A program made the position numbers and the translations under genes. A stretch of 64,000 bases of DNA from Pseudodesulfovibrio sp. zrk46 (GTDB lineage Bacteria; Desulfobacterota; Desulfovibrionia; Desulfovibrionales; Desulfovibrionaceae): contig NZ_CP051216.1 of the NCBI RefSeq assembly GCF_012516435.1, forward strand, positions 1,940,001 through 2,004,000. The letters run 5' to 3'. The notes under the pieces were generated by a model. It saw nothing but the letters and a program-made list of their open reading frames with translations. It did no database searches and was not told where the DNA came from. This document shows positions 1-64,000 of this stretch, piece by piece. Numbering within the stretch: the stretch's first letter is position 1; every line of letters begins with the position of its first letter.

Positions 1-1652
<1,652 letters not shown>

Positions 1653-1724
1653 TTACATCAAAAAGGAATTCTCTCTTCTCCCTATTTACTTATATATCTC
1701 GAACCCTACGGTTCACCAAATTTT

Positions 1725-1838
1725 CTTGGTGCCCAAGGAGGAGGGGGTACACCCGGTCCCATTCCGAACCCGGTAGTTAAGCCCTCCATCGCCGATGATA
1801 CTGCATGGTAGCGTGTGGGAAAGTAGGTCGGTGCCAAG
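1725..1838 (+). rRNA. 5S ribosomal RNA
   Basis: A sequence of about 114 nt has the 5S hallmarks. Complementary ends (CTTGGTGCCC and GGTCGGTGCCAAG) form helix I. The conserved internal stretch CATTCCGAACCCGG is present, as is GATGATACTGCATGG. It lies about 72 bp after the 23S gene and just before the operon terminator. Confidence 0.97.
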
Positions 1839-1849
1839 TAAAATTTAAA

Positions 1850-1880
1850 AGGCTCTCAGTCGTTAGACTGAGAGCCTTTT
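1850..1880 (+). terminator. rRNA operon intrinsic terminator
   Basis: A 12-bp perfect stem (AGGCTCTCAGTC and its complement around a GTTA loop) is followed by TTTTCCTTTT. It sits 12 bp after the 5S gene, as expected for the end of the rRNA operon. Confidence 0.93.
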
Positions 1881-1988
1881 CCTTTTGGAGCCGTGGAATG
1901 GATTGTTAAGTAAATTGCATGGGATGATGGGTTGGCAGGAGTGGCATTCAAGCGTATAGGTGTTGAAACTTTCCGATCTTGAGGTGGT

Positions 1989-2588
1989 ATGTCTCTCCGT
2001 TTCCCAGAAGATGAAGCAGTCTTGCCATGGCTTTCCATGCTGTTGGATGCCTATGACATTACGAATGAAAATGTCCGTACTGTAATGGAAAAGGATATTC
2101 AGAGCGGGCTCAGTGTGGCTTGTTCGAGTGGGTGTGGCATGTGCTGCTCTTGTGAACCTATTCCGCTTACCTCGCTGGAACTTTCAGGGATAATCTGGTT
2201 TATCAGAAGGAAAATGTACCTCGGCCCGCGTCAGCGAATCGAAGAGTCCATCAAACGCTTTTCCGGTAAAGTGGGCTGTCCGATGCTTATTGACGAGAAG
2301 TGTTCCATCTATCCCATGAGACCCATCGCCTGCCGTCACTTCAATGTGTACGAGCGCACCTGCGAACCCGGCGAAGAAGTAATGGACACCCGGCCTGAAC
2401 ATGTGTTGAAGCCGGACCATGACAAAGCACAGGCTGCGTATCGGGCAATGTTGCCGTATTACGGTATTACTGATCCCAAGTTGCAGGAAGCCGCTCTCCA
2501 GCAGAACTATCTTTTCAAGAATTGCTCCGTCTTCATGCACATGGTGGATTGGGACGCTCTTCTCGTCCACTTCACGGTGGCAGACTAG
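1989..2588 (+). CDS. YkgJ-family cysteine cluster protein
   Basis: A 199-residue cytosolic protein with the cysteine pattern of the YkgJ (zinc- or iron-chelating) family. An N-terminal cluster CSSGCGMCCSC lies near residues 37-47, and a second block has CPML..KCSIYPMRPIACRHF near 94-117. The CxIYxxRPxxCR core is the family signature. These proteins are thought to bind a metal or Fe-S centre, but no specific reaction is established. A GAGGTGGT ribosome site directly precedes the ATG. It is a single gene after the rRNA terminator, convergent with the next gene. Family assignment is firm and function is unknown. Confidence 0.82.
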   Translation: MSLRFPEDEAVLPWLSMLLDAYDITNENVRTVMEKDIQSGLSVACSSGCGMCCSCEPIPLTSLELSGIIWFIRRKMYLGPRQRIEESIKRFSGKVGCPMLIDEKCSIYPMRPIACRHFNVYERTCEPGEEVMDTRPEHVLKPDHDKAQAAYRAMLPYYGITDPKLQEAALQQNYLFKNCSVFMHMVDWDALLVHFTVAD

Positions 2589-2660
2589 GTTTCTCACAGC
2601 CTTTCCGCATTCGCTCGCGATCGCGCCGCTTCATCAGCGGCAAGGAGTAGTCGGCACTCT

Positions 2661-3437
2661 CTAGTTGATCAATTCCGACAGAGTGTTTTGGGCTGATGTC
2701 AAAGCCATCTCCAGTTGTATCGCATCTTCTCGACAAAAGGCACGATGCATGACGTTGTTCGACTGATAGTCAGTGTCCAGTGATCGGTATTGATTAATTC
2801 TTTCAAGGAAACCATCAGTGCCAACATCGTCGATTTTCAAGCGTAGGTCCGAGACTAGTTCCAATGCGATCTTTTGGAAGCGGGCATCAGAATAGACGCG
2901 GCCCCAATCAATGGCGCTTTCTCCAGAACCGAATGGCCCCTTGAAATCCTCAAGGAGAACGCCGATATCCTGTTTGAGGGCATCATAGCGACCATAGTCT
3001 TCTTCGTAGAGAAGTGGGGATGCATCGAATTTATCCAGTGGGTGCAGGGCGCCGCGTACACAAACCAGGAAATATCGCATCAAGGGGCGAGGAATGACGC
3101 CATCAGTGAATTGTTGCCGCGCCTTGAAATCTTCATCAGAGTATTCGGGCCAGAGCATCTTTACCGATGTGCCTCGCAAGAAACAGAATTCAACGAGAAT
3201 GCGACCCACTATGTCAACGCCGCGATTTTCTTCCACTTGGACGTATTCAGTGACGACTCCCTGTGTATATGGGCTTCGTTTGAATTCGTGCATGGTGGCG
3301 TTGATGGCCATGTTGCACATGTCCCTGTTCGCTCCCGCCTGAAACAGGTTGTCTTTCAGCATGGCAATGAACATTTTCAATTGTTCTTCGCATATCTGCT
3401 CAGCCAATCGTCTCGTCTTGTCTTCAAAAGATTCCAT
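2661..3437 (-). CDS. Hypothetical protein, 258 aa
   Basis: I do not recognise a family. The protein is predicted to be soluble, without signal peptide or membrane segments. It is mostly helical and charged, with cysteines scattered rather than in metal motifs. The start is supported by a GAGGAG site just upstream of the ATG on the minus strand. The gene is monocistronic, convergent with the YkgJ gene and divergent from the dimethylargininase gene. Coding is supported by length, the ribosome site and ordinary amino-acid composition; the overlapping plus-strand frame looks like its shadow. Confidence 0.62.
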   Translation of the reverse strand: MESFEDKTRRLAEQICEEQLKMFIAMLKDNLFQAGANRDMCNMAINATMHEFKRSPYTQGVVTEYVQVEENRGVDIVGRILVEFCFLRGTSVKMLWPEYSDEDFKARQQFTDGVIPRPLMRYFLVCVRGALHPLDKFDASPLLYEEDYGRYDALKQDIGVLLEDFKGPFGSGESAIDWGRVYSDARFQKIALELVSDLRLKIDDVGTDGFLERINQYRSLDTDYQSNNVMHRAFCREDAIQLEMALTSAQNTLSELIN

Positions 3438-3571
3438 GACTCCTCGCTCTGCTCAGGTTTGCGCCCATTATTTTATACATATAAACTGAGAATGGCTCAA
3501 TTATTTCGAGCATGCTGTTGGCAAGAGCTCTCCGCAGTTGTGGTTGTCGGGGTTTCAGCGTATGAAGTCGT

Positions 3572-4330
3572 ATGTTTACGAAAGCTATCACTCGCCGTCC
3601 TTCCGAGGAAATGGTGGACGGCATCACCACCGCCGACCTGGGTAAGCCGGACTTTGCGCTGGCTCTGAAACAACACGACGCTTATTGCCAGACTCTTTCT
3701 GATTTGGGTTTGGATGTGACCATTCTGGATGCCGAGCCCGGTTATCCTGACTGCTGCTTTGTCGAAGACACCGCCATCGTGTGCGAGCACATTGCTGTTA
3801 TCGCGCCTCTTGGTGCTCCTTCCCGTCAGGGAGAGCAGGAGACCATCGAGCCCGTTCTCGCCAAGTTCAAGCCGATTGACCACGTGGCCGCGCCCGCGCT
3901 TTTCGAAGGCGGTGACGTGCTTCAGGTGGAGAAGACCTTTTACGTAGGTCTGTCCGCGCGCACCAATCAGGCTGGAGCGGATGCCCTCGGTGCTGCCGTG
4001 GCTCCTCACGGTTATGACTACAAGGTGATGGATTGCGGGCCCAGCCTTCACTTCAAGACCGACGTCAATTACATCGGCAACAACACCTTGCTTGTTTCCC
4101 CATTTTTCGCAGAAGCCGCGGATTTGGATGGATTTGAGCGTATCGTGGTCGAGGACGATGAAGCCTATGCGCGCAATTGTCTGTTCATCAACGGTACCGT
4201 TATCGTGCCTGACGGGTTCCCCAAGACGCTCGCAAAAGTCGAAGCCCTTGGTCAGCCGGTAGTCGTTCTTGATATGTCGGAGTTCCGTAAGCTCGACGGC
4301 GGTCTGACCTGCTTGTCGCTACGATTTTAA
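3572..4330 (+). CDS. Dimethylarginine dimethylaminohydrolase (DDAH)-like amidinohydrolase
   Basis: A 252-residue enzyme of the guanidino-modifying superfamily. DDAH converts N-methylated arginines to citrulline and methylamines through a covalent thiouronium intermediate. Expected motifs are in order: FVEDTA (63-68, substrate-binding acidic residues), FEGGD (111-115), the catalytic histidine in SLHFKT (H160) and the catalytic cysteine in GGLTCLSLRF (C247) at the extreme C-terminus. Length fits bacterial DDAH (about 255 aa). No strong ribosome site is seen before this ATG. Arginine deiminase is the main relative, but the short length and C-terminal Cys context favour DDAH. The true substrate is not proven. 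Confidence 0.85.
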   Translation: MFTKAITRRPSEEMVDGITTADLGKPDFALALKQHDAYCQTLSDLGLDVTILDAEPGYPDCCFVEDTAIVCEHIAVIAPLGAPSRQGEQETIEPVLAKFKPIDHVAAPALFEGGDVLQVEKTFYVGLSARTNQAGADALGAAVAPHGYDYKVMDCGPSLHFKTDVNYIGNNTLLVSPFFAEAADLDGFERIVVEDDEAYARNCLFINGTVIVPDGFPKTLAKVEALGQPVVVLDMSEFRKLDGGLTCLSLRF

Positions 4331-4343
4331 GAAGAGAAAAAAT

Positions 4344-4376
4344 GGATGCCGCTACTTGAGCGGCATCCTTTTTTTT
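4344..4376. terminator. Bidirectional intrinsic terminator between convergent genes
   Basis: A 10-bp perfect stem GGATGCCGCT / AGCGGCATCC with a 5-nt loop is flanked by eight T on the right and an A-rich run on the left. It can therefore stop both the DDAH gene (plus) and the AEC gene (minus), whose stop codon lies in the T tract. Confidence 0.9.
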
Positions 4377-5286
4377 ATCCCAAAACAACCAAAGCGACCG
4401 GCAAGGTCGCCATGGCGATCAGAGTTTGAAAGGTGATGATCTGCGCCATGAGCCTGTGATCCCCACCCATCTGTCTCGATAGAATAAAAGATGACACGGA
4501 TACGGGAATGGCTGTGTAAATGACGGCAGCCAGTCTCGCAGTTTCATCAGCTCCATAGAGCCATGCGTATCCCACGGCCACCACTGGCAACACCACGAGA
4601 TGAAATGTTGAGGAAACGATAAGCGATCGCTTACCTCCGTCAATGCGTTCCAGTCGCAGTCCCGCCCCCGCAGCTAACAGTCCCATGGGCAATGCGGCCC
4701 GCCCGAGAATATCCAGCAGATCATTGAGAATGCGCGGCAAGGTGATGTGTCCCAAATTCAGCACCAGCCCGATGACGCAGGCGATGATGAGCGGGTTCTT
4801 CATTAGCTCCAGCAGAACGTGCCCCAGTCCATTGGATTCAGAGCTGGCGTAACGTGACAAGGTCAGCACGCAGATCACGTTGATGACCGGGATCATGGCA
4901 AGGAGTGCCATGGCGGAAAGGGTCAGCCAGTCCGGACCGAGCAGTACGGCCGCAATGGACATCCCAATATAGGTGTTGGGTCGAAACGCTCCCTGAAACA
5001 GGGAGGTGTATGCAGGGCCGTCAATTTTGAGCATCGGCCAGATGAGGCGTGTCAGCAGCGCTACAGTCAATATCGCGGAAAGTACAGAACCAGACAGCGG
5101 GAGCAGGTCTGGATGCAACTCTTTGCCGGAGAGTCCCTGAACCAACAGTGCCGGGAGCAAGACGAAATAGGTCAGCCGTTCAGAGACCGGCCAGAAATTG
5201 TCACCAGGGAAGTTGATACGGCGCAGGCCAAAACCGACGAAGATGAGTGCGAAGATCGGAGCAACGGCAAAGATGACGGTAGACAT
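4375..5286 (-). CDS. AEC-family (auxin efflux carrier-like) transporter
   Basis: A 303-residue integral membrane protein with about ten hydrophobic segments. It begins MSTVIFAVAPIFALIFVGFG, typical of the AEC / Mem_trans family, which exports small organic anions such as malonate or malate in bacteria. The N-terminal half has the PALLVQGLS-type turn, and the C-terminal half has ALPMGLLAAGAGLRLE and AVIYTAIPVSVSSFILSRQMGGD, characteristic of the second repeat. It lies 90 bp downstream of the GntR gene on the same strand, so both may share a transcript. Substrate cannot be read from sequence. Confidence 0.85.
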   Translation of the reverse strand: MSTVIFAVAPIFALIFVGFGLRRINFPGDNFWPVSERLTYFVLLPALLVQGLSGKELHPDLLPLSGSVLSAILTVALLTRLIWPMLKIDGPAYTSLFQGAFRPNTYIGMSIAAVLLGPDWLTLSAMALLAMIPVINVICVLTLSRYASSESNGLGHVLLELMKNPLIIACVIGLVLNLGHITLPRILNDLLDILGRAALPMGLLAAGAGLRLERIDGGKRSLIVSSTFHLVVLPVVAVGYAWLYGADETARLAAVIYTAIPVSVSSFILSRQMGGDHRLMAQIITFQTLIAMATLPVALVVLG

Positions 5287-5376
5287 GGCAGGACGTTACT
5301 CCTCCCCATGAAGCTGGGCAAGGGGGAAATGAGATCTGTCTCCTGTTGTATTTCGAGATCGGCTGGAGAAGAGGGG

Positions 5377-6117
5377 CTAGTCTTCGTCCTTTTGCGGGGT
5401 CTCATACGAACTTCTGAGCTCAATGGAGTCGGCGCGCCAGTACTCGAAGTCCACCTCCACCACTTGTCCGGTTTGGGAGGTCTTGACGCGGCGGAAGAAG
5501 ACACCCGGGTAATGGGCTGGGAGTTCCAGAAGGCCTGCCATTCGCTCTGCCATGTTGATGGGGCGGATGAGGAGATGCTTTTGGAAAAGGTGAATGTCGT
5601 AGTCATCCCGGAGGACGTCTGTCATGGGCTGGGAAATGATCTTGGGCAGGAAACCGGGGCAGATGTCTGCCAAAAAGAAATATTCTGAATAATAGACTGG
5701 CTGTCCGTCCAGGCTGCCGGTCTCATAGATATGATAGAGCGGGGTGCCTTCCTCGACATCAAACAGTTCCTGCAATTCGCCAGAGGCCGTGGTGGTGCCA
5801 CTTTCAATGACTTCCCAAGAGGGTTCGAATTTTTGCTGCCGGGCACGTTTGTCGAAGTTCACGTGCTCTTTACTCGGATCGAACACGAGCCGTTGCCCGC
5901 TGGTGAACCAGCCTTTGCGGCCGGAGCGGTAGATTCTCCCTTCTCTCTCCAGAATCGTCAGGGCGTGCCTGACGGTGTTGCGATTTACATGAAATTTGTC
6001 TGTTAATTCGCGCTCGGTCGGCAGCTTGTCGTGGGGCGTGAGCGCGCCAATGCGCAGCTGTTCCAGGATATGCCGCTTTACCTTGAGGTACTGAGGAGGT
6101 TTTTTGCTCGCTTCCAT
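5377..6117 (-). CDS. GntR-family transcriptional regulator (HutC/UTRA type)
   Basis: A 246-residue repressor-type regulator. The N-terminal winged helix-turn-helix (about residues 8-70) contains LPTERELTDKFHVNRNTVRHALTILEREG, the GntR signature. The C-terminal part (about 90-240) is a UTRA ligand-binding domain, with the typical LYHIYETGSLDGQPVYYSEYFF and VDFEYWRADSIELRS stretches. It is divergent from the polyamine-type ABC operon. Two matching palindromes (6126-6139 and 6238-6251) in the shared intergenic region are probable operators. It most likely controls the transporter and itself. The effector is unknown but is likely the transported compound or a derivative. Confidence 0.9.
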   Translation of the reverse strand: MEASKKPPQYLKVKRHILEQLRIGALTPHDKLPTERELTDKFHVNRNTVRHALTILEREGRIYRSGRKGWFTSGQRLVFDPSKEHVNFDKRARQQKFEPSWEVIESGTTTASGELQELFDVEEGTPLYHIYETGSLDGQPVYYSEYFFLADICPGFLPKIISQPMTDVLRDDYDIHLFQKHLLIRPINMAERMAGLLELPAHYPGVFFRRVKTSQTGQVVEVDFEYWRADSIELRSSYETPQKDED

Positions 6118-6125
6118 AAATGCTG

Positions 6126-6139
6126 TTGGGTATACCCTT
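6126..6139. promoter_or_regulatory. Probable GntR operator, site 1
   Basis: TTGGGTATACCCTT holds the perfect 10-bp palindrome GGGTATACCC 10 bp upstream of the GntR start codon. It matches site 2 as TTGGGTWWACCCWW. GntR/HutC proteins bind short palindromes of this form, so autoregulation is likely. Confidence 0.6.
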
Positions 6140-6144
6140 TTATG

Positions 6145-6158
6145 GTATTGTGCAATAC
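6145..6158. promoter_or_regulatory. Inverted repeat in the gntR/ABC-operon intergenic region
   Basis: GTATTGTGCAATAC is a 6-bp perfect inverted repeat around TG, a few bases from operator site 1. It may be a further protein site or part of the regulator promoter; nothing links it to a specific factor. Confidence 0.35.
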
Positions 6159-6237
6159 GCCTTTCGGCCTTTGAAGGTTGTTATTTTGTCACATAAGCGT
6201 CATGAATTTAGCGTTACCCTTGCGTAAACAGGGGGTG

Positions 6238-6251
6238 TTGGGTTAACCCAA
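6238..6251. promoter_or_regulatory. Probable GntR operator, site 2
   Basis: TTGGGTTAACCCAA is a perfect 14-bp palindrome sharing the TTGGGT..ACCC frame with site 1. It lies about 120 bp upstream of the binding-protein gene, positioned to control the transporter operon. Confidence 0.6.
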
Positions 6252-6369
6252 GACGCGCGAAGTGTAGAAATAATACAAATTGATTCACGTTTGGGTTTTC
6301 TTTGTGTTTAAGTAGCAAACTGTGGCTTGTGGTATCAAAAACTGTGCGTCTAGAGATGATGGAGAAATC

Positions 6370-7428
6370 ATGAAAAAGATTTTAGTCTTGGCTTTGCTGG
6401 CAGTGTTCGCGTTGGCTGGAAATGTTCATGCAGAAACTCTGAAATTGTTGACCTGGAAAGGGTACGCCCCCCAGAAGCTGATTGACACCTTTGAAAAGGA
6501 AACCGGAATCAAGGTCGAAGTGACCTTCTCCAACAACGAAGAAATGATCGCCAAGCTGCGCGCCACCCGTGGTGCAGGCTTTGACTTGGCTCAGCCCTCT
6601 CAGGACCGCATCTCTTCCGTTCAGAAGAAATTCAAGCTCTACCAGGCGCTTGATTATTCCAAGATCGATGCTCCCCTGTTCATCCCGTCCATGTTGGACG
6701 CTGTGAAGAAGAACACCCTGGTGGATGGCGAGTCTTACGCCGTTCCTTTCTGCTGGGGTACCTCCGGCCTGATCGTGAACAGCGCCAAGGCTGCTGAAGC
6801 CGATTCCTTCAAAGCGCTGATCGATCCCAAGTACAAGGGCCGCGTGAGCTACCGCCTGAAGAGGCCTACTCTGATCGCCATGGGCTTTGCTCTCGGTTAC
6901 GATCCCTTCGCACTGTACGACAAGCCCAAGGAATACAAGGCCATGCTCGACAAGATCGCTGAGACTCTGATCGACGCCAAGCCCATCGTGAAAAACTACT
7001 GGGCAAATGGTGATTCCCTGCTCGAGTCCATGCGTTCCGAAGAAGTCTTCGTGGCCATGGCCTGGGATGCCGGCGGATGGAAGCTGAACGCTGACAACAA
7101 GGCCATCGACTTCAAGGCTCCCAAAGAGGGCGCCCTGGGTTGGATCGATACCTTTGCCATCCCCGCCAAGGCCAAGAACGTTGACGCTGCTTACAAGTGG
7201 ATCAACTTCATCATGAAGCCCGAAAACGCCGGTTACTTCTCCTCTCAGGAAAAGTACGCAACTGCTTCCGCAGATGCTCTGAAGTTCACCGACAAGGCTG
7301 TTGCTGACAACTTTGCACGTTCCTTCCCCCAGGCTACTATTGATAACATCAAGTGGTATCCGCCTGTTCCGGCCAAGCTGGAGAGCATGGAAGGCAAGAC
7401 CCTTGATAAGATCAAGGCTGCACAGTAG
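6370..7428 (+). CDS. Polyamine-type ABC transporter substrate-binding protein
   Basis: A 352-residue periplasmic binding protein of the spermidine/putrescine (PotD/PotF) family, first gene of a five-gene operon. The first 20 residues (MKKILVLALLAVFALAGNVHA) are a classic signal peptide, which fixes the start at this ATG after GATGGAGAAATC rather than an upstream in-frame ATG. The mature protein has LTWKGYAP, EKETGIKVEVTFSNNEEM and VAMAWDAGGWKLN, as in extracellular solute-binding proteins of this type. Substrate is uncertain: the operon also encodes a glycerophosphodiesterase, so a polyamine is only one possibility. Confidence 0.88.
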   Translation: MKKILVLALLAVFALAGNVHAETLKLLTWKGYAPQKLIDTFEKETGIKVEVTFSNNEEMIAKLRATRGAGFDLAQPSQDRISSVQKKFKLYQALDYSKIDAPLFIPSMLDAVKKNTLVDGESYAVPFCWGTSGLIVNSAKAAEADSFKALIDPKYKGRVSYRLKRPTLIAMGFALGYDPFALYDKPKEYKAMLDKIAETLIDAKPIVKNYWANGDSLLESMRSEEVFVAMAWDAGGWKLNADNKAIDFKAPKEGALGWIDTFAIPAKAKNVDAAYKWINFIMKPENAGYFSSQEKYATASADALKFTDKAVADNFARSFPQATIDNIKWYPPVPAKLESMEGKTLDKIKAAQ

Positions 7429-7450
7429 AACTAACCGTAATTACATAGAA

Positions 7451-7479
7451 AAGGCGGGGGGCGTGATGCCTCCCGCCTT
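7451..7479 (+). promoter_or_regulatory. Intercistronic hairpin after the binding-protein gene
   Basis: AAGGCGGG and CCCGCCTT form an 8-bp stem around GGGCGTGATGCCT, whose GGC/GCC ends extend it, with only a weak T tail. It lies between the binding-protein gene and the ATPase gene. Such hairpins often stabilise or partly terminate the upstream message, so binding protein is made in excess over the membrane parts. Confidence 0.6.
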
Positions 7480-7508
7480 GTTCGATACTTGAGAGAAAGC
7501 TGAACGTT

Positions 7509-8591
7509 ATGACCAACGATCTTTCCATTCGCAATATGGTGAAACGGTTTGGTGATTTTACCGCCGTTGATGATGTGACCTTCGATGTCCCGACTGGGTC
7601 CTTTTTTTCCATTCTAGGACCTTCGGGATGTGGCAAGACAACCCTGTTGCGGATGATCGCCGGGTTTGAAACCCCGACATCCGGTGCCATCGAGATTCGG
7701 GGCAAGGACATGCTCGGCGTCCCGCCGAACTTGCGTCCCGTCAATCTTGTCTTCCAGCACCTTGCTCTCTTCCCCATGATGAATGTGGAAGAGAATGTCG
7801 CCTTTGGGCTCAAGCGCCGTGGCGTGGGCAAGGAAGAGATCAAGCAGAAGACAGGCGCCATTCTGGAGCGTGTAGGGCTGCCCGGTTTCGGAAGCAAGCA
7901 GATCAATCAGCTTTCCGGTGGCCAGAAACAGCGTGTGGCCATTGCCCGTTGTCTGGTGCTTGAGCCGTCCGTGCTGCTCCTCGACGAACCGCTGGGCGCG
8001 TTGGACCTCAAACTGCGCGAGCAGATGAAGGTGGAGTTGAAAAAGCTCCAGGCCAAGGTCGGCACCACATTTATTTACATCACTCACGACCAGTCCGAAG
8101 CGCTGGTCATGTCTGACCGCGTGGCTGTCATGAACAAGGGCCGTTTCGAGCAGGTGGGCACTCCTCAGGAACTCTACGGCCAGCCCAAGACGCCGTTCGT
8201 CGCCCAGTTCGTTGGTGACAACAACAAGTGGAGCGGCAAGATCACGCAGGCCATGGGAGATGAGGTGCTCATCACCACTGATGAAGGCTACTCCTTCCGC
8301 ACCAAGGCGCACGCCCCTTGTGCCGACGGCTGCCGTGTGAACCTGTTTCTCCGTCCCGAGGCCATGCGCATCGAGCCGCGTGACACCGAGGGACTCAATG
8401 TGTTTGATGTGACCGTGAAGGGTATCCTCTTTGACGGGGCCAACAGCCGTCTGCTGACCGTGACCAAGGAAGACCACGAGCTTATCGTGACCCTGCCGCA
8501 GAATCGCAAGTTCGATCACATCCGTCAGGGCGACCACATCAAGGTCGGTTGGCATCCCGATTCCGGTATCTGTTTCGAGGCGGAGGGCTAG
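7509..8591 (+). CDS. potA: Polyamine-type ABC transporter ATP-binding protein
   Basis: A 360-residue cytosolic ATPase subunit of the importer. The nucleotide-binding domain has Walker A GPSGCGKTT (about 38-46), Q-loop VFQHLALFP, signature LSGGQKQR (about 137-144), Walker B VLLLDEPLGALD and the switch histidine in ITHDQSEA. The last 110 residues form a TOBE domain, as in PotA/CysA-type importers. It follows the binding-protein gene by 80 bp and precedes the first permease by one base, so the three are co-translated. The gene symbol is by family resemblance; the substrate is unproven. Confidence 0.93.
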   Translation: MTNDLSIRNMVKRFGDFTAVDDVTFDVPTGSFFSILGPSGCGKTTLLRMIAGFETPTSGAIEIRGKDMLGVPPNLRPVNLVFQHLALFPMMNVEENVAFGLKRRGVGKEEIKQKTGAILERVGLPGFGSKQINQLSGGQKQRVAIARCLVLEPSVLLLDEPLGALDLKLREQMKVELKKLQAKVGTTFIYITHDQSEALVMSDRVAVMNKGRFEQVGTPQELYGQPKTPFVAQFVGDNNKWSGKITQAMGDEVLITTDEGYSFRTKAHAPCADGCRVNLFLRPEAMRIEPRDTEGLNVFDVTVKGILFDGANSRLLTVTKEDHELIVTLPQNRKFDHIRQGDHIKVGWHPDSGICFEAEG

Positions 8592-8592
8592 C

Positions 8593-9447
8593 ATGCAACG
8601 CTCACGCCTGGCCTTTTGGATATTTCTGGCACCAGTCCTGATGTGGCTGTTGCTGCTGATAGTGTTGCCGCATCTCGATCTCCTGACCATGAGCTTCAGG
8701 GGAGAGGATGACTACGGCGATATGGTCTGGACATTCCAGAACTACATGAACTTCTTCACCGAGCCCATCTACTGGCTGACGTTCGTCCGTACGGCGCTCT
8801 ACGCCATCATCACGACGTTCATCACCTTCCTGCTGGCCATGCCGGTGTCGTTCTTCATCGCCAAGCTGGCGCGGAAACGTGTGCAGGGTGCGCTCATGAT
8901 CCTGCTGCTGCTCCCCTTCTGGGTCAGCGAGCTGGTGCGCATTTATGGCTGGATGATCCTGCTCAGGGAGTCCGGCGTCATCAACTATTTCCTGCTGAAT
9001 CTCGGCATCATCGATACGCCCATCGAGATGCTCTACAACGACGCCACCATGATTATGGGGCTGGTATACACCTCCATGCTGTTCATGGTGGTGCCGCTCG
9101 TTTCCGTCATGGAGAGTCTGGACGACAGCCTTATCGAGGCGGCCCACGACCTCGGCGCAGGACAGGCTACTATCTGGAGAACCATCATCATACCGCATTG
9201 CAAGCCGGGCATTACTTCCGGCTCTATCGTGGTCTTCATGCTGGCGCTGGGTAACTACCTGACGCCGAACCTCATGGGTGGAAAGAACTCCCTCTGGTTC
9301 ACCGAGCAGATTTACAATCAGTTCATTGCCAGCTTCAACTGGAGTCAGGGCTCCGCTTTCGGCTTCCTGCTGTTGCTGTTGAGCTCGCTCATTATCTGGG
9401 TCGGGTTGAAAGTGACAGGCCAGAAACTCGGGGAGGTGGCATCATGA
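8593..9447 (+). CDS. potB: Polyamine-type ABC transporter permease, PotB-like
   Basis: A 284-residue inner-membrane permease with six hydrophobic segments. The cytoplasmic coupling motif is ESLDDSLIEAAHDLGAGQATIWRTIIIPHCKPG (EAA-x3-G-x9-I-x-LP type), which docks the ATPase. It starts one base after potA and overlaps the next permease by four bases, so all subunits are translationally coupled. It is of the binding-protein-dependent transport (MetI-like fold) type. Confidence 0.92.
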   Translation: MQRSRLAFWIFLAPVLMWLLLLIVLPHLDLLTMSFRGEDDYGDMVWTFQNYMNFFTEPIYWLTFVRTALYAIITTFITFLLAMPVSFFIAKLARKRVQGALMILLLLPFWVSELVRIYGWMILLRESGVINYFLLNLGIIDTPIEMLYNDATMIMGLVYTSMLFMVVPLVSVMESLDDSLIEAAHDLGAGQATIWRTIIIPHCKPGITSGSIVVFMLALGNYLTPNLMGGKNSLWFTEQIYNQFIASFNWSQGSAFGFLLLLLSSLIIWVGLKVTGQKLGEVAS

Positions 9448-10298
9448 TTCGCTCTCTGCCGAGATCCAAGTCCTACGACTGGTCTTTCAATTTCTTCATC
9501 CTGCTGTACTTTGCCTTTCTGTTCGCGCCGCTGCTCGTGACCTGTGTGCTGGCGTTCAACGACTCCAACTTCCCCTCCCTGCCATGGAACGGGTTCAGCC
9601 TTGACTGGTTCATTGCCGACGGTCCTGACCGGATCGGTCTGTTCCATGACGAGCAGAACCTGCGCTCCATCGTGACCAGCTTCCAGACCGCCTTCTTTGT
9701 GGCGATCTTCAGCGTGGTCGTGGGCACCTGCGCCAGCTTCCTCTTTGAGCAGGAAGAGTTCCGGTTCAAGGGAATTCTGTACTTCCTCATGCTGGCTCCC
9801 CTCGTCATCCCGGGCGTCATCCTCGGTATCTCCCTGCTGCTGGCAGCTAATACCGCGGGCACGTTCTTTGACGAGCGGTTCGGTCTCGATTTCGAACTGT
9901 TCCGGCCAAGCTTCTGGCTGGTGGTGCTGGGGCAGTTCTCGTTCATCTCCACCTTTGTCACGCTGGTGGTGTCTGCGCGTCTGCGCAAGTTCGACCACTC
10001 TCTGGAAGAGGCGGCTCTCAATCTTGGCGCCACCCGTCTCGGAGTCATTTGGCACATCACGCTGAAGTTTCTGCGCCCGTCCATCATCGGTGCCGGTGCG
10101 GTGGCCTTCCTCATGAGCTTCGAGAACTTCAACACGACGTTGTTCCTCGTCGGTTCGGAGCCGACCTTGCCGATCAACCTCTATCTGCAGGTTCGTGACG
10201 GCAGCACGCCGGTCATCAACGCGGTTTCGTTGATGCTCATCGTGGGCACCTCCGTTTTGGCGCTGGTCAACTTGTACTTCACCAAGAAGGAAGAATAG
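9444..10298 (+). CDS. potC: Polyamine-type ABC transporter permease, PotC-like
   Basis: The second permease, 284 residues with six membrane segments. Its EAA loop is DHSLEEAALNLGATRLGVIWHITLKFLRPS. The start ATG overlaps the stop of potB (ATGA). A long periplasmic loop, about residues 40-70, follows the first segment. With PotB-like it forms the membrane channel of the importer. The phosphodiesterase gene starts immediately after its stop codon. Confidence 0.92.
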   Translation: MIRSLPRSKSYDWSFNFFILLYFAFLFAPLLVTCVLAFNDSNFPSLPWNGFSLDWFIADGPDRIGLFHDEQNLRSIVTSFQTAFFVAIFSVVVGTCASFLFEQEEFRFKGILYFLMLAPLVIPGVILGISLLLAANTAGTFFDERFGLDFELFRPSFWLVVLGQFSFISTFVTLVVSARLRKFDHSLEEAALNLGATRLGVIWHITLKFLRPSIIGAGAVAFLMSFENFNTTLFLVGSEPTLPINLYLQVRDGSTPVINAVSLMLIVGTSVLALVNLYFTKKEE

Positions 10299-11135
10299 GT
10301 GTTTTTCGATCACCTGCCCGGTGCAGGATATGTCTGTGCCCACAGAGGAGCGCGAGCTTTAGCGCCTGAAAATACCATGATGGCGGCAGAGCTCGCCTTG
10401 GAGTTGGGAGCGGATTACTGGGAAACAGATATCCACAAGCTCGCTGACGGGACCCTGGTTGTCTTTCATGACGACGTTTTGTCCCGGACAACGGATATCT
10501 CCGAGCGCAGTGAGTTCGCTGGCCGCGAGTGGGAGACCGCATCATTCTCCATGGAGGAGCTGCGTTGTCTGGATGCGGGCTCATGGTTTGCTGCGCGCGA
10601 TCCGTACGGCACTATTGCCTCTGGGGATGTGGATCAGGCGAAACTTGAAGGAATGCGTCGGGCCAAGATTCCGACGCTCAGTGAAGCGTTGGCGTTCTCC
10701 AGAAAGAACGACTTCCCCATCAATATCGAGATCAAGCCTCAGCTGTCGTCCCCCGGTGACTTGTCCATCGTGGGTGACTTGTTGCAGTCCATCCGCGATC
10801 ATGAGGCCGAGGACTTGGTGCTGATCTCTTCGTTCGCTCATGAATATCTGGCGGAGATGAACCGCATCGCACCGCACATTCCGCTGGCCGTGCTGGTGGA
10901 GGAGAAAGAGCCTGAGGATGTCGTTTCGTATCTTCAATCCCTTGGTGCCACCACGTACCACCCGGACAAGGACCTTATCGATGTAGAGTCTGTACGGGCG
11001 TTGACCAAGCAGGGGATTCGCGTCGCTCCGTGGACGGTGAATGACATGGATGAAGCAATGTCGTTCATTGAGGCCGGATGCTTTGGCGTCATCACCGACT
11101 ATACGCATTCACTGCGTCAGCGGCTTGCAGAGTAG
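10299..11135 (+). CDS. Glycerophosphodiester phosphodiesterase
   Basis: A 278-residue GDPD-family TIM-barrel enzyme that hydrolyses glycerophosphodiesters to sn-glycerol-3-phosphate and an alcohol. Motifs are AHRGARALAPENTMMA (HRG...PENT, about 14-29), the metal ligands in YWETDIHKLADGTLVVFHDD (ExD...HD), INIEIK and the C-terminal VAPWTVND. There is no signal peptide, so it acts in the cytoplasm. The GTG start directly abuts the potC stop, so it belongs to the transporter operon. That context suggests the imported compound may be, or may accompany, a phosphodiester; UgpQ plays this role in another ABC family. Confidence 0.9.
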   Translation: MFFDHLPGAGYVCAHRGARALAPENTMMAAELALELGADYWETDIHKLADGTLVVFHDDVLSRTTDISERSEFAGREWETASFSMEELRCLDAGSWFAARDPYGTIASGDVDQAKLEGMRRAKIPTLSEALAFSRKNDFPINIEIKPQLSSPGDLSIVGDLLQSIRDHEAEDLVLISSFAHEYLAEMNRIAPHIPLAVLVEEKEPEDVVSYLQSLGATTYHPDKDLIDVESVRALTKQGIRVAPWTVNDMDEAMSFIEAGCFGVITDYTHSLRQRLAE

Positions 11136-11176
11136 GACCGCAACGCGTCATCACGCCACCCAATCCTTACATGAAA

Positions 11177-11206
11177 AAAGCCCCGATCCATTTGGACCGG
11201 GGCTTT
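11177..11206. terminator. Intrinsic terminator shared by convergent operons
   Basis: AAAGCCCCGATCC pairs with GGACCGGGGCTTT with one mismatch around a short loop. It has a T run on one side and an A run on the other. It lies between the GDPD gene (plus) and the metallo-beta-lactamase-fold gene (minus). Confidence 0.85.
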
Positions 11207-11226
11207 ATCATTTCACTTGAATGGAC

Positions 11227-11973
11227 TTACTCGGGCACGGTTTCCATGCTGGCCCATTTGGGCTCGTGCAGCGGAAGCACATAGTCGGCCATCTCCTTGG
11301 CCTTGAGCAGGATGTCGTAGGCATCCTGGGGACCGGTGTTGGTGCCCGGAGGGATGACTTCCATCTCCATGGCCTTGACTTCGACGGGCGGCTCAAGGTT
11401 CTCGAGGATGGTGCAGAAACCGCAGATCAGCACGGAGCCTTTCTCGGTCTCGATCTTGATGGACATGCCGCCGGCAGTGTGGGCCGGGGTGTGGATCATG
11501 GTGATGCCGGGCACGACTTCGGTGTCCTCGTTGACGGTGACGATCTGGCCGTTGTCCTTGATATCGTCGACGTAATCTTCAAGATAGCGGAAATCCAGCG
11601 GATGCGGATTGTAGGCTGCCTCGAGCTCCAGCTCATGCATGTAGACCTTGGCGTTGACGCACTTGTAGTCGTTTTCGCAGTGGTCATTGTGCATGTGCGT
11701 GTGGATGATGATGTCGATGTCCTCGGGCTTGAGGCCGTACTTGGCGAGACCTTCCTCAAAGGTGTAGATCTTGCCGCCGATGGCGTTCTCGCGCTCTTCG
11801 GAGATGATGGGCTGCATCTCGCCGGTATCGACCAGAATCTTTTTGTCGCCGCCTTCGATGTACCAGGTGTAGATGGGGATGGTGTAGGGCTTCCCGTAAT
11901 CGTGCTGGTAGGTCATCATGCCTTTGTCGAAAACTTTGGTTCCCATGCAGATGGGATGCACCTTATATTTCAT
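11227..11973 (-). CDS. Metallo-beta-lactamase-fold hydrolase, AHL-lactonase-like
   Basis: A 248-residue cytosolic MBL-fold protein resembling N-acyl-homoserine lactonases. The metal motif HTHMHNDHCEND (HxHxDH) is present, as are TPAHTAGGMS with the third histidine region and a final LHEP histidine. The aspartate that usually bridges the two metals (in a GD motif) is not obvious: the equivalent stretch reads LICGFCTILEN. It may therefore be mono-metallic or use another ligand. It is monocistronic with a shared terminator. The lactonase label is by similarity of layout only. Confidence 0.75.
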   Translation of the reverse strand: MKYKVHPICMGTKVFDKGMMTYQHDYGKPYTIPIYTWYIEGGDKKILVDTGEMQPIISEERENAIGGKIYTFEEGLAKYGLKPEDIDIIIHTHMHNDHCENDYKCVNAKVYMHELELEAAYNPHPLDFRYLEDYVDDIKDNGQIVTVNEDTEVVPGITMIHTPAHTAGGMSIKIETEKGSVLICGFCTILENLEPPVEVKAMEMEVIPPGTNTGPQDAYDILLKAKEMADYVLPLHEPKWASMETVPE

Positions 11974-12128
11974 TGCTCCACCTTGGTGTTGGTTAAAAGA
12001 TTCCTGTGAACATATGAATGACTCCTCATGAATGTCAAGGAGGGGTCGCTCAATTCAAATAGTAATTTGGTAGGAAATGTCCATACCGGGAAAAATGGAG
12101 CCGCGCCAGTTGGTGCAATTCTCCAAAG

Positions 12129-12157
12129 AAAAAAGCCTCCTTTGTAGGGAGGCTTTT
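12129..12157 (-). terminator. Intrinsic terminator of the NupC-type gene
   Basis: AAAAGCCTCC and GGGAGGCTTTT form a stem around TTTGTA. On the minus strand it ends in a T run a few bases after the transporter stop codon. Confidence 0.88.
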
Positions 12158-12165
12158 GCGTTTTT

Positions 12166-13404
12166 CTACAGGATGATTCCCACAATGGCACCTGTCATGA
12201 GCGTGGCCAAGGTGCCTGAAACAATGGACTTGGCACCGAGGCTGACCACCTCGCTGCGGCGCTCCGGGGCCATGACGCTCAGTCCGCCGATCATGATGCC
12301 GAGGGAACCGAAGTTGGCGAACCCGCACATGGCGTAGGTCATGATGATGCGACTGCGCTCGGACAGGACTTCCGGGCCGAGCTTGGACAAATCGAGATAG
12401 GCGATAAATTCGTTGAGGATGGTCTTGGTCCCCATGAGGGAACCGGCCACCTGCGCTTCGGACCATGGGATGCCGATGAGCCAGACGATGGGAGCCATAA
12501 TCCAGCCCAGCGTGCGTTGCAGGGTCAGGGGCGCGCCCATGATGTCGGGCAGGAAGGCGAGCATGGCGTTGATGAGCGACACCAGCGCCACCAGCACGAG
12601 GAGCATTGCCACTACATTGAGCAGAATCTGGATGCCGTCGGTGGTGCCGTTGGTCACGGCGTCCATGGTGGAGTCGGCTGTGCATGGCGGCACGGCCGTG
12701 CCTTCGGTGTGCGTCTCGGTCTCCGGCACCATGACGCGGGAGATGAGGATGGCGGCTGGAGCGGAAATGATGGAGGCCGCCAGAATCTGTCCCATGGCGT
12801 TGGGGATGACATTGGAAAGAATGGTCGCATAGAGCACGAGCATGGTTCCTGCGATGGTCGCCATGCCGCAGGTCATGAGGGTGAAGAGTTCGCTGCGGGT
12901 CATGCGGGAGAGATACGGCTTGATGACCAGCGGGGCTTCCACCATTCCCACGAAAATATTCGATGCCGCGCCCACGCCGAGTGCACCGCCGATATTCATG
13001 GTCTTTTCGAGACAGTATGAGAAGCCGTTAACGATCATGGGCAGGATACGCCAGTAGTAGAGCACAGCCGAGATCACCGACATCACCAGAATGATGGGCA
13101 GGGCGCGGAAGGCGAGGATGAAGCCAGCGCCGGGGTAGGGTTCGGTAAAGGGGAGTGGGCCGCCGCCGAGGTAGCCGAAGACAAAGCTGGTTCCGGCCAT
13201 GGTGGCTTTTTCAATGGCAAGAGCGACGTTGTTCAGGGCAAGAAATATCTGCTCGAAAAACGGCACCTTGAGCATGAGCAGGGCCAGTCCGAATTGAAGA
13301 CCAAGTCCTACCGCAATGGTAGGTATGCTCACCTGCCGACGCTTTTCACTGACCGCCCAGGCAAGGGCCACCAATGCCAACAGACCAAAGATGCTTTGCA
13401 ACAT
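12166..13404 (-). CDS. NupC-type concentrative nucleoside transporter
   Basis: A 412-residue inner-membrane nucleoside:cation symporter. It begins with three membrane helices, then carries family signatures: GGGPLPFTEPYPGAGFILAFRALPIILVMSVISAVLYY (GxGF.FAF..LP.iIf.s.l), GASNIFVGMVEAPLVIKPYL (N and E nucleoside ligands), MTCGMATIAGTMLVLY and a C-terminal CGFANFGSLGIMIGGLSVMAPERR. Length fits the family (about 400). It takes up nucleosides for salvage. It lies 75 bp downstream of the MFS gene on the same strand, so the two may be one transcript. Specificity (purine or pyrimidine) cannot be judged. Confidence 0.9.
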   Translation of the reverse strand: MLQSIFGLLALVALAWAVSEKRRQVSIPTIAVGLGLQFGLALLMLKVPFFEQIFLALNNVALAIEKATMAGTSFVFGYLGGGPLPFTEPYPGAGFILAFRALPIILVMSVISAVLYYWRILPMIVNGFSYCLEKTMNIGGALGVGAASNIFVGMVEAPLVIKPYLSRMTRSELFTLMTCGMATIAGTMLVLYATILSNVIPNAMGQILAASIISAPAAILISRVMVPETETHTEGTAVPPCTADSTMDAVTNGTTDGIQILLNVVAMLLVLVALVSLINAMLAFLPDIMGAPLTLQRTLGWIMAPIVWLIGIPWSEAQVAGSLMGTKTILNEFIAYLDLSKLGPEVLSERSRIIMTYAMCGFANFGSLGIMIGGLSVMAPERRSEVVSLGAKSIVSGTLATLMTGAIVGIIL

Positions 13405-13478
13405 GTCACTCTCCCCTCAGATGAAATTCTCCAAGGAGAGATACCGCTTATGCAGGCTGGTGGCAAGGTTCGGTGTGA

Positions 13479-14672
13479 TCAGGCCGCTTGGTCAACGCGC
13501 CCTGAAGGCAGCTTGGGCAGCAGTACCATGGCGGCGAGAAGCAGGCACCCCTGAATCAGGAATCCAATATGGAAGAGGCCGGCGTCGCCCATGTGCCCAA
13601 GAAAGGTGGGGATCAGTCCCACGCCGAAGGTTGCATTGACCGGGCCCATGAGAGCAATGGCTACGCTGCGGTGCTCGGGCGGGAACACGTTGGAAAGAAT
13701 AGTGAATCCGGGTGCAAACAGGATGACGGAAAAAACGGGCTGCAACACGACCAGCCAGGCCAGCATGGGGCCGGAGGTCAGGCCGAGCAGGATCAGGGCC
13801 GCTCCGTTGGAGACGAGATAGATGAAAATGGCGGGTTTTGCTCCCCACTTATCGGTAACCCAACCGGCAGCGAACGGGACAAAGCAGGCCATGACCCGGG
13901 ATGCGGCCAGAAGCTGGTTGGCCTCTTCACGGGTGTAGCCGTGTGCATCAACCAGATAGAGGGGCATCATGGAGTAGGGGCCGATGGACGCGCCCACGGC
14001 CATGGCGAAGAGGGCGACGATCATCCAGAAAACGGGTTTGTGAACAATCTGCCGCACCATGAGCGGGCCGGGGACCATGCCGGGGAATTCTCCGCCCTTG
14101 CCAGCCTTGATGAACCAGATACCGAGGCAGATCTGGACTGCTCCCAGCAGATAGAGGGCCATGCGCCAGTCGAACAGAAAGAGCACGGCCTCGGCCAGGA
14201 GCGGAGCCATGACATAGGCGGAGTTGGGAGCCATTTCGTGCATTGCCATGGCCTTGCCCCAGTCCTCCTTGCGGACCAGTGACGTGATCGCCGCGATGCC
14301 GGACGGCAGGTAGAGCCCGACGGCCACTCCCAGCGCAAACAGGGCGAGAAGCAGTGTGGTGTATGTATGGGCCATGGGTGTGAGCAATGCGCAGATGCCC
14401 ACCATGATGGCGGAGACGCCGACGGTGGCGCGGTGGTTCAGTTCGCGGGAGATAAAGCCACTGGCCAGCAGCCCCGTGCCATTGCCAATGGCCAGAGCGA
14501 GAAAGAGATGTCCGGCCCCGGCATGAGTGAACCCGAGATCGTTCTGAATGACAGGCATGAGCGGTGCAAATACTACTCGTGACAGGAAGTTGCAGAAGAA
14601 AATGGCTGTCACGAATGAGACGGCGGGCAGTGCAGACTTGAATGACTGGGGAATACGTGTTTTGTCGGGCAT
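13479..14672 (-). CDS. MFS transporter
   Basis: A 397-residue major facilitator superfamily protein with twelve hydrophobic segments. The N-terminal half opens FVTAIFFCNFLSRVVFAPLMPVI, and a central loop GKGGEFPGMVPGPLM separates the two six-helix halves. The second half has VTDKWGAKPAIFIYLVSNG, an MFS loop 8-9 motif. A possible GGGAG site precedes the ATG on the minus strand. It is upstream of the NupC gene in the same direction, and a nucleoside or organic acid substrate is possible. Direction of transport is unknown. Confidence 0.85.
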   Translation of the reverse strand: MPDKTRIPQSFKSALPAVSFVTAIFFCNFLSRVVFAPLMPVIQNDLGFTHAGAGHLFLALAIGNGTGLLASGFISRELNHRATVGVSAIMVGICALLTPMAHTYTTLLLALFALGVAVGLYLPSGIAAITSLVRKEDWGKAMAMHEMAPNSAYVMAPLLAEAVLFLFDWRMALYLLGAVQICLGIWFIKAGKGGEFPGMVPGPLMVRQIVHKPVFWMIVALFAMAVGASIGPYSMMPLYLVDAHGYTREEANQLLAASRVMACFVPFAAGWVTDKWGAKPAIFIYLVSNGAALILLGLTSGPMLAWLVVLQPVFSVILFAPGFTILSNVFPPEHRSVAIALMGPVNATFGVGLIPTFLGHMGDAGLFHIGFLIQGCLLLAAMVLLPKLPSGRVDQAA

Positions 14673-14917
14673 TTTTTCTCTCTCGGGAGGAAATAGGTCG
14701 TGCCAACGCCTCGAGCAAGTATAAATATGCCAACAATCCGATATTTCTAATATACACGACTTGACCCGTATTCTCGAAGCCGATACGTATTTAATTTACA
14801 AAGGCTGTACTCTTTTCCTTTTTGGTTAAAAGGAAATCTGCACGCTTCAGGCTTGTCAGGGCGGTTAACGAGCCTGATGTGAATATTTCGAATAGCGAGT
14901 TTATAAGGAGCTAACTT

Positions 14918-15376
14918 ATGGATGTTGAACTGGCGAAGCCCTTCATCAAAGCAGCGATCGACGTGCTGTCCACTATGGCTTTTGTCAAGCCGTCGGTTGG
15001 CAGGCCTTATGTGAAAAAGAATAACGTTGCAGCAGGTGACGTCTCCGGTATGGTTGGCATCACCGGCGAAAAGAACGGCAGTGTCTCCCTGTCTTTCTCC
15101 AAGGGGTGTGCCGTTGCTATCGTCAAAAACATGCTCGGCGACGAGATCGAGGACATCATGCAGGATGTCAAAGATGCCGTTGGTGAGTTGACCAACATGA
15201 TCTCCGGCCAGGCACGTGCCGGTCTTGCGGAAAAGGGACTTGTTTTCCAAGGGTCCACTCCCACCGTGGTCATGGGCGACAACCACACCATTTCTCACAT
15301 GGCCAAGACCCCGATCATGGCGATTCCCTTCACGACACCCGACGGCGATTTCACTATCGAATTCTGTTTCGAATAA
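14918..15376 (+). CDS. cheX: Chemotaxis CheX-type CheY phosphatase
   Basis: A 152-residue CheX/CheC-family protein. It has one copy of the phosphatase signature E-x2-N in DAVGELTNMISGQAR (E90, N93). It also has the GxVxLSFSK and IPFTTPDGDFTIEFCF strands that form the dimer core. CheX dephosphorylates CheY~P or other receiver domains. A TAAGGAG site precedes the ATG. It is 33 bp upstream of a HEAT-repeat/receiver fusion gene, an obvious candidate for its receiver substrate. No other chemotaxis genes are nearby. Confidence 0.9.
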   Translation: MDVELAKPFIKAAIDVLSTMAFVKPSVGRPYVKKNNVAAGDVSGMVGITGEKNGSVSLSFSKGCAVAIVKNMLGDEIEDIMQDVKDAVGELTNMISGQARAGLAEKGLVFQGSTPTVVMGDNHTISHMAKTPIMAIPFTTPDGDFTIEFCFE

Positions 15377-15409
15377 GCTCTATCCGCACGATAAATCGTG
15401 GAGACAACA

Positions 15410-16993
15410 ATGCCGACACTAGATGATTTCAGAAGCAAGGAGTTCCTGGATCAGATTACGATCCTGAATGAGATCTCCGGTAGCAAAGATCCTGAGGCCT
15501 TAGCGGGGCTCGTGGACCTGCTCAAAAATCCCGTGGGCGATACTTCTATCGACTATATGGTGGTCAACGCCCTTAACGCGGTTCTTTCCAGCAATGAAGC
15601 CAAGGTCGTCGAGGGTCTGACCGACAGCCACGACGGCTTCCGCATTCTCTGCATCCGCGTTGCCGGTGAATACGCCTTCAAGAGCGCAGCTGCTCCGCTG
15701 GTGGATATCGCTGAATCCGAGACTGATCCGGACCGCCTCATGGAAGTTCTCACTTCTCTGGCCCGCATCGGCGATCCTTCGGCCATGACCGTGTTCCGTG
15801 CTCAGCTTGCCCATGAAGATCCCTTCATCAAGTCTTCCTGTATTGAAGCGTTGGGCAAGCTCGGCGACACCGAATCCATCTCCAGTTTCAAGGACCTCGT
15901 TATCGAGAGCGAAGCTCCCGGTCGTTACGAAGTCTGCGACATCACTACCTGGAAGGCCATTGAGGCGCTGGCGTCATTCGCCAATGACGACACCATCGCT
16001 TTCCTCGTGGAAAAGCTGCACCACAAGAACCCTACGGTGCGCCGTATCATCACTGATGCGCTCATCACCATCGGTTCTCCCTGTATCCCGCTCCTGTTCG
16101 AGGCATTCGAGACCGGAGACAAGGATAACAAGATTCTTTCCGCAAACGTGCTTGGCTTTGTCGGTGACCGCTCCGGTGCCGACGGGCTGGTTGCAGCCTT
16201 TGATAAAGGGCTGGCCGAGGACCCCAACGTCCGTTACGCCGTGTATGAGGCTCTGGGCCGCATCGGTACCATGAAGGGCATCATCTGCCTCGTGGATGGC
16301 CTGCATGAAGAAGACGAACTCATCCTCATGGCTGTCATCGGCGGCCTTGAGAAGCACGTCAATCCCGGCATGATCGCTTCCCTGACATCTCAGGTCGCCA
16401 AGGCCGATGATCAGGCTGAGCGTCTTGCCAAGGCAGTCATCGCTTCCCGTGCAACCCGCATCTTCGACGCTCTCTACGAGAGTGAAGGTGCCGGTGACAT
16501 GCTCGTGGACGCGCTGTCCGGTTCCAAGGATCCGGAGATCGTCGAAGATTTCCGTTCCATTCTTACCGAGATCGGCGGCGACCGCGCTCAGGCCGACATT
16601 GCCCGCCTGCCGCAGCTCTCTGCCGGTACCCGCAAGGCGCTGGCAGCGGACGACTCCCGCTCCATGTGTGCCATGCACCGTGCCATCCTCACCGACCTCG
16701 GCTTCGAACCCTCCATCGGTGGCAATGGCGAAGAGGCCTACGACTTCGTGGAACGCGGCGAGGATTTCGACATCATCATCACCGACATGAACATGCCCGT
16801 CATGGACGGCATGGAGCTTGTCAGCAAGGTGCGTAATACTCCCGGGTACGAAGATATCCCGATCATCATGGTTACCACCGAGTCCGAAGCCTCCCAGCAG
16901 GATATGGCCGAAAAGGCTGGCGTGACCGCGTTTGTCACCAAGCCCTTCAAGCCCGATACCCTCAAGGCCAAGATTCAGGAACTGATCGGCTAG
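15410..16993 (+). CDS. HEAT-repeat protein with C-terminal receiver domain
   Basis: A 527-residue two-part protein. About residues 1-410 are tandem helical pairs with HEAT/PBS-lyase-type spacing (for example SCIEALGKLGDTESISSFKDL and VLGFVGDRSGADGLVAAFDKG), a protein-binding superhelix. Residues about 415-527 are a CheY-like receiver: acidic pair ADD, phosphoacceptor D459 in IIITDMNMPVMDG, switch T in MVTTESE and the conserved lysine in VTKPF. I place the start at this ATG, 6-7 bases after GTGGAG; an upstream in-frame GTG is possible. It probably relays phosphorylation into a protein-protein interaction, reset by the adjacent CheX. Confidence 0.9.
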   Translation: MPTLDDFRSKEFLDQITILNEISGSKDPEALAGLVDLLKNPVGDTSIDYMVVNALNAVLSSNEAKVVEGLTDSHDGFRILCIRVAGEYAFKSAAAPLVDIAESETDPDRLMEVLTSLARIGDPSAMTVFRAQLAHEDPFIKSSCIEALGKLGDTESISSFKDLVIESEAPGRYEVCDITTWKAIEALASFANDDTIAFLVEKLHHKNPTVRRIITDALITIGSPCIPLLFEAFETGDKDNKILSANVLGFVGDRSGADGLVAAFDKGLAEDPNVRYAVYEALGRIGTMKGIICLVDGLHEEDELILMAVIGGLEKHVNPGMIASLTSQVAKADDQAERLAKAVIASRATRIFDALYESEGAGDMLVDALSGSKDPEIVEDFRSILTEIGGDRAQADIARLPQLSAGTRKALAADDSRSMCAMHRAILTDLGFEPSIGGNGEEAYDFVERGEDFDIIITDMNMPVMDGMELVSKVRNTPGYEDIPIIMVTTESEASQQDMAEKAGVTAFVTKPFKPDTLKAKIQELIG

Positions 16994-17017
16994 CCGAAAT
17001 CAGATAGAAATAGTAAC

Positions 17018-17054
17018 GCCCATCCCGACAATTGTCGGGATGGGCTTTTTTTTT
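17018..17054 (+). terminator. Intrinsic terminator of the cheX / HEAT-receiver operon
   Basis: GCCCATCCCGACA and TGTCGGGATGGGC form a 13-bp perfect stem around ATT, followed by nine T. It lies 25 bp after the stop codon. Confidence 0.95.
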
Positions 17055-17065
17055 GCCTCCGGCGG

Positions 17066-17132
17066 CCAAGGGGGAAGGGGAGAGAGGGGAACCCTTTGTA
17101 AAGGGCTTCCCCTCTCTCTCCTTCCCCCTTGG
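17066..17132. repeat. Long near-perfect inverted repeat (about 67 bp)
   Basis: The arms 17066-17091 and 17107-17132 are complementary over 26 bp with one mismatch (CCAAGGGGGAAGG against CCTTCCCCCTTGG at the outer ends). An inner CCCTTT/AAAGGG hairpin continues the stem. Almost the whole 67 bp can fold into one rod. It directly follows an intrinsic terminator and encodes nothing. It resembles dispersed purine-rich intergenic hairpins that I associate with Desulfovibrio-type genomes, but copy number cannot be checked here. Confidence 0.75.
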
Positions 17133-17304
17133 ATCCCCCAACCCCTCACTCCCCTCCTAAACTTTTTGTATGCGCATTCGCGCGGGTGTACGTGAGTATA
17201 GAGTCGTTCACCTCAATGGAACGGGTAGGCGTATGCGTGGAGAAATAGGGAATTCGTTGCGAATGTTCCGAGCGAAGCGAGCGACAAAGAGTTTTGGAGA
17301 TTCT

Positions 17305-17330
17305 CAAGAACCTTTTGCAAAAGGTTCTTG
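17305..17330. repeat. Perfect 26-bp palindrome
   Basis: The arm CAAGAACCTTTTG is followed directly by its reverse complement. The 370-bp gap between the HEAT/receiver gene and the hydrolase gene holds this, the rod above and a terminator, but no convincing gene. It may terminate the minus-strand hydrolase gene or be a dispersed intergenic repeat. Confidence 0.7.
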
Positions 17331-17363
17331 AGTCGTCGAAGACGCCCGCCGGCGAGGCTTCTC

Positions 17364-18197
17364 TTATTCTTCGCCGTCCAGACCGAGCTTCCTGAAATAC
17401 TCGATGAGCATGCCTGTGATCTCATTGGAATAGAGCATCCAGACATGGCCCATGGGCGAACAAAGGCGCTCTTCCCAACCTTGGTTGGGCGGAATCAGCG
17501 TCTTGAGCGGGAATACGTAATCATCCGAATAATTGTAAATGGCGAGCTTGGGACACTTGGCAGGGACGACACTGTCAGCAATCTCCATGATCTCAGCGCC
17601 GGGAATGAGGCCACGCCCCATGGTGTTCATGGCGAAACGGGCGAGATCGGAACCTCCGTGCGGTGTGCCGAGTGCGACGAGGGCTGCGACGCGATCCCAA
17701 TGACGAGGATCACCTGCGGCGGTGCGACATACGAGGCCTCCAAGACTGTGCCCCACGAGGGCGATCTTGCCGGTGGGGCTGTGGCGCAGAAGCTCATCCA
17801 TGCGCTGGCGGAGTCCTTCCACAGCAGTGGGGAAGTCGCCGGAGAAACTGTTGTACTGATAGGTGTGCAGGTTGGAAAAGCCAGCCTTGCGGAATCGGCG
17901 AATCATGGTCCGCCACGCAGAGCCGTTGTGAAACAGGCCGTGGACGAAGAGGATGGGCGTTCCCCGACCAAGGGGCTCGTTCCCGGTGAAGAATCCAAGA
18001 GGGTATGACGGGAAAACCATACAATCGGCTAATATGGCGGTTCCCCAACTGCGAAGCAGGGGAAGTAGCAGACCTTTCTGGCGACGCCGGGTTTCGGACA
18101 GCGTACCTGCCACGAGGTTGGATATCAGATAGGCAGCGTATCGGAGCAGCGGCCAGACGACCGCAAAAATGATCAGTGCAATGAAAAGAGTGTGCAT
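17364..18197 (-). CDS. Alpha/beta-hydrolase, lipase-like, membrane-anchored
   Basis: A 277-residue serine hydrolase. Residues 1-30 form one or two N-terminal hydrophobic segments (MHTLFIALIIFAVVWPLL). The fold then begins with ILFVHGLFHNGSAW (oxyanion HG), followed by the nucleophile elbow GHSLGG (S151). A GTPHGGSD strand and a C-terminal histidine in PMGHVWMLYS probably complete the triad. The GHSLGG and GTPHGGS motifs are typical of triacylglycerol lipase or PGAP1-like acyl hydrolases. It is probably anchored in the inner membrane with the catalytic domain on one face. Substrate is unknown. Confidence 0.85.
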   Translation of the reverse strand: MHTLFIALIIFAVVWPLLRYAAYLISNLVAGTLSETRRRQKGLLLPLLRSWGTAILADCMVFPSYPLGFFTGNEPLGRGTPILFVHGLFHNGSAWRTMIRRFRKAGFSNLHTYQYNSFSGDFPTAVEGLRQRMDELLRHSPTGKIALVGHSLGGLVCRTAAGDPRHWDRVAALVALGTPHGGSDLARFAMNTMGRGLIPGAEIMEIADSVVPAKCPKLAIYNYSDDYVFPLKTLIPPNQGWEERLCSPMGHVWMLYSNEITGMLIEYFRKLGLDGEE

Positions 18198-18262
18198 AAT
18201 GGCGACAGGGTACGCTCAATCGTGCGTACGTCAACCATGTACAAGTGACGTTTGAGAAAGGG

Positions 18263-18652
18263 CTAGTCGGAGCGGGATCTGGTTTGGAAGAGAGCCAGTT
18301 CGAACAGGGGAATGGAGAAGGGCTTGGGGATGAAATAATTCATGCCTGCGTCCTTGCATTGCTCTCCTGCTATCTGGGCCTGATTGGCGCTGACTCCGAT
18401 GATAGGGACCATTGCGTAATTGGACTGGCCGCTCCTGATGGTGCGCGTTGCTTCCAGGCCGCCCATCTCCGGCATCTCAATATCCATGAGCACGATGTCG
18501 AAGAACTGGTCGTTGAGGGCGTTGATCGCTTCTTTGCCATTGCGCGCGTGAACGGTCTGATGTCCTTGTCGTTCCAATTCTCGACACATGTGTAGAGCGA
18601 TGACCCTGTCGTCGTCTGCAACGAGAATTCGCAATAGTGGCTGATGAGGCAA
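18263..18652 (-). CDS. Stand-alone receiver-domain response regulator
   Basis: A 129-residue CheY-like protein with no output domain. The acidic pocket is VADDDR (12-16), the phosphoacceptor is D57 in FDIVLMDIEMPEMGG, a conserved serine lies in IIGVSAN and the lysine in FIPKPFS. It resembles receiver domains that detach from hybrid kinases, and may shuttle phosphate or act by binding a partner. It is upstream of the hydrolase gene on the same strand with a 65-bp gap. No kinase gene is adjacent. Confidence 0.88.
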   Translation of the reverse strand: MPHQPLLRILVADDDRVIALHMCRELERQGHQTVHARNGKEAINALNDQFFDIVLMDIEMPEMGGLEATRTIRSGQSNYAMVPIIGVSANQAQIAGEQCKDAGMNYFIPKPFSIPLFELALFQTRSRSD

Positions 18653-18819
18653 ATCGCTCTCCTGTTTATGGTACTATATATAAATACGCTGGCGCAGGTG
18701 GTTTGGTCACAAAAAACATAATTCTTTATGTTTGTGCGTGACCGTAATGGAATGTGCAGACCTTGCCCCAGATCGGCTGGCCGGGTATGGTCCGGCACTT
18801 GAAACCAAAGGAAATGACC

Positions 18820-19848
18820 ATGTCCAAAACCACTCTCTGTCTCGATATCGGCAGCGGCACTCAGGATGTCCTGCTCTATTCTCCTGATCGCGAAATCGAA
18901 AACTGCCCCAAGTTCGTGCTGCCTTCCCCAGCTTTGCAGATAGGTCGGCGTATTACGGCCCTGCGTGAACAGGGACGGAATATCTATCTCCACGGCAGCA
19001 ATATGGGCGGCGGTGTCACCCGGTTCATCAGGGCACATCAGAAAGCCGGGCTCAAGGTGGCATCGAGCGAGGGCGCTGCCTACACCATGGCGGATGACTT
19101 AACGCGGGTCACGGCCATGGATATCGAGCTGACCGAGAACTGTCCGGACGGTTTCGAACCGGTGCGGCTGAAGGATTTCGACGAACCGTGGTGGCGCAGG
19201 TTCCTTGAGGCAGCGGAGCTGGAATGGCCGGACGCCATCGCCGCATGTGCACAGGATCATGGTTTTCACCCCGGGGAATCCAATCGCATGGGGCGGTTCA
19301 AGCTGTGGCGCTCATTCCTTGACGAGGGGGAAGGGCGTCCGGAAGCGCTGGTGTATGATATGCCGCCGGACATGCTGACGCGTCTTGCGGACGTGCAGCG
19401 AGACATGGGCGGCGGCCCGGTGTCTGATACGGGCTCGGCTGCGGTGCTCGGCGCATTGTTTGTGGATGAGATCGAACAGGAATCCCATAAGCGCGGCATC
19501 ACACTGGTGAATATCGGTAACTCTCACCTGATCGCATTTCTGTTGTTCAAGGGACGTATCTATGGCGTGTACGAACAGCACACCGGGTGCGTGGACGGTA
19601 AAAAGCTGTGGGCGGATCTGGAGCAGTTCCGGTGCGGCTGCCTGACCTTCGAGCAGGTATTTGAAGAGAAGGGCCATGGTTGTTTGTGCATGGGCTTGCC
19701 GGAAGATGCTGGCGGTTTCGCGCCCACCTATGTGCTTGGTCCCAGGCGTGGCATGCTGGATGGTTTTGATGTGGATTTTCCGGCGCCGGGCGGTGACATG
19801 ATGCTGGCCGGATGCTTCGGCCTCATCAAAGGGTTAGCCATGCGTTAA
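18820..19848 (+). CDS. DUF1786-family protein
   Basis: A 342-residue protein starting with MSKTTLCLDIGSGTQDVLLY, a sugar-kinase/actin-like phosphate-1 loop (DIGSGTQD). Later motifs GSNMGGGVTRFI and TLVNIGNSHLIAFLLFKGRIYGVYEQHTG are typical of DUF1786. The first strand and the VNIGNSH element suggest an ASKHA-type nucleotide-binding fold. No reaction is established for the family. An in-frame ATG lies 6 bp upstream, but AAAGGA is best spaced for this one. It is a single gene divergent from the receiver gene. Confidence 0.8.
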   Translation: MSKTTLCLDIGSGTQDVLLYSPDREIENCPKFVLPSPALQIGRRITALREQGRNIYLHGSNMGGGVTRFIRAHQKAGLKVASSEGAAYTMADDLTRVTAMDIELTENCPDGFEPVRLKDFDEPWWRRFLEAAELEWPDAIAACAQDHGFHPGESNRMGRFKLWRSFLDEGEGRPEALVYDMPPDMLTRLADVQRDMGGGPVSDTGSAAVLGALFVDEIEQESHKRGITLVNIGNSHLIAFLLFKGRIYGVYEQHTGCVDGKKLWADLEQFRCGCLTFEQVFEEKGHGCLCMGLPEDAGGFAPTYVLGPRRGMLDGFDVDFPAPGGDMMLAGCFGLIKGLAMR

Positions 19849-19926
19849 ATGTCGTAAAAGGATGTAAACCGATCTTGGTTTGCCTCGTTGTTTCTCCTAT
19901 TGGGGGATACAACCAAAGGAAAACCA

Positions 19927-20040
19927 ATGATCAATAATTTCTTTACGACTTCATTCATTTGTTTGTTCGCCGCCTTCTGGCTTGGTGTTTTAGGTCTCCT
20001 TCTTGGAGGCATTTGGGCACAGTCCAGGAGGAAGCGATGA
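19927..20040 (+). CDS. Small single-span membrane peptide, 37 aa
   Basis: A 37-codon frame begins ATG after CCAAAGGAAAACC, a good ribosome site. It encodes a short polar start, one hydrophobic span (SFICLFAAFWLGVLGLLLGGIW) and a basic tail AQSRRKR. This is the layout of a small inner-membrane protein with a cytoplasmic C-terminus. Its stop overlaps the start of the next small frame (ATGA). No family is recognised; the evidence is ribosome site, hydrophobic layout and coupling. Confidence 0.5.
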   Translation: MINNFFTTSFICLFAAFWLGVLGLLLGGIWAQSRRKR

Positions 20041-20105
20041 ACAAGCATTCCATTTCGTCCATATTCATTTGTCTGGTCGCCTTGTGTTGTTCCACACAGG
20101 CCTGA
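20037..20105 (+). CDS. Small signal-peptide-like peptide, 22 aa
   Basis: A 22-codon frame overlaps the previous stop by the ATGA arrangement and is preceded by AGGAGGAAGCG. The product MNKHSISSIFICLVALCCST QA reads as a complete signal peptide with a lipobox-like LCC just before the end. It is followed by an intrinsic terminator, so the two peptides form a tiny operon. It could equally be a non-coding tail of the first gene. Confidence 0.4.
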   Translation: MNKHSISSIFICLVALCCSTQA

Positions 20106-20121
20106 CCCCGCGTCCATTGTG

Positions 20122-20155
20122 TAAACGCTGACGTGCTTTAGCCCGTCAGCGTTTA
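20122..20155 (+). terminator. Intrinsic terminator after the small-peptide genes
   Basis: AAACGCTGACG and CGTCAGCGTTT form an 11-bp perfect stem with a 10-nt loop, followed by a short T-rich tail. The remaining bases to the next gene (to 20302) hold nothing I can identify. Confidence 0.8.
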
Positions 20156-20302
20156 TCGTTATTCGGACGAGGTCCTGTTGCATGCATGTTATAAAACGTT
20201 GATAAACGGCTTCCCACCCTAGGCATCAAAATCGTGTCGTGCTAGACTCGATAATGACCCGACATGTTCGGGCCAAATGCCATTTGAAAAGGAGAAGCCG
20301 AC

Positions 20303-21010
20303 ATGCATCGTCAATATTATCTATTATTCTATTCCATTCTTACTGTTCTTCTAACGGCCTCCCTGGCCTTTGCCGGCTGGGGAGATACCCTGAAAAAGGC
20401 GGGGGCCGAGTTGGCGGATGATGGGGCCACGGCTGCCGGGTTACCCTATACTCCGTCCGAGGCTGTCTCCGGCATCAAGGAAGTCCTTGAGTTGGGTACG
20501 GACTATGGCGTTTCTTCACTCGGCGTGCCGGGCGGCTTCTCTGCCAATTCGGCTACCTCCCTGTCTCTGCCGTCCTCCCTCACTTCTTTGGGAGACACCG
20601 CCGGGCTCCTCTCTTCCCTGAATACTGCCGCAGAAGGGGCCATCCCTGGTACGGGCAATGTGTTTCTCGACGTTATCAAGGATCTTGCCGTGGGCGATTA
20701 CGCCACTCTGCTCAATGGCGGCGAAGATGCCATTACCCGTTTTTTTGAATCCTCCAGCCGCACGACCCTGAAGAAGCTGGTTCGCCCCGTGGTGGACAAG
20801 AGCGTGGAGGCCTCTGGAGTGGCCGACTATCTTGCGCCCCTCATGGCGGTTCAGCAGACGTCAGGCGTGACTGGAACTGCATTCGATCCTGTTGACTTTG
20901 TTACCGATAAGACACTGGACGGAATGTTCCTGTATATGGGATTGAAGGAGCGCGAAATACGCACTTCCAACGGTGCGGGAACCACTGAACTGCTGCAGAA
21001 GCTTTTCTAA
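20303..21010 (+). CDS. DUF4197 domain-containing secreted protein
   Basis: A 235-residue protein with an N-terminal signal peptide (HRQYYLLFYSILTVLLTASLAFA). A DUF4197-type helical region follows: ELGTDYGVSSLGVPGGF, DLAVGDYATLLNGGEDAITRFFESSSRTTL and FDPVDFVTDKTLDGMFLYMGLKEREIR. The stretch with VRPVVDKSVEASGVADYLAPLM is typical of the family. It is probably periplasmic; function is unknown. AAAAGGAGAAG precedes the ATG. It is 10 bp upstream of the AsmA gene, so they form an operon. Confidence 0.83.
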   Translation: MHRQYYLLFYSILTVLLTASLAFAGWGDTLKKAGAELADDGATAAGLPYTPSEAVSGIKEVLELGTDYGVSSLGVPGGFSANSATSLSLPSSLTSLGDTAGLLSSLNTAAEGAIPGTGNVFLDVIKDLAVGDYATLLNGGEDAITRFFESSSRTTLKKLVRPVVDKSVEASGVADYLAPLMAVQQTSGVTGTAFDPVDFVTDKTLDGMFLYMGLKEREIRTSNGAGTTELLQKLF

Positions 21011-21020
21011 GGAGTATCAT

Positions 21021-23054
21021 ATGAACAAGCCTCTCAAGATAGGACTCATTGTGGCCGGGGCGCTTGTGGCCTTTTTCGTGGCCGCTGCCATTCTGCTAGT
21101 CACCATGGTCGACCCCAATGAATACAAGGGTGAAATCGCCAAGGCCGTGAAGGAAAGCACGGGCCGCGAGCTGGTGTTCGAAGGCGATATTTCCTTCAAC
21201 TTTTTCCCGTGGCTTGGCCTCAAGGTCGGCCCGGTTGCCCTTGGCAATGCGCCCGGCTTCCAGCCCAAGGAAATGGTGCGTATTAATAAGGCCGAGGCCA
21301 ACATTCAGATTATGCCGCTGCTCACTGGCAACGTCGCCATCGGCGTGGTGGTGCTGGATGGATTCACTCTCAATCTCGCTGTGAACAAGCAGGGCGTTTC
21401 CAACTGGGACGACCTGACCAAGGGAGACGAAGCCAAGAAGGATGCGGCCAAGGCCGAGGATCATGGCGGCAAGTCGGGCGGTTCCAAGCTCGAATCCCTC
21501 GCCGTGGAAGGCGTTGAGATTACCAATGCCAACGTGATCTACGATGACCGTAAGGCTGGCTCCAAGTCCTCCCTGACCAACCTGAATCTGATCGTGGGCG
21601 AGGTGGGCGACAAGCTGCCCACGCCGTTTGAACTGTACTTTGACCTGAAGCTCGACAACCCCAAGGTGGAGACCCGTCCCAAGCTGACCGGCGTGGCTAC
21701 CTTTGATCAGGGGGCGGGAACCTTCCGCATTACCGAGCTGACCCTCGCCGCACTGAATATGACCGTGACCGGTGACTTTTTTGCCAAGTCCAAGGACGGA
21801 GCGCTCAATTACTCAGGCGAGCTCAATCTGGCCGAAATGTCCATCAAGGAACTCATGAAGCAGCTCTCCATGGAGCCGCTCGTGACCACCGATCCCGGCG
21901 CACTTACCCGCACCAGCGCGGTCATCAAGATCAACGGCACAGACAACGCGGTTGCGTTGGAGAATCTGACCGTGAAGCTGGACGACACCACGCTCTCCGG
22001 CACTGGTTCTGTCATGAACTTTGCCAAGCCTGCCATTGTGGTGAACCTGAACGTGGATGACATCGACGCGGACCGTTACATGCCTCCTGCACAGGAAGGC
22101 GAGAAGGCCGAAGCCAAGCCAGCCGCAACACAGGAGTCCGCTTCCGCCGAAGAGCCGGACCTGAGCGCGCTCAAGGATTTGAACCTCAAGGCCAAGCTTA
22201 CCGTGGGCAAGGTCAAGGCCATGAACCTGCGTGTGAGCGATATCCTCTGTGATCTGGTCGCAAAGAATGGCGTGGTCACCATCAAGCCGTTCTCGGCCAA
22301 GCTCTATGATGGCTCCCTTACGGCGCACTCCACCCTGAATGCCAACGGCAAGCTTGCCACCTGGACGGAGACTGCCGACCTCAAGGGGGTGCAGGCCGGG
22401 CCGCTGCTCAAGGATCTCACTGGCAAGGATCACCTGCTCGGCACTACCGTTGCCAAGTACGATCTGACCGGCTCGGGACTGACTCCTGACAACATCAAGA
22501 AGTCCATCTCGGGTACTGCCTCGTTTGCCTTCACCGATGGTGCCATTAACGGCATAAACGTTGCCAAGATGCTGCGCGACGCCTTCAACACCATTAAGGG
22601 TAAGAAGTCCACCAGCAATGAGCCTGAGCGTACCGACTTTGCCGAACTCCTCGGCAGCGCCGTGCTCAAGAATGGGCACATCACCAATGACGATCTGCTC
22701 ATGAAGTCTCCGCTTCTGCGCCTCACTGGTAAGGGCTGGGCCAACCTGCCCAAGAACAACTTGGATTATCTTGCCACTGTGACCGTTGTCGGCACCTTGA
22801 AGGGGCAGGACGGAGCATCCATCGAAGAACTTTCCGGCCTGCCGCTGCCCATCAAGATCAGCGGTGCGTTGGATAGCCCGAGCTTCAAGCTGGATGCCAA
22901 GGCCATGGCCGAGGCCCTGCTTAAGGGAACCTTCAAGCAGGGAACCAAGGGTGTGGAGGAGAACCTCAAGAAGAAGATCTTCGGCGGTTCCAAGTCCGGT
23001 TCTGAAACGGAAACCGAAAAGAAGCCCGGTGGCGTCTTGAAGGGCCTGTTCTAG
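21021..23054 (+). CDS. AsmA-family protein
   Basis: A 677-residue AsmA-like protein. A single N-terminal membrane anchor (LKIGLIVAGALVAFFVAAAILLVTMV) is followed by DPNEYKGEIAKAVKESTGRELVFEGDISFNFFPWLGLKVGPVALGNAPGF, the AsmA hallmark. The rest is a long beta-rich periplasmic region with repeated amphipathic strands. A low-complexity charged or Ala/Glu linker lies near residues 360-385. The C-terminal domain near 460-620 is the usual AsmA_2-like part. AsmA proteins are bridge-like and implicated in lipid transport or outer-membrane assembly. The ATG follows AAGGAGTATCAT, so the longer upstream frame is not used. Confidence 0.9.
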   Translation: MNKPLKIGLIVAGALVAFFVAAAILLVTMVDPNEYKGEIAKAVKESTGRELVFEGDISFNFFPWLGLKVGPVALGNAPGFQPKEMVRINKAEANIQIMPLLTGNVAIGVVVLDGFTLNLAVNKQGVSNWDDLTKGDEAKKDAAKAEDHGGKSGGSKLESLAVEGVEITNANVIYDDRKAGSKSSLTNLNLIVGEVGDKLPTPFELYFDLKLDNPKVETRPKLTGVATFDQGAGTFRITELTLAALNMTVTGDFFAKSKDGALNYSGELNLAEMSIKELMKQLSMEPLVTTDPGALTRTSAVIKINGTDNAVALENLTVKLDDTTLSGTGSVMNFAKPAIVVNLNVDDIDADRYMPPAQEGEKAEAKPAATQESASAEEPDLSALKDLNLKAKLTVGKVKAMNLRVSDILCDLVAKNGVVTIKPFSAKLYDGSLTAHSTLNANGKLATWTETADLKGVQAGPLLKDLTGKDHLLGTTVAKYDLTGSGLTPDNIKKSISGTASFAFTDGAINGINVAKMLRDAFNTIKGKKSTSNEPERTDFAELLGSAVLKNGHITNDDLLMKSPLLRLTGKGWANLPKNNLDYLATVTVVGTLKGQDGASIEELSGLPLPIKISGALDSPSFKLDAKAMAEALLKGTFKQGTKGVEENLKKKIFGGSKSGSETETEKKPGGVLKGLF

Positions 23055-23075
23055 GGGCTGAACCAATAAAAAACT

Positions 23076-23116
23076 GTCCGCCCATTCCGGCAATTGCCGG
23101 GGTGGGCGGACTTTTT
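23076..23116 (+). terminator. Intrinsic terminator of the DUF4197-AsmA operon
   Basis: GTCCGCCCATTCCGGC and GCCGGGGTGGGCGGAC pair over about 16 bp with wobble around AATT, followed by five T. Confidence 0.92.
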
Positions 23117-23214
23117 GTTGGCGGGAGCTTTTTTTCGCTTAAACCCCTTGAAACTGTGCGGGAATTGGGGGAGTATGCCAGTAATTTCTAGAACGGGTTG
23201 TAAAGGAGTAGATA

Positions 23215-23700
23215 ATGGCTAAAGATTTTAGAGAATTACTCGTCGAAGCTTCCCGGCACGACGTGTTTGGACGGTTTTATAAAGAATTGCAGGTCGGCCT
23301 CAAGGTTGTGGTCTCCTTTCAGGCCAGCGCCAACCACTGTTGTGAGCCTGCCGAGACCCTGGATGATCCCTATGCCTACACCAAATGGGAGGTCATCCTC
23401 CGTCAGGCTGACAAGAATATTACCATCCCCAAAGTCGGTGCCTGGGATTTTCTCAAGCACAATGTTTGGGCACAGAAGTTCGACCAGCCCGAATTTCAGA
23501 CCTGTGTCATCGGTGAATTCCTGACCGTATGGGAAGCACAGCGTTGCTACGAAGATGTCATCGAATACGCAATGATCAAGAAACATATCGAGTCTGAAGA
23601 CGATATCCGTGTCGTCGAACCCGACGAAAATTTGAAAAAGACCTCTGGCTGTGGAGGCTGCGGCGGCAAGAAAAAGGCCGTGGCGGAAAAAGTCGGTTAA
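23215..23700 (+). CDS. Hypothetical protein with C-terminal CGGCGG motif, 161 aa
   Basis: I do not recognise a named family. The protein is soluble and about 160 residues, with a conserved-looking core (KWEVILRQADKNITIPKVGAWDFLKHNVWAQKFDQPEFQTCVIGEFLTVWEAQRCYEDVIEYA split over strands and helices). The C-terminal tail SGCGGCGGKKK could bind a metal. TAAAGGAGTAGATA before the ATG is a strong ribosome site, and its own terminator follows. It is clearly a real gene of unknown role. Confidence 0.7.
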   Translation: MAKDFRELLVEASRHDVFGRFYKELQVGLKVVVSFQASANHCCEPAETLDDPYAYTKWEVILRQADKNITIPKVGAWDFLKHNVWAQKFDQPEFQTCVIGEFLTVWEAQRCYEDVIEYAMIKKHIESEDDIRVVEPDENLKKTSGCGGCGGKKKAVAEKVG

Positions 23701-23721
23701 GTGATCTTAGAGTAATGTAGT

Positions 23722-23754
23722 AAAGGCCCATCCCCATTCGGGGTGGGCCTTTTA
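23722..23754. terminator. Bidirectional intrinsic terminator
   Basis: AAAGGCCCATCCCC and GGGGTGGGCCTTT form a near-perfect stem around ATTC with T and A flanks. It lies between the convergent 161-aa and PEBP genes. Confidence 0.92.
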
Positions 23755-23757
23755 TTG

Positions 23758-24324
23758 TTACCTGCCGTATCGCGCCGTAATAGAGGCCGAGCCGAGAGTG
23801 TGTGAGTTCAGGAAATAGCCCACCATTGCTGCAGAGCTGTCTTTCGTGAGGTCCAGCTTCTCCACATCAAGGGCGTGGATGGTGAAGATGTAGTGGTGGT
23901 CTCCATGGTCTTGGGGCGGGCAGGCGCCGCCATAGCCAGCAGAGCCAAAGTCGGTTCTGCTCTGAACTGCTCCACGGGGAAGGTCGGCGGCTTCCGTTCC
24001 TGCGCCTTCAGGAAGAGCGGATACTGATGCCGGGATGTTGAAGACCACCCAATGCCACCATCCGCTTCCGGTGGGGGCGTCAGGGTCGTACATGGTCAGG
24101 GCAAAGCTCTTTGTCCCCGCGGGAGCATCGGCCCATTGCAGAGCTGGTGAGAGGTTGCCACCTGAACATCCGAACCCGTTCAAGACGTGTGCTTCCGGGA
24201 GAGAGTGGTCGTTGGTTATCGTCGGGCTGGTCAGGGTGAATTGGCCAGCGATGGCTTTGCCACCCCCTGTGGTCACCGTGATGATGGCGAGTGCCATAAA
24301 AACAAAATAGATTGATTTGCGCAT
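23758..24324 (-). CDS. YbhB/YbcL-type phosphatidylethanolamine-binding-like protein, secreted
   Basis: A 188-residue PEBP-fold protein with an N-terminal signal peptide (MRKSIYFVFMALAIITVTTGGGKAIA). Family motifs are GGNLSPALQWADAPAGTKSFALTMYDPDAPTGSGWWHWVVFNIPA (the DPDAP and W.HW ligand pocket), SDYG-like FGSAGYGGACPPQDHGDHHYIFTIHAL and a C-terminal GSASITARYGR. Bacterial members are small ligand-binding proteins of unclear function. It lies 56 bp downstream of an AraC regulator on the same strand and may be its target or co-transcribed. Confidence 0.9.
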   Translation of the reverse strand: MRKSIYFVFMALAIITVTTGGGKAIAGQFTLTSPTITNDHSLPEAHVLNGFGCSGGNLSPALQWADAPAGTKSFALTMYDPDAPTGSGWWHWVVFNIPASVSALPEGAGTEAADLPRGAVQSRTDFGSAGYGGACPPQDHGDHHYIFTIHALDVEKLDLTKDSSAAMVGYFLNSHTLGSASITARYGR

Positions 24325-24380
24325 TGATGCCTCCTTTGTGTTGTTGGAGACGTTCTAGCAATGCGATGTGCGGCCCGCTG

Positions 24381-25262
24381 TCACGATTCGGCCAACTGTT
24401 GTCCCAAAACGGCATTGTATTGCAAAACTTCGCTTGGATTGACTCCGAAGCGTTCCCGAAAGAGGCCGGCAAAGCGGGACGCAGAATTGTATCCGCAGAG
24501 ATATGCGGTTTCGCCCACTGACGTGCCACCAGTCTGGAGCATTGCAAGGCCGGCGTTTAACCGTACTTCCTGCAAAATATGGCGGAGGTTTGTTCCTTCC
24601 TTTTGCAACTGGCGGCGGAGTGTCCTCTCGCTGGTTCCCAGCTTGGCGGCCAGAAGGTCTGCGGTCCATCCCTTGCCCGGCTCCATGCCGATGAGTCCAC
24701 TGCATCGCGAACCCCATGTTGAGGCGGCATTCCAGAGGAGCGGCAGGCAGTCGGTTTGCTGGGCAACGAGTAGGAGCATCTCTTCCCTGCAGAGGGAAAT
24801 CAGCCTTTCATTGTCAGGCGCGGATTGTACCATGGTCAGTAGATGGTCCAAGCCTGTCGTTATGAGCGGAGAACCCATGGTTTTCAGGTCGTTAAGGCCG
24901 GGAGTAACATCCAGGGACGGAGCGTGAGCGAGGGCTCGGGCCAGCACGGTTTCATCGAAGGTGAGGCATAGCGCCACGTACGAACCGGTCTTTCCGTCCG
25001 GAGTGTTTTCGATGAGTGCTTCCATCCGGGCTGGATAAAGAAGAATTTCCCCTGCGCTGACTTCGATCCGGTCAGTTTCCCTGATAACCTGCTTCTTCCC
25101 CGAGAGGACGAAAACCAGTGCTGATTGCGGCAGGGATACCGAATGGAGCCGATGCGCCGTAGTGCTCGAAACCATTCCGAGAAAAGGAATGTGCGTGAGT
25201 GGCGAAGCGCCTTGCGAGGGCAACATGCCATGCAGCAATCTGAGGGTCGTCGCAGTGGTCAT
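24381..25262 (-). CDS. AraC-family transcriptional regulator
   Basis: A 293-residue regulator. The N-terminal cupin-like sensor (about 20-130) contains DRIEVSAGEILLYPARMEALIENTPDGKTGSYVALCLTFDE, the AraC_N type. The C-terminal 90 residues are the double helix-turn-helix: GWTADLLAAKLGTSERTLRRQLQKEGTNLRHILQEVRLNAGLAML then VGETAYLCGYNSASRFAGLFRERFGVNPSEV. The order matches activators responding to small effectors. It precedes the PEBP gene on the same strand. Target genes are not evident beyond that neighbour. Confidence 0.9.
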   Translation of the reverse strand: MTTATTLRLLHGMLPSQGASPLTHIPFLGMVSSTTAHRLHSVSLPQSALVFVLSGKKQVIRETDRIEVSAGEILLYPARMEALIENTPDGKTGSYVALCLTFDETVLARALAHAPSLDVTPGLNDLKTMGSPLITTGLDHLLTMVQSAPDNERLISLCREEMLLLVAQQTDCLPLLWNAASTWGSRCSGLIGMEPGKGWTADLLAAKLGTSERTLRRQLQKEGTNLRHILQEVRLNAGLAMLQTGGTSVGETAYLCGYNSASRFAGLFRERFGVNPSEVLQYNAVLGQQLAES

Positions 25263-25304
25263 ATCTGGCAGATACCCTGCTCAAGTCGGCTAATCAAGCT
25301 GACA

Positions 25305-25988
25305 TTAGCCAAACAGTGCCGTCAGGACGATGACATACCCCAAGGAGGGGAGCAGGTTGGCAAGGCGGACTTCCGTGAGTTCCAGCAGGTTGATACCGAT
25401 GCCGATGATGAGCAATCCGCCACAGCCGGTGACCTGTGCGATCATGAGCTCAGAGAAGTACTGCTGAAAGAAGCTCGCGCCGATGGTCATGAATCCTTGA
25501 TAGAGCAATACGGGAATAAACGAGAAGAGTACGCCCGATCCATAGGTTGCGGCAAACGCAATGGATGCAAAGCCGTCAAGAATGGACTTGGTATAGAGAA
25601 TGGTGGCGTCACCGTTGATGCCCTCTTCCAGCGAGCCAATAATGGCCATGGCTCCGATGCAGAAGATCAGGGAAGTCGTTACCAATCCATTGGTGAACTG
25701 TTCGTTCTTGGATCCGATTTTTTTCTTCACCCAGTTGCCCAGGCGCTCAAGGATGGTGTCCATGCGGATCAACTCACCCGTAATGCCACCCAGCAAAACC
25801 GAAAAGATCACAATGAGGATGTTTTCCACCTTAAGCGCCATCTGAATGCCGATCAGCAACACACATAGCCCCAACCCCTGAAACACGATGGAGCGAATAC
25901 GCTCTGGAAAACGGGATTGCAGCCAGCAGCCGATGGCCGAACCTGCAATGATAGCCAGCGCATTTACAATGGAACCAGTGGGAAGCAT
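25305..25988 (-). CDS. DUF554-family membrane protein
   Basis: A 227-residue integral membrane protein of the DUF554 family. It begins MLPTGSIVNALAIIAGSAIGCWLQSRFPERIRSIVFQGLGLCVLLIGIQMAL, the family N-terminus. Further features are GGITGELIRMD, TNGLVTTSLIFCIGAMAIIGSLEEGINGD and GCGGLLIIGIGINLLEL. I place the start at this ATG because the upstream in-frame extension has no homology-like content. It is a putative transporter of unknown substrate, close to the tRNA-Leu gene. Confidence 0.87.
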   Translation of the reverse strand: MLPTGSIVNALAIIAGSAIGCWLQSRFPERIRSIVFQGLGLCVLLIGIQMALKVENILIVIFSVLLGGITGELIRMDTILERLGNWVKKKIGSKNEQFTNGLVTTSLIFCIGAMAIIGSLEEGINGDATILYTKSILDGFASIAFAATYGSGVLFSFIPVLLYQGFMTIGASFFQQYFSELMIAQVTGCGGLLIIGIGINLLELTEVRLANLLPSLGYVIVLTALFG

Positions 25989-26108
25989 GAGGCACCTCAA
26001 GTGTGAATAGATTTCAATATGAGAAAAAAAGTAGCTACCACCATGCACTAACCATGACAAGAGCATTGACAGCGCCTACCGAACTACCCTATGTAAACCT
26101 TCTCCCGT

Positions 26109-26195
26109 GCCAGGGTGGCGGAATTGGTAGACGCAGCGGACTCAAAATCCGCCGGTAGTGATACTGTAAGGGTTCGAGTCCCTTCCCTGGTACCA
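26109..26195 (+). tRNA. tRNA-Leu (anticodon CAA)
   Basis: An 87-nt gene with encoded CCA. The acceptor arms are GCCAGGG and CCCTGGT, a long variable arm is present as in leucine tRNAs, and the T arm is AGGGTTCGAGTCCCT. The anticodon stem GCGGA/TCCGC encloses CTCAAAA, giving anticodon CAA (26142-26144), which reads UUG. The 3' part, from the anticodon loop on, is duplicated at 54673-54732. It is therefore the integration site of the island to its right, and this gene's 3' half is probably supplied by the island. Confidence 0.96.
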
Positions 26196-26198
26196 GAA
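26139..26198 (+). repeat. Left attachment site inside tRNA-Leu
   Basis: This 60-bp stretch matches 54673-54732 with about seven differences. The first 18 bp (GACTCAAAATCCGCCGGT, anticodon loop and stem) are identical, so strand exchange probably occurs there. Confidence 0.88.
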
Positions 26199-26268
26199 TG
26201 AAATCAGGGCTTTAGAGGTGTTTTTTTGAAATCCTCCGAAGCTCTGTTCGTTTTTGGGGATGCGGAAA

Positions 26269-26290
26269 ACCACCAAATTACCACCAAATT
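26269..26290 (+). repeat. Left arm-type repeats, 2 x 11 bp
   Basis: Two back-to-back copies of ACCACCAAATT begin about 70 bp inside the left end. The same unit recurs just inside the right end beside the integrase gene. This is the layout of integrase arm-binding sites. The 26196-26353 stretch otherwise holds nothing recognisable. Confidence 0.7.
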
Positions 26291-26353
26291 TGAGAAAGTG
26301 GCTTTGCGTGTCATATAGCTTGCTGGGATCTGCAGGTCGTTGCCTCTGCTGAA

Positions 26354-27649
26354 ATGAGTGTGGGGAAAATGCCCAGAAAAAAGAATAATTATATTAAGAC
26401 AGCTAGCTCCAAATCACAGCAGAAACAAGTTCGCAAGGCTTGGGAACATGAGCATTGGCGTTATGAATACACGCGCCGAAAGTTTTACCTCGACCTACTA
26501 CCTAAACTAGCTGGCAAGAAGAGTTCGGAATCTTCTCTAGGAGTTGATGGAGCCCCTGAGCAATTAAAGCTAGCACAGAATTTTGTTGCTCAGCGATGTC
26601 GGAACATATTCACAAAATCTAACTGTCAACCTCTCCCAGATGGCATCTGCTCATTCTCTTGGGATCATTACGATTTTTATCACTGGGTGTTGTCTGCCCT
26701 TGTTTCTCTCTACTGCAGGATCAAAAATGAGGGAGACCCCTCCTATGCTTTGGAAGGTCCACCTAAGCTAGATCTAATGATGGAATATAGCGCTTTCACC
26801 GACCCAGGTTATGCACGTATCGTTGATGAATACCGCTTTCATAACCCATACTTCATAGAAGAAACTGCCAGGAGAATTCTTGAACGGGTATGGGGGGACG
26901 AAGACCTTGATTGGCTTTATGAGACAAGTTTGCAGTATGGATTCTTCCCATGGCAAATGATTGAACTGGAAGAGATTGGACACAGTCTAGCAGCATACAA
27001 TGAAAATGGATTTCCCTTGGCTTTTCACGAACAGTTTATTCGGGAGGATGATGCGCTTTTCAAATATGGCATAGAAACGCATTTTGTTAGTGAAGATGGC
27101 ACCGAGTTTTACGTCGAAGAGGTTAGTGCAACGACTTTATATTGTTATGTTAACTGCTTCGTGGAGTGTGCGTCGCCGAAGAAGCTAGCTGGCAAAGTCG
27201 AGAAGGCCATTTATGCATTCAAAAAGAGAAGAAGTGGAAATTCATTTGGAATCAGAGATGGTTCTGTTGTCCAAGTATGCATTGATATGAAACAGTTCAA
27301 GACGAGCAATATGAAGAAGGCGCTTGAGCTTTTAGAGGTGCTCTTTATTAAATATAAGAATTGGCTGCTTCCGCTCGACCACCAGTATCATCCAGATAAT
27401 TATAAGTCATTGAATACACTAATTGTACCCAGCGAACAGACGCCCTTTATTTCGCGATGTGTTGGCTTGTGGGTCTGGGACCAGGTTCATATACACGGGG
27501 AGTCCCCGAAGCAAGCCGCAGACAAAGTCAGTTGGGTTGGTTATTTGAAGGCTAGTGAGATTGAGCAGTCAGAGTTAATGAAAAAGTATAAGCACGCACA
27601 GTTTTGTGTTGATGAAATGCAAGCATGCACTCGGCGATGGTCTTCGTAA
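26354..27649 (+). CDS. Hypothetical protein, 431 aa, left end of island 1
   Basis: I do not recognise the family. The protein has a lysine-rich start (PRKKNNYIKTASSKSQQKQVRKAWEHEHW), then a soluble, acidic and aromatic-rich body with no signal peptide, membrane span or clear catalytic motif. It is the first gene inside the island and is transcribed inward. An internal ATG at 26369 has only a very close GGGG, so I keep the outer start. Codon use is AT-richer than in the flanking chromosome, in line with acquired DNA. Confidence 0.6.
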   Translation: MSVGKMPRKKNNYIKTASSKSQQKQVRKAWEHEHWRYEYTRRKFYLDLLPKLAGKKSSESSLGVDGAPEQLKLAQNFVAQRCRNIFTKSNCQPLPDGICSFSWDHYDFYHWVLSALVSLYCRIKNEGDPSYALEGPPKLDLMMEYSAFTDPGYARIVDEYRFHNPYFIEETARRILERVWGDEDLDWLYETSLQYGFFPWQMIELEEIGHSLAAYNENGFPLAFHEQFIREDDALFKYGIETHFVSEDGTEFYVEEVSATTLYCYVNCFVECASPKKLAGKVEKAIYAFKKRRSGNSFGIRDGSVVQVCIDMKQFKTSNMKKALELLEVLFIKYKNWLLPLDHQYHPDNYKSLNTLIVPSEQTPFISRCVGLWVWDQVHIHGESPKQAADKVSWVGYLKASEIEQSELMKKYKHAQFCVDEMQACTRRWSS

Positions 27650-27746
27650 CGCCTCAAAATAATTTAGTATCGATTTGATAAAGCGCGTCTTCCAGAGCCC
27701 GTCTTTGTATGAAATTCTCCTGGAAAATAACTTCAGGAGGACGCAC

Positions 27747-27995
27747 ATGACGTCACACGAATCAGCACCTATTGCACAGGTCGCACATCAACTGGAAAAG
27801 GAATACCCCCCGCTCATATCTAGAAGCCTTGGCTCAAAGGCTACGGGCTACACTATCGCGGAACGCACATTTGCGAATCTGGACAGCCAGGGTAAAGGGC
27901 CAGCAGAACGACTGCGCATTGGTAGGCGTATATGCTACACTCGGTCCAGCTTCATCTCGTGGATTTTAGATAGGTTGGAGGTTGATCATGTTTAA
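27747..27995 (+). CDS. Small AlpA/excisionase-like DNA-binding protein
   Basis: An 82-residue protein starting at an ATG after TTCAGGAGGACGCAC, a strong site. The C-terminal half, GPAERLRIGRRICYTRSSFISWILDRLE, resembles the winged-helix end of MerR/AlpA-type excisionases (P..RIG.RV.Y..S....W). The N-terminal half contains a helix YPPLISRSLGSKATGYTIAERTF. It overlaps the start of the primase-like gene by 8 bp. Likely roles are island excision or control of the replication genes it precedes. The call rests on pattern only. Confidence 0.55.
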   Translation: MTSHESAPIAQVAHQLEKEYPPLISRSLGSKATGYTIAERTFANLDSQGKGPAERLRIGRRICYTRSSFISWILDRLEVDHV

Positions 27996-29034
27996 CCTCG
28001 CTTCCCTGACAGGGGGGAACTTCGTATCGAATCTAGATCATTACCCTCGGCAACTGACGACTTCCTCACTGCCCCCGGAATTATCCGTGTTCAACGGTAA
28101 CGGCCAGTCTGTTCAAGATAAAGTAAGACTGTTTGAGCATATCCGAGAAGAAGTCTCCAGACGGATTCCATCCATTGTGGCTTCCCTCCTTCCTGGCGGG
28201 TGGCGAACCGGATCTGTTTATACGAACGGCTATTTTAAGTATGTATTGGTGGCTTTTGAAAGCAAAATGAAAGTCCCGATACGCTACGATGACCAAACCC
28301 TAGCAGGGTATGGGAATAGAGATGTAATCTATCTTGAACATCACTGGTGGAATGAAAAGACCGGAGCGTCAGGTGTTGGGGTATTTTCTTTGGCGTGTCA
28401 TATTCATCAAGTTGATCGTATCGAGGCCTTCCGCTGGATTTTGAATGGAATTGATATTGAGATTGAATCTTGTGTAGTTCAACAAGCAAGTTTGCCGGAA
28501 AACGTCTGTTATGTCAGCACGCCGATTCCGTATGGCTCGATTCTCCTTCCAGATCATCCTTATCTTGGAATTCCGTTTAACGAATATTGCTTCGTCACAG
28601 AAAACGGTGCCCCTTCGTTTTTCGCCAGAGAGTGGATTATTGATGGCGAAAAGGTGTTGCTCTTCTTAACTCCTTGTTTGGTCAATGGAAGCGGCATGTT
28701 GGAATGGAAATATGCTCTTCCTCCCGTTGAGAATATGCTGTTCAACAAAGGTCGGCTCTTCAATGAGGCCAGCTTGCCGGTTGATATATACGATGATCTT
28801 GGTTTGGCAGCGAGAAATGCATCGCTGCCATATGCGGTTGCAACGTGGGCTGGCGAGAAATCCTTTTCTGCGGCCATGGATTGGTCGCCTCTGGCTGGTC
28901 GAGTCGTCAACTATATTTTTGACCCAAATGATAAGGCTGCTGTGGAGATTGGAGCTGAATTGCGGGGCGTTTTCCAAGGTATGGGAGTAGATTTAAAGTT
29001 GGTGTATCGCGATGAGTTGCCTGAGTTCGAATAA
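27988..29034 (+). CDS. Primase-like replication protein (divergent)
   Basis: A 348-residue protein. The ATG follows GGTTGGAGGTTGATC and overlaps the upstream stop. Residues about 60-150 (SLLPGGWRTGSVYTNGYFKYV ... ASGVGVFSLACHIHQVDRIEAFRWILNGI) match the layout of the mobile-element primase N-terminus seen clearly in island 2 (KWLPGG...DLVHLYQYLNG). No CHC2 zinc motif or clear TOPRIM triad is visible. It lies between an AlpA-like gene and a RepA-like helicase, overlapping the latter by 23 bp, so a role in replication initiation is inferred. Confidence 0.5.
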   Translation: MFNLASLTGGNFVSNLDHYPRQLTTSSLPPELSVFNGNGQSVQDKVRLFEHIREEVSRRIPSIVASLLPGGWRTGSVYTNGYFKYVLVAFESKMKVPIRYDDQTLAGYGNRDVIYLEHHWWNEKTGASGVGVFSLACHIHQVDRIEAFRWILNGIDIEIESCVVQQASLPENVCYVSTPIPYGSILLPDHPYLGIPFNEYCFVTENGAPSFFAREWIIDGEKVLLFLTPCLVNGSGMLEWKYALPPVENMLFNKGRLFNEASLPVDIYDDLGLAARNASLPYAVATWAGEKSFSAAMDWSPLAGRVVNYIFDPNDKAAVEIGAELRGVFQGMGVDLKLVYRDELPEFE

Positions 29035-30130
29035 ATGTAAATCATGGGACGAGTTCCGAGAAGACGCCAGAAAATTCCATGGGTTGGAATTCTCGCCCAG
29101 AGAGGGCGATGCGGTTCCCAAAGCTGCGACAGTTGGCACTCTTTTGGGTATGAAGTTCCCAGAGGCTTCTTTCCAACTTGAAAATCTGTTTTGTGGTGGT
29201 GAGCTTGTTCTTCTTGCTGGTTTAAGGAAAACCAGCAAGTCGTATATACTTGCCGACCTCCTCGCGGCTGCAGCCGGAGGTAAGGCGTTTTGTGACCGCA
29301 TACATGCAAGACGGCCAATGAAGGTGCTTCTTGTTGATGCCGAACTGTCTAGTCAAGATCTTCAAAAACGCTTCAGGCAACTCGGTCAGCTTTATGGGGA
29401 TACGAAATGGACAGCAAACTTTGGTGTGTTGGCTATCAAAGATCATGGGAAAAAGATCAACCTGCTCGAAGAGGCTGATCGTCAATGGGTTGAGGCGTAC
29501 ATACAAGGTGAACAGATAGTTGCATTTGACAATTACGGGAAATTGATCCCTTCAGGCAAAGGCAGCTGTCCTGTCGCATGGCGTGTGGTTGAGGGGTGGT
29601 TTGAAAGACTTAGGTCCCAGGGAATAACTGTTATTCTTGTTCAGCATGAGAATAAAGCTGGGCAGCTTCGTGGGACACTCAAAATGGAGGACGATGCAGA
29701 GCTTTTCATTTCTCTTAAGCGCCCACAGGACTGGCAGCCTGCAATGGGGAATAAAGTTGAAATGCATTTCCCGGCTGCCAGGCATTTACACGGAAAACAA
29801 TTGCAGCCCCTCCTCGTTGAGTATGCCGAAGATGAGAATGGTTTCTATAGAAGCGTGTTGTGTATCGGCGGAACTGATGAAGAAGTTCCTGCAGTCCATG
29901 AAGACGTGGTTCAAGACGCAGAGATCGAAGAGTACAATCTGAGTCCACTTCAGGTGGAAATGCTCACAAAGGTGAGATTAGAGGGTGAGGCTAGGGCTGG
30001 TGACTTCAAAGGCGACTCTAGGGGGCGTAAGTCCAGCAACATCAGCAGAGTGCTCGGAGAATTGTGCGACGCAAGATTGTTGAAACCCATGGGCGATTCA
30101 AAGAAGGGCAGGTATTATGTCCCCTGGTAA
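29012..30130 (+). CDS. RepA-like RecA-fold ATPase (replicative helicase type)
   Basis: A 372-residue RecA-fold ATPase. ENLFCGGELVLLAGLRKTSKSYILADLLAAAAGG carries the P-loop at about 70-77, but it reads GLRKTSKS, with serine in place of the usual second glycine. Walker B is MKVLLVDAELSSQDLQKRF, the RepA/AAA_25 form, followed by VAFDNYGKL and the VILVQHENKAGQLRGTLKMEDDAE sensor strand. The last 70 residues (LSPLQVEMLTKV...GRKSSNISRVLGELCDARLLK) look like a winged helix. It is probably the hexameric helicase loader of the island, at the end of the replication operon and before a terminator. Confidence 0.78.
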   Translation: MSCLSSNKCKSWDEFREDARKFHGLEFSPREGDAVPKAATVGTLLGMKFPEASFQLENLFCGGELVLLAGLRKTSKSYILADLLAAAAGGKAFCDRIHARRPMKVLLVDAELSSQDLQKRFRQLGQLYGDTKWTANFGVLAIKDHGKKINLLEEADRQWVEAYIQGEQIVAFDNYGKLIPSGKGSCPVAWRVVEGWFERLRSQGITVILVQHENKAGQLRGTLKMEDDAELFISLKRPQDWQPAMGNKVEMHFPAARHLHGKQLQPLLVEYAEDENGFYRSVLCIGGTDEEVPAVHEDVVQDAEIEEYNLSPLQVEMLTKVRLEGEARAGDFKGDSRGRKSSNISRVLGELCDARLLKPMGDSKKGRYYVPW

Positions 30131-30153
30131 AAATGGTCACTTTCAACACCAAC

Positions 30154-30188
30154 AAAGGGCGGGAAAGCTGTTTGCCTTCCCGTCCTTT
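30154..30188 (+). terminator. Intrinsic terminator of the island replication operon
   Basis: AAAGGGCGGGAAAGC and GCCTTCCCGTCCTTT pair with wobble around TGTTT and end in TTTT. It lies 24 bp after the RepA-like stop. Confidence 0.8.
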
Positions 30189-30357
30189 TATTAGCCAATA
30201 GATTAGCCACTTAAAGCCGTTGTTTTGGCATTTAAGTTCAGTGTTATAGCCAATATTAGTTCTGGCAGCGATGTGTTTGTTAGTGTTTGCAGTGGGTTGT
30301 GGGCGGCGTGGCCGTTTGTAGCCAATCGGTATCAGAGTATACCGCCTGCGGGCGCGG

Positions 30358-31473
30358 CTACACCCAAGCAATCGCATACCGTATACTCCGTCCCCCGCCG
30401 CTCTGAACGAGCAGCCCGGCCTCTACGAGTGCCTTTAAATCGCGTGTAGCCGTCGCAGATGACGTCTTGGTCATCCCAATGTACTTCTTGTTCGAAAGTC
30501 CTCCCTCGAAGCCATCAGGCCCAGCATCAAGCAGCTTGTTGAGCGCCTTGCGCTGGCGGTCGTTGATTGGGGCACTGGCATGACGTTTCCAGTACTCCGC
30601 TTTTCTGATTGTGAGTTCTGCAATCTCGCGAGACTTCAGCATGCCAAGTTCCACCGTTTCGAGGAACCAGGCCAGCCACCCCGTGAGGTCGCCTTCACCC
30701 CTCTGAGTCTCTTCCAGGACCGCATAGTACGCTTTTCTAGATGCTGAAATCTGCGAAGACAAACTGTATGCCCTTCGTGACGTCTTTTCGTCTTGCGACA
30801 TAGCCATGTCGGTAATCGCTCTAGCCAGACGTCCATTGCCGTCATCGAAGGGGTGTAGGGTGACAAACCAGAAATGGGCGATACCGGCCCGGATAATACC
30901 GTCCCCGTCTACGGGAGAATTGAACCAGTCGAGGAAGGCTTCCATTTCGTTGGGGAGGGCTTCAGCCGGTGGTGCCTCGTAGTGCAGCTTAGTCTTACCC
31001 GGCCTACCGGAGATAACCTGCATTGATCCGTCTGCGTCTGTCCGCCAGTCGCCAACTGTGATCCGTTGCGTGCCGGTGTAGCCAGTGGGGAAGAGAGCCG
31101 CATGCCATCCATAGAGGCGCTCAGCCGTGAGAGGAGTCTTGTGGTTGACCGTGGCATCAACAAGCACCTCAATCATACCGTCTTCATACTGATTACGGGG
31201 ATGATAGCCTGCATCGTCCAGCCCCAATTTACGTGCCACGGAAGACCGTACTGATTGAGGATGCAATTTGACGCCCTCTATCTCTGAAGTGCGCACGATC
31301 TCGGTTTCCAGAAATAGGGCTTCAGCCTCAAGGGCTAACTTCTCATCAAGTGCTGAGAGCTGGGTTAGCAGTTCCCCCTGCAATTTCCGACATTGGCCTA
31401 GTTGAGGCAGTAAGGCTTCTGCCTTGTATGAAAACGAGGGCCAGGAGTCCCTCTGCCATATGTACGTAGGCAT
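30358..31473 (-). CDS. Fic-domain protein (AMP transferase type) with N-terminal DUF4172
   Basis: A 371-residue Fic protein. The catalytic motif is HPFDDGNGRLAR (207-218), the full HPFx(D/E)GNGRxxR consensus for AMPylation. An N-terminal inhibitory helix motif TSEIEG (62-67) makes it a self-inhibited class II enzyme. The N-terminal 90 residues match the DUF4172 domain (YIWQRDSWPSFSYKAEALLP). The C-terminal region after 310 is a winged helix (NKKYIGMTKTSSATATRDLKALVEAGLL). Such proteins AMPylate a host target or act as autonomous toxins or regulators. No separate antitoxin gene is adjacent. Confidence 0.92.
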   Translation of the reverse strand: MPTYIWQRDSWPSFSYKAEALLPQLGQCRKLQGELLTQLSALDEKLALEAEALFLETEIVRTSEIEGVKLHPQSVRSSVARKLGLDDAGYHPRNQYEDGMIEVLVDATVNHKTPLTAERLYGWHAALFPTGYTGTQRITVGDWRTDADGSMQVISGRPGKTKLHYEAPPAEALPNEMEAFLDWFNSPVDGDGIIRAGIAHFWFVTLHPFDDGNGRLARAITDMAMSQDEKTSRRAYSLSSQISASRKAYYAVLEETQRGEGDLTGWLAWFLETVELGMLKSREIAELTIRKAEYWKRHASAPINDRQRKALNKLLDAGPDGFEGGLSNKKYIGMTKTSSATATRDLKALVEAGLLVQSGGGRSIRYAIAWV

Positions 31474-31608
31474 GATGTGATTCCTTCTTTTATTTAGATC
31501 AAATCATGATGAGAATATGGCATGTAATCTCATCGTGGTCAAATCGGCATGACGGCAACCTTGAGGTCCCTCCTAAAACGGGTCACCGTCATGCCCGGCG
31601 GGTGTTCG

Positions 31609-32253
31609 CTAATCTAGCTGAGAAGCACCAAAACGCCTTACTCTATGCGGCGTGCTTTCCTTCTGCCTGACTTTCGCAAGATAACTGGCCCACTCTGTAA
31701 TCCAGTTAAGCTTGCTCCAGAAATCATGCTCCTGGGCAGCTCGCTCTTCCCCGGTCGCTTGACGGGTTGGCTGCTGAAGGATGATCCCGTTACCAGTGTA
31801 ATTTCCAAATTGGTCTGTCTCGCACCTATGGACAAGTCCGGTTGCATTGCAGTTCAGGACATGCCCCCAAACCCTTTCGAGTTCATTCAAGAAAGCAACA
31901 TAGTTGCTGACCCTGCTCGCATCCAACAAAATGACCAAATGGTAATGCGGTTTGCCATCAGGGGAGGATTCTCGAACCCACACGAAGTGGAAAGTGACAT
32001 TGTGAGTTCGGGCGTTTTCCTTCATGATTTTGAACAGATGCGACACCTCTTCATTGTTTCCTGAAGGCTGATGGTCGTGAGGAAGACGAAGATCGGCGCG
32101 AACAAACATGACCCTGCTATACTTCGTCATCAATTGAATTCTTTCATGAATTTTTTGCAAGATGATGTCGTAGCAAAAGAACTGTCCCTCGTTACCGGTG
32201 TTAATCCTAAGACCATTAAAATCTGCCGCATTAGTAGTTGAATAGTAATTCAT
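31609..32253 (-). CDS. YagK/YfjJ-domain (inovirus Gp2-type) replication protein
   Basis: A 214-residue protein of the YagK/YfjJ C-terminal domain family, related to inovirus gene-2 replication proteins. The core shows VMFVRADLRLPHDH, then VTFHFVWVRESSPDGKPHYHLVILLD, where HYH is a HUH-like metal pair. The tail is WITEWASYLAKVRQK, typical of the family. These proteins are thought to nick DNA for rolling-circle replication or act as orphan replication genes in prophages and islands. It is downstream of two small genes on the same strand. Confidence 0.8.
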   Translation of the reverse strand: MNYYSTTNAADFNGLRINTGNEGQFFCYDIILQKIHERIQLMTKYSRVMFVRADLRLPHDHQPSGNNEEVSHLFKIMKENARTHNVTFHFVWVRESSPDGKPHYHLVILLDASRVSNYVAFLNELERVWGHVLNCNATGLVHRCETDQFGNYTGNGIILQQPTRQATGEERAAQEHDFWSKLNWITEWASYLAKVRQKESTPHRVRRFGASQLD

Positions 32254-32512
32254 GGTGGTTCTCCTTAAGTAATTAATTTTTCACTATATCATAGTCCCTA
32301 GTGAATTAATTTTTACTCAAGAATTAAACTGCCATTGAATATCCACTTCTAGCTTTCCTCTCTGTCAGCTTCTCATATAATTACTATAATATAGGATATT
32401 ACCAATAGCAGAATTCTAAACCGTCCAGAAAGCTTAAGCTACGAAATCAGCCTCTCCGAGCTACACCCGATTTACTAGACCCAATTTCATCGAAAGTTAT
32501 TGAGAATCATAC

Positions 32513-32749
32513 TTAAGGAAACAAGGTAGGAGAAACGGAGAGGGAAGTGCTTTCAATTCTCCCAAGCGTTTGCTGCATCCAATACCGATAAGATCCGGTG
32601 TCATGAAAGCGATGAATATGAGTGGTATTCCTAGAGGAGTTCCACGAAGCGATGTGCAGACAGTTTGAAATTCCTTCAGCGAGTACTGCGATAAGCACGT
32701 TTGAAGGGGGCCAATTGATAAGAAGATTGATGGGAAAGGGAGGAATCAT
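32513..32749 (-). CDS. Small hypothetical protein, 78 aa
   Basis: A 78-codon frame whose ATG is preceded on the minus strand by AAGGGGGAGTCAGC, a well-spaced ribosome site. It lies 34 bp after the small zinc-finger gene on the same strand. The product is rich in Ser, Asn and aromatic residues (ISNCLHIASWNSSRNTTHIH) with no recognised motif. About 260 bp of AT-rich DNA with no visible gene separate it from the YfjJ-type gene. Confidence 0.45.
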   Translation of the reverse strand: MIPPFPINLLINWPPSNVLIAVLAEGISNCLHIASWNSSRNTTHIHRFHDTGSYRYWMQQTLGRIESTSLSVSPTLFP

Positions 32750-32783
32750 GCTGACTCCCCCCTTCTTAGAATATGGAATGTGA

Positions 32784-32939
32784 TTAAGCGTCTACTTTGC
32801 CTGTGCCCTTGCAGTCCTGACACTTAACCTTCTGCTTGCCACCGCAAGCAGGACAATTGTCAGGGCAACGTCCGCCATACTCCATGGGGCAATCAGCCAT
32901 GCCGGTGCCATTGCAGTTTCCACATTTCTCTTTTGCCAT
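32784..32939 (-). CDS. Small DnaJ-type zinc-finger protein, 51 aa
   Basis: A 51-codon gene preceded by AAGGAGACTGAGA. The product has DnaJ-like CxxCxGxG repeats: CGNCNGTG near residues 6-13, a central CPDNCPACGGK and CQDCKGTG near 40-47. Eight of its cysteines can form two zinc sites, with two more near the first. No J domain is present. Such free zinc-finger modules often accompany other proteins; a role with the following small protein or the YfjJ-type protein is only inferred. Confidence 0.7.
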   Translation of the reverse strand: MAKEKCGNCNGTGMADCPMEYGGRCPDNCPACGGKQKVKCQDCKGTGKVDA

Positions 32940-33131
32940 TCTCAGTCTCCTTAGCGTTTGCAATTAGTGCGCACATTTCCAGTTGCAATGCAGCTCGATG
33001 GGAAATGTCGGTGGTAAATACACTGTTTTTGTAGCACTGATCGGTGTCTACATTCAACTTAAAATAATACCGATCGTGAGTTTATAGCCAGCGATTATCA
33101 CCGCACCATGTGTCATACGAGGAGATGACCC

Positions 33132-33461
33132 ATGGGAAACGTTTCAGAAAAGGTTGGTGCTCGAATCCGCACCCTGAGGAAACAGGCGGATCTGACCCAA
33201 CAGGAACTCGCTGAGCGGGCGGGTGTAAGTTATAAATACTTGGGCCAGATTGAACGCGGTCAGGTCAACCTGTCAGTTGAGAAAATGGTAGAAATAGCCA
33301 ATGGGCTAAACGCTGCTCCAAGTGAACTGCTTGATGACGGGAAGAAGGGAGCAGGCATCCTTTCCAAAGCACGATTTATTCTTGCCGAACTGTCCGACAA
33401 TGAACTTGCCGTGGCTCTGGATATGCTGGAGTCGTTGAAGAGGCATTCCAGCGGAGACTAG
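33132..33461 (+). CDS. XRE-family transcriptional regulator
   Basis: A 109-residue regulator. The helix-turn-helix at about 8-65 (VGARIRTLRKQADLTQQELAERAGVSYKYLGQIERGQVNLSVEKMVEIANGLN) is a canonical Cro/C1 type. The C-terminal 40 residues form a helical tail that could dimerise. GAGGAGATGACCC precedes the ATG. It is divergent from the small zinc-finger gene and convergent with the DUF6933-like gene (stops overlap by 4 bp). It could control the small-gene operon or the adjacent restriction operon in the manner of a C protein, but this is unproven. Confidence 0.9.
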   Translation: MGNVSEKVGARIRTLRKQADLTQQELAERAGVSYKYLGQIERGQVNLSVEKMVEIANGLNAAPSELLDDGKKGAGILSKARFILAELSDNELAVALDMLESLKRHSSGD

Positions 33462-33982
33462 CCCACCCGATTTATCATCTTGAGTATTTCTCGATCTGGA
33501 AACACAACGCCTTTCAAATCCTTCCCCCTGCACGGAGTCTCGTTCAGAAACGAGGCAACCCAGCGATGCTCCTCTTCAGACTCGGGCAAATGACCCAGTC
33601 GAGACTTGAGCATGAATTCTACCGCATCTTTCATATCGTTCAGCGTCCCAAGCACACTCCGGTTGTGCGTCTTGTGATAGGAAAACCCACCTAGCAGCAG
33701 CTTGGCTTGGGCGATCTGCGCCGGGTTGGCGTTCATGTAGCCCAAGGTCCGCTCGAAGTGATGGATGAAGACATGCTGAAAGTTGGCAAAGTCCTTCTTC
33801 ATCAAGCCGGGGATGAATAGTGTGAATCGCGATTCATCGTTGACCAGCAGCACTGACTTACGGCGGAAGATGCGCAGGATGGTGCCATGCCAGCCGAGGA
33901 AGCCGCGCACGTCGGGAGCTGGAGTAAGCGGCTCTGAGGCCAGCTCCTTGGCGAGCTTTTGGGTGCAGAAGATGTAGGCCAT
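33458..33982 (-). CDS. DUF6933-like protein, 174 aa
   Basis: A 174-residue soluble protein. Its start (MAYIFCTQKLAKELASEP), the central RRKSVLLVNDESRFTLFIPGLMKKDFANF and the RSVLGTLNDMKDAVEFML helix resemble DUF6933 proteins, short single-domain proteins of unknown role often found near defence or mobile genes. The match is from memory of the family layout, so confidence is moderate. It lies about 90 bp downstream of the HNH gene on the same strand. Confidence 0.55.
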   Translation of the reverse strand: MAYIFCTQKLAKELASEPLTPAPDVRGFLGWHGTILRIFRRKSVLLVNDESRFTLFIPGLMKKDFANFQHVFIHHFERTLGYMNANPAQIAQAKLLLGGFSYHKTHNRSVLGTLNDMKDAVEFMLKSRLGHLPESEEEHRWVASFLNETPCRGKDLKGVVFPDREILKMINRVG

Positions 33983-34069
33983 GTCTCTTTCTGGCGACTA
34001 TGCTAATATTGAAATTTATAAGATTATATACGAAATCTTAAAATTTTACCGGCCAGTTCCCTGCGCAGC

Positions 34070-35134
34070 TTACAGGACATCGAGAACTCCGACACGTTGG
34101 CATCCTTCAAGAAATGCTTTTTTCAAAAAATTACTGTTAGCAACCGGCGCATTAGCGGTCTGTTGCTGAACGGTGGCAAGGTAGGCGTCCGGTGTGATGC
34201 CGTGAACGTCGCGCAGAATGCGAACTTGCTCCAGCCAGTCCTTTGCATCACCTCCGCAACATTTTGCCTTGTATCGCTCCTCAACGCCGTACACCTCTTT
34301 CCATGTTTCGATTTCCTCATGGACAGCGGCCGGTCCGAAGATGAGTTGAATGTCGGCGGGTGTCAGGCGATCAACATCCGGGGAGTTAAGGTCGATAGTA
34401 ATTTCGATGTCGTGGGCGTGGGGCGTATAGGGATAGAAAGCCTTGCGGCGTCCGGCGGCGTTATGGGCAGGGTCTTTGCTGAGTTTGTATGTACTGTTGC
34501 ACTCATGACAAGCCGGGGCGAGGTTGCAGAAATTTATCGAATTGAAGGGATAGAGCGCCTGGGGTAGATAATGGTCATAAGCGTCGCGTTTAGTGTGATG
34601 TTCCCCCTTGATGTCTCCAAGGCCACAGAAAGGACATTTGCCGGTGGTATTCACCTGTATGAATGTCTGATAGTGCTCATCTATCTGGCCAATCTTTTCA
34701 CGTAGCGCCTTAAGGTCGAGCAGTTGATGAGAATAAAGTCCTTTGAAAAATGAGGCCAGTTGTTCGCTCAGTTCAGGATGGATAGCGGCAATATCGGCAT
34801 AGCGGACGATGTGAATCGCCGGATCATTGGCGCAGACTTTTTCGATGTCGTTGTTGGCCTTGTACCACAGTCTACACTGGGAGATTTGCGCCGGGGTTAG
34901 TGGAGCAAATAGGCCATAAATCCGCTCCACATGACCGTAAAAGAAATCCCCGCCCTTCGTGTCGCCGTAGAAAAAACACTCCATCAGTTCTTTGAGTTCG
35001 GCATTACCATCGCAAAGTTCAAATCTAAAGCCGCCATTGCCAGGAGCTTTGCACCACACCTCAAAAAAAATGAAGTCTATGAATTCCTGCATCTTCTCCA
35101 TTGCATGCGGGACATAGGTGTAGGCGAACAGCAT
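34070..35134 (-). CDS. HNH endonuclease associated with the restriction operon
   Basis: A 354-residue protein with a central HNH nuclease. KCPFCG (C167, C170) is followed by RDAYDHYLPQALYPFNSINFCNLAPACHECNSTYK, giving the catalytic D187-H188, N204 and the second cysteine pair C209/C212 with N213. The N-terminal 160 residues are helical and probably bind the partner. Its start shares one base with the stop of the ATPase gene, so the two are co-translated. An ATPase plus HNH pair recalls Septu (PtuA/PtuB) and the retron-associated HNH, here fused to the end of a type I restriction operon. Confidence 0.85.
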   Translation of the reverse strand: MLFAYTYVPHAMEKMQEFIDFIFFEVWCKAPGNGGFRFELCDGNAELKELMECFFYGDTKGGDFFYGHVERIYGLFAPLTPAQISQCRLWYKANNDIEKVCANDPAIHIVRYADIAAIHPELSEQLASFFKGLYSHQLLDLKALREKIGQIDEHYQTFIQVNTTGKCPFCGLGDIKGEHHTKRDAYDHYLPQALYPFNSINFCNLAPACHECNSTYKLSKDPAHNAAGRRKAFYPYTPHAHDIEITIDLNSPDVDRLTPADIQLIFGPAAVHEEIETWKEVYGVEERYKAKCCGGDAKDWLEQVRILRDVHGITPDAYLATVQQQTANAPVANSNFLKKAFLEGCQRVGVLDVL

Positions 35135-36915
35135 CAGTCCTGTTTCTCCATGCTGTCGAGAATAGTCTTGATGAGCAGGACTTTTTCCACTGAGTCGCCG
35201 AGCTGGCGGTTAATCTCGGCAATAACCTGCTCTTTGTCCTCGCCCTGTTCAAAACGGTGGCGGAGGTCTTCCAGCATCGACTGTGCATGACCGCCGATGG
35301 TCTCATGTTTGCCGAAGGTGGCCATGGTGATCTTGTTGATTGATGCTCCTAGAGTATTGTAGTCAGGGTTGAGGACCGATACCTCTCCATCGGCCTTTTT
35401 GAACACCAGCACTTTTTCCGGTCGGCTGTCGGAAATCAGAAACGGAGTGTGGGTGGTGACCAGCATCTCCTGACCGTCGCTGCCGTTGAAACTCTGGAGC
35501 AGACGGGTGACGAAGTTCGCACGCCAATCTGGGTTGAAATGGGTCTCTGGTTCGTCTAGCAGGAACAGGCTCTGGGTGTTTTTAAACAGCATGCAGAGAC
35601 CAAGGGTGTGCAGCAGTTGGTGTTCGCCGTCCGAAAAGCTTTTCAGGAGGACAGGCTCTGGCACATCAGTCTTTGTCACCCAGAAATTTTTGAAGCGCAT
35701 AATGCGCTGATCTGAAGCCAGGATAGGGACAGTCTCACTGGCATAGAGGCTGTCTGACTGGTAAAGATCTCTTTTGAGATCGTCGCTTGCAGAGAACAGA
35801 TTGAGGGTTAACAGAACCTGAAAGGCTTGGAACAGAGAGATTGGCGAGCCATTGACCTCGAAATCGAAATTTTCGCTGAAGGCCTGCCTAGTGGCGTCGT
35901 TGACCCGGTAATCGAGATAGAGGGTGTCGCTGGCTTCGTCAAGATACCAACAGGTAGCACAGCGCATCAGGCGTGGGACGATTTTATCGCTTTTCTTATC
36001 ACCATCGAGCAGGTGTACTAGATTGACGCGATACCGCTTGGTCTGGCGTTCGTCTTCGATCGCGCTCAGGGCCGGGTGGTTATTGACGATATCCTCGATG
36101 GTTTCCCGTTTACTCTCATCCTGACTGCCGAAGGCGGAGATCAGGCTTTCCTCCACTTCGATGCTACGCCGAATGATGATGCGGAACTCCATGAGTTCCT
36201 CGATTTTCACATCATTGCGGAAAGGCGAAATCGCATCGGTGTCCTGAAACAGTAGATTGCAAAGCAGGATCGCCTGGCTGAACCCGCTGTCGAGATAAAC
36301 CAGCCGAGATTCCGGGCGACCAGGATAGGGAAGCTGCTGTTTTAGCGCCTGCCCGTATTCATCGAACTGGACAAAGCGCATCTTGAAAAACGGAAGGCTG
36401 AGGATTTCGTTTTCACCGGAGGAGTAGCCCAGAACGAACTCCGGTAGCAATTGGCGGGCCAGGGTCTGTCCGATGGTAAGCTCCACTTCTCCTTCCCGTT
36501 CTTCATGATTGAGAAGGAACCACTTGGGAGATTCGCCAGGCTGTTTGGCGATGCGCACATGGGCCTGACCATCGTGGCCTGTAGTCGTCAAGGCTTCCTT
36601 GGGTCGAATCAGATATTCAATCTCGAAGCCGTCCGGGGTGGCTATTTCACTGCGGAAGCCACCAGAATTGGCCTCTTCCTCAAAACGGAAACTGTCCGGC
36701 AGGTTCTCCAGATAGATGCACTCCAAGTGATAGAAAATCGCCGCCAGCACCTCCAGTAGGTTCGACTTGCCGCTGCCGTTGGGCCCAGCACAGACAAAAG
36801 GGGCGAAGTCCTCTTCATCCTGCAAGTCCCAGTCACTGCGAAACTGATACTCGAACCCGGCTTGCAGACTGCGAAACCCCTTTGGGTCGGTAATCTTCAG
36901 ACGGATGAGCTTCAC
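35134..36915 (-). CDS. Restriction-system-associated SMC/ABC-type ATPase
   Basis: A 593-residue AAA_21/ABC-type ATPase. Walker A is CAGPNGSGKSNLLE (about 42-55), the ABC signature appears as FSDGEHQLL near 430, Walker B is SLFLLDEPETHFNP near 452, and the switch histidine lies in LVTTHTPFLISD. The middle 300 residues have no coiled-coil hinge of SMC length, so it resembles PtuA/OLD-like ATPases. The ATG overlaps the hsdS stop (ATGA). It corresponds to the family annotated as restriction-system-associated AAA ATPase. It probably senses or amplifies restriction events and drives the HNH nuclease encoded next. Confidence 0.88.
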   Translation of the reverse strand: MKLIRLKITDPKGFRSLQAGFEYQFRSDWDLQDEEDFAPFVCAGPNGSGKSNLLEVLAAIFYHLECIYLENLPDSFRFEEEANSGGFRSEIATPDGFEIEYLIRPKEALTTTGHDGQAHVRIAKQPGESPKWFLLNHEEREGEVELTIGQTLARQLLPEFVLGYSSGENEILSLPFFKMRFVQFDEYGQALKQQLPYPGRPESRLVYLDSGFSQAILLCNLLFQDTDAISPFRNDVKIEELMEFRIIIRRSIEVEESLISAFGSQDESKRETIEDIVNNHPALSAIEDERQTKRYRVNLVHLLDGDKKSDKIVPRLMRCATCWYLDEASDTLYLDYRVNDATRQAFSENFDFEVNGSPISLFQAFQVLLTLNLFSASDDLKRDLYQSDSLYASETVPILASDQRIMRFKNFWVTKTDVPEPVLLKSFSDGEHQLLHTLGLCMLFKNTQSLFLLDEPETHFNPDWRANFVTRLLQSFNGSDGQEMLVTTHTPFLISDSRPEKVLVFKKADGEVSVLNPDYNTLGASINKITMATFGKHETIGGHAQSMLEDLRHRFEQGEDKEQVIAEINRQLGDSVEKVLLIKTILDSMEKQD

Positions 36916-38495
36916 AGGTTTGAGCCTTTGACGGGAATGATTTGCACCGTGTTAGATTCGTCATCAAACGTTTGGAGCAAAGATCCATTTTTCAGCATTT
37001 CGAATATGATGGACTTCACGTGATCGTAGTCGGGAACCGACAGTTCGTCTTCCCCATCTATCCCCAAATCTTCAAGCACCCCCTCATTACTCAACTCAAG
37101 AAGATTGCCATGAGTCCTCACCATAAATTCTGAAATTGAAACAGATTCCCCTACTTTTGCTGCCTCGATATACGTGGTCAGCCACTCTTTGAGGGCGTGC
37201 TTTCGGTGTTTGAATCCTGTTAAGACTTGCGGGAATTCCATATCTGGAGTCGTGAGGATTTGAGATTCCCGACGAGATGAATCTTCAACGGCTTGCTCAT
37301 GCTCCTCTGCTGTTGGCAGCTGCACACGCGACAAATCTAGCTCGCCCTTGAACGCCATCTGGCTCAGCGCGCCATAGAGGTATTCCAGATCAGTCAGGCA
37401 TTGCTGGTAGCGGGATTTGAGGGCATCGATTTTGTTGATGATGACGGCGAATTGGTTTTGTAGCTCGACTGGTGGCTTGATCATCGTGATCTTTTGGAAG
37501 TCGCCTTTGGTCAAAATTTTCTTCATACCCTTTGAAGCATGACTTTGGATGTAGGCTTTGGAAATCTTGAACAAGACATATAAAAAGAGTGGATTAACGT
37601 CCTTCTTCGGTTGAATGGCGTTGATTTGCTGGTTAAACGCAACTGTTCTGTCTGTTAGTGCCGCCCGACCGATGGACTCAATGCTTCCGGCTATACAAGC
37701 CACCATAAGAGCGCCCTTCGTTACTGTTCGCGCTTTGGTTGCCCCAGTTTTTGAAAGATACTCTTCGGCCTGACTTATATAAACAGAGTCAGCCGAAATA
37801 TTGACCGTCTTTATCCATTCAATGTGTTGGCTCGAATAGTTGGCCGGGTCTTTTCTTGGGGGAGTATTTCCCGTCGAAATCTTGCCAAAATGGTTCAATT
37901 CCGGTTTATCCCACCCCTTCTCATTCCGCACAGGGTCACCGAACATCTCGAGAAAGACGCTTTTGAGTAGGTCGTCGAGTTGTTGCAGGTGTTGTTTGCG
38001 CCGAGCGATCAGCCCTTCCACCTTGCCGAGCAGATGGGCAATGCGCTTTTGGTCGTTAAGCGGTGGGAGGGGAATTTTTATGCTCTCAAGCCCCTTAAAC
38101 TTCAGCGAGTCTCTGACCGCTCCTTCGGTGTTCGCGCGAATTTGGGCAATGCCCCAGTCACTCTTCATGTAACGGAGGAGGTAGTCCGCGAATAACTCTG
38201 AGTCTGTTTCAAAAACGATATAGAGAGGGCTTACGAGAACTTTGTCGGCATTTTTTAGATAATCTATTGAACCAACATTGATGCGTGAAGGGTTATAAGC
38301 GAACTGTCCTTTAAGGACCACTTTATAGTTCGAAATATCCTTGCTGAAGACTTTTTTGCTGAAATAATCAGTCGAAAGAGTGAAGCCCTCAGAATTGGTT
38401 ACTGAAAATACTTTCGTGCCAGATTCACCTTTATTGCGTTTACTGAACTGCCGAACATGCTCACCTAAGTTGGCTACGAGGTGTTTTGTTTTCAT
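36912..38495 (-). CDS. hsdS: Type I restriction enzyme specificity subunit
   Basis: A 527-residue HsdS. The first target-recognition domain (about 1-145) ends in IKIPLPPLNDQKRIAHLLGKVEGLIARRKQHLQQLDDLLKSVFLEMFGDP, the central conserved helix. The second domain (about 190-345) ends in IKPPVELQNQFAVIINKIDALKSRYQQCLTDLEYLYGALSQMAFKGELDLS. The usual protein stops near residue 395. Here about 130 more residues follow (RESQILTTPDMEFPQVL to the C-terminus), with no similarity I know. The first domain seems short at its N-terminus. ATG overlaps the hsdM stop by ATGA. Confidence 0.92.
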   Translation of the reverse strand: MKTKHLVANLGEHVRQFSKRNKGESGTKVFSVTNSEGFTLSTDYFSKKVFSKDISNYKVVLKGQFAYNPSRINVGSIDYLKNADKVLVSPLYIVFETDSELFADYLLRYMKSDWGIAQIRANTEGAVRDSLKFKGLESIKIPLPPLNDQKRIAHLLGKVEGLIARRKQHLQQLDDLLKSVFLEMFGDPVRNEKGWDKPELNHFGKISTGNTPPRKDPANYSSQHIEWIKTVNISADSVYISQAEEYLSKTGATKARTVTKGALMVACIAGSIESIGRAALTDRTVAFNQQINAIQPKKDVNPLFLYVLFKISKAYIQSHASKGMKKILTKGDFQKITMIKPPVELQNQFAVIINKIDALKSRYQQCLTDLEYLYGALSQMAFKGELDLSRVQLPTAEEHEQAVEDSSRRESQILTTPDMEFPQVLTGFKHRKHALKEWLTTYIEAAKVGESVSISEFMVRTHGNLLELSNEGVLEDLGIDGEDELSVPDYDHVKSIIFEMLKNGSLLQTFDDESNTVQIIPVKGSNL

Positions 38496-40156
38496 CCAAC
38501 TATTCCCTGCAACTCAAGTAGTTCGCGCACAATTCCACTTTGAACCTTGACCAATTCGTCGTCTCCCACCTCGCCGACTTCTTCCTTCAGCAGCCGCTCA
38601 AGAATGATTCCCGGCTCTTCATATTCCACCTCTTCAAACACATCCTCCTTGTACCGCGACAGTGAAAGGTCATAGCTGTTTTTTTCGTCTGCGATTTCAG
38701 CTTGTGGCACCATAAACCATTTCGCGGTGCGATCTGTATCCTTCTCCTCATTTCGCTCGTGAAACTGGGTGACGATATCAAGCAAATCCCCATACCCTTC
38801 CTGCTTGCTGCGCTTGTCGTCCAGGGAGTAGCCGTCCGCCTGCATCTCGTAGAACCAGACATTCTCCGTGGCTGCTTGCGTCACCTTATCCTTCGGTCCC
38901 CATACCTTGGTGAAGAGCAGAATGGCGGTGCTGACCCCGGCATAGGGCTTGAACACTCCGCTGGGCATGGTGATAACAGCCTTAAGGTCGCAACGGTTCA
39001 CCAACATCTCACGCAGGGCCTTGAAGGCCTTGCCCGAGCCGAACAACACTCCTTGGGGGACAATGACGCAGGCAGTGCCGCCTTTTTTCAGCAGGCGGTA
39101 GATATTCTCGACAAAGAGCAGCTCGGTCTTGGTGGTGCCCACCGTGAGGTTCTCGTTGATGTCGCCCTTGTCGATGCTACCGGTAAAGGGTGGGTTGGCC
39201 ATGACAATGTCGTATTCGGCTTCCTCGCTGTAGCTCTTGGAGAGGGTGTCCTTGTAGTCAATGTTCGGCTCGTCGATGCCGTGCATCATCAGGTTCATCA
39301 ACCCCAAGCGCACCATGGTGCTGTCGATGTCGTAACCAAAGAGGGAGGCTTGCAAAATTGCCTGAGCCTTTTCGGTGAGCCCTGCTGCGACAGAGGTGCG
39401 GACAAAACCATCTTCATCAGGCTGCAGGTCTTTGGCCCCGGCCTTTTTCGCCAACTCCGTGACGATATACTGGTAGGCCCCGAGCAGAAAGCCTCCGGAG
39501 CCGCAAGCAGGGTCGGCGATGCGATGGCCCAGTTGCGGACGCACTAAATCGGCCATCAGCTTGATGATGTGGCGTGGTGTACGGAACTGGCCGTTCTTGC
39601 CTGCCGTGGCGATCTCGGAAAGAAGCATTTCGTAGACATCGCCCTGGATGTCCTGAAATGCCTGCCCCTTCTCTTGCGAGTCATGCTCCATAATTTCGAA
39701 GATCTCGTCGATGGTCTTCACCGCCTCCACCAGCAGGGCAGGCTTGGGGATGATGAAGACAGCATTTTTCATGTGGCGGGTGAAGTTGGACGTTGCCCCG
39801 TTCATATCCTTGAGGAAGGGAAAGACCCTAGTCTGGACGTGCTGGAGCATCTCCTCGGCCTGCATATGCTTGAACTCGCGCCAGCGCAGTGTGTATCTGT
39901 CGACAGCGTGATATTCTTCGTCTTCTTTGCCTCGGAATTCAGGAGGAATCCACAGCCCATCAAATTTCGACGTATAGGGCTCACCGGTCCACTCGGCATC
40001 GGCCTGTTTCTTCTGGTCCAACTCGTCGAGCCGCTTCATGAACAGCAGATAGGTAATCTGTTCTATAGCAGTGAGCGGGTTGGAAATGCCACCAGCCCAG
40101 AACTTGTTCCAGAGCTGGCCGATCTTGCTTTTGAGTTCGGGATTATTTTGAAGCAC
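38492..40156 (-). CDS. hsdM: Type I restriction enzyme N6-adenine methyltransferase
   Basis: A 554-residue HsdM. The N-terminal helical domain (LKSKIGQLWNKFWAGGISNPLTAIEQITYLLFMKRLDE) is followed by the catalytic domain with the SAM-binding motif ADPACGSGGFLLGAYQY (motif I, 214-230) and MANPPF (motif IV, 319-324). A trimer with HsdS methylates adenine in the recognition site. It starts 30 bp after the hsdR stop and overlaps hsdS, as expected for one operon. All catalytic residues are present, so it should be active. Confidence 0.96.
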   Translation of the reverse strand: MLQNNPELKSKIGQLWNKFWAGGISNPLTAIEQITYLLFMKRLDELDQKKQADAEWTGEPYTSKFDGLWIPPEFRGKEDEEYHAVDRYTLRWREFKHMQAEEMLQHVQTRVFPFLKDMNGATSNFTRHMKNAVFIIPKPALLVEAVKTIDEIFEIMEHDSQEKGQAFQDIQGDVYEMLLSEIATAGKNGQFRTPRHIIKLMADLVRPQLGHRIADPACGSGGFLLGAYQYIVTELAKKAGAKDLQPDEDGFVRTSVAAGLTEKAQAILQASLFGYDIDSTMVRLGLMNLMMHGIDEPNIDYKDTLSKSYSEEAEYDIVMANPPFTGSIDKGDINENLTVGTTKTELLFVENIYRLLKKGGTACVIVPQGVLFGSGKAFKALREMLVNRCDLKAVITMPSGVFKPYAGVSTAILLFTKVWGPKDKVTQAATENVWFYEMQADGYSLDDKRSKQEGYGDLLDIVTQFHERNEEKDTDRTAKWFMVPQAEIADEKNSYDLSLSRYKEDVFEEVEYEEPGIILERLLKEEVGEVGDDELVKVQSGIVRELLELQGIVG

Positions 40157-40186
40157 TTAATGATTCCTTGTGTGTTGTCGCTCTTC

Positions 40187-42997
40187 CTAGGCCGCCAAGC
40201 GTTCGGTGAGTTGCAGTATCTCGCTAATTTCCGCAGGGCTGAAGACACCACGAATACCTTGCGGATGGATCACCGTAAAGGGAGCATTGATGAGGTCTCT
40301 TTTTTCGACCTTCTCTCGTTCGATGATAAACCCCTTGAGCAAGTTCAGGAATTCCAATTGACGGCTGGAAAGGTTGCTGTGCTGCCCGATGAACTGATCA
40401 AAAGCCTCGCTAACCGTCTCGGGGAAGCTTCTGAGAACCTCTATCCCAAGAATGTGGCGGATGAACTGAATGAAGTGCGCCTTGCGATTCTTGTAGACCT
40501 GGCGCAGGAGGTCTTCGGTAATGTGCGGATGTTCGGCATGGAGCATGTCTGCCAAATCGGCAGCCTCTATCGGTGAAACATCTTCTCCATTTTTGATTTT
40601 TTGCAATATGGGATTGTGTGCAGTCAGTTCGGAAATCATCGCCTCGACCATTTCGCGGTAGCGGCTGATGCTGACCGATTCGTGCTGCGGGCCAAACTCG
40701 ACCCGTTCTTTGTTGTGTAACACGTCGGTTAGGTCGAGGTGTACCGGGCCCGGGCCAGTCTGCAACTCCCGGAACTTCATCAACGGGCCGAGGCGGGTGT
40801 TCAACTCGTCAAGAGCATCTTCCAGTGCGTTGACGTCACTTACGGACCAATAATGGTTTGTCTGGGCAGCGCGAATCAACTGTCCTTCTGCTTTGACGAA
40901 GTTGACGGAAAGCGGCAGTTCGCTGATCTGCTCGACAAGCCCCTCCTTGAGAGTTTCAGCCTTTTCCTTTTCGTCGCTGAGCCTGGCGAGTGAATACTCT
41001 AGAACATCCCGCTCAAAGCGCATGGCCTTGAAGTCGGCCTCGGAAACGGTGCGGAAGAGCGGCTTGATCTCGGAGCGCAGGAATTCCAATCTCTGGTGGC
41101 TTAGGGTTACCCAGAAGTTTCCTTCATACACCTTGTCCAGAGAGGTCGCCGCCTCCTTGATGACGACTGAATTTTGCGGCAACTGACTGATCTGAAATCG
41201 CAGCTTGGTTATTTCGCGTTTGGCGATCTGCTCCTGCGCCAGGTCGAGGGCTTTTTCAATCTTATCAATACGCAACCCGACAAGCCGCACTGGCAGGGGC
41301 AGTTGGGGCTTGAGCTCCTTGCCCTTTGGCTGCAATTTGAAATATTCGAAATTGTCCCAGCAGTCGAGAATCAGGAACACATCCTTTTCCAGACACCAAG
41401 GCTTGGGCTTGCTGGTTTCCAGGAGACGGGTTCCACGCCCGATCATCTGCCAGAACTTGGTGTAGGAGTACACCGGCTTGGCAAAGACAAGATTGACTAT
41501 TTCGCGAACGTCGATACCGGTGTCCAACATGTCGACGCTGATGGCGACCCGAGGCATGTCGCTGTTGGTGAACTGATCAAGCAGTCCGCCCTTGCCGTAG
41601 ACACGGGGGTCATCGGAAACCAGAACCTTGGCCAACTCGCCTTTATACTGGGGGTAAAGCTTGTCGAAAATCTCTTCCATCCGTCGGGCATGGGCCTTGG
41701 AAGAGCAAAAGAAAATGGTCTTGCCGGGCAGCACACCGTTGTGGTCTTTGATGCACTCCTCCATGAATTCCCTGACGATAAGGGTGTTGGTCCCTTTGTT
41801 GATCACCTGCTTTTCCAGCTGTGATCCCTCGAAGTTGATTTCTTCGACTTCCTTGCCCTCCAGCAGCAGCTTTTTCTGATCCTCGAGCGAGATTGTGCGC
41901 TTACTTATGCCTTCCATCTGGAAACGGGTCTGGATTTTCATTACCTGAAAGCTGCTCAGATAGGGCGGTACGCTGTTAACTGCCTCTTCAAAAGTGTAGG
42001 CAAAAGTGGGAAGACCATCTTCGCAATGGAAGAGCTGAAAGGTGTTGTGGTCAATGATGTCTGTGGGCGTGGCCGTCAGGCCCAGGGTGATCGTCTTGAA
42101 GAAGTCCAACACCTCTTTATAGGTGTTGTAAATGGAACGGTGACTTTCATCTACCACTATAAAATCAAAGAAGTGCGGTGATAGGTTCTGCGACTCGTCC
42201 CGAATAATGTTGAGCATTGTTGGGTAGGTCGAAATATAGATACGACGGTCTTTGGCGAGTAGCTTTTCGCCAACGTTGGGCCAGCGAGGCTCGTGAGGCA
42301 GGTGTTCCTTAAAGGCGGCCAATGCTTGCTCACGCAAAGCAATACGGTCAACTAGGAACAGCACCTTTTCAGCGTGTCCGGCACGCATGAGGGCATCAAT
42401 CGTCGCGATGCAGGTTCGAGTCTTGCCGGTACCGGTAGCCATCACCAGCAGGAAGTCACGTTTTTTCTGTTCGATGCCTTCGAGAACGGCACGTATGGCC
42501 CGGATTTGATAATCTCGACCAGCAATGGCGGTATTGATGAGTTCTTGGGTCAAAGGCTTGCGATTGCGACGGATGTACTGAAACCGCTCCAAGTCATCTC
42601 GCGTTGGGAAGCCTACAACCTTGCGGGGCGGATAGTTGTCCAGGTCCCAAAAGTAGATTTCGTGACCATTGGCATAGAAACAAAACGACAGCTCGCCACC
42701 CAGCTGCCTCTGGATGTTATAGCAATATTGTTTAGCCTGCTCTCGACCTAGCGCTGCATCTTTGCTTGATTTTTTTGCCTCGACAACGGCTAAAGGCTTT
42801 CGGTCTTTTCCGAGCAGAACATAGTCGCTGAATTGATGGCCTTCGTATTGAGTGCGCGGCTTTTCAACCCCGTCAGGCAAATCTACCAGAATGTCGAATT
42901 CCTCAACAACTTGAGTTGGGTCATTGACATTCCAACCAGCAAGTTCAAGCTGTTTATCTATTAGTTCTGCACGTGTTTGGGCTTCAGATCTACTCAT
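40187..42997 (-). CDS. hsdR: Type I restriction enzyme endonuclease/translocase subunit
   Basis: A 936-residue HsdR of the EcoEI type. The nuclease core is near the N-terminus: D58 in FSDYVLLGKDRKPLAVVEAKKSS with E73-A-K75. The SF2 motor has Walker A MATGTGKTRT (186-195), DESH (283-286), LGLTATP and the C-terminal helicase motifs MLDTGIDVREI and QMIGRGTR. The last 250 residues form the EcoEI_R_C domain that contacts the methylase. It leads the operon hsdR-hsdM-hsdS-ATPase-HNH. All key residues are intact. Confidence 0.95.
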   Translation of the reverse strand: MSRSEAQTRAELIDKQLELAGWNVNDPTQVVEEFDILVDLPDGVEKPRTQYEGHQFSDYVLLGKDRKPLAVVEAKKSSKDAALGREQAKQYCYNIQRQLGGELSFCFYANGHEIYFWDLDNYPPRKVVGFPTRDDLERFQYIRRNRKPLTQELINTAIAGRDYQIRAIRAVLEGIEQKKRDFLLVMATGTGKTRTCIATIDALMRAGHAEKVLFLVDRIALREQALAAFKEHLPHEPRWPNVGEKLLAKDRRIYISTYPTMLNIIRDESQNLSPHFFDFIVVDESHRSIYNTYKEVLDFFKTITLGLTATPTDIIDHNTFQLFHCEDGLPTFAYTFEEAVNSVPPYLSSFQVMKIQTRFQMEGISKRTISLEDQKKLLLEGKEVEEINFEGSQLEKQVINKGTNTLIVREFMEECIKDHNGVLPGKTIFFCSSKAHARRMEEIFDKLYPQYKGELAKVLVSDDPRVYGKGGLLDQFTNSDMPRVAISVDMLDTGIDVREIVNLVFAKPVYSYTKFWQMIGRGTRLLETSKPKPWCLEKDVFLILDCWDNFEYFKLQPKGKELKPQLPLPVRLVGLRIDKIEKALDLAQEQIAKREITKLRFQISQLPQNSVVIKEAATSLDKVYEGNFWVTLSHQRLEFLRSEIKPLFRTVSEADFKAMRFERDVLEYSLARLSDEKEKAETLKEGLVEQISELPLSVNFVKAEGQLIRAAQTNHYWSVSDVNALEDALDELNTRLGPLMKFRELQTGPGPVHLDLTDVLHNKERVEFGPQHESVSISRYREMVEAMISELTAHNPILQKIKNGEDVSPIEAADLADMLHAEHPHITEDLLRQVYKNRKAHFIQFIRHILGIEVLRSFPETVSEAFDQFIGQHSNLSSRQLEFLNLLKGFIIEREKVEKRDLINAPFTVIHPQGIRGVFSPAEISEILQLTERLAA

Positions 42998-43063
42998 ACG
43001 TCAACATTCCTGCTCGGCCTGACAAGCGTAACGGCATTTTCTCTGGAGTAAGCTATGATTTGT

Positions 43064-43085
43064 CATAGAGAAAAGGGACTCTATG
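43064..43085. promoter_or_regulatory. Inverted repeat upstream of hsdR
   Basis: CATAGAG and CTCTATG are perfect 7-bp arms around AAAAGGGA, about 70 bp before the hsdR start. It may be an operator or a weak hairpin. The rest of the 203-bp gap to the HEPN-like gene shows nothing clear. Confidence 0.35.
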
Positions 43086-43200
43086 CAACATAGAATTTGC
43101 TATACCTAGCCAAGGCTAAAAGTCAATGTATTAGGGGGAATGAAATAAACGCGGCAGTCGAAAGAGATATCCCATTTCGAGCAATTTGCAACAACAGCTC

Positions 43201-43953
43201 CTAGCTTGGTTCAGACATTGAGGCTTCCAATTGGGAATAAGAAATACCAAATGTAGATATCGAGAAGGTTTCCATCAAGCTGATTGCAACCTGAGCAAGC
43301 TCAAGCCACAAAGGAATTGAAGCCTCTTGCTCCTCTTTGGGGCTACTAGACACAACCAAAGCGTAGATCGAAAGGACAACCATTCCTTTGAAATATATTA
43401 CAGCAAACTCTTGCACCTCGAAATATTCAGGCTTTTCAGATTCGTCTAGTTCCATTATTTCTTTTCGAACTTCATCAAATGACCTCACTGGGTAAATTAT
43501 CAAAATAAGGCCAACAACCGCTGACATAAGCTGTTTCTTGGCTTCAACATCAAGCGCATTTATGCATTGAACAACCGAGCTATTCATAAACCGCGGATCA
43601 TGAGCATATTTATTTCGAATAAAGGATAAAGATCGAATAAAATCGTATCCTAGCTGCGGTATGACCTTAGCTTTCAGTAAGGCATCCAGCCTAACTTTCA
43701 TGCCTGAATTTGGGAAATTCTTAATCGTTTTGTCTACTCCATTTACCTGAGCCAAACTCCCAATAAAATGCTCAATCAAGCTATGAGCTTTAAGCGTAAA
43801 ACGGTATTCATCTTCTTCAAGCAATTCTAATAATTCAGAAATCGACAAATCTACGCGTTCCAATTGACGTGAGATCATCATTTTATAGTTCTCAAACAAC
43901 CCTTCAATGGATGTTTGCATTTGCTTCTCGCAATACGCTTCGGTCAAGACCAT
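43201..43953 (-). CDS. HEPN-like protein upstream of hsdR
   Basis: A 250-residue AT-rich gene product. FIRSLSFIRNKYAHDPRF contains R113-N-K-Y-A-H118, the R-x4-H motif of HEPN ribonucleases. It lies in a helical setting after LKAHSLIEHFIGSLAQV, as in the MAE_28990/abortive-infection HEPN families. A hydrophobic stretch near 140-155 (LMSAVVGLILIIYP) and another near 195 suggest membrane association. It is in the same direction as hsdR, 203 bp upstream, so it may be part of the restriction locus, for example as a guard RNase. No antitoxin nucleotidyltransferase is next to it. Confidence 0.55.
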   Translation of the reverse strand: MVLTEAYCEKQMQTSIEGLFENYKMMISRQLERVDLSISELLELLEEDEYRFTLKAHSLIEHFIGSLAQVNGVDKTIKNFPNSGMKVRLDALLKAKVIPQLGYDFIRSLSFIRNKYAHDPRFMNSSVVQCINALDVEAKKQLMSAVVGLILIIYPVRSFDEVRKEIMELDESEKPEYFEVQEFAVIYFKGMVVLSIYALVVSSSPKEEQEASIPLWLELAQVAISLMETFSISTFGISYSQLEASMSEPS

Positions 43954-44181
43954 TGTCAGCTCCTGTTGTTTTTTTACCCGATATCATAATTGCGAAGCCG
44001 TTGTCCCAATCGGAATACGCCTCTCTCAAATCACGTTAGCTCCCATCAAAGATTATTATGGTTTTAAGATTTTGTATGAAATCTTAATAATAGGTTAGTG
44101 TGCTGCTCATTCTTTTTCAAACATATATTACTCCTTTGACTGCCAGGACTTTTTTAATTTCCGGCGACAAGACACAATATG

Positions 44182-44214
44182 CCCCATGGTCGCGAGACGC
44201 GACCGTGGGGTTTT
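44182..44214 (+). terminator. Terminator-like hairpin in the leader of the recombination operon
   Basis: CCCCATGGTCGCG and CGCGACCGTGGGG form a near-perfect 13-bp stem around AGA (one mismatch), followed by TTTTC. It lies 20 bp before the ribosome site of the ERF gene. Because it precedes the first gene of the operon, it looks like an attenuator or antitermination target. The rest of 43954-44234 holds no gene I can see. Confidence 0.72.
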
Positions 44215-44234
44215 CTTTATTCAAGGAGGTAGCC

Positions 44235-44915
44235 ATGGAATCACAGATGAGTTCCCCTGAAATTACGGAATTGGCCGAGGCAATGATCCAGGTGCAGCAA
44301 GCGCTTTCTCCTGCACTAAAGGACGCGGAGAACACTTTTACAAACAGCCGGTACGCAACACTTCATTCGGTCATGAATGCGTGCCGGGATGCTTTGATAA
44401 AGCACGGCGTCTGGCTGACCCAGTACCCGGTATCAGTTGAGGCTAATCAACTCGGCCTTGTCACCAAGATTGTCCATGCGGAGACAGGGCAGTGGCAGGC
44501 TTCATTGTTGACCATGCCGTTGCCAAAGAACGATCCGCAAGGGTATGGCTCGGCGATGACCTATGCGCGTAGGTACGGCTTGTCCGCATTGATCGGGATC
44601 GTGACAGAAAACGATGATGATGGAGAATTGGCTTCTCAGCAGGGCTGGCAGCACAACACTGGTTTTCAGCCCCGTAACCACAGGGAGAACCCAGCTGCTC
44701 CACAGCAGAAATCGGTTCCTGAGGGTACTGGTACTGACGCGGTAAATCTGCCTCGTCTTGATGGGGTGCAATACAGACACGGCACAGCCAATGACGGCAA
44801 GCAGTGCGTACTCGCAACTGGCGACACCCATTCCAAGAAGGCGTTCCTGCGCAAGGCCGGTTTCCGATGGGATGGCACCCGCAAGGTCTGGTGGAGGTAT
44901 GCAGATGCCGCATGA
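44235..44915 (+). CDS. ERF-family single-strand annealing protein
   Basis: A 226-residue ERF-type recombinase. The core is LAEAMIQVQQALSPALKDAENTFTNSRYATLHSVMNACRDALIKHGVWLTQYP, then NDPQGYGSAMTYARRYGLSALIGIVTENDDDGE, the family signature. ERF proteins coat and anneal complementary single strands for phage-style recombination. The C-terminal 60 residues (KKAFLRKAGFRWDGTRKVWWR) form a small extra domain. AAGGAGGTAGCC gives the start. It overlaps the next nuclease gene by 11 bp, the usual annealase/exonuclease coupling. Confidence 0.9.
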   Translation: MESQMSSPEITELAEAMIQVQQALSPALKDAENTFTNSRYATLHSVMNACRDALIKHGVWLTQYPVSVEANQLGLVTKIVHAETGQWQASLLTMPLPKNDPQGYGSAMTYARRYGLSALIGIVTENDDDGELASQQGWQHNTGFQPRNHRENPAAPQQKSVPEGTGTDAVNLPRLDGVQYRHGTANDGKQCVLATGDTHSKKAFLRKAGFRWDGTRKVWWRYADAA

Positions 44916-46122
44916 AAATCTCAAGGCACAAGGACTGCTTCGCCTCCTGACTCAAGGCCTCCTGGCTCACGCTGAGCAGAAGACAGTCTGTGAGCTTGGC
45001 GACCGTAGCCAGTACATCGGCATGTCTGACATCGGCAAAGGCATGGAGTGCATGCGGGCCGCAGTGGCGAGCAAACTCGGTCTGTCCGCCACTCCCGCCG
45101 CATCTGCCGTGGCTGGGCTTGATCCTGACGCTCTCGCTCGTACTCTTAGTCGGCAGATCATTCTGCAGCGAGGGCATTGGCAGGAACATGGCATAGAAAA
45201 AGCTCTTACCGCTACCGGTGTGAAGTTGTTGCCACAGCTTGAAATCTGCATTGAGCATAGCGGTGTACCCATAAAGGCACACCTGGACTTCACCCTGGTA
45301 TGGGGTGGCCGTCGTCCTGCTGTCCGGATTTTGGAACTCAAAAGCAATGAGCGCATTCCGGATTCGCTCTATGCTTCATACGAGGCGCAACTCTATGGCC
45401 AAATGGGACTGCTTTACGCCTGCTGGGGCGAACCTTGTTTTTCCGTCCCTGAAACGGAGATGGAATTGGTCACGTTTCCGCAGGCCGTGCAGGCCATGTT
45501 CGGCGTGACGCTTCCCGATTCCCCTAACACCGTGGACATCGAGGCGTGGGTGCTTTCCATCTCTCTGTCTGAGGTCAGACCATTCGGTCCGTATCTCGCT
45601 GACGAGATGATGCTGGCAACGTGCCTGCAGACAGCGGTTGCAATCTGGCGGGCGGCAGAAGACATACGAGCAGGAAACCTGGAGTTGAACGACCTCTACT
45701 ACTGCCGTGGCTTTCACCCTTTGTGCGATTGGTGCGACGTCAACGCAGACTGCCCGAAGTTTCGGGACATAAGTATCCCAGCAGATTCTGCTTGCGGCCT
45801 GGAGTTGGAAGAGCTTGCTATCCTCAAGGAGCGAAAGACTGCCCTGGAGGGACGTATTGCTGAGGCAGAAGAGCGCATCAAGCAAACGTATCGTCTGATT
45901 GGAGGGCAGGATTGGATTTCGACGGAAGATCATCGTTTTCGGATTGCGACCGTGGCTGGTCGAAGAACTCTCGATCGCTCCCAGGTCGTGGACACCTTAA
46001 CTTCATTGATTGGTGATGAACTCAAAGTCGAGGCAGCTTTGGAGCAATGCGAAAAGGCTGGCAGGTCTCATGAACGGCTATACGTCAGCAAGATCAATAA
46101 GCCGCTGAAGTCGGCGGCATAG
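44905..46122 (+). CDS. Cas4/RecB-like PD-(D/E)xK exonuclease
   Basis: A 405-residue nuclease. The catalytic set is GHWQEHGIEKAL (H91), HLDFTLVW (D128) and VRILELKSNE (E144-x-K146), the RecB/Cas4 arrangement. A C-terminal cysteine group (CRGFHPLCDWCDVNADCP, about 265-282), together with C49, could hold a [4Fe-4S] cluster as in Cas4/AddB. The last 90 residues are a coiled-coil-like tail. I choose the second ATG because GGAGGT is best spaced for it. Together with the ERF protein it would resect and anneal DNA ends during island recombination. Confidence 0.82.
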   Translation: MPHENLKAQGLLRLLTQGLLAHAEQKTVCELGDRSQYIGMSDIGKGMECMRAAVASKLGLSATPAASAVAGLDPDALARTLSRQIILQRGHWQEHGIEKALTATGVKLLPQLEICIEHSGVPIKAHLDFTLVWGGRRPAVRILELKSNERIPDSLYASYEAQLYGQMGLLYACWGEPCFSVPETEMELVTFPQAVQAMFGVTLPDSPNTVDIEAWVLSISLSEVRPFGPYLADEMMLATCLQTAVAIWRAAEDIRAGNLELNDLYYCRGFHPLCDWCDVNADCPKFRDISIPADSACGLELEELAILKERKTALEGRIAEAEERIKQTYRLIGGQDWISTEDHRFRIATVAGRRTLDRSQVVDTLTSLIGDELKVEAALEQCEKAGRSHERLYVSKINKPLKSAA

Positions 46123-46144
46123 CCAACACAAACACGATTGGCAG

Positions 46145-46175
46145 AAAGGCGCACCTCCTCCCGGGGGTGCGCCTT
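46145..46175 (+). terminator. Terminator-like hairpin inside the recombination operon
   Basis: AAAGGCGCACC and GGGTGCGCCTTTT form a long stem around TCCTCCCGG with TTTT at the end. It lies between the nuclease gene and the MoxR-like ATPase gene and probably lowers expression of the downstream genes or ends a shorter transcript. Confidence 0.78.
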
Positions 46176-46198
46176 TTCTGTTTTCAAAGGAGATAAGT

Positions 46199-47188
46199 AT
46201 GAGTGAAATTCTCAAAGAGTTGCAGACACTGCAGCCTGCCGAACATGATGCCGGTGAAGTCTTCAGCGGCAAGAAGTCCAAGCGTACTGTGCGCGGCTTT
46301 GCATCGGCATCCTCATTCACCCCTGACCTTAACCCCGAGTACCTGTTCCACGATTCCAGCCGTGATGCCGTTGTCTGGTTCATGGATTCATCCGATCCGC
46401 TGTACGTCTTTGGCCCCGCAGGAAGTGGAAAGACAAGTCTCATCAAACAGCTTTCTGCCAAGCTCAATTACCCTGTGTTCGATATCACCGGTCATGGGCG
46501 ATTGGAGTTCCCGGATATGGTCGGCCATCTGACTGTTGAAGATTCAAATATGACGTTTCAATACGGCCCCCTTGCGCTCGCCATGAAGTTCGGTGGGTTG
46601 TTCCTGCTGAATGAAATCGACCTGCTCGATCCGGCAACGGCAGCAGGGCTGAACGGTATTCTCGACGGGGACCCATTGTGCATTCCTGAGAACGGTGGCG
46701 AGGTCATCAAGCCCCATCAGTTGTTCCGGTTTGCGGCAACAGCCAATACTAACGGCGGGACGGACGAAACTGGTCTGTACCAAGGGACATTAAGGCAAAA
46801 TCTAGCCTTCATGGACCGCTTCTGGCTCTGCGAGATCGGCTACCCCAGCCCCAAGGCTGAAAGGGAGTTGCTGCACCGCAAGGCTCCCGGTTTGCCGAAG
46901 GATATTCGCACGAAGATGGTCGAGTTTGCCAATGAGGTGCGCAAACTGTTCATGGGCGAAGCTGACGGAAACTTCCGCGACACCATTGAGGTGACGTTCT
47001 CGACTCGCACTCTTATTCGCTGGGCGGATCTGACCGTTCGATTTCAACCGCTAGCCCGACAGGGCATCCAACCCGTGACTTATGCGCTTGATCGCGCTCT
47101 TGCCTATCGCGCCACACCGGAAACCCGGACGGTGTTGCACGAGCTCGCGCAACGCATCTTCCCGCAACAGAAGGAGAATGAATCATGA
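46199..47188 (+). CDS. MoxR/CobS-like AAA+ ATPase
   Basis: A 329-residue AAA+ protein. Walker A is VFGPAGSGKTSLIKQL (70-85), Walker B is GGLFLLNEIDLLDPATAAGLNGILDG (NEID in place of DEID, common in MoxR/CobS), and sensor 1 is FRFAATANTNGGTDETGLYQGT, as in CobS. It has a short N-terminal arm and a C-terminal lid. MoxR/CobS ATPases act with VWA-domain partners to remodel or metallate other proteins; here the partner is encoded two genes downstream. TCAAAGGAGATAAGT precedes the ATG. Confidence 0.9.
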   Translation: MSEILKELQTLQPAEHDAGEVFSGKKSKRTVRGFASASSFTPDLNPEYLFHDSSRDAVVWFMDSSDPLYVFGPAGSGKTSLIKQLSAKLNYPVFDITGHGRLEFPDMVGHLTVEDSNMTFQYGPLALAMKFGGLFLLNEIDLLDPATAAGLNGILDGDPLCIPENGGEVIKPHQLFRFAATANTNGGTDETGLYQGTLRQNLAFMDRFWLCEIGYPSPKAERELLHRKAPGLPKDIRTKMVEFANEVRKLFMGEADGNFRDTIEVTFSTRTLIRWADLTVRFQPLARQGIQPVTYALDRALAYRATPETRTVLHELAQRIFPQQKENES

Positions 47189-48147
47189 TAAATACGGATA
47201 TAACCGTTCTCGACAACCTGATAGCCCTGAATCTCGATGTGAACATCTGGACGGCACGCAAAAAGCTGACGCCTGCGGACTTCGGTGGCGCTGAACTTCC
47301 GCCTGAAGAGCTTGCCTCGCTTGGTAGCAAGAAAATATGCGACCCCAAGGAACTGCGGATCTTCGGCACGCTCAAGGCCCGCGCCGTGAACCTGCTGGAT
47401 CGGACCGGCGTTCGCTTTCTAGGCGGCTGGGGCATCCCGGAAGAAAAGGCCGATGAAATCGTGGCCGAGTTGACCACCATTCGGGCCGACTTCTTGAATG
47501 CAAAGGCACAATTCCTCAGCAGGTATGATGAAGCTGTCAAAGACTGGATTGTTCAACATCCCGGCTGGGAAAGCCTGATTGGAACCTCTTCAGTGAGCGC
47601 GGATTACGTTCGCAGCCGCATTGATTTCAAGTGGCAATTCTTCAAGCTTGTCCCTCCCACAGACAATGTGGTTGGGCATGGCCTGCAGCACGAAGTGAGT
47701 GAACTGGGCGACACCTTGTTTGACGAGGTTGCTAAGGCTGCCAGCGACACATGGAAACGTTGCTTTGAGGGCAAAGACAAGGTGACACACAAGGCGCTTT
47801 CCCCTCTTCGGTCCATCCATAACAAGCTCGCAGGGTTGACCTTTGTTGAGCCCCGTGTCGTTCCGGTGGTTGATCTGTTGGATACGGCCTTTAACCGGAT
47901 GCCGAAGCGGGGTTATATTCAGGGCAGTGCGCTGGTCATGCTTCAGGGGGTTGTCTCGCTGCTTCGCGACCCCGCAACGCTCGTTGCGCATGGTCAGAAG
48001 ATCCTGGATGGACAGGATACAGCCGACATCCTGTCTGGCCTAGTTGCAGAGACGATTTCGATTTTGCCGCAGGAAACTCCTACGGTCACAATAGAGTTCG
48101 TTCCTGAGTCGGTGCAGCATCAGATCGACAGTCATGGGTTGTGGTGA
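47185..48147 (+). CDS. DUF3150 domain-containing protein
   Basis: A 320-residue protein of the DUF3150 type. It opens with LDNLIALNLDVNIWTARKKLTPADFGGAELPPEELASLGSKKICDPKELRIFGTLKARAVNLLDRTGVRFLGGWGIPE. This layout recurs in plasmids and integrative elements between a CobS-like ATPase and a VWA gene. The rest is helical without catalytic motifs. Its ATG overlaps the ATPase stop (ATGA). It is likely the third member of the ATPase/VWA complex; its activity is unknown. Confidence 0.85.
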   Translation: MINTDITVLDNLIALNLDVNIWTARKKLTPADFGGAELPPEELASLGSKKICDPKELRIFGTLKARAVNLLDRTGVRFLGGWGIPEEKADEIVAELTTIRADFLNAKAQFLSRYDEAVKDWIVQHPGWESLIGTSSVSADYVRSRIDFKWQFFKLVPPTDNVVGHGLQHEVSELGDTLFDEVAKAASDTWKRCFEGKDKVTHKALSPLRSIHNKLAGLTFVEPRVVPVVDLLDTAFNRMPKRGYIQGSALVMLQGVVSLLRDPATLVAHGQKILDGQDTADILSGLVAETISILPQETPTVTIEFVPESVQHQIDSHGLW

Positions 48148-48152
48148 TCGTC

Positions 48153-49724
48153 ATGGAGAACAAGCTTCTTATGAAATCACTGCCCATGGTGGCTTCGGTT
48201 CTCGGGCGCAAGTACGGGGTGAAAGTCGTCATTGGCGGCAAAGGGGCATACACGGATGGGGGTACCATCCATCTGCCTTCGTTGCCATTGGAATGTAGTG
48301 ATACACTCATCGGCCTTGCTCGCGGCTACATTGACCACGAAGCTGCCCACATTCGAGAAACACGCTTCGACTGGTTGCGTCTGGCTAACCTGACACCGCT
48401 GGAAATGCACGTGTGGAACATCTTCGAGGATTGGCGGGTCGAGCATCAGCTCGCTCGCCTGTTCCCTGGATGTCGTTCAAACTTCAACTGGTTGATTCAA
48501 CATCTGTTCGGCAATGCCAATGAGCAGACAGCCGATCCGGCTATGGCTATCCTCAATTGGCTGCTCTTGTCGGTCCGAGCCTGGGATGTCCCGTCTCTGA
48601 ACGGACAACGGGACGATGTCGGCAACTTCGTTGAATCCCATTATCCCGGCCTGGTCGGGCGGTTGAATCCTGTCCTGAAAAAGGTAAATGCCTACTGCGA
48701 TTCCTCTCAGGATTGCATCCTCTATGCGCGGGAAGTCGTTTCGCTTCTAAAGGAGAAAGCGGCTTCTCAGTCCCCGCAAAATGGGGACTCGACAATGGGT
48801 AAACCAGGCAAAAGGGAAGTGTCTGATGAACTCCCTTCGGACGCCTTGAATCGGTTGATTCGCGCCGATGACATCGACCTGCCCGATGACCTTGGCGAAG
48901 CCCTGGCGGCAAGTCTGCGTAAGCAATCGCCCAAGGAGTTGGACGAATCGCTTCGCGTGGCGCAGCTCGGAAGCAAGACCACGAAGCCGATAAATCCAGA
49001 GGACGCTGCCGCCACAAAGCGGGCATCAATTGCCCTGCGGACGCAACTCCAGGGGTTGTTACAATCGTCGTTGCTGACACGAATCAAGGTCGGACGTCAT
49101 GGCCGATTGGATGCACGACAACTTCACCGCCTGTCGGCGGCAGACGCTCGTGTTTTCAGGCGTGATGGTCACAAGGTCGGAATCAACACAGCCGTTCACA
49201 TCCTGCTTGATTGCTCCGGCTCCATGCGACGACGTATCAAGCTCACCAGTCAAGTTTGCCATGCTGTCGCCACGGCCCTGGATGCCATCAACGGTATCAA
49301 TGTCGGAGTGACCGCGTTTCCCGCAGGAACACCGACTGACGGCGGCAATGGGAATGATCGTGGTCCCACGATCTGCCCAATCTTGAAGCATGGTGAAAGA
49401 CTGCATGACAACTTCGCCGTAAGCGCAACAGGCTGCACTCCTCTCGGCGAAGCCTTTTGGTGGGTACTGCAACAGATGCATACCCTTGCCGAGTCCAGAA
49501 AGATCATTCTGATCCTGACAGACGGCGATCCCGACTCCTTCAACATGGCTCTTGATGCTCTTGAAGAGGGGAGGCGATTCGGCGTCGAAGTATACGGCCT
49601 AGGCATCCTGTCTGAAGCTATCACCAAACTCCTTCCCAACCACAGTCGCATCATCAACGAGTTGTCCGAACTGGCTCCCGCCATGTTCGGCATGCTGCGT
49701 GGTGCGCTTCTCAATCAGAAATAA
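48153..49724 (+). CDS. CobT-like VWA protein with N-terminal zincin-type motif
   Basis: A 523-residue two-domain protein. Near the N-terminus GYIDHEAAHIRETRF gives H62-E-x-x-H66, and NIFEDWRVEHQL (about 89-100) gives the ED-x-R-x-E element also seen in CobT. Together they form a metalloprotease-like fold. A charged central region follows. The C-terminal VWA domain has the MIDAS motif LLDCSGSM (D353-x-S-x-S), then TGCTPLGEAFWW and LILTDGDPD. An alternative GTG lies 12 bp upstream. It is the likely partner of the upstream AAA+ ATPase, by analogy with the CobS/CobT chelatase. Confidence 0.87.
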   Translation: MENKLLMKSLPMVASVLGRKYGVKVVIGGKGAYTDGGTIHLPSLPLECSDTLIGLARGYIDHEAAHIRETRFDWLRLANLTPLEMHVWNIFEDWRVEHQLARLFPGCRSNFNWLIQHLFGNANEQTADPAMAILNWLLLSVRAWDVPSLNGQRDDVGNFVESHYPGLVGRLNPVLKKVNAYCDSSQDCILYAREVVSLLKEKAASQSPQNGDSTMGKPGKREVSDELPSDALNRLIRADDIDLPDDLGEALAASLRKQSPKELDESLRVAQLGSKTTKPINPEDAAATKRASIALRTQLQGLLQSSLLTRIKVGRHGRLDARQLHRLSAADARVFRRDGHKVGINTAVHILLDCSGSMRRRIKLTSQVCHAVATALDAINGINVGVTAFPAGTPTDGGNGNDRGPTICPILKHGERLHDNFAVSATGCTPLGEAFWWVLQQMHTLAESRKIILILTDGDPDSFNMALDALEEGRRFGVEVYGLGILSEAITKLLPNHSRIINELSELAPAMFGMLRGALLNQK

Positions 49725-49738
49725 TCACGAGGTACAAT

Positions 49739-50074
49739 ATGGATATCGAGATCCCCAAATGCCCGAACTGCGATAGTTCGGAGCATGTCGTATTGGTCAA
49801 CACAAGCCAAAAGGTAGGCACAGTCGTCGGCGGCGTAGCCGGTGGAATGGCAGGTTATGCAGGAGCCTCCTCCGGGGCCGTGATGGGGGCAACGATAGGC
49901 TCTGTGGTCCCCGTCGTAGGAACAGGCCTTGGATTCTTAACGGGAGGCCTGGCTGGTGCGCTCGCAGGATTCTTCGCCGGTTCCGCAGTGGGCAATCAGG
50001 TTGGCGAACACATCGACCGGCATGTTATAGGTGAATACCGTTGCAATGAATGCGGGAAGGAGTTTGAAGCTTGA
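49739..50074 (+). CDS. Split zinc-ribbon / glycine-zipper protein
   Basis: A 111-residue protein. CPNC (8-11) and CNEC (104-107) are the two halves of a zinc ribbon at opposite ends. Between them lies a 70-residue Gly/Ala-rich hydrophobic region (VGTVVGGVAGGMAG ... GFFAGSAVGNQVGEHI) with GxxxG repeats, a glycine zipper able to form a membrane hairpin. Folding would bring both CxxC pairs together. GAGGTACAAT precedes the ATG. It closes the recombination operon; a membrane-linked or pore role is inferred. Confidence 0.75.
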   Translation: MDIEIPKCPNCDSSEHVVLVNTSQKVGTVVGGVAGGMAGYAGASSGAVMGATIGSVVPVVGTGLGFLTGGLAGALAGFFAGSAVGNQVGEHIDRHVIGEYRCNECGKEFEA

Positions 50075-50080
50075 AAAATT

Positions 50081-50106
50081 GAGCCGCTGGCAAATGCTGG
50101 CGGCTC
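50081..50106 (+). terminator. Weak intrinsic terminator of the recombination operon
   Basis: GAGCCGC and GCGGCTC pair around TGGCAAATGCTG (GC/GC extends the stem), followed by TCTTTG. The T run is poor. The 50107-50290 stretch has no gene I can identify and probably holds the promoter of the next pair. Confidence 0.5.
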
Positions 50107-50290
50107 TCTTTGCTCACAGGCTAGATAATTGGCCTATCTTAGCATTTCATATGTGAACTCATAGTCTTAAGTTGTCCGCAACGAAGTTTAAGCATGAAGG
50201 ATTCCTGGAGGCAGTATTTGAACCCCATTGAGAAATTGTTTGTTTTTTGAGCAGAAGGCTGTAAAGAATAGAAAAATTATAACCTTATTG

Positions 50291-51514
50291 ATGGATATTC
50301 TTATGGCGTATGAAGAGTTTATTGAAGAGATCAAAAGAGACGCTGTATATAATGAAATATTGTCAAACCAGTATTTCATACGATTGAGAGGTGTTAAGCA
50401 ACTTGGCTTTGCTTACCTTGATTGGAAGAAGGCAACACATACTCGCTATGCCCATAGTGTTGGCTCTGCAGAATTGGCTTACTGCATATCACGACTGATC
50501 GGACTCCCGATTCCAAAATGTAAAATATTGGCGTATTCAGCTGCGTTACATGAAGTTGGCACTCCTCCTTATTCCTATAGCATCACAAAAGAAATATGTG
50601 ATGCAATGGATTTTGACAAAGTGAAGATGGCCGAGAAGGTAGTTAAAAAGCATTTTAGTTCAATATTGAAAGGGGAAACAGGGAAGGTTGTTGAAATCAT
50701 TTCAAGAGAAAAAAAGAATGAAATCGACGACCAAATTGTTTTTGGCCTTGTCGGTGCCAATACACTTGATTTTTTGTCAAGAGATTCACAGAACACTATC
50801 CCGATATTTAGTAAGGATCTTTTGAAAACTATAGTTGGGCTTGTGGTTAAAGAGCATGATTCGTTAGTTCTGGAGAAAGGGTACAAAGACCTGTACTACA
50901 TCATTCATGGTGCAAAGAAGCTTATGAATCATAATGTGTATTTTTCTCCCAAAAGAAGAATAGCAGATATGATGCTGTCGGAAGCTCTTAAGTACGTGCT
51001 GGAGAATAAGAGATCCAATTACATACTGGAAGCGTTTAATAGCACAGACCATTTTAAATCATTATCTGACAATTCATTGCTGTCTCTTCTGAGTAGTGCC
51101 GTTAAGGGAACTCAATATGAGTCGATGATGGCTTTGCTGTCTTCAGATAGTGTGTTTGAGTCGCTAAACATTCCAGTCCGGATACTTCGTGCTCATGAAG
51201 AAGTCATTGATAGTTCTGATTTTATTCATCTTGTAACGACATATATTCAGAAAGACCTTCAAGTTGATAAAAGCGATTTCATCGTCGATTCTCCACTCAA
51301 TTTTGTTGTGAGATTTCATGGTGAAAAATACGAAGGCGAGGCTAAATTCAATCATACTTTGCCACCGGAGCTTTTATCTTTTGCAGATCTATTTTCAGAA
51401 CCTGCGATTAATCGGAAGCGCAAAAAAGCTCTACGTACTAAAACAAAGTGGATGATTTATTACCACCCGAAGGTGCAAGAAACCATCAGCAAGCTGTATT
51501 CTAACGATGGATAA
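50291..51514 (+). CDS. SAMHD1/dGTPase-like HD-superfamily protein with altered active site
   Basis: A 407-residue AT-rich gene product. RLRGVKQLGFAYLDWKKATHTRYAHSVGSAELAYCI matches the start of SAMHD1/dGTPase HD domains (QLG, HTRFEHSLG). Next comes ALHEVGTPPYSYS where LLHDIGHGPFSH is usual, so the HD doublet is H87-E88 and the nearby histidines are gone. VGANTLDFLSRDS replaces the DVDKWDYFARD element, with N157 in place of the metal-binding aspartate. The C-terminal half is less conserved. It may be a nucleotide-binding pseudoenzyme or an enzyme with changed chemistry. The start is uncertain: ATG 50303 and TTG 50228 are also possible. It overlaps the next gene by 8 bp. Confidence 0.78.
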   Translation: MDILMAYEEFIEEIKRDAVYNEILSNQYFIRLRGVKQLGFAYLDWKKATHTRYAHSVGSAELAYCISRLIGLPIPKCKILAYSAALHEVGTPPYSYSITKEICDAMDFDKVKMAEKVVKKHFSSILKGETGKVVEIISREKKNEIDDQIVFGLVGANTLDFLSRDSQNTIPIFSKDLLKTIVGLVVKEHDSLVLEKGYKDLYYIIHGAKKLMNHNVYFSPKRRIADMMLSEALKYVLENKRSNYILEAFNSTDHFKSLSDNSLLSLLSSAVKGTQYESMMALLSSDSVFESLNIPVRILRAHEEVIDSSDFIHLVTTYIQKDLQVDKSDFIVDSPLNFVVRFHGEKYEGEAKFNHTLPPELLSFADLFSEPAINRKRKKALRTKTKWMIYYHPKVQETISKLYSNDG

Positions 51515-53213
51515 TATTACCCAAATCAAGATCGGTAGAGTTAGTTATAAGAATCCGATTTTTATAGCGTCTACTCCGGCAGCAGATTCAACACAGAAAG
51601 CCCTTGAGGCTTTAGAGAATGGTGCAGGCGCGGTGATTCTAAAGACAATCCTTCCAACATCGTCGACAGCAGTGAGGAAGGGCTATTCATTCGCAAAACT
51701 CTCTCCTAATAAAAAGACATGGTTCAATACGGGGAGTACTGCGCACGAGATGGACAATACGCCTGCAAGTGTTGCTGCGTTGTTGGAAACAGTCCATTCA
51801 GCTTATCCTTCTGGTGATATCCCCATTATTCCGAGTATAGCTACGAAGTACACCACGAGCGCCTCTGAGATTGACTTTGAGAGTATAAAGAGTCTTGTCG
51901 AGCCTATAGCCTTGTTTTCAGGCAGCCATGGGGTGCCAATAAATATTGAGCTTAATTTAAGGTACATGATTCGTGTTCTAGAAAGGGGACTGTGCCACGA
52001 AGGCTATAAGAATATTGCAGATGAATATTTCAGTGTTGTTGAAGGGGGTATCACTGATACAATTATTAAGAATGTATGCAGTGCAGTAGTTTTTTTTGAT
52101 AAGATTAATAGCGAGATGGGATGCCAACTCGGATTAATTCTAAAGTTTCCCTTCCGGACAGATCTCGGACAAATATGTTTAAAGACTTGTAGAGACCAAG
52201 AAATCGTTAAAGCTGTTTCGGTGGTTAATACCATCAAGTCCCCTGGAAAGCTTCAATGGGGAACTAGGGGAAAGACGAAACTCTTTCAAGTTTCTGGCTC
52301 AACTCTTACAGAAATTGCTCGATATTCAGTGTTTCAACTTAATAGGCTGCTTGACATCCCTGTAATAAGTAGTGGTGGCGTTGGTATGGAACTCCAGGAC
52401 GACTTATTAAATTTTGAAGCAGCCGCTGAGAGTTCTTGGCTCCTTAAAGAGTTCAAAACATTATGTGAAATTGGGAAGCATGATGACGGCAAAAGCTATA
52501 CAGCTGAAATTGAATCAAAATCTGATTGCTCCTTTCCGAAGATGAGGAGATTGATCTCTTGGTTGAATAAAATTGTAGATGGTGCAGACAGTGCGACAGC
52601 TGTAGACGCCTCTTTAAAGGCCATCAGAGAAAAGGGGATTCCTGACAATTCCCAATATTTAGACACAGTGACTGCGATCTTCGAGAAGTACACTGAGAAA
52701 GAAAATGCAAAGAATATGAGCTTTAAAAGTATTCTTGCCTTAGAAGATATTTTAGATCGAATTTACATTGGATCTACCGCTGTTCAAGTAGGGACTGCAA
52801 TATTAGCGAGTCCTGGGTTCAGTGGTGTTAAAAGACTTTGCGACTTGCTTCAGGCATTTTTTGAGGGAGAAGTTTTTCGCGAAATAGTTTTCCAGGAAAG
52901 TATCGACAATCTTACATCAGAGAATAGGGACTTTGTGGTCGACAGAATAGTTGGTGGAGTAAATCTGAGTAATTATATCGGGTTGTATGCTAAGGAAAGG
53001 TATGCTGATAAGATAGAGCTGTCGCGGCCCTCTTATGAAATCGACAACGATTGCTGTGTCAGATGCAAAGATTGTATGAAAATTCCATACTGCAGTGGTG
53101 CTATAAGTTTAAATGGAAAAGATTTAGTAATTGATGCCCACAAGTGTGGCCGTTGTGGTGTGTGTTTTCAGACGTGCAAATATGGAGCGATCGTTGAGAT
53201 GAGCGATCGGTAA
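51507..53213 (+). CDS. Dihydroorotate/dihydropyrimidine dehydrogenase-like flavoprotein with 2x[4Fe-4S]
   Basis: A 568-residue protein. Residues 1-300 form a flavin TIM barrel like DHODH or PreA: IGRVSYKNPIFIASTPAA at the start, ENGAGAVILKTILP and IPVISSGGVGMELQDD for FMN phosphate binding. A roughly 130-residue helical insertion follows before YIGSTAVQVGTAILASPG, the last barrel strand. The C-terminus has two ferredoxin motifs, CVRCKDCMKIPYC and CGRCGVCFQTC, as in the C-terminal part of dihydropyrimidine dehydrogenase. The usual catalytic loop Cys/Ser and substrate Asn motifs are not obvious. It is co-translated with the HD protein and adjoins the integrase. Confidence 0.83.
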   Translation: MDNITQIKIGRVSYKNPIFIASTPAADSTQKALEALENGAGAVILKTILPTSSTAVRKGYSFAKLSPNKKTWFNTGSTAHEMDNTPASVAALLETVHSAYPSGDIPIIPSIATKYTTSASEIDFESIKSLVEPIALFSGSHGVPINIELNLRYMIRVLERGLCHEGYKNIADEYFSVVEGGITDTIIKNVCSAVVFFDKINSEMGCQLGLILKFPFRTDLGQICLKTCRDQEIVKAVSVVNTIKSPGKLQWGTRGKTKLFQVSGSTLTEIARYSVFQLNRLLDIPVISSGGVGMELQDDLLNFEAAAESSWLLKEFKTLCEIGKHDDGKSYTAEIESKSDCSFPKMRRLISWLNKIVDGADSATAVDASLKAIREKGIPDNSQYLDTVTAIFEKYTEKENAKNMSFKSILALEDILDRIYIGSTAVQVGTAILASPGFSGVKRLCDLLQAFFEGEVFREIVFQESIDNLTSENRDFVVDRIVGGVNLSNYIGLYAKERYADKIELSRPSYEIDNDCCVRCKDCMKIPYCSGAISLNGKDLVIDAHKCGRCGVCFQTCKYGAIVEMSDR

Positions 53214-53293
53214 TTATGTCATCGACTTAAGAATACATGGCACCGGTTAATGGCAGGGTGTGCCGTTTGTGTACAAAGTTTGAAATTGAGATG

Positions 53294-54508
53294 CTATTTT
53301 ACATTCGATTTTTTGAATTGAATAAGCTTCCCGCCCCTTTTTTTTGCTAATGCTCGTTCAAGCGAATCAACCGCAGCCCGTTTAGACTCATCCATCGCGT
53401 GCGTGTATCTCTGGAGCATGGCGAGTGTGGACCAACCGAAGTGGGTCTGGATGGTCCTTACGTCCACACCAGCAGCCATCATCATGGATGCGGCGGTATG
53501 TCTGAGGCTGTGGAAGCAGATCCATTCCCGTTTCTCTGAGCGGCCTTCGTTGAGCTTGAGATCTTTGATAGCCTGCCTGAAGCCCCATGGAGCCTCTCGC
53601 CATTTTTCTCCTTTGGAGTTCGTGAATACTAGGTCCTCAGGAGCGCCTTCTTCTTTCCCCTGGAGAATCGCGTATAATGGGCTGGCAATGGGGAATGCTC
53701 TGGGCTTGCCTGTTTTCGTATGCAGAAGCGTAATGGATTTCTCCTGCATGTCGATTGCGCTCCATGTCAGCCCTGTGAGCTCTCCCAGCCTGGCTCCGGT
53801 GTATAAGGCCGCCAGGGTCAGTTCGTATGCCCCCTCATCGAGTTCCTTCACTGTTTCAAGCAGCTTTTGGGCCTCTTCTGGCTTGAGGAATCGAGTCCGC
53901 TCATTGTTGATCTTGCCGATTTCAATTGCACGGGTGGGGCTGTCTGTTTCGACGATCCTCCTTTTGCGGGCGTGATTCCAGACGAGTCGAAAGACCGCCA
54001 AGACGTGCTGGGCAGTCCTAAGAGTGCGTCCTTTGTCCAGTACTGCAAGTTTGATCTGCTCTATGTCGTCCGGCGTGATGGAGCGCATGGGCTTTCCGTT
54101 CAACTGGGGAGAGAGCCAGTCCCTGAGGTGCTGTTTCTCAGTTCTGATTGTGTGCGGCTTTTTCCGGGTACGGGCCTCAGGGAGGTAGCGGTTGTTGAAG
54201 TAGTCTTCGAACGAGATGTCTTTTTTCTTTTCAGCTTGAACGGCTTCGCGGGACTGCTTGGCTTCTTCTTTAGGGCTTGTGGGGCCATGCCCTTTCTTGG
54301 CGTTCTCAAGGTAGAGTTCTTTTTGGGTGTGAGCCTTCAGTTCACTCCAGCCTTCGCTCTCCCAGCCAAGAAATCCTTCATATCGCTTCCCGTTGAACAT
54401 AAATCGATAACCAAAGTGGCGATCGAAGCGGACACCATGCTTGCGCTTTGGGTGTTGCTGCCATCTGATTCCGGGGTATTTTTCTGTCGAAAACCACTTC
54501 TTTCTCAC
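53294..54508 (-). CDS. int: Tyrosine integrase of island 1
   Basis: A 404-residue phage-type integrase. A short N-terminal arm-binding domain (KYPGIRWQQHPKRKHGVRFDRHFGYRFMFNGKRYEGFLGW) is followed by a SAM-like core-binding region. The catalytic residues are R in YTGARLGELTGLTW, H-x-x-R in CFHSLRHTAASMMM, the following histidine position in HFGWSTLAMLQRY and the tyrosine in RYTHAMD. I choose the GTG at 54508, five bases after AGGAGG, over a longer frame starting at 54592. It reads away from the right attachment site; arm-type repeats lie immediately upstream of its start. Confidence 0.92.
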   Translation of the reverse strand: MRKKWFSTEKYPGIRWQQHPKRKHGVRFDRHFGYRFMFNGKRYEGFLGWESEGWSELKAHTQKELYLENAKKGHGPTSPKEEAKQSREAVQAEKKKDISFEDYFNNRYLPEARTRKKPHTIRTEKQHLRDWLSPQLNGKPMRSITPDDIEQIKLAVLDKGRTLRTAQHVLAVFRLVWNHARKRRIVETDSPTRAIEIGKINNERTRFLKPEEAQKLLETVKELDEGAYELTLAALYTGARLGELTGLTWSAIDMQEKSITLLHTKTGKPRAFPIASPLYAILQGKEEGAPEDLVFTNSKGEKWREAPWGFRQAIKDLKLNEGRSEKREWICFHSLRHTAASMMMAAGVDVRTIQTHFGWSTLAMLQRYTHAMDESKRAAVDSLERALAKKRGGKLIQFKKSNVK

Positions 54509-54525
54509 TTCGACCTCCTGATGTG

Positions 54526-54558
54526 ACCACCAAACGACCACCAAATTACCACCAAATT
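54526..54558 (+). repeat. Right arm-type repeats, 3 x 11 bp
   Basis: Three consecutive copies of ACCACCAAATT (the first ends in CG) lie between the integrase start and the right attachment site, in the same orientation as the two copies at the left end. They are likely integrase arm-binding sites and may also repress int transcription. Confidence 0.7.
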
Positions 54559-54672
54559 GTGCGGTAAGCAAGGTGGTCTCCAGTGACGTCAAATGAAGGG
54601 TGACTTGTTTAATTGTCTGAAATAGTAGTCTAAAAATGATTTCTAGTGAATTCCAGTGATGCCCTAATCATC

Positions 54673-54732
54673 GACTCAAAATCCGCCGGTTTCGCGACTG
54701 TGAGGGTTCGAGTCCCTCCCCTGGTACCAGAA
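54673..54732 (+). repeat. Right attachment site: tRNA-Leu 3' remnant
   Basis: A copy of the tRNA-Leu 3' 60 bp, from the anticodon loop through CCA plus GAA. It has seven differences from the left copy, mainly in the variable arm. It lacks a 5' half, so it is not a tRNA gene. It forms the right end of island 1 and probably the left end of island 2. Confidence 0.9.
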
Positions 54733-54761
54733 GATAATCCGACCAAATCCAAGGTCGTCTA

Positions 54762-54788
54762 AAAAGCCCCCGAAATTCGGGGGCTTTT
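54762..54788 (+). terminator. Intrinsic terminator downstream of the tRNA remnant
   Basis: AAAAGCCCCCGAA and TTCGGGGGCTTTT form a 13-bp perfect stem with a single-A loop and T ends. It is probably the native terminator of tRNA-Leu, now separated from the intact gene. Confidence 0.9.
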
Positions 54789-54902
54789 GCTTTTTGTGTA
54801 CCTATGTAGTCTAGTGTGATCCGTTGACATCCTGGAGACGGTGTGAGTAATGGTGTGGGTAACTGGAATAGTATTAACACTGGTTACTCAACGAGGTGCT
54901 AT

Positions 54903-56117
54903 ATGCCGTTGACCGTAAAATCTATTGAAAAGGCCAAGCCCAAAGACAAGCTCTATCGTATCGCAGATGCCCATGGGTTGTGCTTGGAAATTCCGCCGAG
55001 AGGCTCCAAAAGGTGGCGATATCGTTATCGTTTTGGGGGGAAAGCGAAAATGGTCAGTCTTGGTGTATGGCCTGAAGTAAAATTGTCTGACGCTAGAGAA
55101 AAGCGTGATGAGATGAGGCGGCAGCTGAGAGAAGGGCTTGACCCATCACAGCATCGCAAATCTCAGCAAGTCATTGCCGAGGGACATAATCGCTTTGAGG
55201 CAGTCGCCAGGGAATGGTTTGCGAAATTCAAACATCAATGGGTGGAGCGAACTGCCAAAAGGAAGATGCGGCGCCTTGAAGGGCATGTTTTTCCCTTGAT
55301 CGGAGAGATGCCTATAGGCGAAGTAGGTGCTCCTCAAATTCGTCGGGTCCTGCATCGTATTGAAAGCATGAAAACACTGCATACGGCGCATCGCGTTAAG
55401 AACATTATTGGGGAGGTTATGCGATATGCCGTTGCCATGGGGCTAGTTACTCATAATCCCGTTCCAGATCTGGCGGGAGTACTGCCGCCTGCAAAGGTAA
55501 CACATCGTGCAAGCATCACTGACCCCAAAGGGATCGGTGGGCTACTCTGTTCGATTGATGAATATCAAGGAAGCCCCGTGACTCGTTGCGCTATGAGGTT
55601 GGCAGCTCTAGCTTTCGTTCGACCTGGCGAATTACGCCATGCTGAATGGAAGGAGATCGATTTTGAAAAAAAGGAATGGCGTATCTCGGCAGAGAAAATG
55701 AAGATGAGACGTCAGCATGTCATACCGCTTTCTAAGCAAGCAATCGATGTCTTGAAAGAAGTGGAACTTCTCACTGGGCACAGTCGGTACGTATTTCCTT
55801 CCGAGCGATCCAAGGATAGGGCGATGAGCAATAACACTGTTAACTCTGCGCTTCGCCGCATGGGGTATACCAAGGAAGAGATGACAGGTCATGGATTTCG
55901 CTCAATGGCGAGTACCAATCTTAATGAGATGGGATTTCATCCAGATCAGATTGAAAGACAACTTGCTCACGTTGAAGGCAATAAGGTCCGGGCTGCATAC
56001 AATCATGCAGAGTACCTCGCCGAGCGTGAAAGGATGATGCAAGTTTGGGCTGATTATTTGGACCACTTGAAAGCTGGTAAGAATGCGGCTGATTTTCTGG
56101 CAGATTTTCGAGCCTAA
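54903..56117 (+). CDS. int: P4-type tyrosine integrase of island 2
   Basis: A 404-residue integrase. The DUF4102 N-terminal arm (PLTVKSIEKAKPKDKLYRIADAHGLCLEIPPRGSKRWRYRYRFGGKAKMVSLGVWPEVKLSDAREKRDEMR) is the P4 integrase hallmark. The catalytic core has R in AFVRPGELRHAEW, H-x-x-R in GHGFRSMASTNLNEMG, then LAHVEGNKVRAAYNHAEYL with the later histidine and the nucleophile tyrosine Y in AYNH. I choose the ATG after GAGGTGCTAT because it directly precedes the conserved MPLT start. It lies 170 bp after the tRNA remnant. Confidence 0.93.
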   Translation: MPLTVKSIEKAKPKDKLYRIADAHGLCLEIPPRGSKRWRYRYRFGGKAKMVSLGVWPEVKLSDAREKRDEMRRQLREGLDPSQHRKSQQVIAEGHNRFEAVAREWFAKFKHQWVERTAKRKMRRLEGHVFPLIGEMPIGEVGAPQIRRVLHRIESMKTLHTAHRVKNIIGEVMRYAVAMGLVTHNPVPDLAGVLPPAKVTHRASITDPKGIGGLLCSIDEYQGSPVTRCAMRLAALAFVRPGELRHAEWKEIDFEKKEWRISAEKMKMRRQHVIPLSKQAIDVLKEVELLTGHSRYVFPSERSKDRAMSNNTVNSALRRMGYTKEEMTGHGFRSMASTNLNEMGFHPDQIERQLAHVEGNKVRAAYNHAEYLAERERMMQVWADYLDHLKAGKNAADFLADFRA

Positions 56118-56150
56118 CACTAATCATAACACCTGGGACAGGAGGCGTGG

Positions 56151-56780
56151 ATGGAATCGGATGATGGCATGATAGCTTTGGAGAATAAGAGCTACCTCGT
56201 ATTGCTGGGTGAACTTGAAGCTCAGTTAAATGAAGTCATGAATGAAGGTGGTAGGCCCGAGCTGGTATTCAATCGGCGCGATTTTCGTGGAAACACCTTG
56301 GAAGAGCGTGCGATGATCGAGTTGAGGGTTTGGAAGAAGTCCAGCTCAACGGATTCTGATAAGCTTATTTACCGGGATGAGCTGGTTGCAGCATATGAGG
56401 AACTATTGTTTCGAATTCGAGGAGCTATATATACTGTAAATGGGGTACCGATTCCGGGTGAAGAGAAGCTGTTTGTAAAGGGCTCTGAGCCCGTGTCTAA
56501 ACATTTCGTTGAGCAGCCTCGCATAGAATGCCCCGAAGAAATGGCGGAAAGGCTCATGGTTAAATACAGAGGGCTGACACCTGAAGCTCGGAGTCTAGCT
56601 GTAGCTAAAGAACTTGATGCTGCTTTTCCGTGTCCAGCCGGAGAAGAACATAATCCTCCAATCTCTTATCGGCTGATGGGCATGTTAATCTCTAGCCCTG
56701 ATGAAGATCTGTCGCCAGATGGATATAAAAGTCGTGGCAAAAGAGTTCGCCTGCTGTTGGAAAGAGAGAGTAAAAAGTAG
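56151..56780 (+). CDS. Hypothetical protein, 209 aa
   Basis: I do not recognise a family. The protein is soluble and acidic, starting at ATG after CAGGAGGCGTGG. The mainly helical body (LEAQLNEVMNEGG, ERAMIELRVWKKS) contains no metal or catalytic motif that stands out. A C-terminal basic stretch GKRVRLLLERESKK is present. It lies 30 bp after the integrase gene and may be co-transcribed. It may be an accessory or regulatory protein of the island. Confidence 0.55.
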   Translation: MESDDGMIALENKSYLVLLGELEAQLNEVMNEGGRPELVFNRRDFRGNTLEERAMIELRVWKKSSSTDSDKLIYRDELVAAYEELLFRIRGAIYTVNGVPIPGEEKLFVKGSEPVSKHFVEQPRIECPEEMAERLMVKYRGLTPEARSLAVAKELDAAFPCPAGEEHNPPISYRLMGMLISSPDEDLSPDGYKSRGKRVRLLLERESKK

Positions 56781-56816
56781 ACCGTATGGTCTAGCAGCGT
56801 TCCTACATGTTCATCC

Positions 56817-56882
56817 TCTGCACCCGGTTTGCACCCGGTTTGCACCCGGTTTGCACCCGATTTGCACCCGGTTTGCACCCGA
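56817..56882. repeat. Iteron-like tandem repeat, 6 x 11 bp
   Basis: Six adjacent 11-bp units of consensus TTTGCACCCGG (TCT start in the first, final base A in the fourth and sixth) lie in a non-coding gap between the 209-aa gene and the AlpA gene. The 11-bp period puts every unit on the same face of the helix. This fits replication-initiator iterons or a cooperative regulator site. Confidence 0.85.
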
Positions 56883-57000
56883 TTTTCTATCTGTTTGCCC
56901 CCGATCTGCCTCTTGCCTCCTCGACTCAGTTTGGCACCATGAAATGGAAGCCAACGGACAAATGCGGAACTCGCCGTAGTCCACAAGACAAGGAGGCATC

Positions 57001-57198
57001 TTGCAGTCGTCAATTAATCAAGGAGAGCATCTTCTCCGTCTCCCTGAAGTCCTGAAAAGAATTCCTGTCAGCAAGTCCCATTGGTGGGACGGTGTAAGTA
57101 AGGGGCTTTTCCCTCAGGGCCTCAAGCTTAGCCCTAGATGTACCGTTTGGCGCTCGAGCGATATTGATGCGCTCATTGAAAGCTTGCGGGAATTATAG
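57001..57198 (+). CDS. AlpA-family DNA-binding regulator
   Basis: A 65-residue protein of the AlpA (phage CP4-57 regulator) type: LLRLPEVLKRIPVSKSHWWDGVSKGLFPQGLKLSPRCTVWRSSDIDALIESL. It is a winged helix with the typical final W.xxDIDxLI. The TTG start is supported by AAGGAGGCATC just before it. AlpA proteins activate excision or control replication in P4-like islands. It lies between the two tandem repeat arrays, either of which could be its target. Confidence 0.85.
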   Translation: MQSSINQGEHLLRLPEVLKRIPVSKSHWWDGVSKGLFPQGLKLSPRCTVWRSSDIDALIESLREL

Positions 57199-57261
57199 GC
57201 GCCAAGATTATTATCTAGGTAGACAAGTACTCCCAAAGCATCTCTTCTGGTTGGGAGTTAA

Positions 57262-57324
57262 GCACAAAGCACAAAGCACAAAGCACAAAGCACAAAGCAC
57301 AAAGATCAAAGACCAAAGACCAAA
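57262..57324. repeat. Tandem 7-bp repeat array
   Basis: Six perfect GCACAAA units run into one GATCAAA and two GACCAAA units, nine in all, 66 bp before the primase-helicase gene. It is non-coding. It may be slippage-prone or a binding site in the leader of the replication gene. Confidence 0.88.
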
Positions 57325-57390
57325 GCTCGACACGCCTGATAATGAATAGTCACCGGTGTTACCGGCTCTTCCAAATTCAACCTAGGAATT

Positions 57391-60096
57391 ATGATGGGTC
57401 TTGATTTTGAAAAAGTAAAACAGGTAGTTTTGGCGAAGGCCAAAAGTTTGGTTGAAAAATGGCTCCCCGGAGGGAAATTCCAGGGAGACGAATATGTAGT
57501 GCGCAATCCAACCCGCGAAGACAATAATCCCGGCTCTTTTAGCATTAACATCGTTACGGGTTGCTGGAACGACTTCGCCACAGATGATGGTGGGCGTGAC
57601 CTCGTTCATCTCTACCAGTATCTTAACGGGTATCTCGATTGGCCTCAGGCAGCCTTTCAGCTTGCTGACGAACTTGGAATTGAAGTTGATAGTGCTAAGC
57701 GCCCGAGGAAGATTCAGTCTACTAAGGCTCAATGGACTCCGATTACTCCTGTCCCTGAAAATGCTCCGGGCTGGCCGATTGAGCACTATAAGTTAGGCAC
57801 CTGTTCTAACGAGTGGGTATACCGAGATGCTGAGGGACATATCCTTTTTGTCGTATGCAGATTTGATCTGCCGTCTGGGGGCAAGGAAATTCGTCCCTTT
57901 ACGTACTGTGATGACGGTCGCGGGAACCGCGCCTGGCGTATGAAGGGTCTTCCGGGACTTCGTCCGCTCTATGGGCTCGATTTGCTTGCTTCCGCTACCC
58001 CCGACAAAAAAATTGTAATCACCGAAGGGGAAAAAGCCGCTAAGGCTGCGCGTGAACTGCTCGGTGAAGAAATGGTTGTCATGACTTGGCCCGGTGGGTC
58101 CAAGGCAGTTACCAAGGCGGATTGGACTCCCCTTGCTAACCGGGACGTGTTAATCCTTGTGGATGCAGATAAGCCGGGATTTGAGGCTGGGCTGAACATT
58201 GCTGCAATTGTGCAGGCTAAATCGTGTGAAATTGTATTACCCTATGCAGAGGCCCCTAAGGGGTGGGATATCGCAGATGCACCGGATTGGAGCAAAGAAG
58301 ATCTGCTGGCTTGGATTGAGGCTAACAAGATGGGGCTTGGAGAGTTCAAGACGCACGCTGCTGAGCGCTATGGTATTCAGCCGCAGCATGCAGCTCCTGT
58401 TGAACAGCATGAACCTGGCTTCGCGCTTACCGATAAGGGAGTGGTTTTTCGGTTCTTGGACCGCGAAGGCAATCCTGAAGAGACTTGGGTCTGTTCATAT
58501 CTTGAGATTCTTGCTGCCACCCATGATGAAAATAACGAGAACTGGGGATTGCATTGCCGTGTAAAAGACCCGGACGGCAAGCTGCACACCTTCACGATGC
58601 CTTTGGAGTCGCTTTATTCCAGGGGCAAAGAATACCTCATCCTCCTTGTAAATAAGGGGCTGAGGATTGGTGCAGACCGCAAAAGTAATGACCTGTTGCT
58701 TAAATATCTTACCCAGGCTGATCCTGAACAGCGGGCACTTAGCGTTACGCGTACGGGGTGGCACGGTGATCGTTTTGTCCTACTTGACAGATCTTATGGT
58801 CCCGCAGGTGGCCTTGAAACCGTTTTTCAGGGGCAGGTTGTCGATAATCCTTACCAGTGTCGTGGTACTTTGGATGAATGGCAAAATGGAATTGGGCGCT
58901 TGGCTGTAGGCAATTCCCGTTTAGTCTTTGCAATTAGCACGACCTTTGCCGCTGTGCTTCTTGAATTGGTAGGGATGGAGTCTGGCATCATCAATTTTGT
59001 TGGTGCGAGTTCGATCGGGAAAACGACTATTCTTATGGCCGCAGCCAGCGTTTGTGGTGGGAACGGCTACATTATGCCTTGGCGAGCAACTGGTAATGGT
59101 TTGGAAGCTCTTGCTGCTTCCCGTAATGATATGCCCCTTCTTATGGACGAGTTGTCCCAATGTTCCAGCAAAGAACTCGCGGAAGCGACATATATGTTCG
59201 CGAACGGTATGGGAAAGGCTCGGGCAAAGAAAACTGGCGCTAGCGCCCCCATTCAGCGGTGGCGGTTGCTGGGGCTGAGCTCTAGCGAATTGTCCTTTGA
59301 ACAGAAGCTCAGGGAGGACGGTTTTAAGGCTATGGCAGGGCAGTCAGTTCGTTTCATGGACATTCAAGCTGATGCAGGGCAGCAGCTTGGAGCATTTGAG
59401 CAACTCCATGGATTTAAGGATGGCGATGCTTTTGCCAATGAAATTCGCAAAGCTTCCGGCGCTTGTTATGGGACGCCTATTCGTGCCTTTCTAGAACGTG
59501 TTGCCGAAAATAAGTCTGAGGTGCGTAAGCAGGTGCGGTATATGGTGGATGTGTTTTATAATGCAAATCTCCCTGAAAATGCTGATGGGCAGGTTAAACG
59601 TGTCTGCAAGCGCACGGCGCTTATTGCTTCGGCGGGGATGCTTGCTACAAAACTTGGGATTCTTCCTTGGAGTCTTGGTATCGCGCACTGGGCCGCTAAC
59701 GTTTGTTTCCAGAATTGGATCGCCTTCCGTGGTGGCGTAGGTAGCTCTGAAGCATCTGGCTCCATCAAACAGATTCGGGAATTCCTCGAAAAACATGGCA
59801 GCAGTAGGTTTGAGTTGATTGGTGACAATGATAACTTGACTGACTTCGGCGTGCAGAATCGTGCAGGCTTCAGGAGTCTCAATCGTTACGGCAAGTATGA
59901 ATACTACGTTCTGAGCGAGGTTTTCGCTAAAGAGCTTTGTGATGGCTATAACCCTTTGATGGTTTGCCGCGAGCTAAGGAAGCTTGGCTTGTTGCTCGAA
60001 CAGCCGGGTGGAAGAGGGTTCCAGATCAATAAGAAGCTTCCTGGGCTCGGTCAGACGAAGGTGTACGGTTTGAAGGCCGACATAATTAGCGCTTAG
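57391..60096 (+). CDS. TOPRIM/DUF927 primase-helicase of island 2
   Basis: A 901-residue replication protein. Residues about 15-100 (VEKWLPGGKFQGDEYVVRNPTREDNNPGSFSI ... DLVHLYQYLNG) form the primase N-terminus. A TOPRIM domain follows with ITEGEKAAKAA (E near 212) and VLILVDADKPGFEAG (DxD near 256-258). Residues about 345-640 are DUF927 with Walker A VGASSIGKTTILMAA (about 536-550) and Walker B PLLMDELSQCSSKELAEATY. The C-terminal 100 residues are winged-helix-like. It resembles the alpha-protein logic of P4 replication: primer synthesis and unwinding at the island origin. ATG 57394 is an equal start. Confidence 0.9.
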   Translation: MMGLDFEKVKQVVLAKAKSLVEKWLPGGKFQGDEYVVRNPTREDNNPGSFSINIVTGCWNDFATDDGGRDLVHLYQYLNGYLDWPQAAFQLADELGIEVDSAKRPRKIQSTKAQWTPITPVPENAPGWPIEHYKLGTCSNEWVYRDAEGHILFVVCRFDLPSGGKEIRPFTYCDDGRGNRAWRMKGLPGLRPLYGLDLLASATPDKKIVITEGEKAAKAARELLGEEMVVMTWPGGSKAVTKADWTPLANRDVLILVDADKPGFEAGLNIAAIVQAKSCEIVLPYAEAPKGWDIADAPDWSKEDLLAWIEANKMGLGEFKTHAAERYGIQPQHAAPVEQHEPGFALTDKGVVFRFLDREGNPEETWVCSYLEILAATHDENNENWGLHCRVKDPDGKLHTFTMPLESLYSRGKEYLILLVNKGLRIGADRKSNDLLLKYLTQADPEQRALSVTRTGWHGDRFVLLDRSYGPAGGLETVFQGQVVDNPYQCRGTLDEWQNGIGRLAVGNSRLVFAISTTFAAVLLELVGMESGIINFVGASSIGKTTILMAAASVCGGNGYIMPWRATGNGLEALAASRNDMPLLMDELSQCSSKELAEATYMFANGMGKARAKKTGASAPIQRWRLLGLSSSELSFEQKLREDGFKAMAGQSVRFMDIQADAGQQLGAFEQLHGFKDGDAFANEIRKASGACYGTPIRAFLERVAENKSEVRKQVRYMVDVFYNANLPENADGQVKRVCKRTALIASAGMLATKLGILPWSLGIAHWAANVCFQNWIAFRGGVGSSEASGSIKQIREFLEKHGSSRFELIGDNDNLTDFGVQNRAGFRSLNRYGKYEYYVLSEVFAKELCDGYNPLMVCRELRKLGLLLEQPGGRGFQINKKLPGLGQTKVYGLKADIISA

Positions 60097-60110
60097 CGCC
60101 TGAGAGAGAT

Positions 60111-60147
60111 AAGGGTGGTGTCAGAGGTAGTATCTGATACCACCTTT
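60111..60147 (+). terminator. Intrinsic terminator after the primase-helicase gene
   Basis: AAGGGTGGTGTCAGA pairs with TCTGATACCACCTTT over 15 bp, with two positions that can form G-U pairs, around a 7-nt loop. It lies 15 bp after the stop codon. Confidence 0.75.
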
Positions 60148-60266
60148 CGTTGTGTGTTCGACAAAAAAGTGCATTAATTACAGCTTTTTTACGAATGATA
60201 CTACTTATACTACCTTTCACGACAAAGGTGGAAATAAACAACATACTAGGGCTCCCCCCATCCCCC

Positions 60267-60291
60267 ACCCCCTACTTTTTCTTTAGGGGGT
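60267..60291. other. Hairpin in a 470-bp non-coding gap
   Basis: ACCCCCTA and TAGGGGGT flank CTTTTTCTT. The gap from 60148 to 60568 is otherwise AT-rich, with C-runs just left of this hairpin, and I see no gene in it. Confidence 0.5.
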
Positions 60292-60568
60292 AGCCCCCTT
60301 CGGAGTCCCATAAGAAAGATTATCCCTCTAAAAAAAATGATATTCCTGAAGAGTAATAATTGTTGTAGTAATTTTGGTATTAGTCGTAAACTAACCGTAA
60401 TTATGTGATAATTTGAGATCGTAGGTTGTGTTGTTGGTAGTATTGAGTCGTATACAATGTAAGATTTGACATCATGCGTTTACCTCCTGGCCGAACTGAT
60501 TGTGGAGCAAATGTGGCGCTAGGCTGTAAGGGGCGTTACGTGATACCAGTCAGGCAAGGAGAATTCAT

Positions 60569-60861
60569 ATGTCGAACGACAAAAAGAAGACAAACGACTT
60601 ACCACAGACGGAGAACTTGCCAAGCTTGAGCGAGGACTTTCCGTTCATCTGGACCGGGGACAAACCGCTGGAACTGTGTTCGAGGTTCAGGTGCGGAACA
60701 CTCCCAAGATCCTCGCGGCCAAAGGGATCGCCCACGACTTCGGAAAACGACTCCTCTTCGTAGATCCCAACGAGCTGACTGGCCTGCTCAGTTTATGTGC
60801 AGACTACGAAGACAGTCTTCTTCATGGAGGCCTTATCGTGTTATGGTTAACATTATGGTAG
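60569..60861 (+). pseudogene. Small gene, probably frameshifted
   Basis: A frame starts at ATG after CAAGGAGAATTCAT, a strong ribosome site. It encodes a plausible N-terminus (MSNDKKKTNDLPQTENLPSL then FIWTGDKPLE) but turns into Arg/Ser-rich non-sense after residue about 35. Another plus frame becomes plausible at just that place (GTVFEVQVRNTPKILAAKGI, then HDFGKRLLFVDPNELTGLL) and ends at 60861. The joined product would be about 95 residues. A base loss or gain near 60665-60690 would explain this; a programmed shift or sequencing error is possible. Family unknown. Confidence 0.45.
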
Positions 60862-60883
60862 TCTAGGGCGTATGGATGAGTTA

Positions 60884-62137
60884 TTATAAAATGTCCTGTG
60901 TTTCAAAGCAAAATGTCTTTAGAGAAAACGGGGTCATAATTAATGAGCACGTTTTATTTTCTGATACTAAATCAAATTGTTTAGCTTGCTGAAGTCCATA
61001 CTCTGAAAGTTGCGGATAGATTAGTATCGCACGTCCTGCTTTTAGCAACTTCATGTATGTAAAAAGCTGGTATTGATCTCCTTTTCCAGGTTTTCCACTC
61101 GCAGGAGTTTTCCACTTCGCATCTGCAACGATCTGTTCTCCGTTCTTACAAAAAATATAATCAGGTTGAGGGCTACCTAATCCGATGAACCATCCTAGGC
61201 CTTGTTGTGCCTGAAGGCTTTTTATTTCTGTGTCTTCGCGCAAGGCAGCCTCGACCGTTTTCTCGAAGAGTTTAGACATGTCGAAAAGAATGGCTAGCGT
61301 ATCACTATTGCCTGCCCTAGGGACTGGTGGAGATAAAAGAATATAGCGAGCGAGTTTTAGTGCCTTCTGATAATAGTTCATATGCCTATTCGTTCGACAC
61401 ATCTTAAAGTGGTATTCTTCAGGCTTTTTTAGCTCATCAATCTGATCTAGCTGAGGGAGTAGTTGTGATGCCAGCTTTTTATTTAAGGTGTCCTTGGAGA
61501 TTCTCTGAGCCTTAGTGACGGCGGTGGCGAGCAGTTTGTTCTCAATGCTATCTGTGCAGAATTCATCAAAGCGGCAATATAGTCTGTGTTGAGCTGCTGA
61601 GTTGAGGCGGATGTGCTTTGTAAAGTGTATTCTACCTTTTAGCATCGAGATGTTCTCGTTTTGCTCAACGTAGTCTTTTTTCAACCCTCGGCGAATTAGA
61701 TTTTTCATCTCTGAAAGAAAGGAGTGAATAAAGACTTCCAACAAAGGGAAATCATCAACATCTAGCTTAGAGTTGGGGCCTCTTCTATATGAAATGAGGC
61801 CAGCCTTAATGAGCATTCTGACTAAAACATTTCGAGCCCTATGAGCTTGAGTTTCTGATGTGTTTTCAAATGCAAGGTCTTTAAAAATCTTGGGAAGAAT
61901 TTCGATGACAGTGCCATCAGAAGTTTTGATAACTCCGACATAGCGCCAAGAGACCAGTGACTCATCCCTTGATGGTTCAAATATGAATTTATTGATGTCG
62001 TCAGCTTCCTGCTGATCACCCCGAAGGAATACAGATTGCGTAGTAATATTTTCCAGCTCGTAAGCTGCTGACTTACTGAGTTGGCTTTTTGCGAAAGGGA
62101 CGCTTTCGAAGACAAGTACTTTGTTACTAAGCATCAC
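60884..62137 (-). CDS. mcrC: McrC-like nuclease subunit of a McrBC restriction system
   Basis: A 417-residue McrC-family protein. The N-terminal beta-rich part (FESVPFAKSQLSKSAAYELENI, RYVGVIKTSDGTVIEILPKIF) is the McrC partner-binding domain. The C-terminal nuclease has GSPQPDYIFCKNGEQIVADAKWK, which supplies D and D-x-K of a PD-(D/E)xK site. McrBC cuts modified DNA using GTP hydrolysis by McrB. GTG 62137 and ATG 62134 are both possible starts. It overlaps the mcrB stop by about 11 bp, as in other mcrBC operons. It is intact. Confidence 0.9.
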   Translation of the reverse strand: MMLSNKVLVFESVPFAKSQLSKSAAYELENITTQSVFLRGDQQEADDINKFIFEPSRDESLVSWRYVGVIKTSDGTVIEILPKIFKDLAFENTSETQAHRARNVLVRMLIKAGLISYRRGPNSKLDVDDFPLLEVFIHSFLSEMKNLIRRGLKKDYVEQNENISMLKGRIHFTKHIRLNSAAQHRLYCRFDEFCTDSIENKLLATAVTKAQRISKDTLNKKLASQLLPQLDQIDELKKPEEYHFKMCRTNRHMNYYQKALKLARYILLSPPVPRAGNSDTLAILFDMSKLFEKTVEAALREDTEIKSLQAQQGLGWFIGLGSPQPDYIFCKNGEQIVADAKWKTPASGKPGKGDQYQLFTYMKLLKAGRAILIYPQLSEYGLQQAKQFDLVSENKTCSLIMTPFSLKTFCFETQDIL

Positions 62138-64000
62138 CTTGCTCGACTTTCAGGTCGTACTCATTTTGAAGAGCTCGAATGAACGACGAAATCTCTAGCC
62201 TGTTAATTCGATATACTTTTCTTGTTGTGAAATTGTCAGGCAAGGATTTTAATTCAGCCTCATTAATAATCTCTTTCCCCAAAATCATTTGAATCTGCTC
62301 GTAGTCATCGAAGAAGTACTCCTGTAGTTGAGGGAGTACTTTTTCCATGATCACATCGTAGAGCTCTTGGGATGTGTCTATTGTCTTATTTACACCCTTC
62401 ATGAAATAGCCATGCCCAAGAGTATGTTCACGCCCAAGTAATGACTCAATTCGCTCGTTCATTTTGGTGAGAAGCGTTGTGAGGTTTACTCCTTCGATGG
62501 TCTTACCGTTTAACAAGCTTGGGTTAGGCAGGAGTTCAATAAATTTAAAACGACGCCGTAAGGCAGTATCGAGATGTGTTAGTGAGCGATCTGCCGTATT
62601 CATGGTTCCAACGATGAATAGATTTTGGGGAATCATTAAGGTTTTACCAGAAGCGAGCGTAATAGGTGTTTCACGCTTGTCTTCTTCGATAGCAGTAATG
62701 AATTCGCCGAAGATCTTGGCAACATTGCCACGATTTATTTCATCAATCTTTAGAACGTAATCCTTGTCCTTACCTCGAGTCTTTGAGTTGAGGATTCGAA
62801 TGAGCTCCTCATTTTTAAGTATGGAGTTTATGCTATAGAGCGTGCGCTGGGAGACTTGCTTGTTGAGTATTTTCTCTGACGGGATTGTTCTTTCATCATT
62901 CACCCACAGCCAGTTTACTTTTCGGGCGTGAGTATAGTCTGAATTGAACCCAAACTCATCTGCTAGCTCCGGTTTGTATTCATATTGACCTTGCACTTCA
63001 CCAATTGCTCTAATTCCACCAGAATTACCTTTTGTCACAAGGACGATGTCGCCTTTACGCATTTCAATTGTAAATTGGCGCATCATTGTAGCAATGCTTT
63101 GGTTATCCACCTTGAGTTCATTCAATCGATCTCGAAGGGATTCAGTGCTGCTAATGCTTTTGCTTAAATCTTCGCCAACAAAGCCGAACAGCAAAAGGCT
63201 CTTCTCTATGCATGCTTCAAAAACCAAATCTCCATCGGCCGTTTTCGTGTTCCCTAATGACATTTTCCATTTGTTTACTTTGGATAGGTCAATGTTGGAG
63301 TCAATGGCGATGGAGTCCGATTGGGCGAGCTGTGCTAGTTGCTTTAAAACTCCATTCTTTCGTTCGTACTTGAGTGTGCCATCTGAATCATCTTTTAGAA
63401 CAGGGGTTATGCCTTCGATAAAGTCCTCGTAACTAAATGAAGGGTGAAATGTTACAAAACGCTGTTGCTCAGGGGGGAGGTCTTTTATGAACTCAAGGCC
63501 TGGAATTTTACCTGAGATCAATGCATGAGTTTTACCAGTCCCTGGGGGGCCATATAGAATAACATTCTTAGATTTCGAGTTGCTGATAGCCTTTTCGCTT
63601 TCGGGCTTGGCGCTGGGAGGGGTCTTAGCTTTTTTGTTGGGAGCATGTGTTTTCCACTGCTCAGCCCATGGTGATTGAAAAAAATGCTCAAACTGAGGGT
63701 GCTCAGCTTGGATTGCATTTCTTATGGCTAATAATTTTTTATCATCGTTGTCAGTTTCTTCTGCCTCCGGAGCTAGTGAGGAAAATGCTTTGATGATGTC
63801 TTTTCTTGCGCTGCCTCCAGATATCCGTTCAAAGGTGTCTGGGAATAGCAAGTGAAGGAGTACGTGTCTTAGAGGACGTTTTTTGGCAGTGTCAATTTGA
63901 TCAACAAAGTCTTGGAACAGCCAAGGATCACTAATCCGTTCTGTTTGCTGAGCTGCTGGCAATGCCTTCCACGCTTTTGCAAAGCGAGCGAAGAACGTTA
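62127..64000 (-). CDS. mcrB: McrB-like GTPase subunit (N-terminus outside window)
   Basis: At least 623 residues of an McrB-family AAA+ GTPase. The frame stays open to the window edge and reads sensibly past the TTG at 63962 (FFARFAKAWKA...), so the true start is beyond 64000. Walker A is NVILYGPPGTGKTHALISG, Walker B is VLKIDEINRGNVAKIFGEFITAIEEDKRE and the McrB signature is IVGTMNTADRSLTHLDTALRRRFKF. Between Walker A and B lies an insert of about 200 residues. Its MRKGDIVLVTKGNSGGIRAIGEVQGQYEY looks like a PUA/EVE-type module that may read base modification. Confidence 0.9.
   Translation of the reverse strand, partial: TFFARFAKAWKALPAAQQTERISDPWLFQDFVDQIDTAKKRPLRHVLLHLLFPDTFERISGGSARKDIIKAFSSLAPEAEETDNDDKKLLAIRNAIQAEHPQFEHFFQSPWAEQWKTHAPNKKAKTPPSAKPESEKAISNSKSKNVILYGPPGTGKTHALISGKIPGLEFIKDLPPEQQRFVTFHPSFSYEDFIEGITPVLKDDSDGTLKYERKNGVLKQLAQLAQSDSIAIDSNIDLSKVNKWKMSLGNTKTADGDLVFEACIEKSLLLFGFVGEDLSKSISSTESLRDRLNELKVDNQSIATMMRQFTIEMRKGDIVLVTKGNSGGIRAIGEVQGQYEYKPELADEFGFNSDYTHARKVNWLWVNDERTIPSEKILNKQVSQRTLYSINSILKNEELIRILNSKTRGKDKDYVLKIDEINRGNVAKIFGEFITAIEEDKRETPITLASGKTLMIPQNLFIVGTMNTADRSLTHLDTALRRRFKFIELLPNPSLLNGKTIEGVNLTTLLTKMNERIESLLGREHTLGHGYFMKGVNKTIDTSQELYDVIMEKVLPQLQEYFFDDYEQIQMILGKEIINEAELKSLPDNFTTRKVYRINRLEISSFIRALQNEYDLKVEQGDA

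Follow-up and report, generated by a model that had tools for sequence, protein, structure and literature searches.

The type I restriction-modification operon of Pseudodesulfovibrio sp. zrk46 continues into genes for an ABC-type ATPase and an HNH nuclease, and its specificity subunit, HsdS, carries a C-terminal tail that is likely to be the physical link to this pair. The constant unit of the related loci is hsdM-hsdS-ATPase-HNH, which is new here. Since HsdS bears an extra tail that accompanies the pair, the nuclease would seem to be under the control of the restriction enzyme and not just its neighbour. In the window (the whole 64,000-nucleotide stretch of DNA that was analysed), the five open reading frames hsdR, hsdM, hsdS, ATPase and HNH run from 42997 to 34070 on the minus strand, with spacings of +30 (hsdR/hsdM), −4 (hsdM/hsdS), −4 (hsdS/ATPase) and −1 (ATPase/HNH) nucleotides; the original prediction of five same-strand genes is confirmed in its gaps and in its coordinates.

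HsdR (40187–42997, 936 residues) is a type I restriction subunit containing the Pfam domains HSDR_N, ResIII and EcoEI_R_C and the motifs VVEAK, TGTGKT and DESH. HsdM (38492–40156, 554 residues, GTG start) is an N6-adenine methyltransferase with HsdM_N and N6_Mtase domains and intact NPPF and DPACGSG motifs, while HsdS (36912–38495, 527 residues) contains two Methylase_S stretches. With the domains and motifs of all three subunits present in one gene run, the locus qualifies as a type I restriction-modification system.

The ATPase (35134–36915, minus strand, 593 residues, GTG start) contains an AAA_21 domain, with the Walker A motif GPNGSGKS at residues 44–51 (36763–36786), an ABC signature-like SDGEHQ at 428–433 and the Walker B motif LLDEP at 452–456 (together 35548–35634). 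It is a full-length member of TIGR04435 (828 bits over model positions 1–568, above the curated cut-off of 300; 825 bits in the genome search). This NCBIfam family, restrict_AAA_1, is of the type hypothetical equivalog and is called 'restriction system-associated AAA family ATPase', a name also borne by the annotated E. coli and plasmid relatives. Through it, the association of the ATPase with restriction is already named, but the name is silent on the HNH partner, the HsdS tail and the optional hsdR of the operon described here; a literature search for TIGR04435 found no paper with that family. The protein is a PtuA-type ATPase, as in Septu: PADLOC assigns it 165 bits for PtuA1 and 55 bits for AriA, and in a profile search of PDB sequences retron I-A PtuA, AriA (8ux9) and PtuA (8ee4) follow, in that order, the nearest entry, 9n69. 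The latter is titled just AAA family ATPase. Against the retron PtuA equivalog profile the score is 39 bits, with a cut-off of 500, and the phage records searched with the ATPase gave no match.

The HNH protein (34070–35134, minus strand, 354 residues) has its nuclease and zinc core at 34484–34636, formed by C167xxC170, D187 and H188, C209xxC212, N213 and K217. The key residues of this pattern, CPFC...DH...CHECN..K, are invariant across ten aligned proteins including that of the window; the Sphingobium protein has the second cysteine pair without its first cysteine. Pfam gave no match to the protein, and PADLOC gave 51 bits for PDC-M01B and 25 bits for PtuB. The predicted structure comes closest to Ec78 PtuB, with 188 residues aligned at Z 8.3 and an rmsd of 5.0; the next entry in the ranking, at 3.3, is unrelated. 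This match comes from a second aligner; Foldseek against the PDB returned 13 unrelated matches, all with E of 1.7 or more and none at E ≤ 1, and the HNH profile found three chance matches among PDB sequences. The identification is thus based on the PADLOC profiles, the conserved residues and the fold taken together. The assignment of a Septu-style PtuA/PtuB pair, made in the original prediction, is supported for PtuA by sequence and, more tentatively, for PtuB by fold. Two weak HNH matches were also seen in Streptomyces.

Nineteen loci, of which three are decayed or frame-broken, share this gene order, which spans several phyla. The order hsdM-hsdS-ATPase holds in all 18 loci with a readable hsdM, the HNH gene follows the ATPase in 18 of 19, and the 4-nucleotide overlap of hsdS and the ATPase recurs in 12 of the 16 with an unbroken hsdS. 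Because this order recurs in 19 loci, the association of the genes is beyond chance. Pairwise identities of the ATPases and of the HNH proteins are correlated (r = 0.92, 15 loci). The loci are a sample, not a census, the contig scan having yielded at least 8 from 590 candidate stretches; in genome sets of the window's lineage, TIGR04435 exceeds its cut-off in 2 of 395, 2 of 348 and 1 of 199 genomes. In the collections searched, ATPases of this family always lay beside hsdM-hsdS, apart from E. coli locus L104, in which ATPase and HNH lie behind an IS3 element and R, M and S are gone. A pair common without hsd genes would have made the coupling incidental; in these collections L104 is the exception, and the coupling claimed originally seems to go beyond the incidental.

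The restriction subunit itself is optional. Of the 18 readable loci, 10 have an intact hsdR and 2 a broken one, and in the other 6 none was found; the loci with a broken or missing hsdR retain hsdM and a long hsdS. In E. coli, 85 of 5426 genomes carry the hsdM-hsdS-ATPase-HNH unit without hsdR, which was lacking in all seven opened. Absence was judged within the DNA around each locus, mainly by the HsdR profile, with Pfam scans of the larger upstream reading frames (L033, L039 and L041) and annotation (L031, L033 and L035) as further basis; a tblastn check is insensitive to divergent HsdR and missed fragments in L047 that the profile finds. As hsdM and hsdS stay where hsdR is missing or broken, cutting by HsdR cannot be the universal trigger of the pair, and, in view of the same eight loci, the earlier proposal of 'restriction activity or its failure' finds no support as a general trigger in its original wording.

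A rival reading is that in the hsdR-less loci the pair has replaced HsdR. As a second restriction effector, it would be recruited or activated, as HsdR would be, by a tailed HsdM2S that finds unmethylated incoming DNA, while methylation by HsdMS shields the host. The missing and broken hsdR genes, the NPPF motif, which is kept in all 15 HsdM proteins read, and the retention of hsdS agree with such a role. So does the comparison of E. coli types with and without hsdR, in which HsdS (38% identity) is far more diverged than HsdM (79%), ATPase (75%) and HNH (62%), as expected if specificity matters; however, ordinary type I systems also exchange HsdS target domains, which makes this diversity a poor guide to what the pair does. 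According to an excerpt of PMC11555353, nicked DNA is the reported substrate of the Septu PtuAB of E. coli ATCC25922, but Septu EcB88 and retron-Eco7 direct their PtuAB at tRNA. A mobile module lacking hsdR and killing on unmethylated DNA would, moreover, imperil every new host as it arrived. On balance we regard the role of second restriction effector as possible but less likely than not.

The HsdS tail, which went unnoticed in the original prediction, comprises residues 396–527 (36915–37310, minus strand). Residues 1–390 form the canonical HsdS fold, and known HsdS structures align up to 390 only; beyond, the predicted structure has a low-confidence linker (397–418) and a separate winged-helix domain (about 426–527). 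The best structural match of the tail is to LmrR, a winged-helix transcriptional regulator, with a Z of only 7.0 over 81 residues. This likeness would accord with a tail that binds DNA and autoregulates the operon, the ATPase and HNH protein then repairing or controlling restriction-modification complexes with no nuclease attack. We consider such a function highly improbable: winged helices often make protein contacts, small domains commonly give Z values below 8, the intact HNH core hardly varies, and a sister operon without the tail (L089) retains hsdR, hsdM and hsdS.

A tail of about 130 residues is strong in 13, weak in 2 and unseen in 3 of 18 ATPase-linked HsdS proteins, and absent in all 16 comparison HsdS. 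Leave-one-out profiles recovered 11 of 11 tails with 30–75 bits, against 1.7 bits for the best of the 16 comparison proteins, and two further carriers outside the profile training scored 66 and 75 bits. In 348 genomes of the window's class, taken irrespective of whether they have an HsdS, the sole strong scorers are the two ATPase-linked HsdS; four weak matches fall in non-HsdS proteins, apparently SurA-like, with one unclear. The tail is unrecognised by sequence in the HsdS of Priestia (L033), Hymenobacter (L035) and Pedobacter (L038) and scores weakly in L037 and L041; these five HsdS proteins are nonetheless 463–560 residues long. Lengths were compared for 15 versus 9 HsdS as longest-frame lengths uncorrected for relatedness, without the split HsdS of Kovacikia and the decayed one of G184; HsdS from loci with a distant ATPase (L042, L050, L057, L058, L062, L066 and L092) served as score controls outside the length test. 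When plasmids were searched with the tail of the window, Kovacikia was recovered but Sphingobium was missed, and the search is therefore blind to the other tail type. Profiles applied across clades rank most tails of the other clade above the controls, though at low scores (3–19 bits, E of 0.13 or less), and the two types are thus likely, but not certainly, homologous. A tail common to HsdS in general was not upheld: many plasmid HsdS match the Sphingobium piece over its first 55 or so residues, which are simply the canonical HsdS end, and in the 40 records listed out of 54 the rest matches itself and one chance-looking protein.

The sister operon L089 is a natural control for the link between tail and pair. 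Its HsdR is 73% identical to that of the window, no ATPase or HNH match was found in the 7.2 kb covered downstream of it, and its HsdS, of 402 residues, stops just past the canonical end, where the tail would begin. This bears on the possibility that the genes are operonic neighbours, an independent Septu-like pair sharing only promoter and mobility with an HsdMS that the tail itself serves. Clustering is common among defence genes, L104 has the pair without R, M and S, and an excerpt of PMC13096335 describes a Septu PtuAB from a different E. coli that works with its two genes. Yet the order is constant over several phyla, the tail accompanies the pair and is lacking in L089, and the pair without hsdM-hsdS was seen only in L104, making simple neighbourhood unlikely. 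The same-genus genome G667 matches the window at about 92–100% identity through the upstream flank, hsdR and the greater part of hsdM, and identity falls within the 3' end of hsdM. A clean swap of an hsdS-ATPase-HNH cassette was considered and dropped, since the flanks downstream are different and the ATPase is a mosaic (57% identity over residues 1–497, 82% over the last 93); recombination is evident, cassette exchange is not.

Several known systems resemble the operon in part. The PtuAB of Septu and of retron Ec78 (Eco7) likewise combine an ATPase with an HNH protein, with PtuA motifs and, as predicted for the window protein, a PtuB-like fold, but Septu stands alone and the retron PtuAB goes with a reverse transcriptase, whereas the window pair is embedded after hsdM-hsdS. 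A stand-alone two-gene Septu does not describe a pair whose ATPase comes after hsdM-hsdS both in the window and in all 18 loci that could be read, L104 excepted. PrrC, the anticodon nuclease linked to the type I system EcoprrI, likewise places a candidate latent toxin with an ABC-type ATPase among type I genes; it is one protein among the hsd genes, in contrast to two proteins after hsdS with hsdR optional. A PrrC/RloC-type fusion of ATPase and nuclease was rejected, as there are two reading frames, HNH is separate, and AAA_13, which we take to be the Pfam model of PrrC, is absent from the Pfam matches at E 0.1. PARIS has an ABC-type ATPase, AriA, that is related to the window ATPase and guards restriction, but its effector is a Toprim protein (AriB, beside AriA), while here the partner is an HNH protein tied to the hsd operon. 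MADS, the methylation-associated defence system, also joins a methyltransferase, a specificity subunit and an ATPase; it was rejected with scores of 124, 36 and 36 bits for MAD2, MAD3 and MAD5 against cut-offs of 720, 420 and 400. Dyads of an OLD-ABC ATPase and a nuclease reportedly lie beside BREX and RM-like systems (Krishnan et al. 2020). An excerpt of PMC12839542 describes OLD-ABC ATPase and HNH as a 'backup effector' beside BREX and RM-like modification systems, similar to the window pair; the HsdS tail, the hsdR-less hsdM-hsdS-ATPase-HNH unit and the TIGR04435 family do not figure in that excerpt.

The best reading of the pair is as an effector, either a guardian in the style of PrrC or PARIS, both described as guardians of restriction-modification in an excerpt of PMC12707154, or a second restriction effector. 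A serious possibility, if just short of probable, is that HsdM2S, through the HsdS tail, is both sensor and leash of the PtuAB-like effector, and that its disturbance releases the HNH nuclease. As long as the cell is at rest, the complex of ATPase and HNH protein would be kept silent on or beside HsdM2S. Phage infection would disturb HsdM2S, the likeliest cause being an anti-restriction protein such as Ocr, ArdA or Stp that occupies or dismantles the core; the ATPase would then free the nuclease to cut tRNA or DNA that the cell cannot do without, and the infection would be aborted. HsdR, if present, would restrict independently as a first layer. What the computations show is the gene order, the tail and the fact that it occurs together with the pair, the likeness to PtuA/PtuB and the dispensability of hsdR in the loci; that the tail docks on the ATPase, as well as the latency, the trigger and the nuclease target, is modelled on PrrC, PARIS and retron Ec78. 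Excerpts of PMC13096335 and PMC11555353 describe depletion or cleavage of tRNA-Tyr by the PtuAB of a Septu and of retron-Eco7. For the hsdR-less loci, an effector licensed by methylation is no worse a fit than a guard and may be a better one, because their methylation motifs are conserved and their HsdS specificities diverse.

More broadly, and with some hesitation, PtuAB-type effectors may be regarded as plug-in killers serving several sensors: none known in Septu, reverse transcriptase and msDNA in type I-A retrons, and perhaps a type I methyltransferase with an HsdS docking tail here. The hsdR-less hsdM-hsdS-ATPase-HNH unit would then be a self-contained methylation-based immunity in which the pair replaces HsdR. 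If the tail couples HsdM2S to the nuclease, it would provide a simple genetic route from restriction failure or foreign DNA to a suicide effector, and 'orphan' hsdMS genes without hsdR, such as the block in 85 E. coli genomes, would be working immunity rather than remnants.

The operon runs from 42997 to 34070, all on the minus strand, in the order hsdR, hsdM, hsdS, ATPase and HNH nuclease gene, with successive spacings of +30, -4, -4 and -1 nucleotides. Profile matches back the identities of HsdR, HsdM and HsdS, and the ATPase is a full-length match to TIGR04435, "restriction system-associated AAA family ATPase", scoring 828 bits where the cut-off is 300. Compared with the PDB by profile, it is closest to 9n69 (AAA family ATPase), followed by the PtuA of retron I-A, AriA and PtuA 8ee4. 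The HNH protein has no match in a Pfam profile search, nor its model in Foldseek at E ≤ 1. The model (pLDDT 84) aligns best with PtuB of retron Ec78 (Z 8.3, 188 residues, rmsd 5.0), and the next match is unrelated (Z 3.3). Its motif is CPFC...DHYLP...CHECN..K, and C167, C170, D187, H188, C209, C212, N213 and K217 do not vary across ten aligned proteins, including that of the window; in a separate alignment set of six, the Sphingobium protein lacks C209. Directly 3' of the HNH gene lies a DUF6933 gene, PADLOC candidate PDC-S63 (33458-33982), for which tblastn found no match in the other compared loci. Upstream of hsdR, a gene at 43201-43953 encodes a 250-residue protein, 95% identical to its counterpart in the same-genus genome G667, beyond which tblastn against the other compared loci gave no match; it contains an RNKYAH motif that we take to resemble those of HEPN RNases.

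An integrated element of about 28.6 kb (26109-54732) at tRNA-Leu(CAA) carries the restriction operon. The 3' end of the tRNA-Leu gene (26109-26195) recurs imperfectly at 54673-54732, with 53 of 60 bases identical and 29 of 60 at the next best site. A tyrosine integrase gene (53294-54592, minus strand) adjoins the far copy; a second one, just beyond the repeat and outside the element (54843-56117), suggests a tandem island. Genes for an ERF recombinase, a CbbQ-type AAA protein, a DUF3150 protein and a CobT-like VWA protein occupy 44100-49724 on the plus strand, where the GC content is about 0.54-0.56, versus 0.40-0.54 elsewhere in the element. The element also contains a gene for a SoFic-like Fic-family protein (30358-31473); weak Fic relatives are present near the related Ramlibacter (L036) and Pantoea (L092) operons.

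ATPases of the TIGR04435-type family were found in 19 loci: the window, E. coli (two types, L031 and L103), Kovacikia (L032), Priestia (L033), Sphingobium (L034), Hymenobacter (L035), Ramlibacter (L036), a Flavobacteriaceae MAG (L037), Pedobacter (L038), Stutzerimonas (L039), Niabella (L040), Alistipes (L041), four IMG/VR contigs (L044-L047) and two further genomes (L055, L056). The named hosts span four phyla, Pseudomonadota, Cyanobacteriota, Bacillota and Bacteroidota. Reading frames are broken throughout the Niabella locus, L055 is decayed and the ATPase frame of L056 is broken. As to gene order, hsdS is 5' of the ATPase gene in all 19 loci (broken in L032, L040 and L055), hsdM is 5' of hsdS in 18 of 18 readable loci (L037, the sequence of which starts at hsdS, is not counted), and the HNH gene follows the ATPase gene in 18 of 19, being lost in L055. 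The four-nucleotide hsdS/ATPase overlap is present in 12 of the 16 loci with unbroken hsdS, counting L039 from its aligned start. In Sphingobium, genes for an 8xMP membrane protein and a GIY-YIG nuclease intervene between hsdM and hsdS (8710-10427).

Pairwise identities of the ATPases correlate with those of the HNH proteins (r = 0.92, 15 loci), hsdM (0.79, 14 loci), hsdR (0.81, 8 loci) and hsdS (0.77, 14 loci), with a permutation p of 0.0002 for each; this fits long joint descent of the operon genes. Recombination is visible between the window and G667, which share 99% identity in HsdR, 92% in HsdM, 34% in HsdS and 64% in the HNH protein; the break lies inside the 3' end of hsdM, and the G667 ATPase is a mosaic.

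HsdS proteins linked to the ATPase are 463-570 residues long (15 loci), versus 364-464 for those without the ATPase-HNH pair (n = 9; Mann-Whitney p = 4e-5, kinship ignored). The extra part, or tail, follows the canonical HsdS end F-x-G-E-L and terminates in the pattern D-Y-D-x-x-K...F-E-x-L-x-x-G-x-L-x-Q-x-F-D. Leave-one-out profiles recovered all 11 members, with scores of 30-75 bits, and 16 comparison HsdS scored at most 1.7 bits; L055 (66 bits) and L103 (75 bits), positives outside the model, are both close kin of its members. Among 18 ATPase-linked HsdS, the tail is strong in 13, weak in two (L037, L041) and unrecognised in three (L033, L035, L038). Across 348 genomes of the window's class (a count of genomes, not of HsdS), only the two ATPase-linked HsdS scored strongly. 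A tblastn search of 72,556 plasmid records with the window tail matched only Kovacikia, where the tail lies beside the ATPase; its reach is short, since the Sphingobium tail was missed.

In the AlphaFold2 model of the window HsdS (mean pLDDT 76, pTM 0.58), the body is canonical and is followed by a stretch of low confidence at 397-418 and then by a helical domain with a terminal beta hairpin. Known HsdS structures cover only residues 1-390 of the model (Z 21-27 in the best eight matches), while residues 426-527 align with LmrR, a winged-helix regulator (Z 7.0 over 81 residues, rmsd 2.7), a match between a predicted fold and a known one that may reflect a merely common arrangement. A natural control is the IMG/VR operon L089, with an HsdR 73% identical to that of the window and HsdM and HsdS next: its HsdS has 402 residues, the last being AFKGKLDLSKVPVEEVNQ, and ends where the window tail starts, and a search of 7.2 kb downstream found no ATPase or HNH match. 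Ten more HsdR loci (from nine host-family genomes, some ending before hsdM) gave neither an HNH match nor an ATPase match exceeding 33 bits. A Pantoea plasmid (L092, 15186-20186) is a distant parallel to the window layout, R-M-S-AAA-HNH, with a still longer HsdS (635 residues) beside AAA and HNH proteins of 668 and 365 residues. L066 (5969-11476) and L042 (6190-11402) are R-M-S-ATPase-HNH loci with HsdS of normal length and about 1.8-1.9 kb between hsdS and the ATPase gene; in L066, the gap contains an uncharacterised 629-residue open reading frame, possibly providing the tail function as a stand-alone protein.

In M-S-ATPase-HNH loci, hsdR is optional. It is complete 5' of hsdM in 10 of 18 readable loci, broken in two (L047, L055) and was not found by profile search of the available flanks in six (L031, L033, L035, L039, L040, L041). 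No remnant was detected in these six by tblastn with two HsdR queries, a negative of small weight for divergent loci, as the profile-detected L047 fragments were also missed. The M-S-ATPase-HNH block is present at 99% identity or more in 85 of 5426 E. coli genomes, chromosomal in all, and hsdM is annotated as two pieces in 2 of the 60 block records listed. In the seven of these 85 genomes that were inspected, no hsdR is annotated upstream, and the gene directly before hsdM is an ordinary chromosomal one: yeeJ, cbl, ldtA or one for an MFS transporter. Just 3' of the hsdR-less block, they carry an ArdC-family gene (L031 15797-16744; also L106 and L108-L111; cut by an IS in one genome), at the edge of a MobC/type IV secretion module; ArdC proteins are anti-restriction factors. 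The window ATPase matches 96 E. coli genomes altogether, presumably including these 85. Three E. coli records outside the block set were inspected: L103 and L105 are R-M-S-ATPase-HNH, and L104, the sole case without hsdM-hsdS, has just ATPase-HNH behind an IS3, apparently a deletion remnant. A Schlafen group 3 helicase gene adjoins hsdM in hsdR-less L033 (6129-8012) and L041 (5206-6978), which belong to different phyla.

PtuAB, the ATPase-HNH effector, is known to stand alone (Septu) or with a reverse transcriptase and msDNA (retron I-A). Published work reports that a Septu cleaves tRNA-Tyr (PMC13096335), that PtuAB of retron-Eco7 depletes tRNA-Tyr and that a different Septu PtuAB acts on nicked DNA (both PMC11555353), and describes PrrC and PARIS as guardians sensing restriction failure (PMC12707154). 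By analogy with these systems, HsdM2S with its tail could serve as the sensor for the ATPase-HNH pair, the putative trigger being either an anti-restriction protein or a site that lacks methylation. The original prediction was that restriction activity or its failure could trigger the nuclease; as hsdR is optional, HsdM2S or its DNA, rather than cutting by HsdR, should be what is sensed.

The NCBI name of the ATPase family (TIGR04435) already refers to a restriction context. Earlier reports of OLD-ABC ATPases paired with such nucleases in RM-like systems are mentioned in a comparative study from 2026 (PMC12839542). Our literature search found no paper naming TIGR04435 or "restriction system-associated", and none on the M-S-ATPase-HNH arrangement among the matches listed; overlap with Krishnan et al. 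2020, cited in PMC12839542, is possible. The pair-associated HsdS tail and the hsdR-less unit are the features worth testing.
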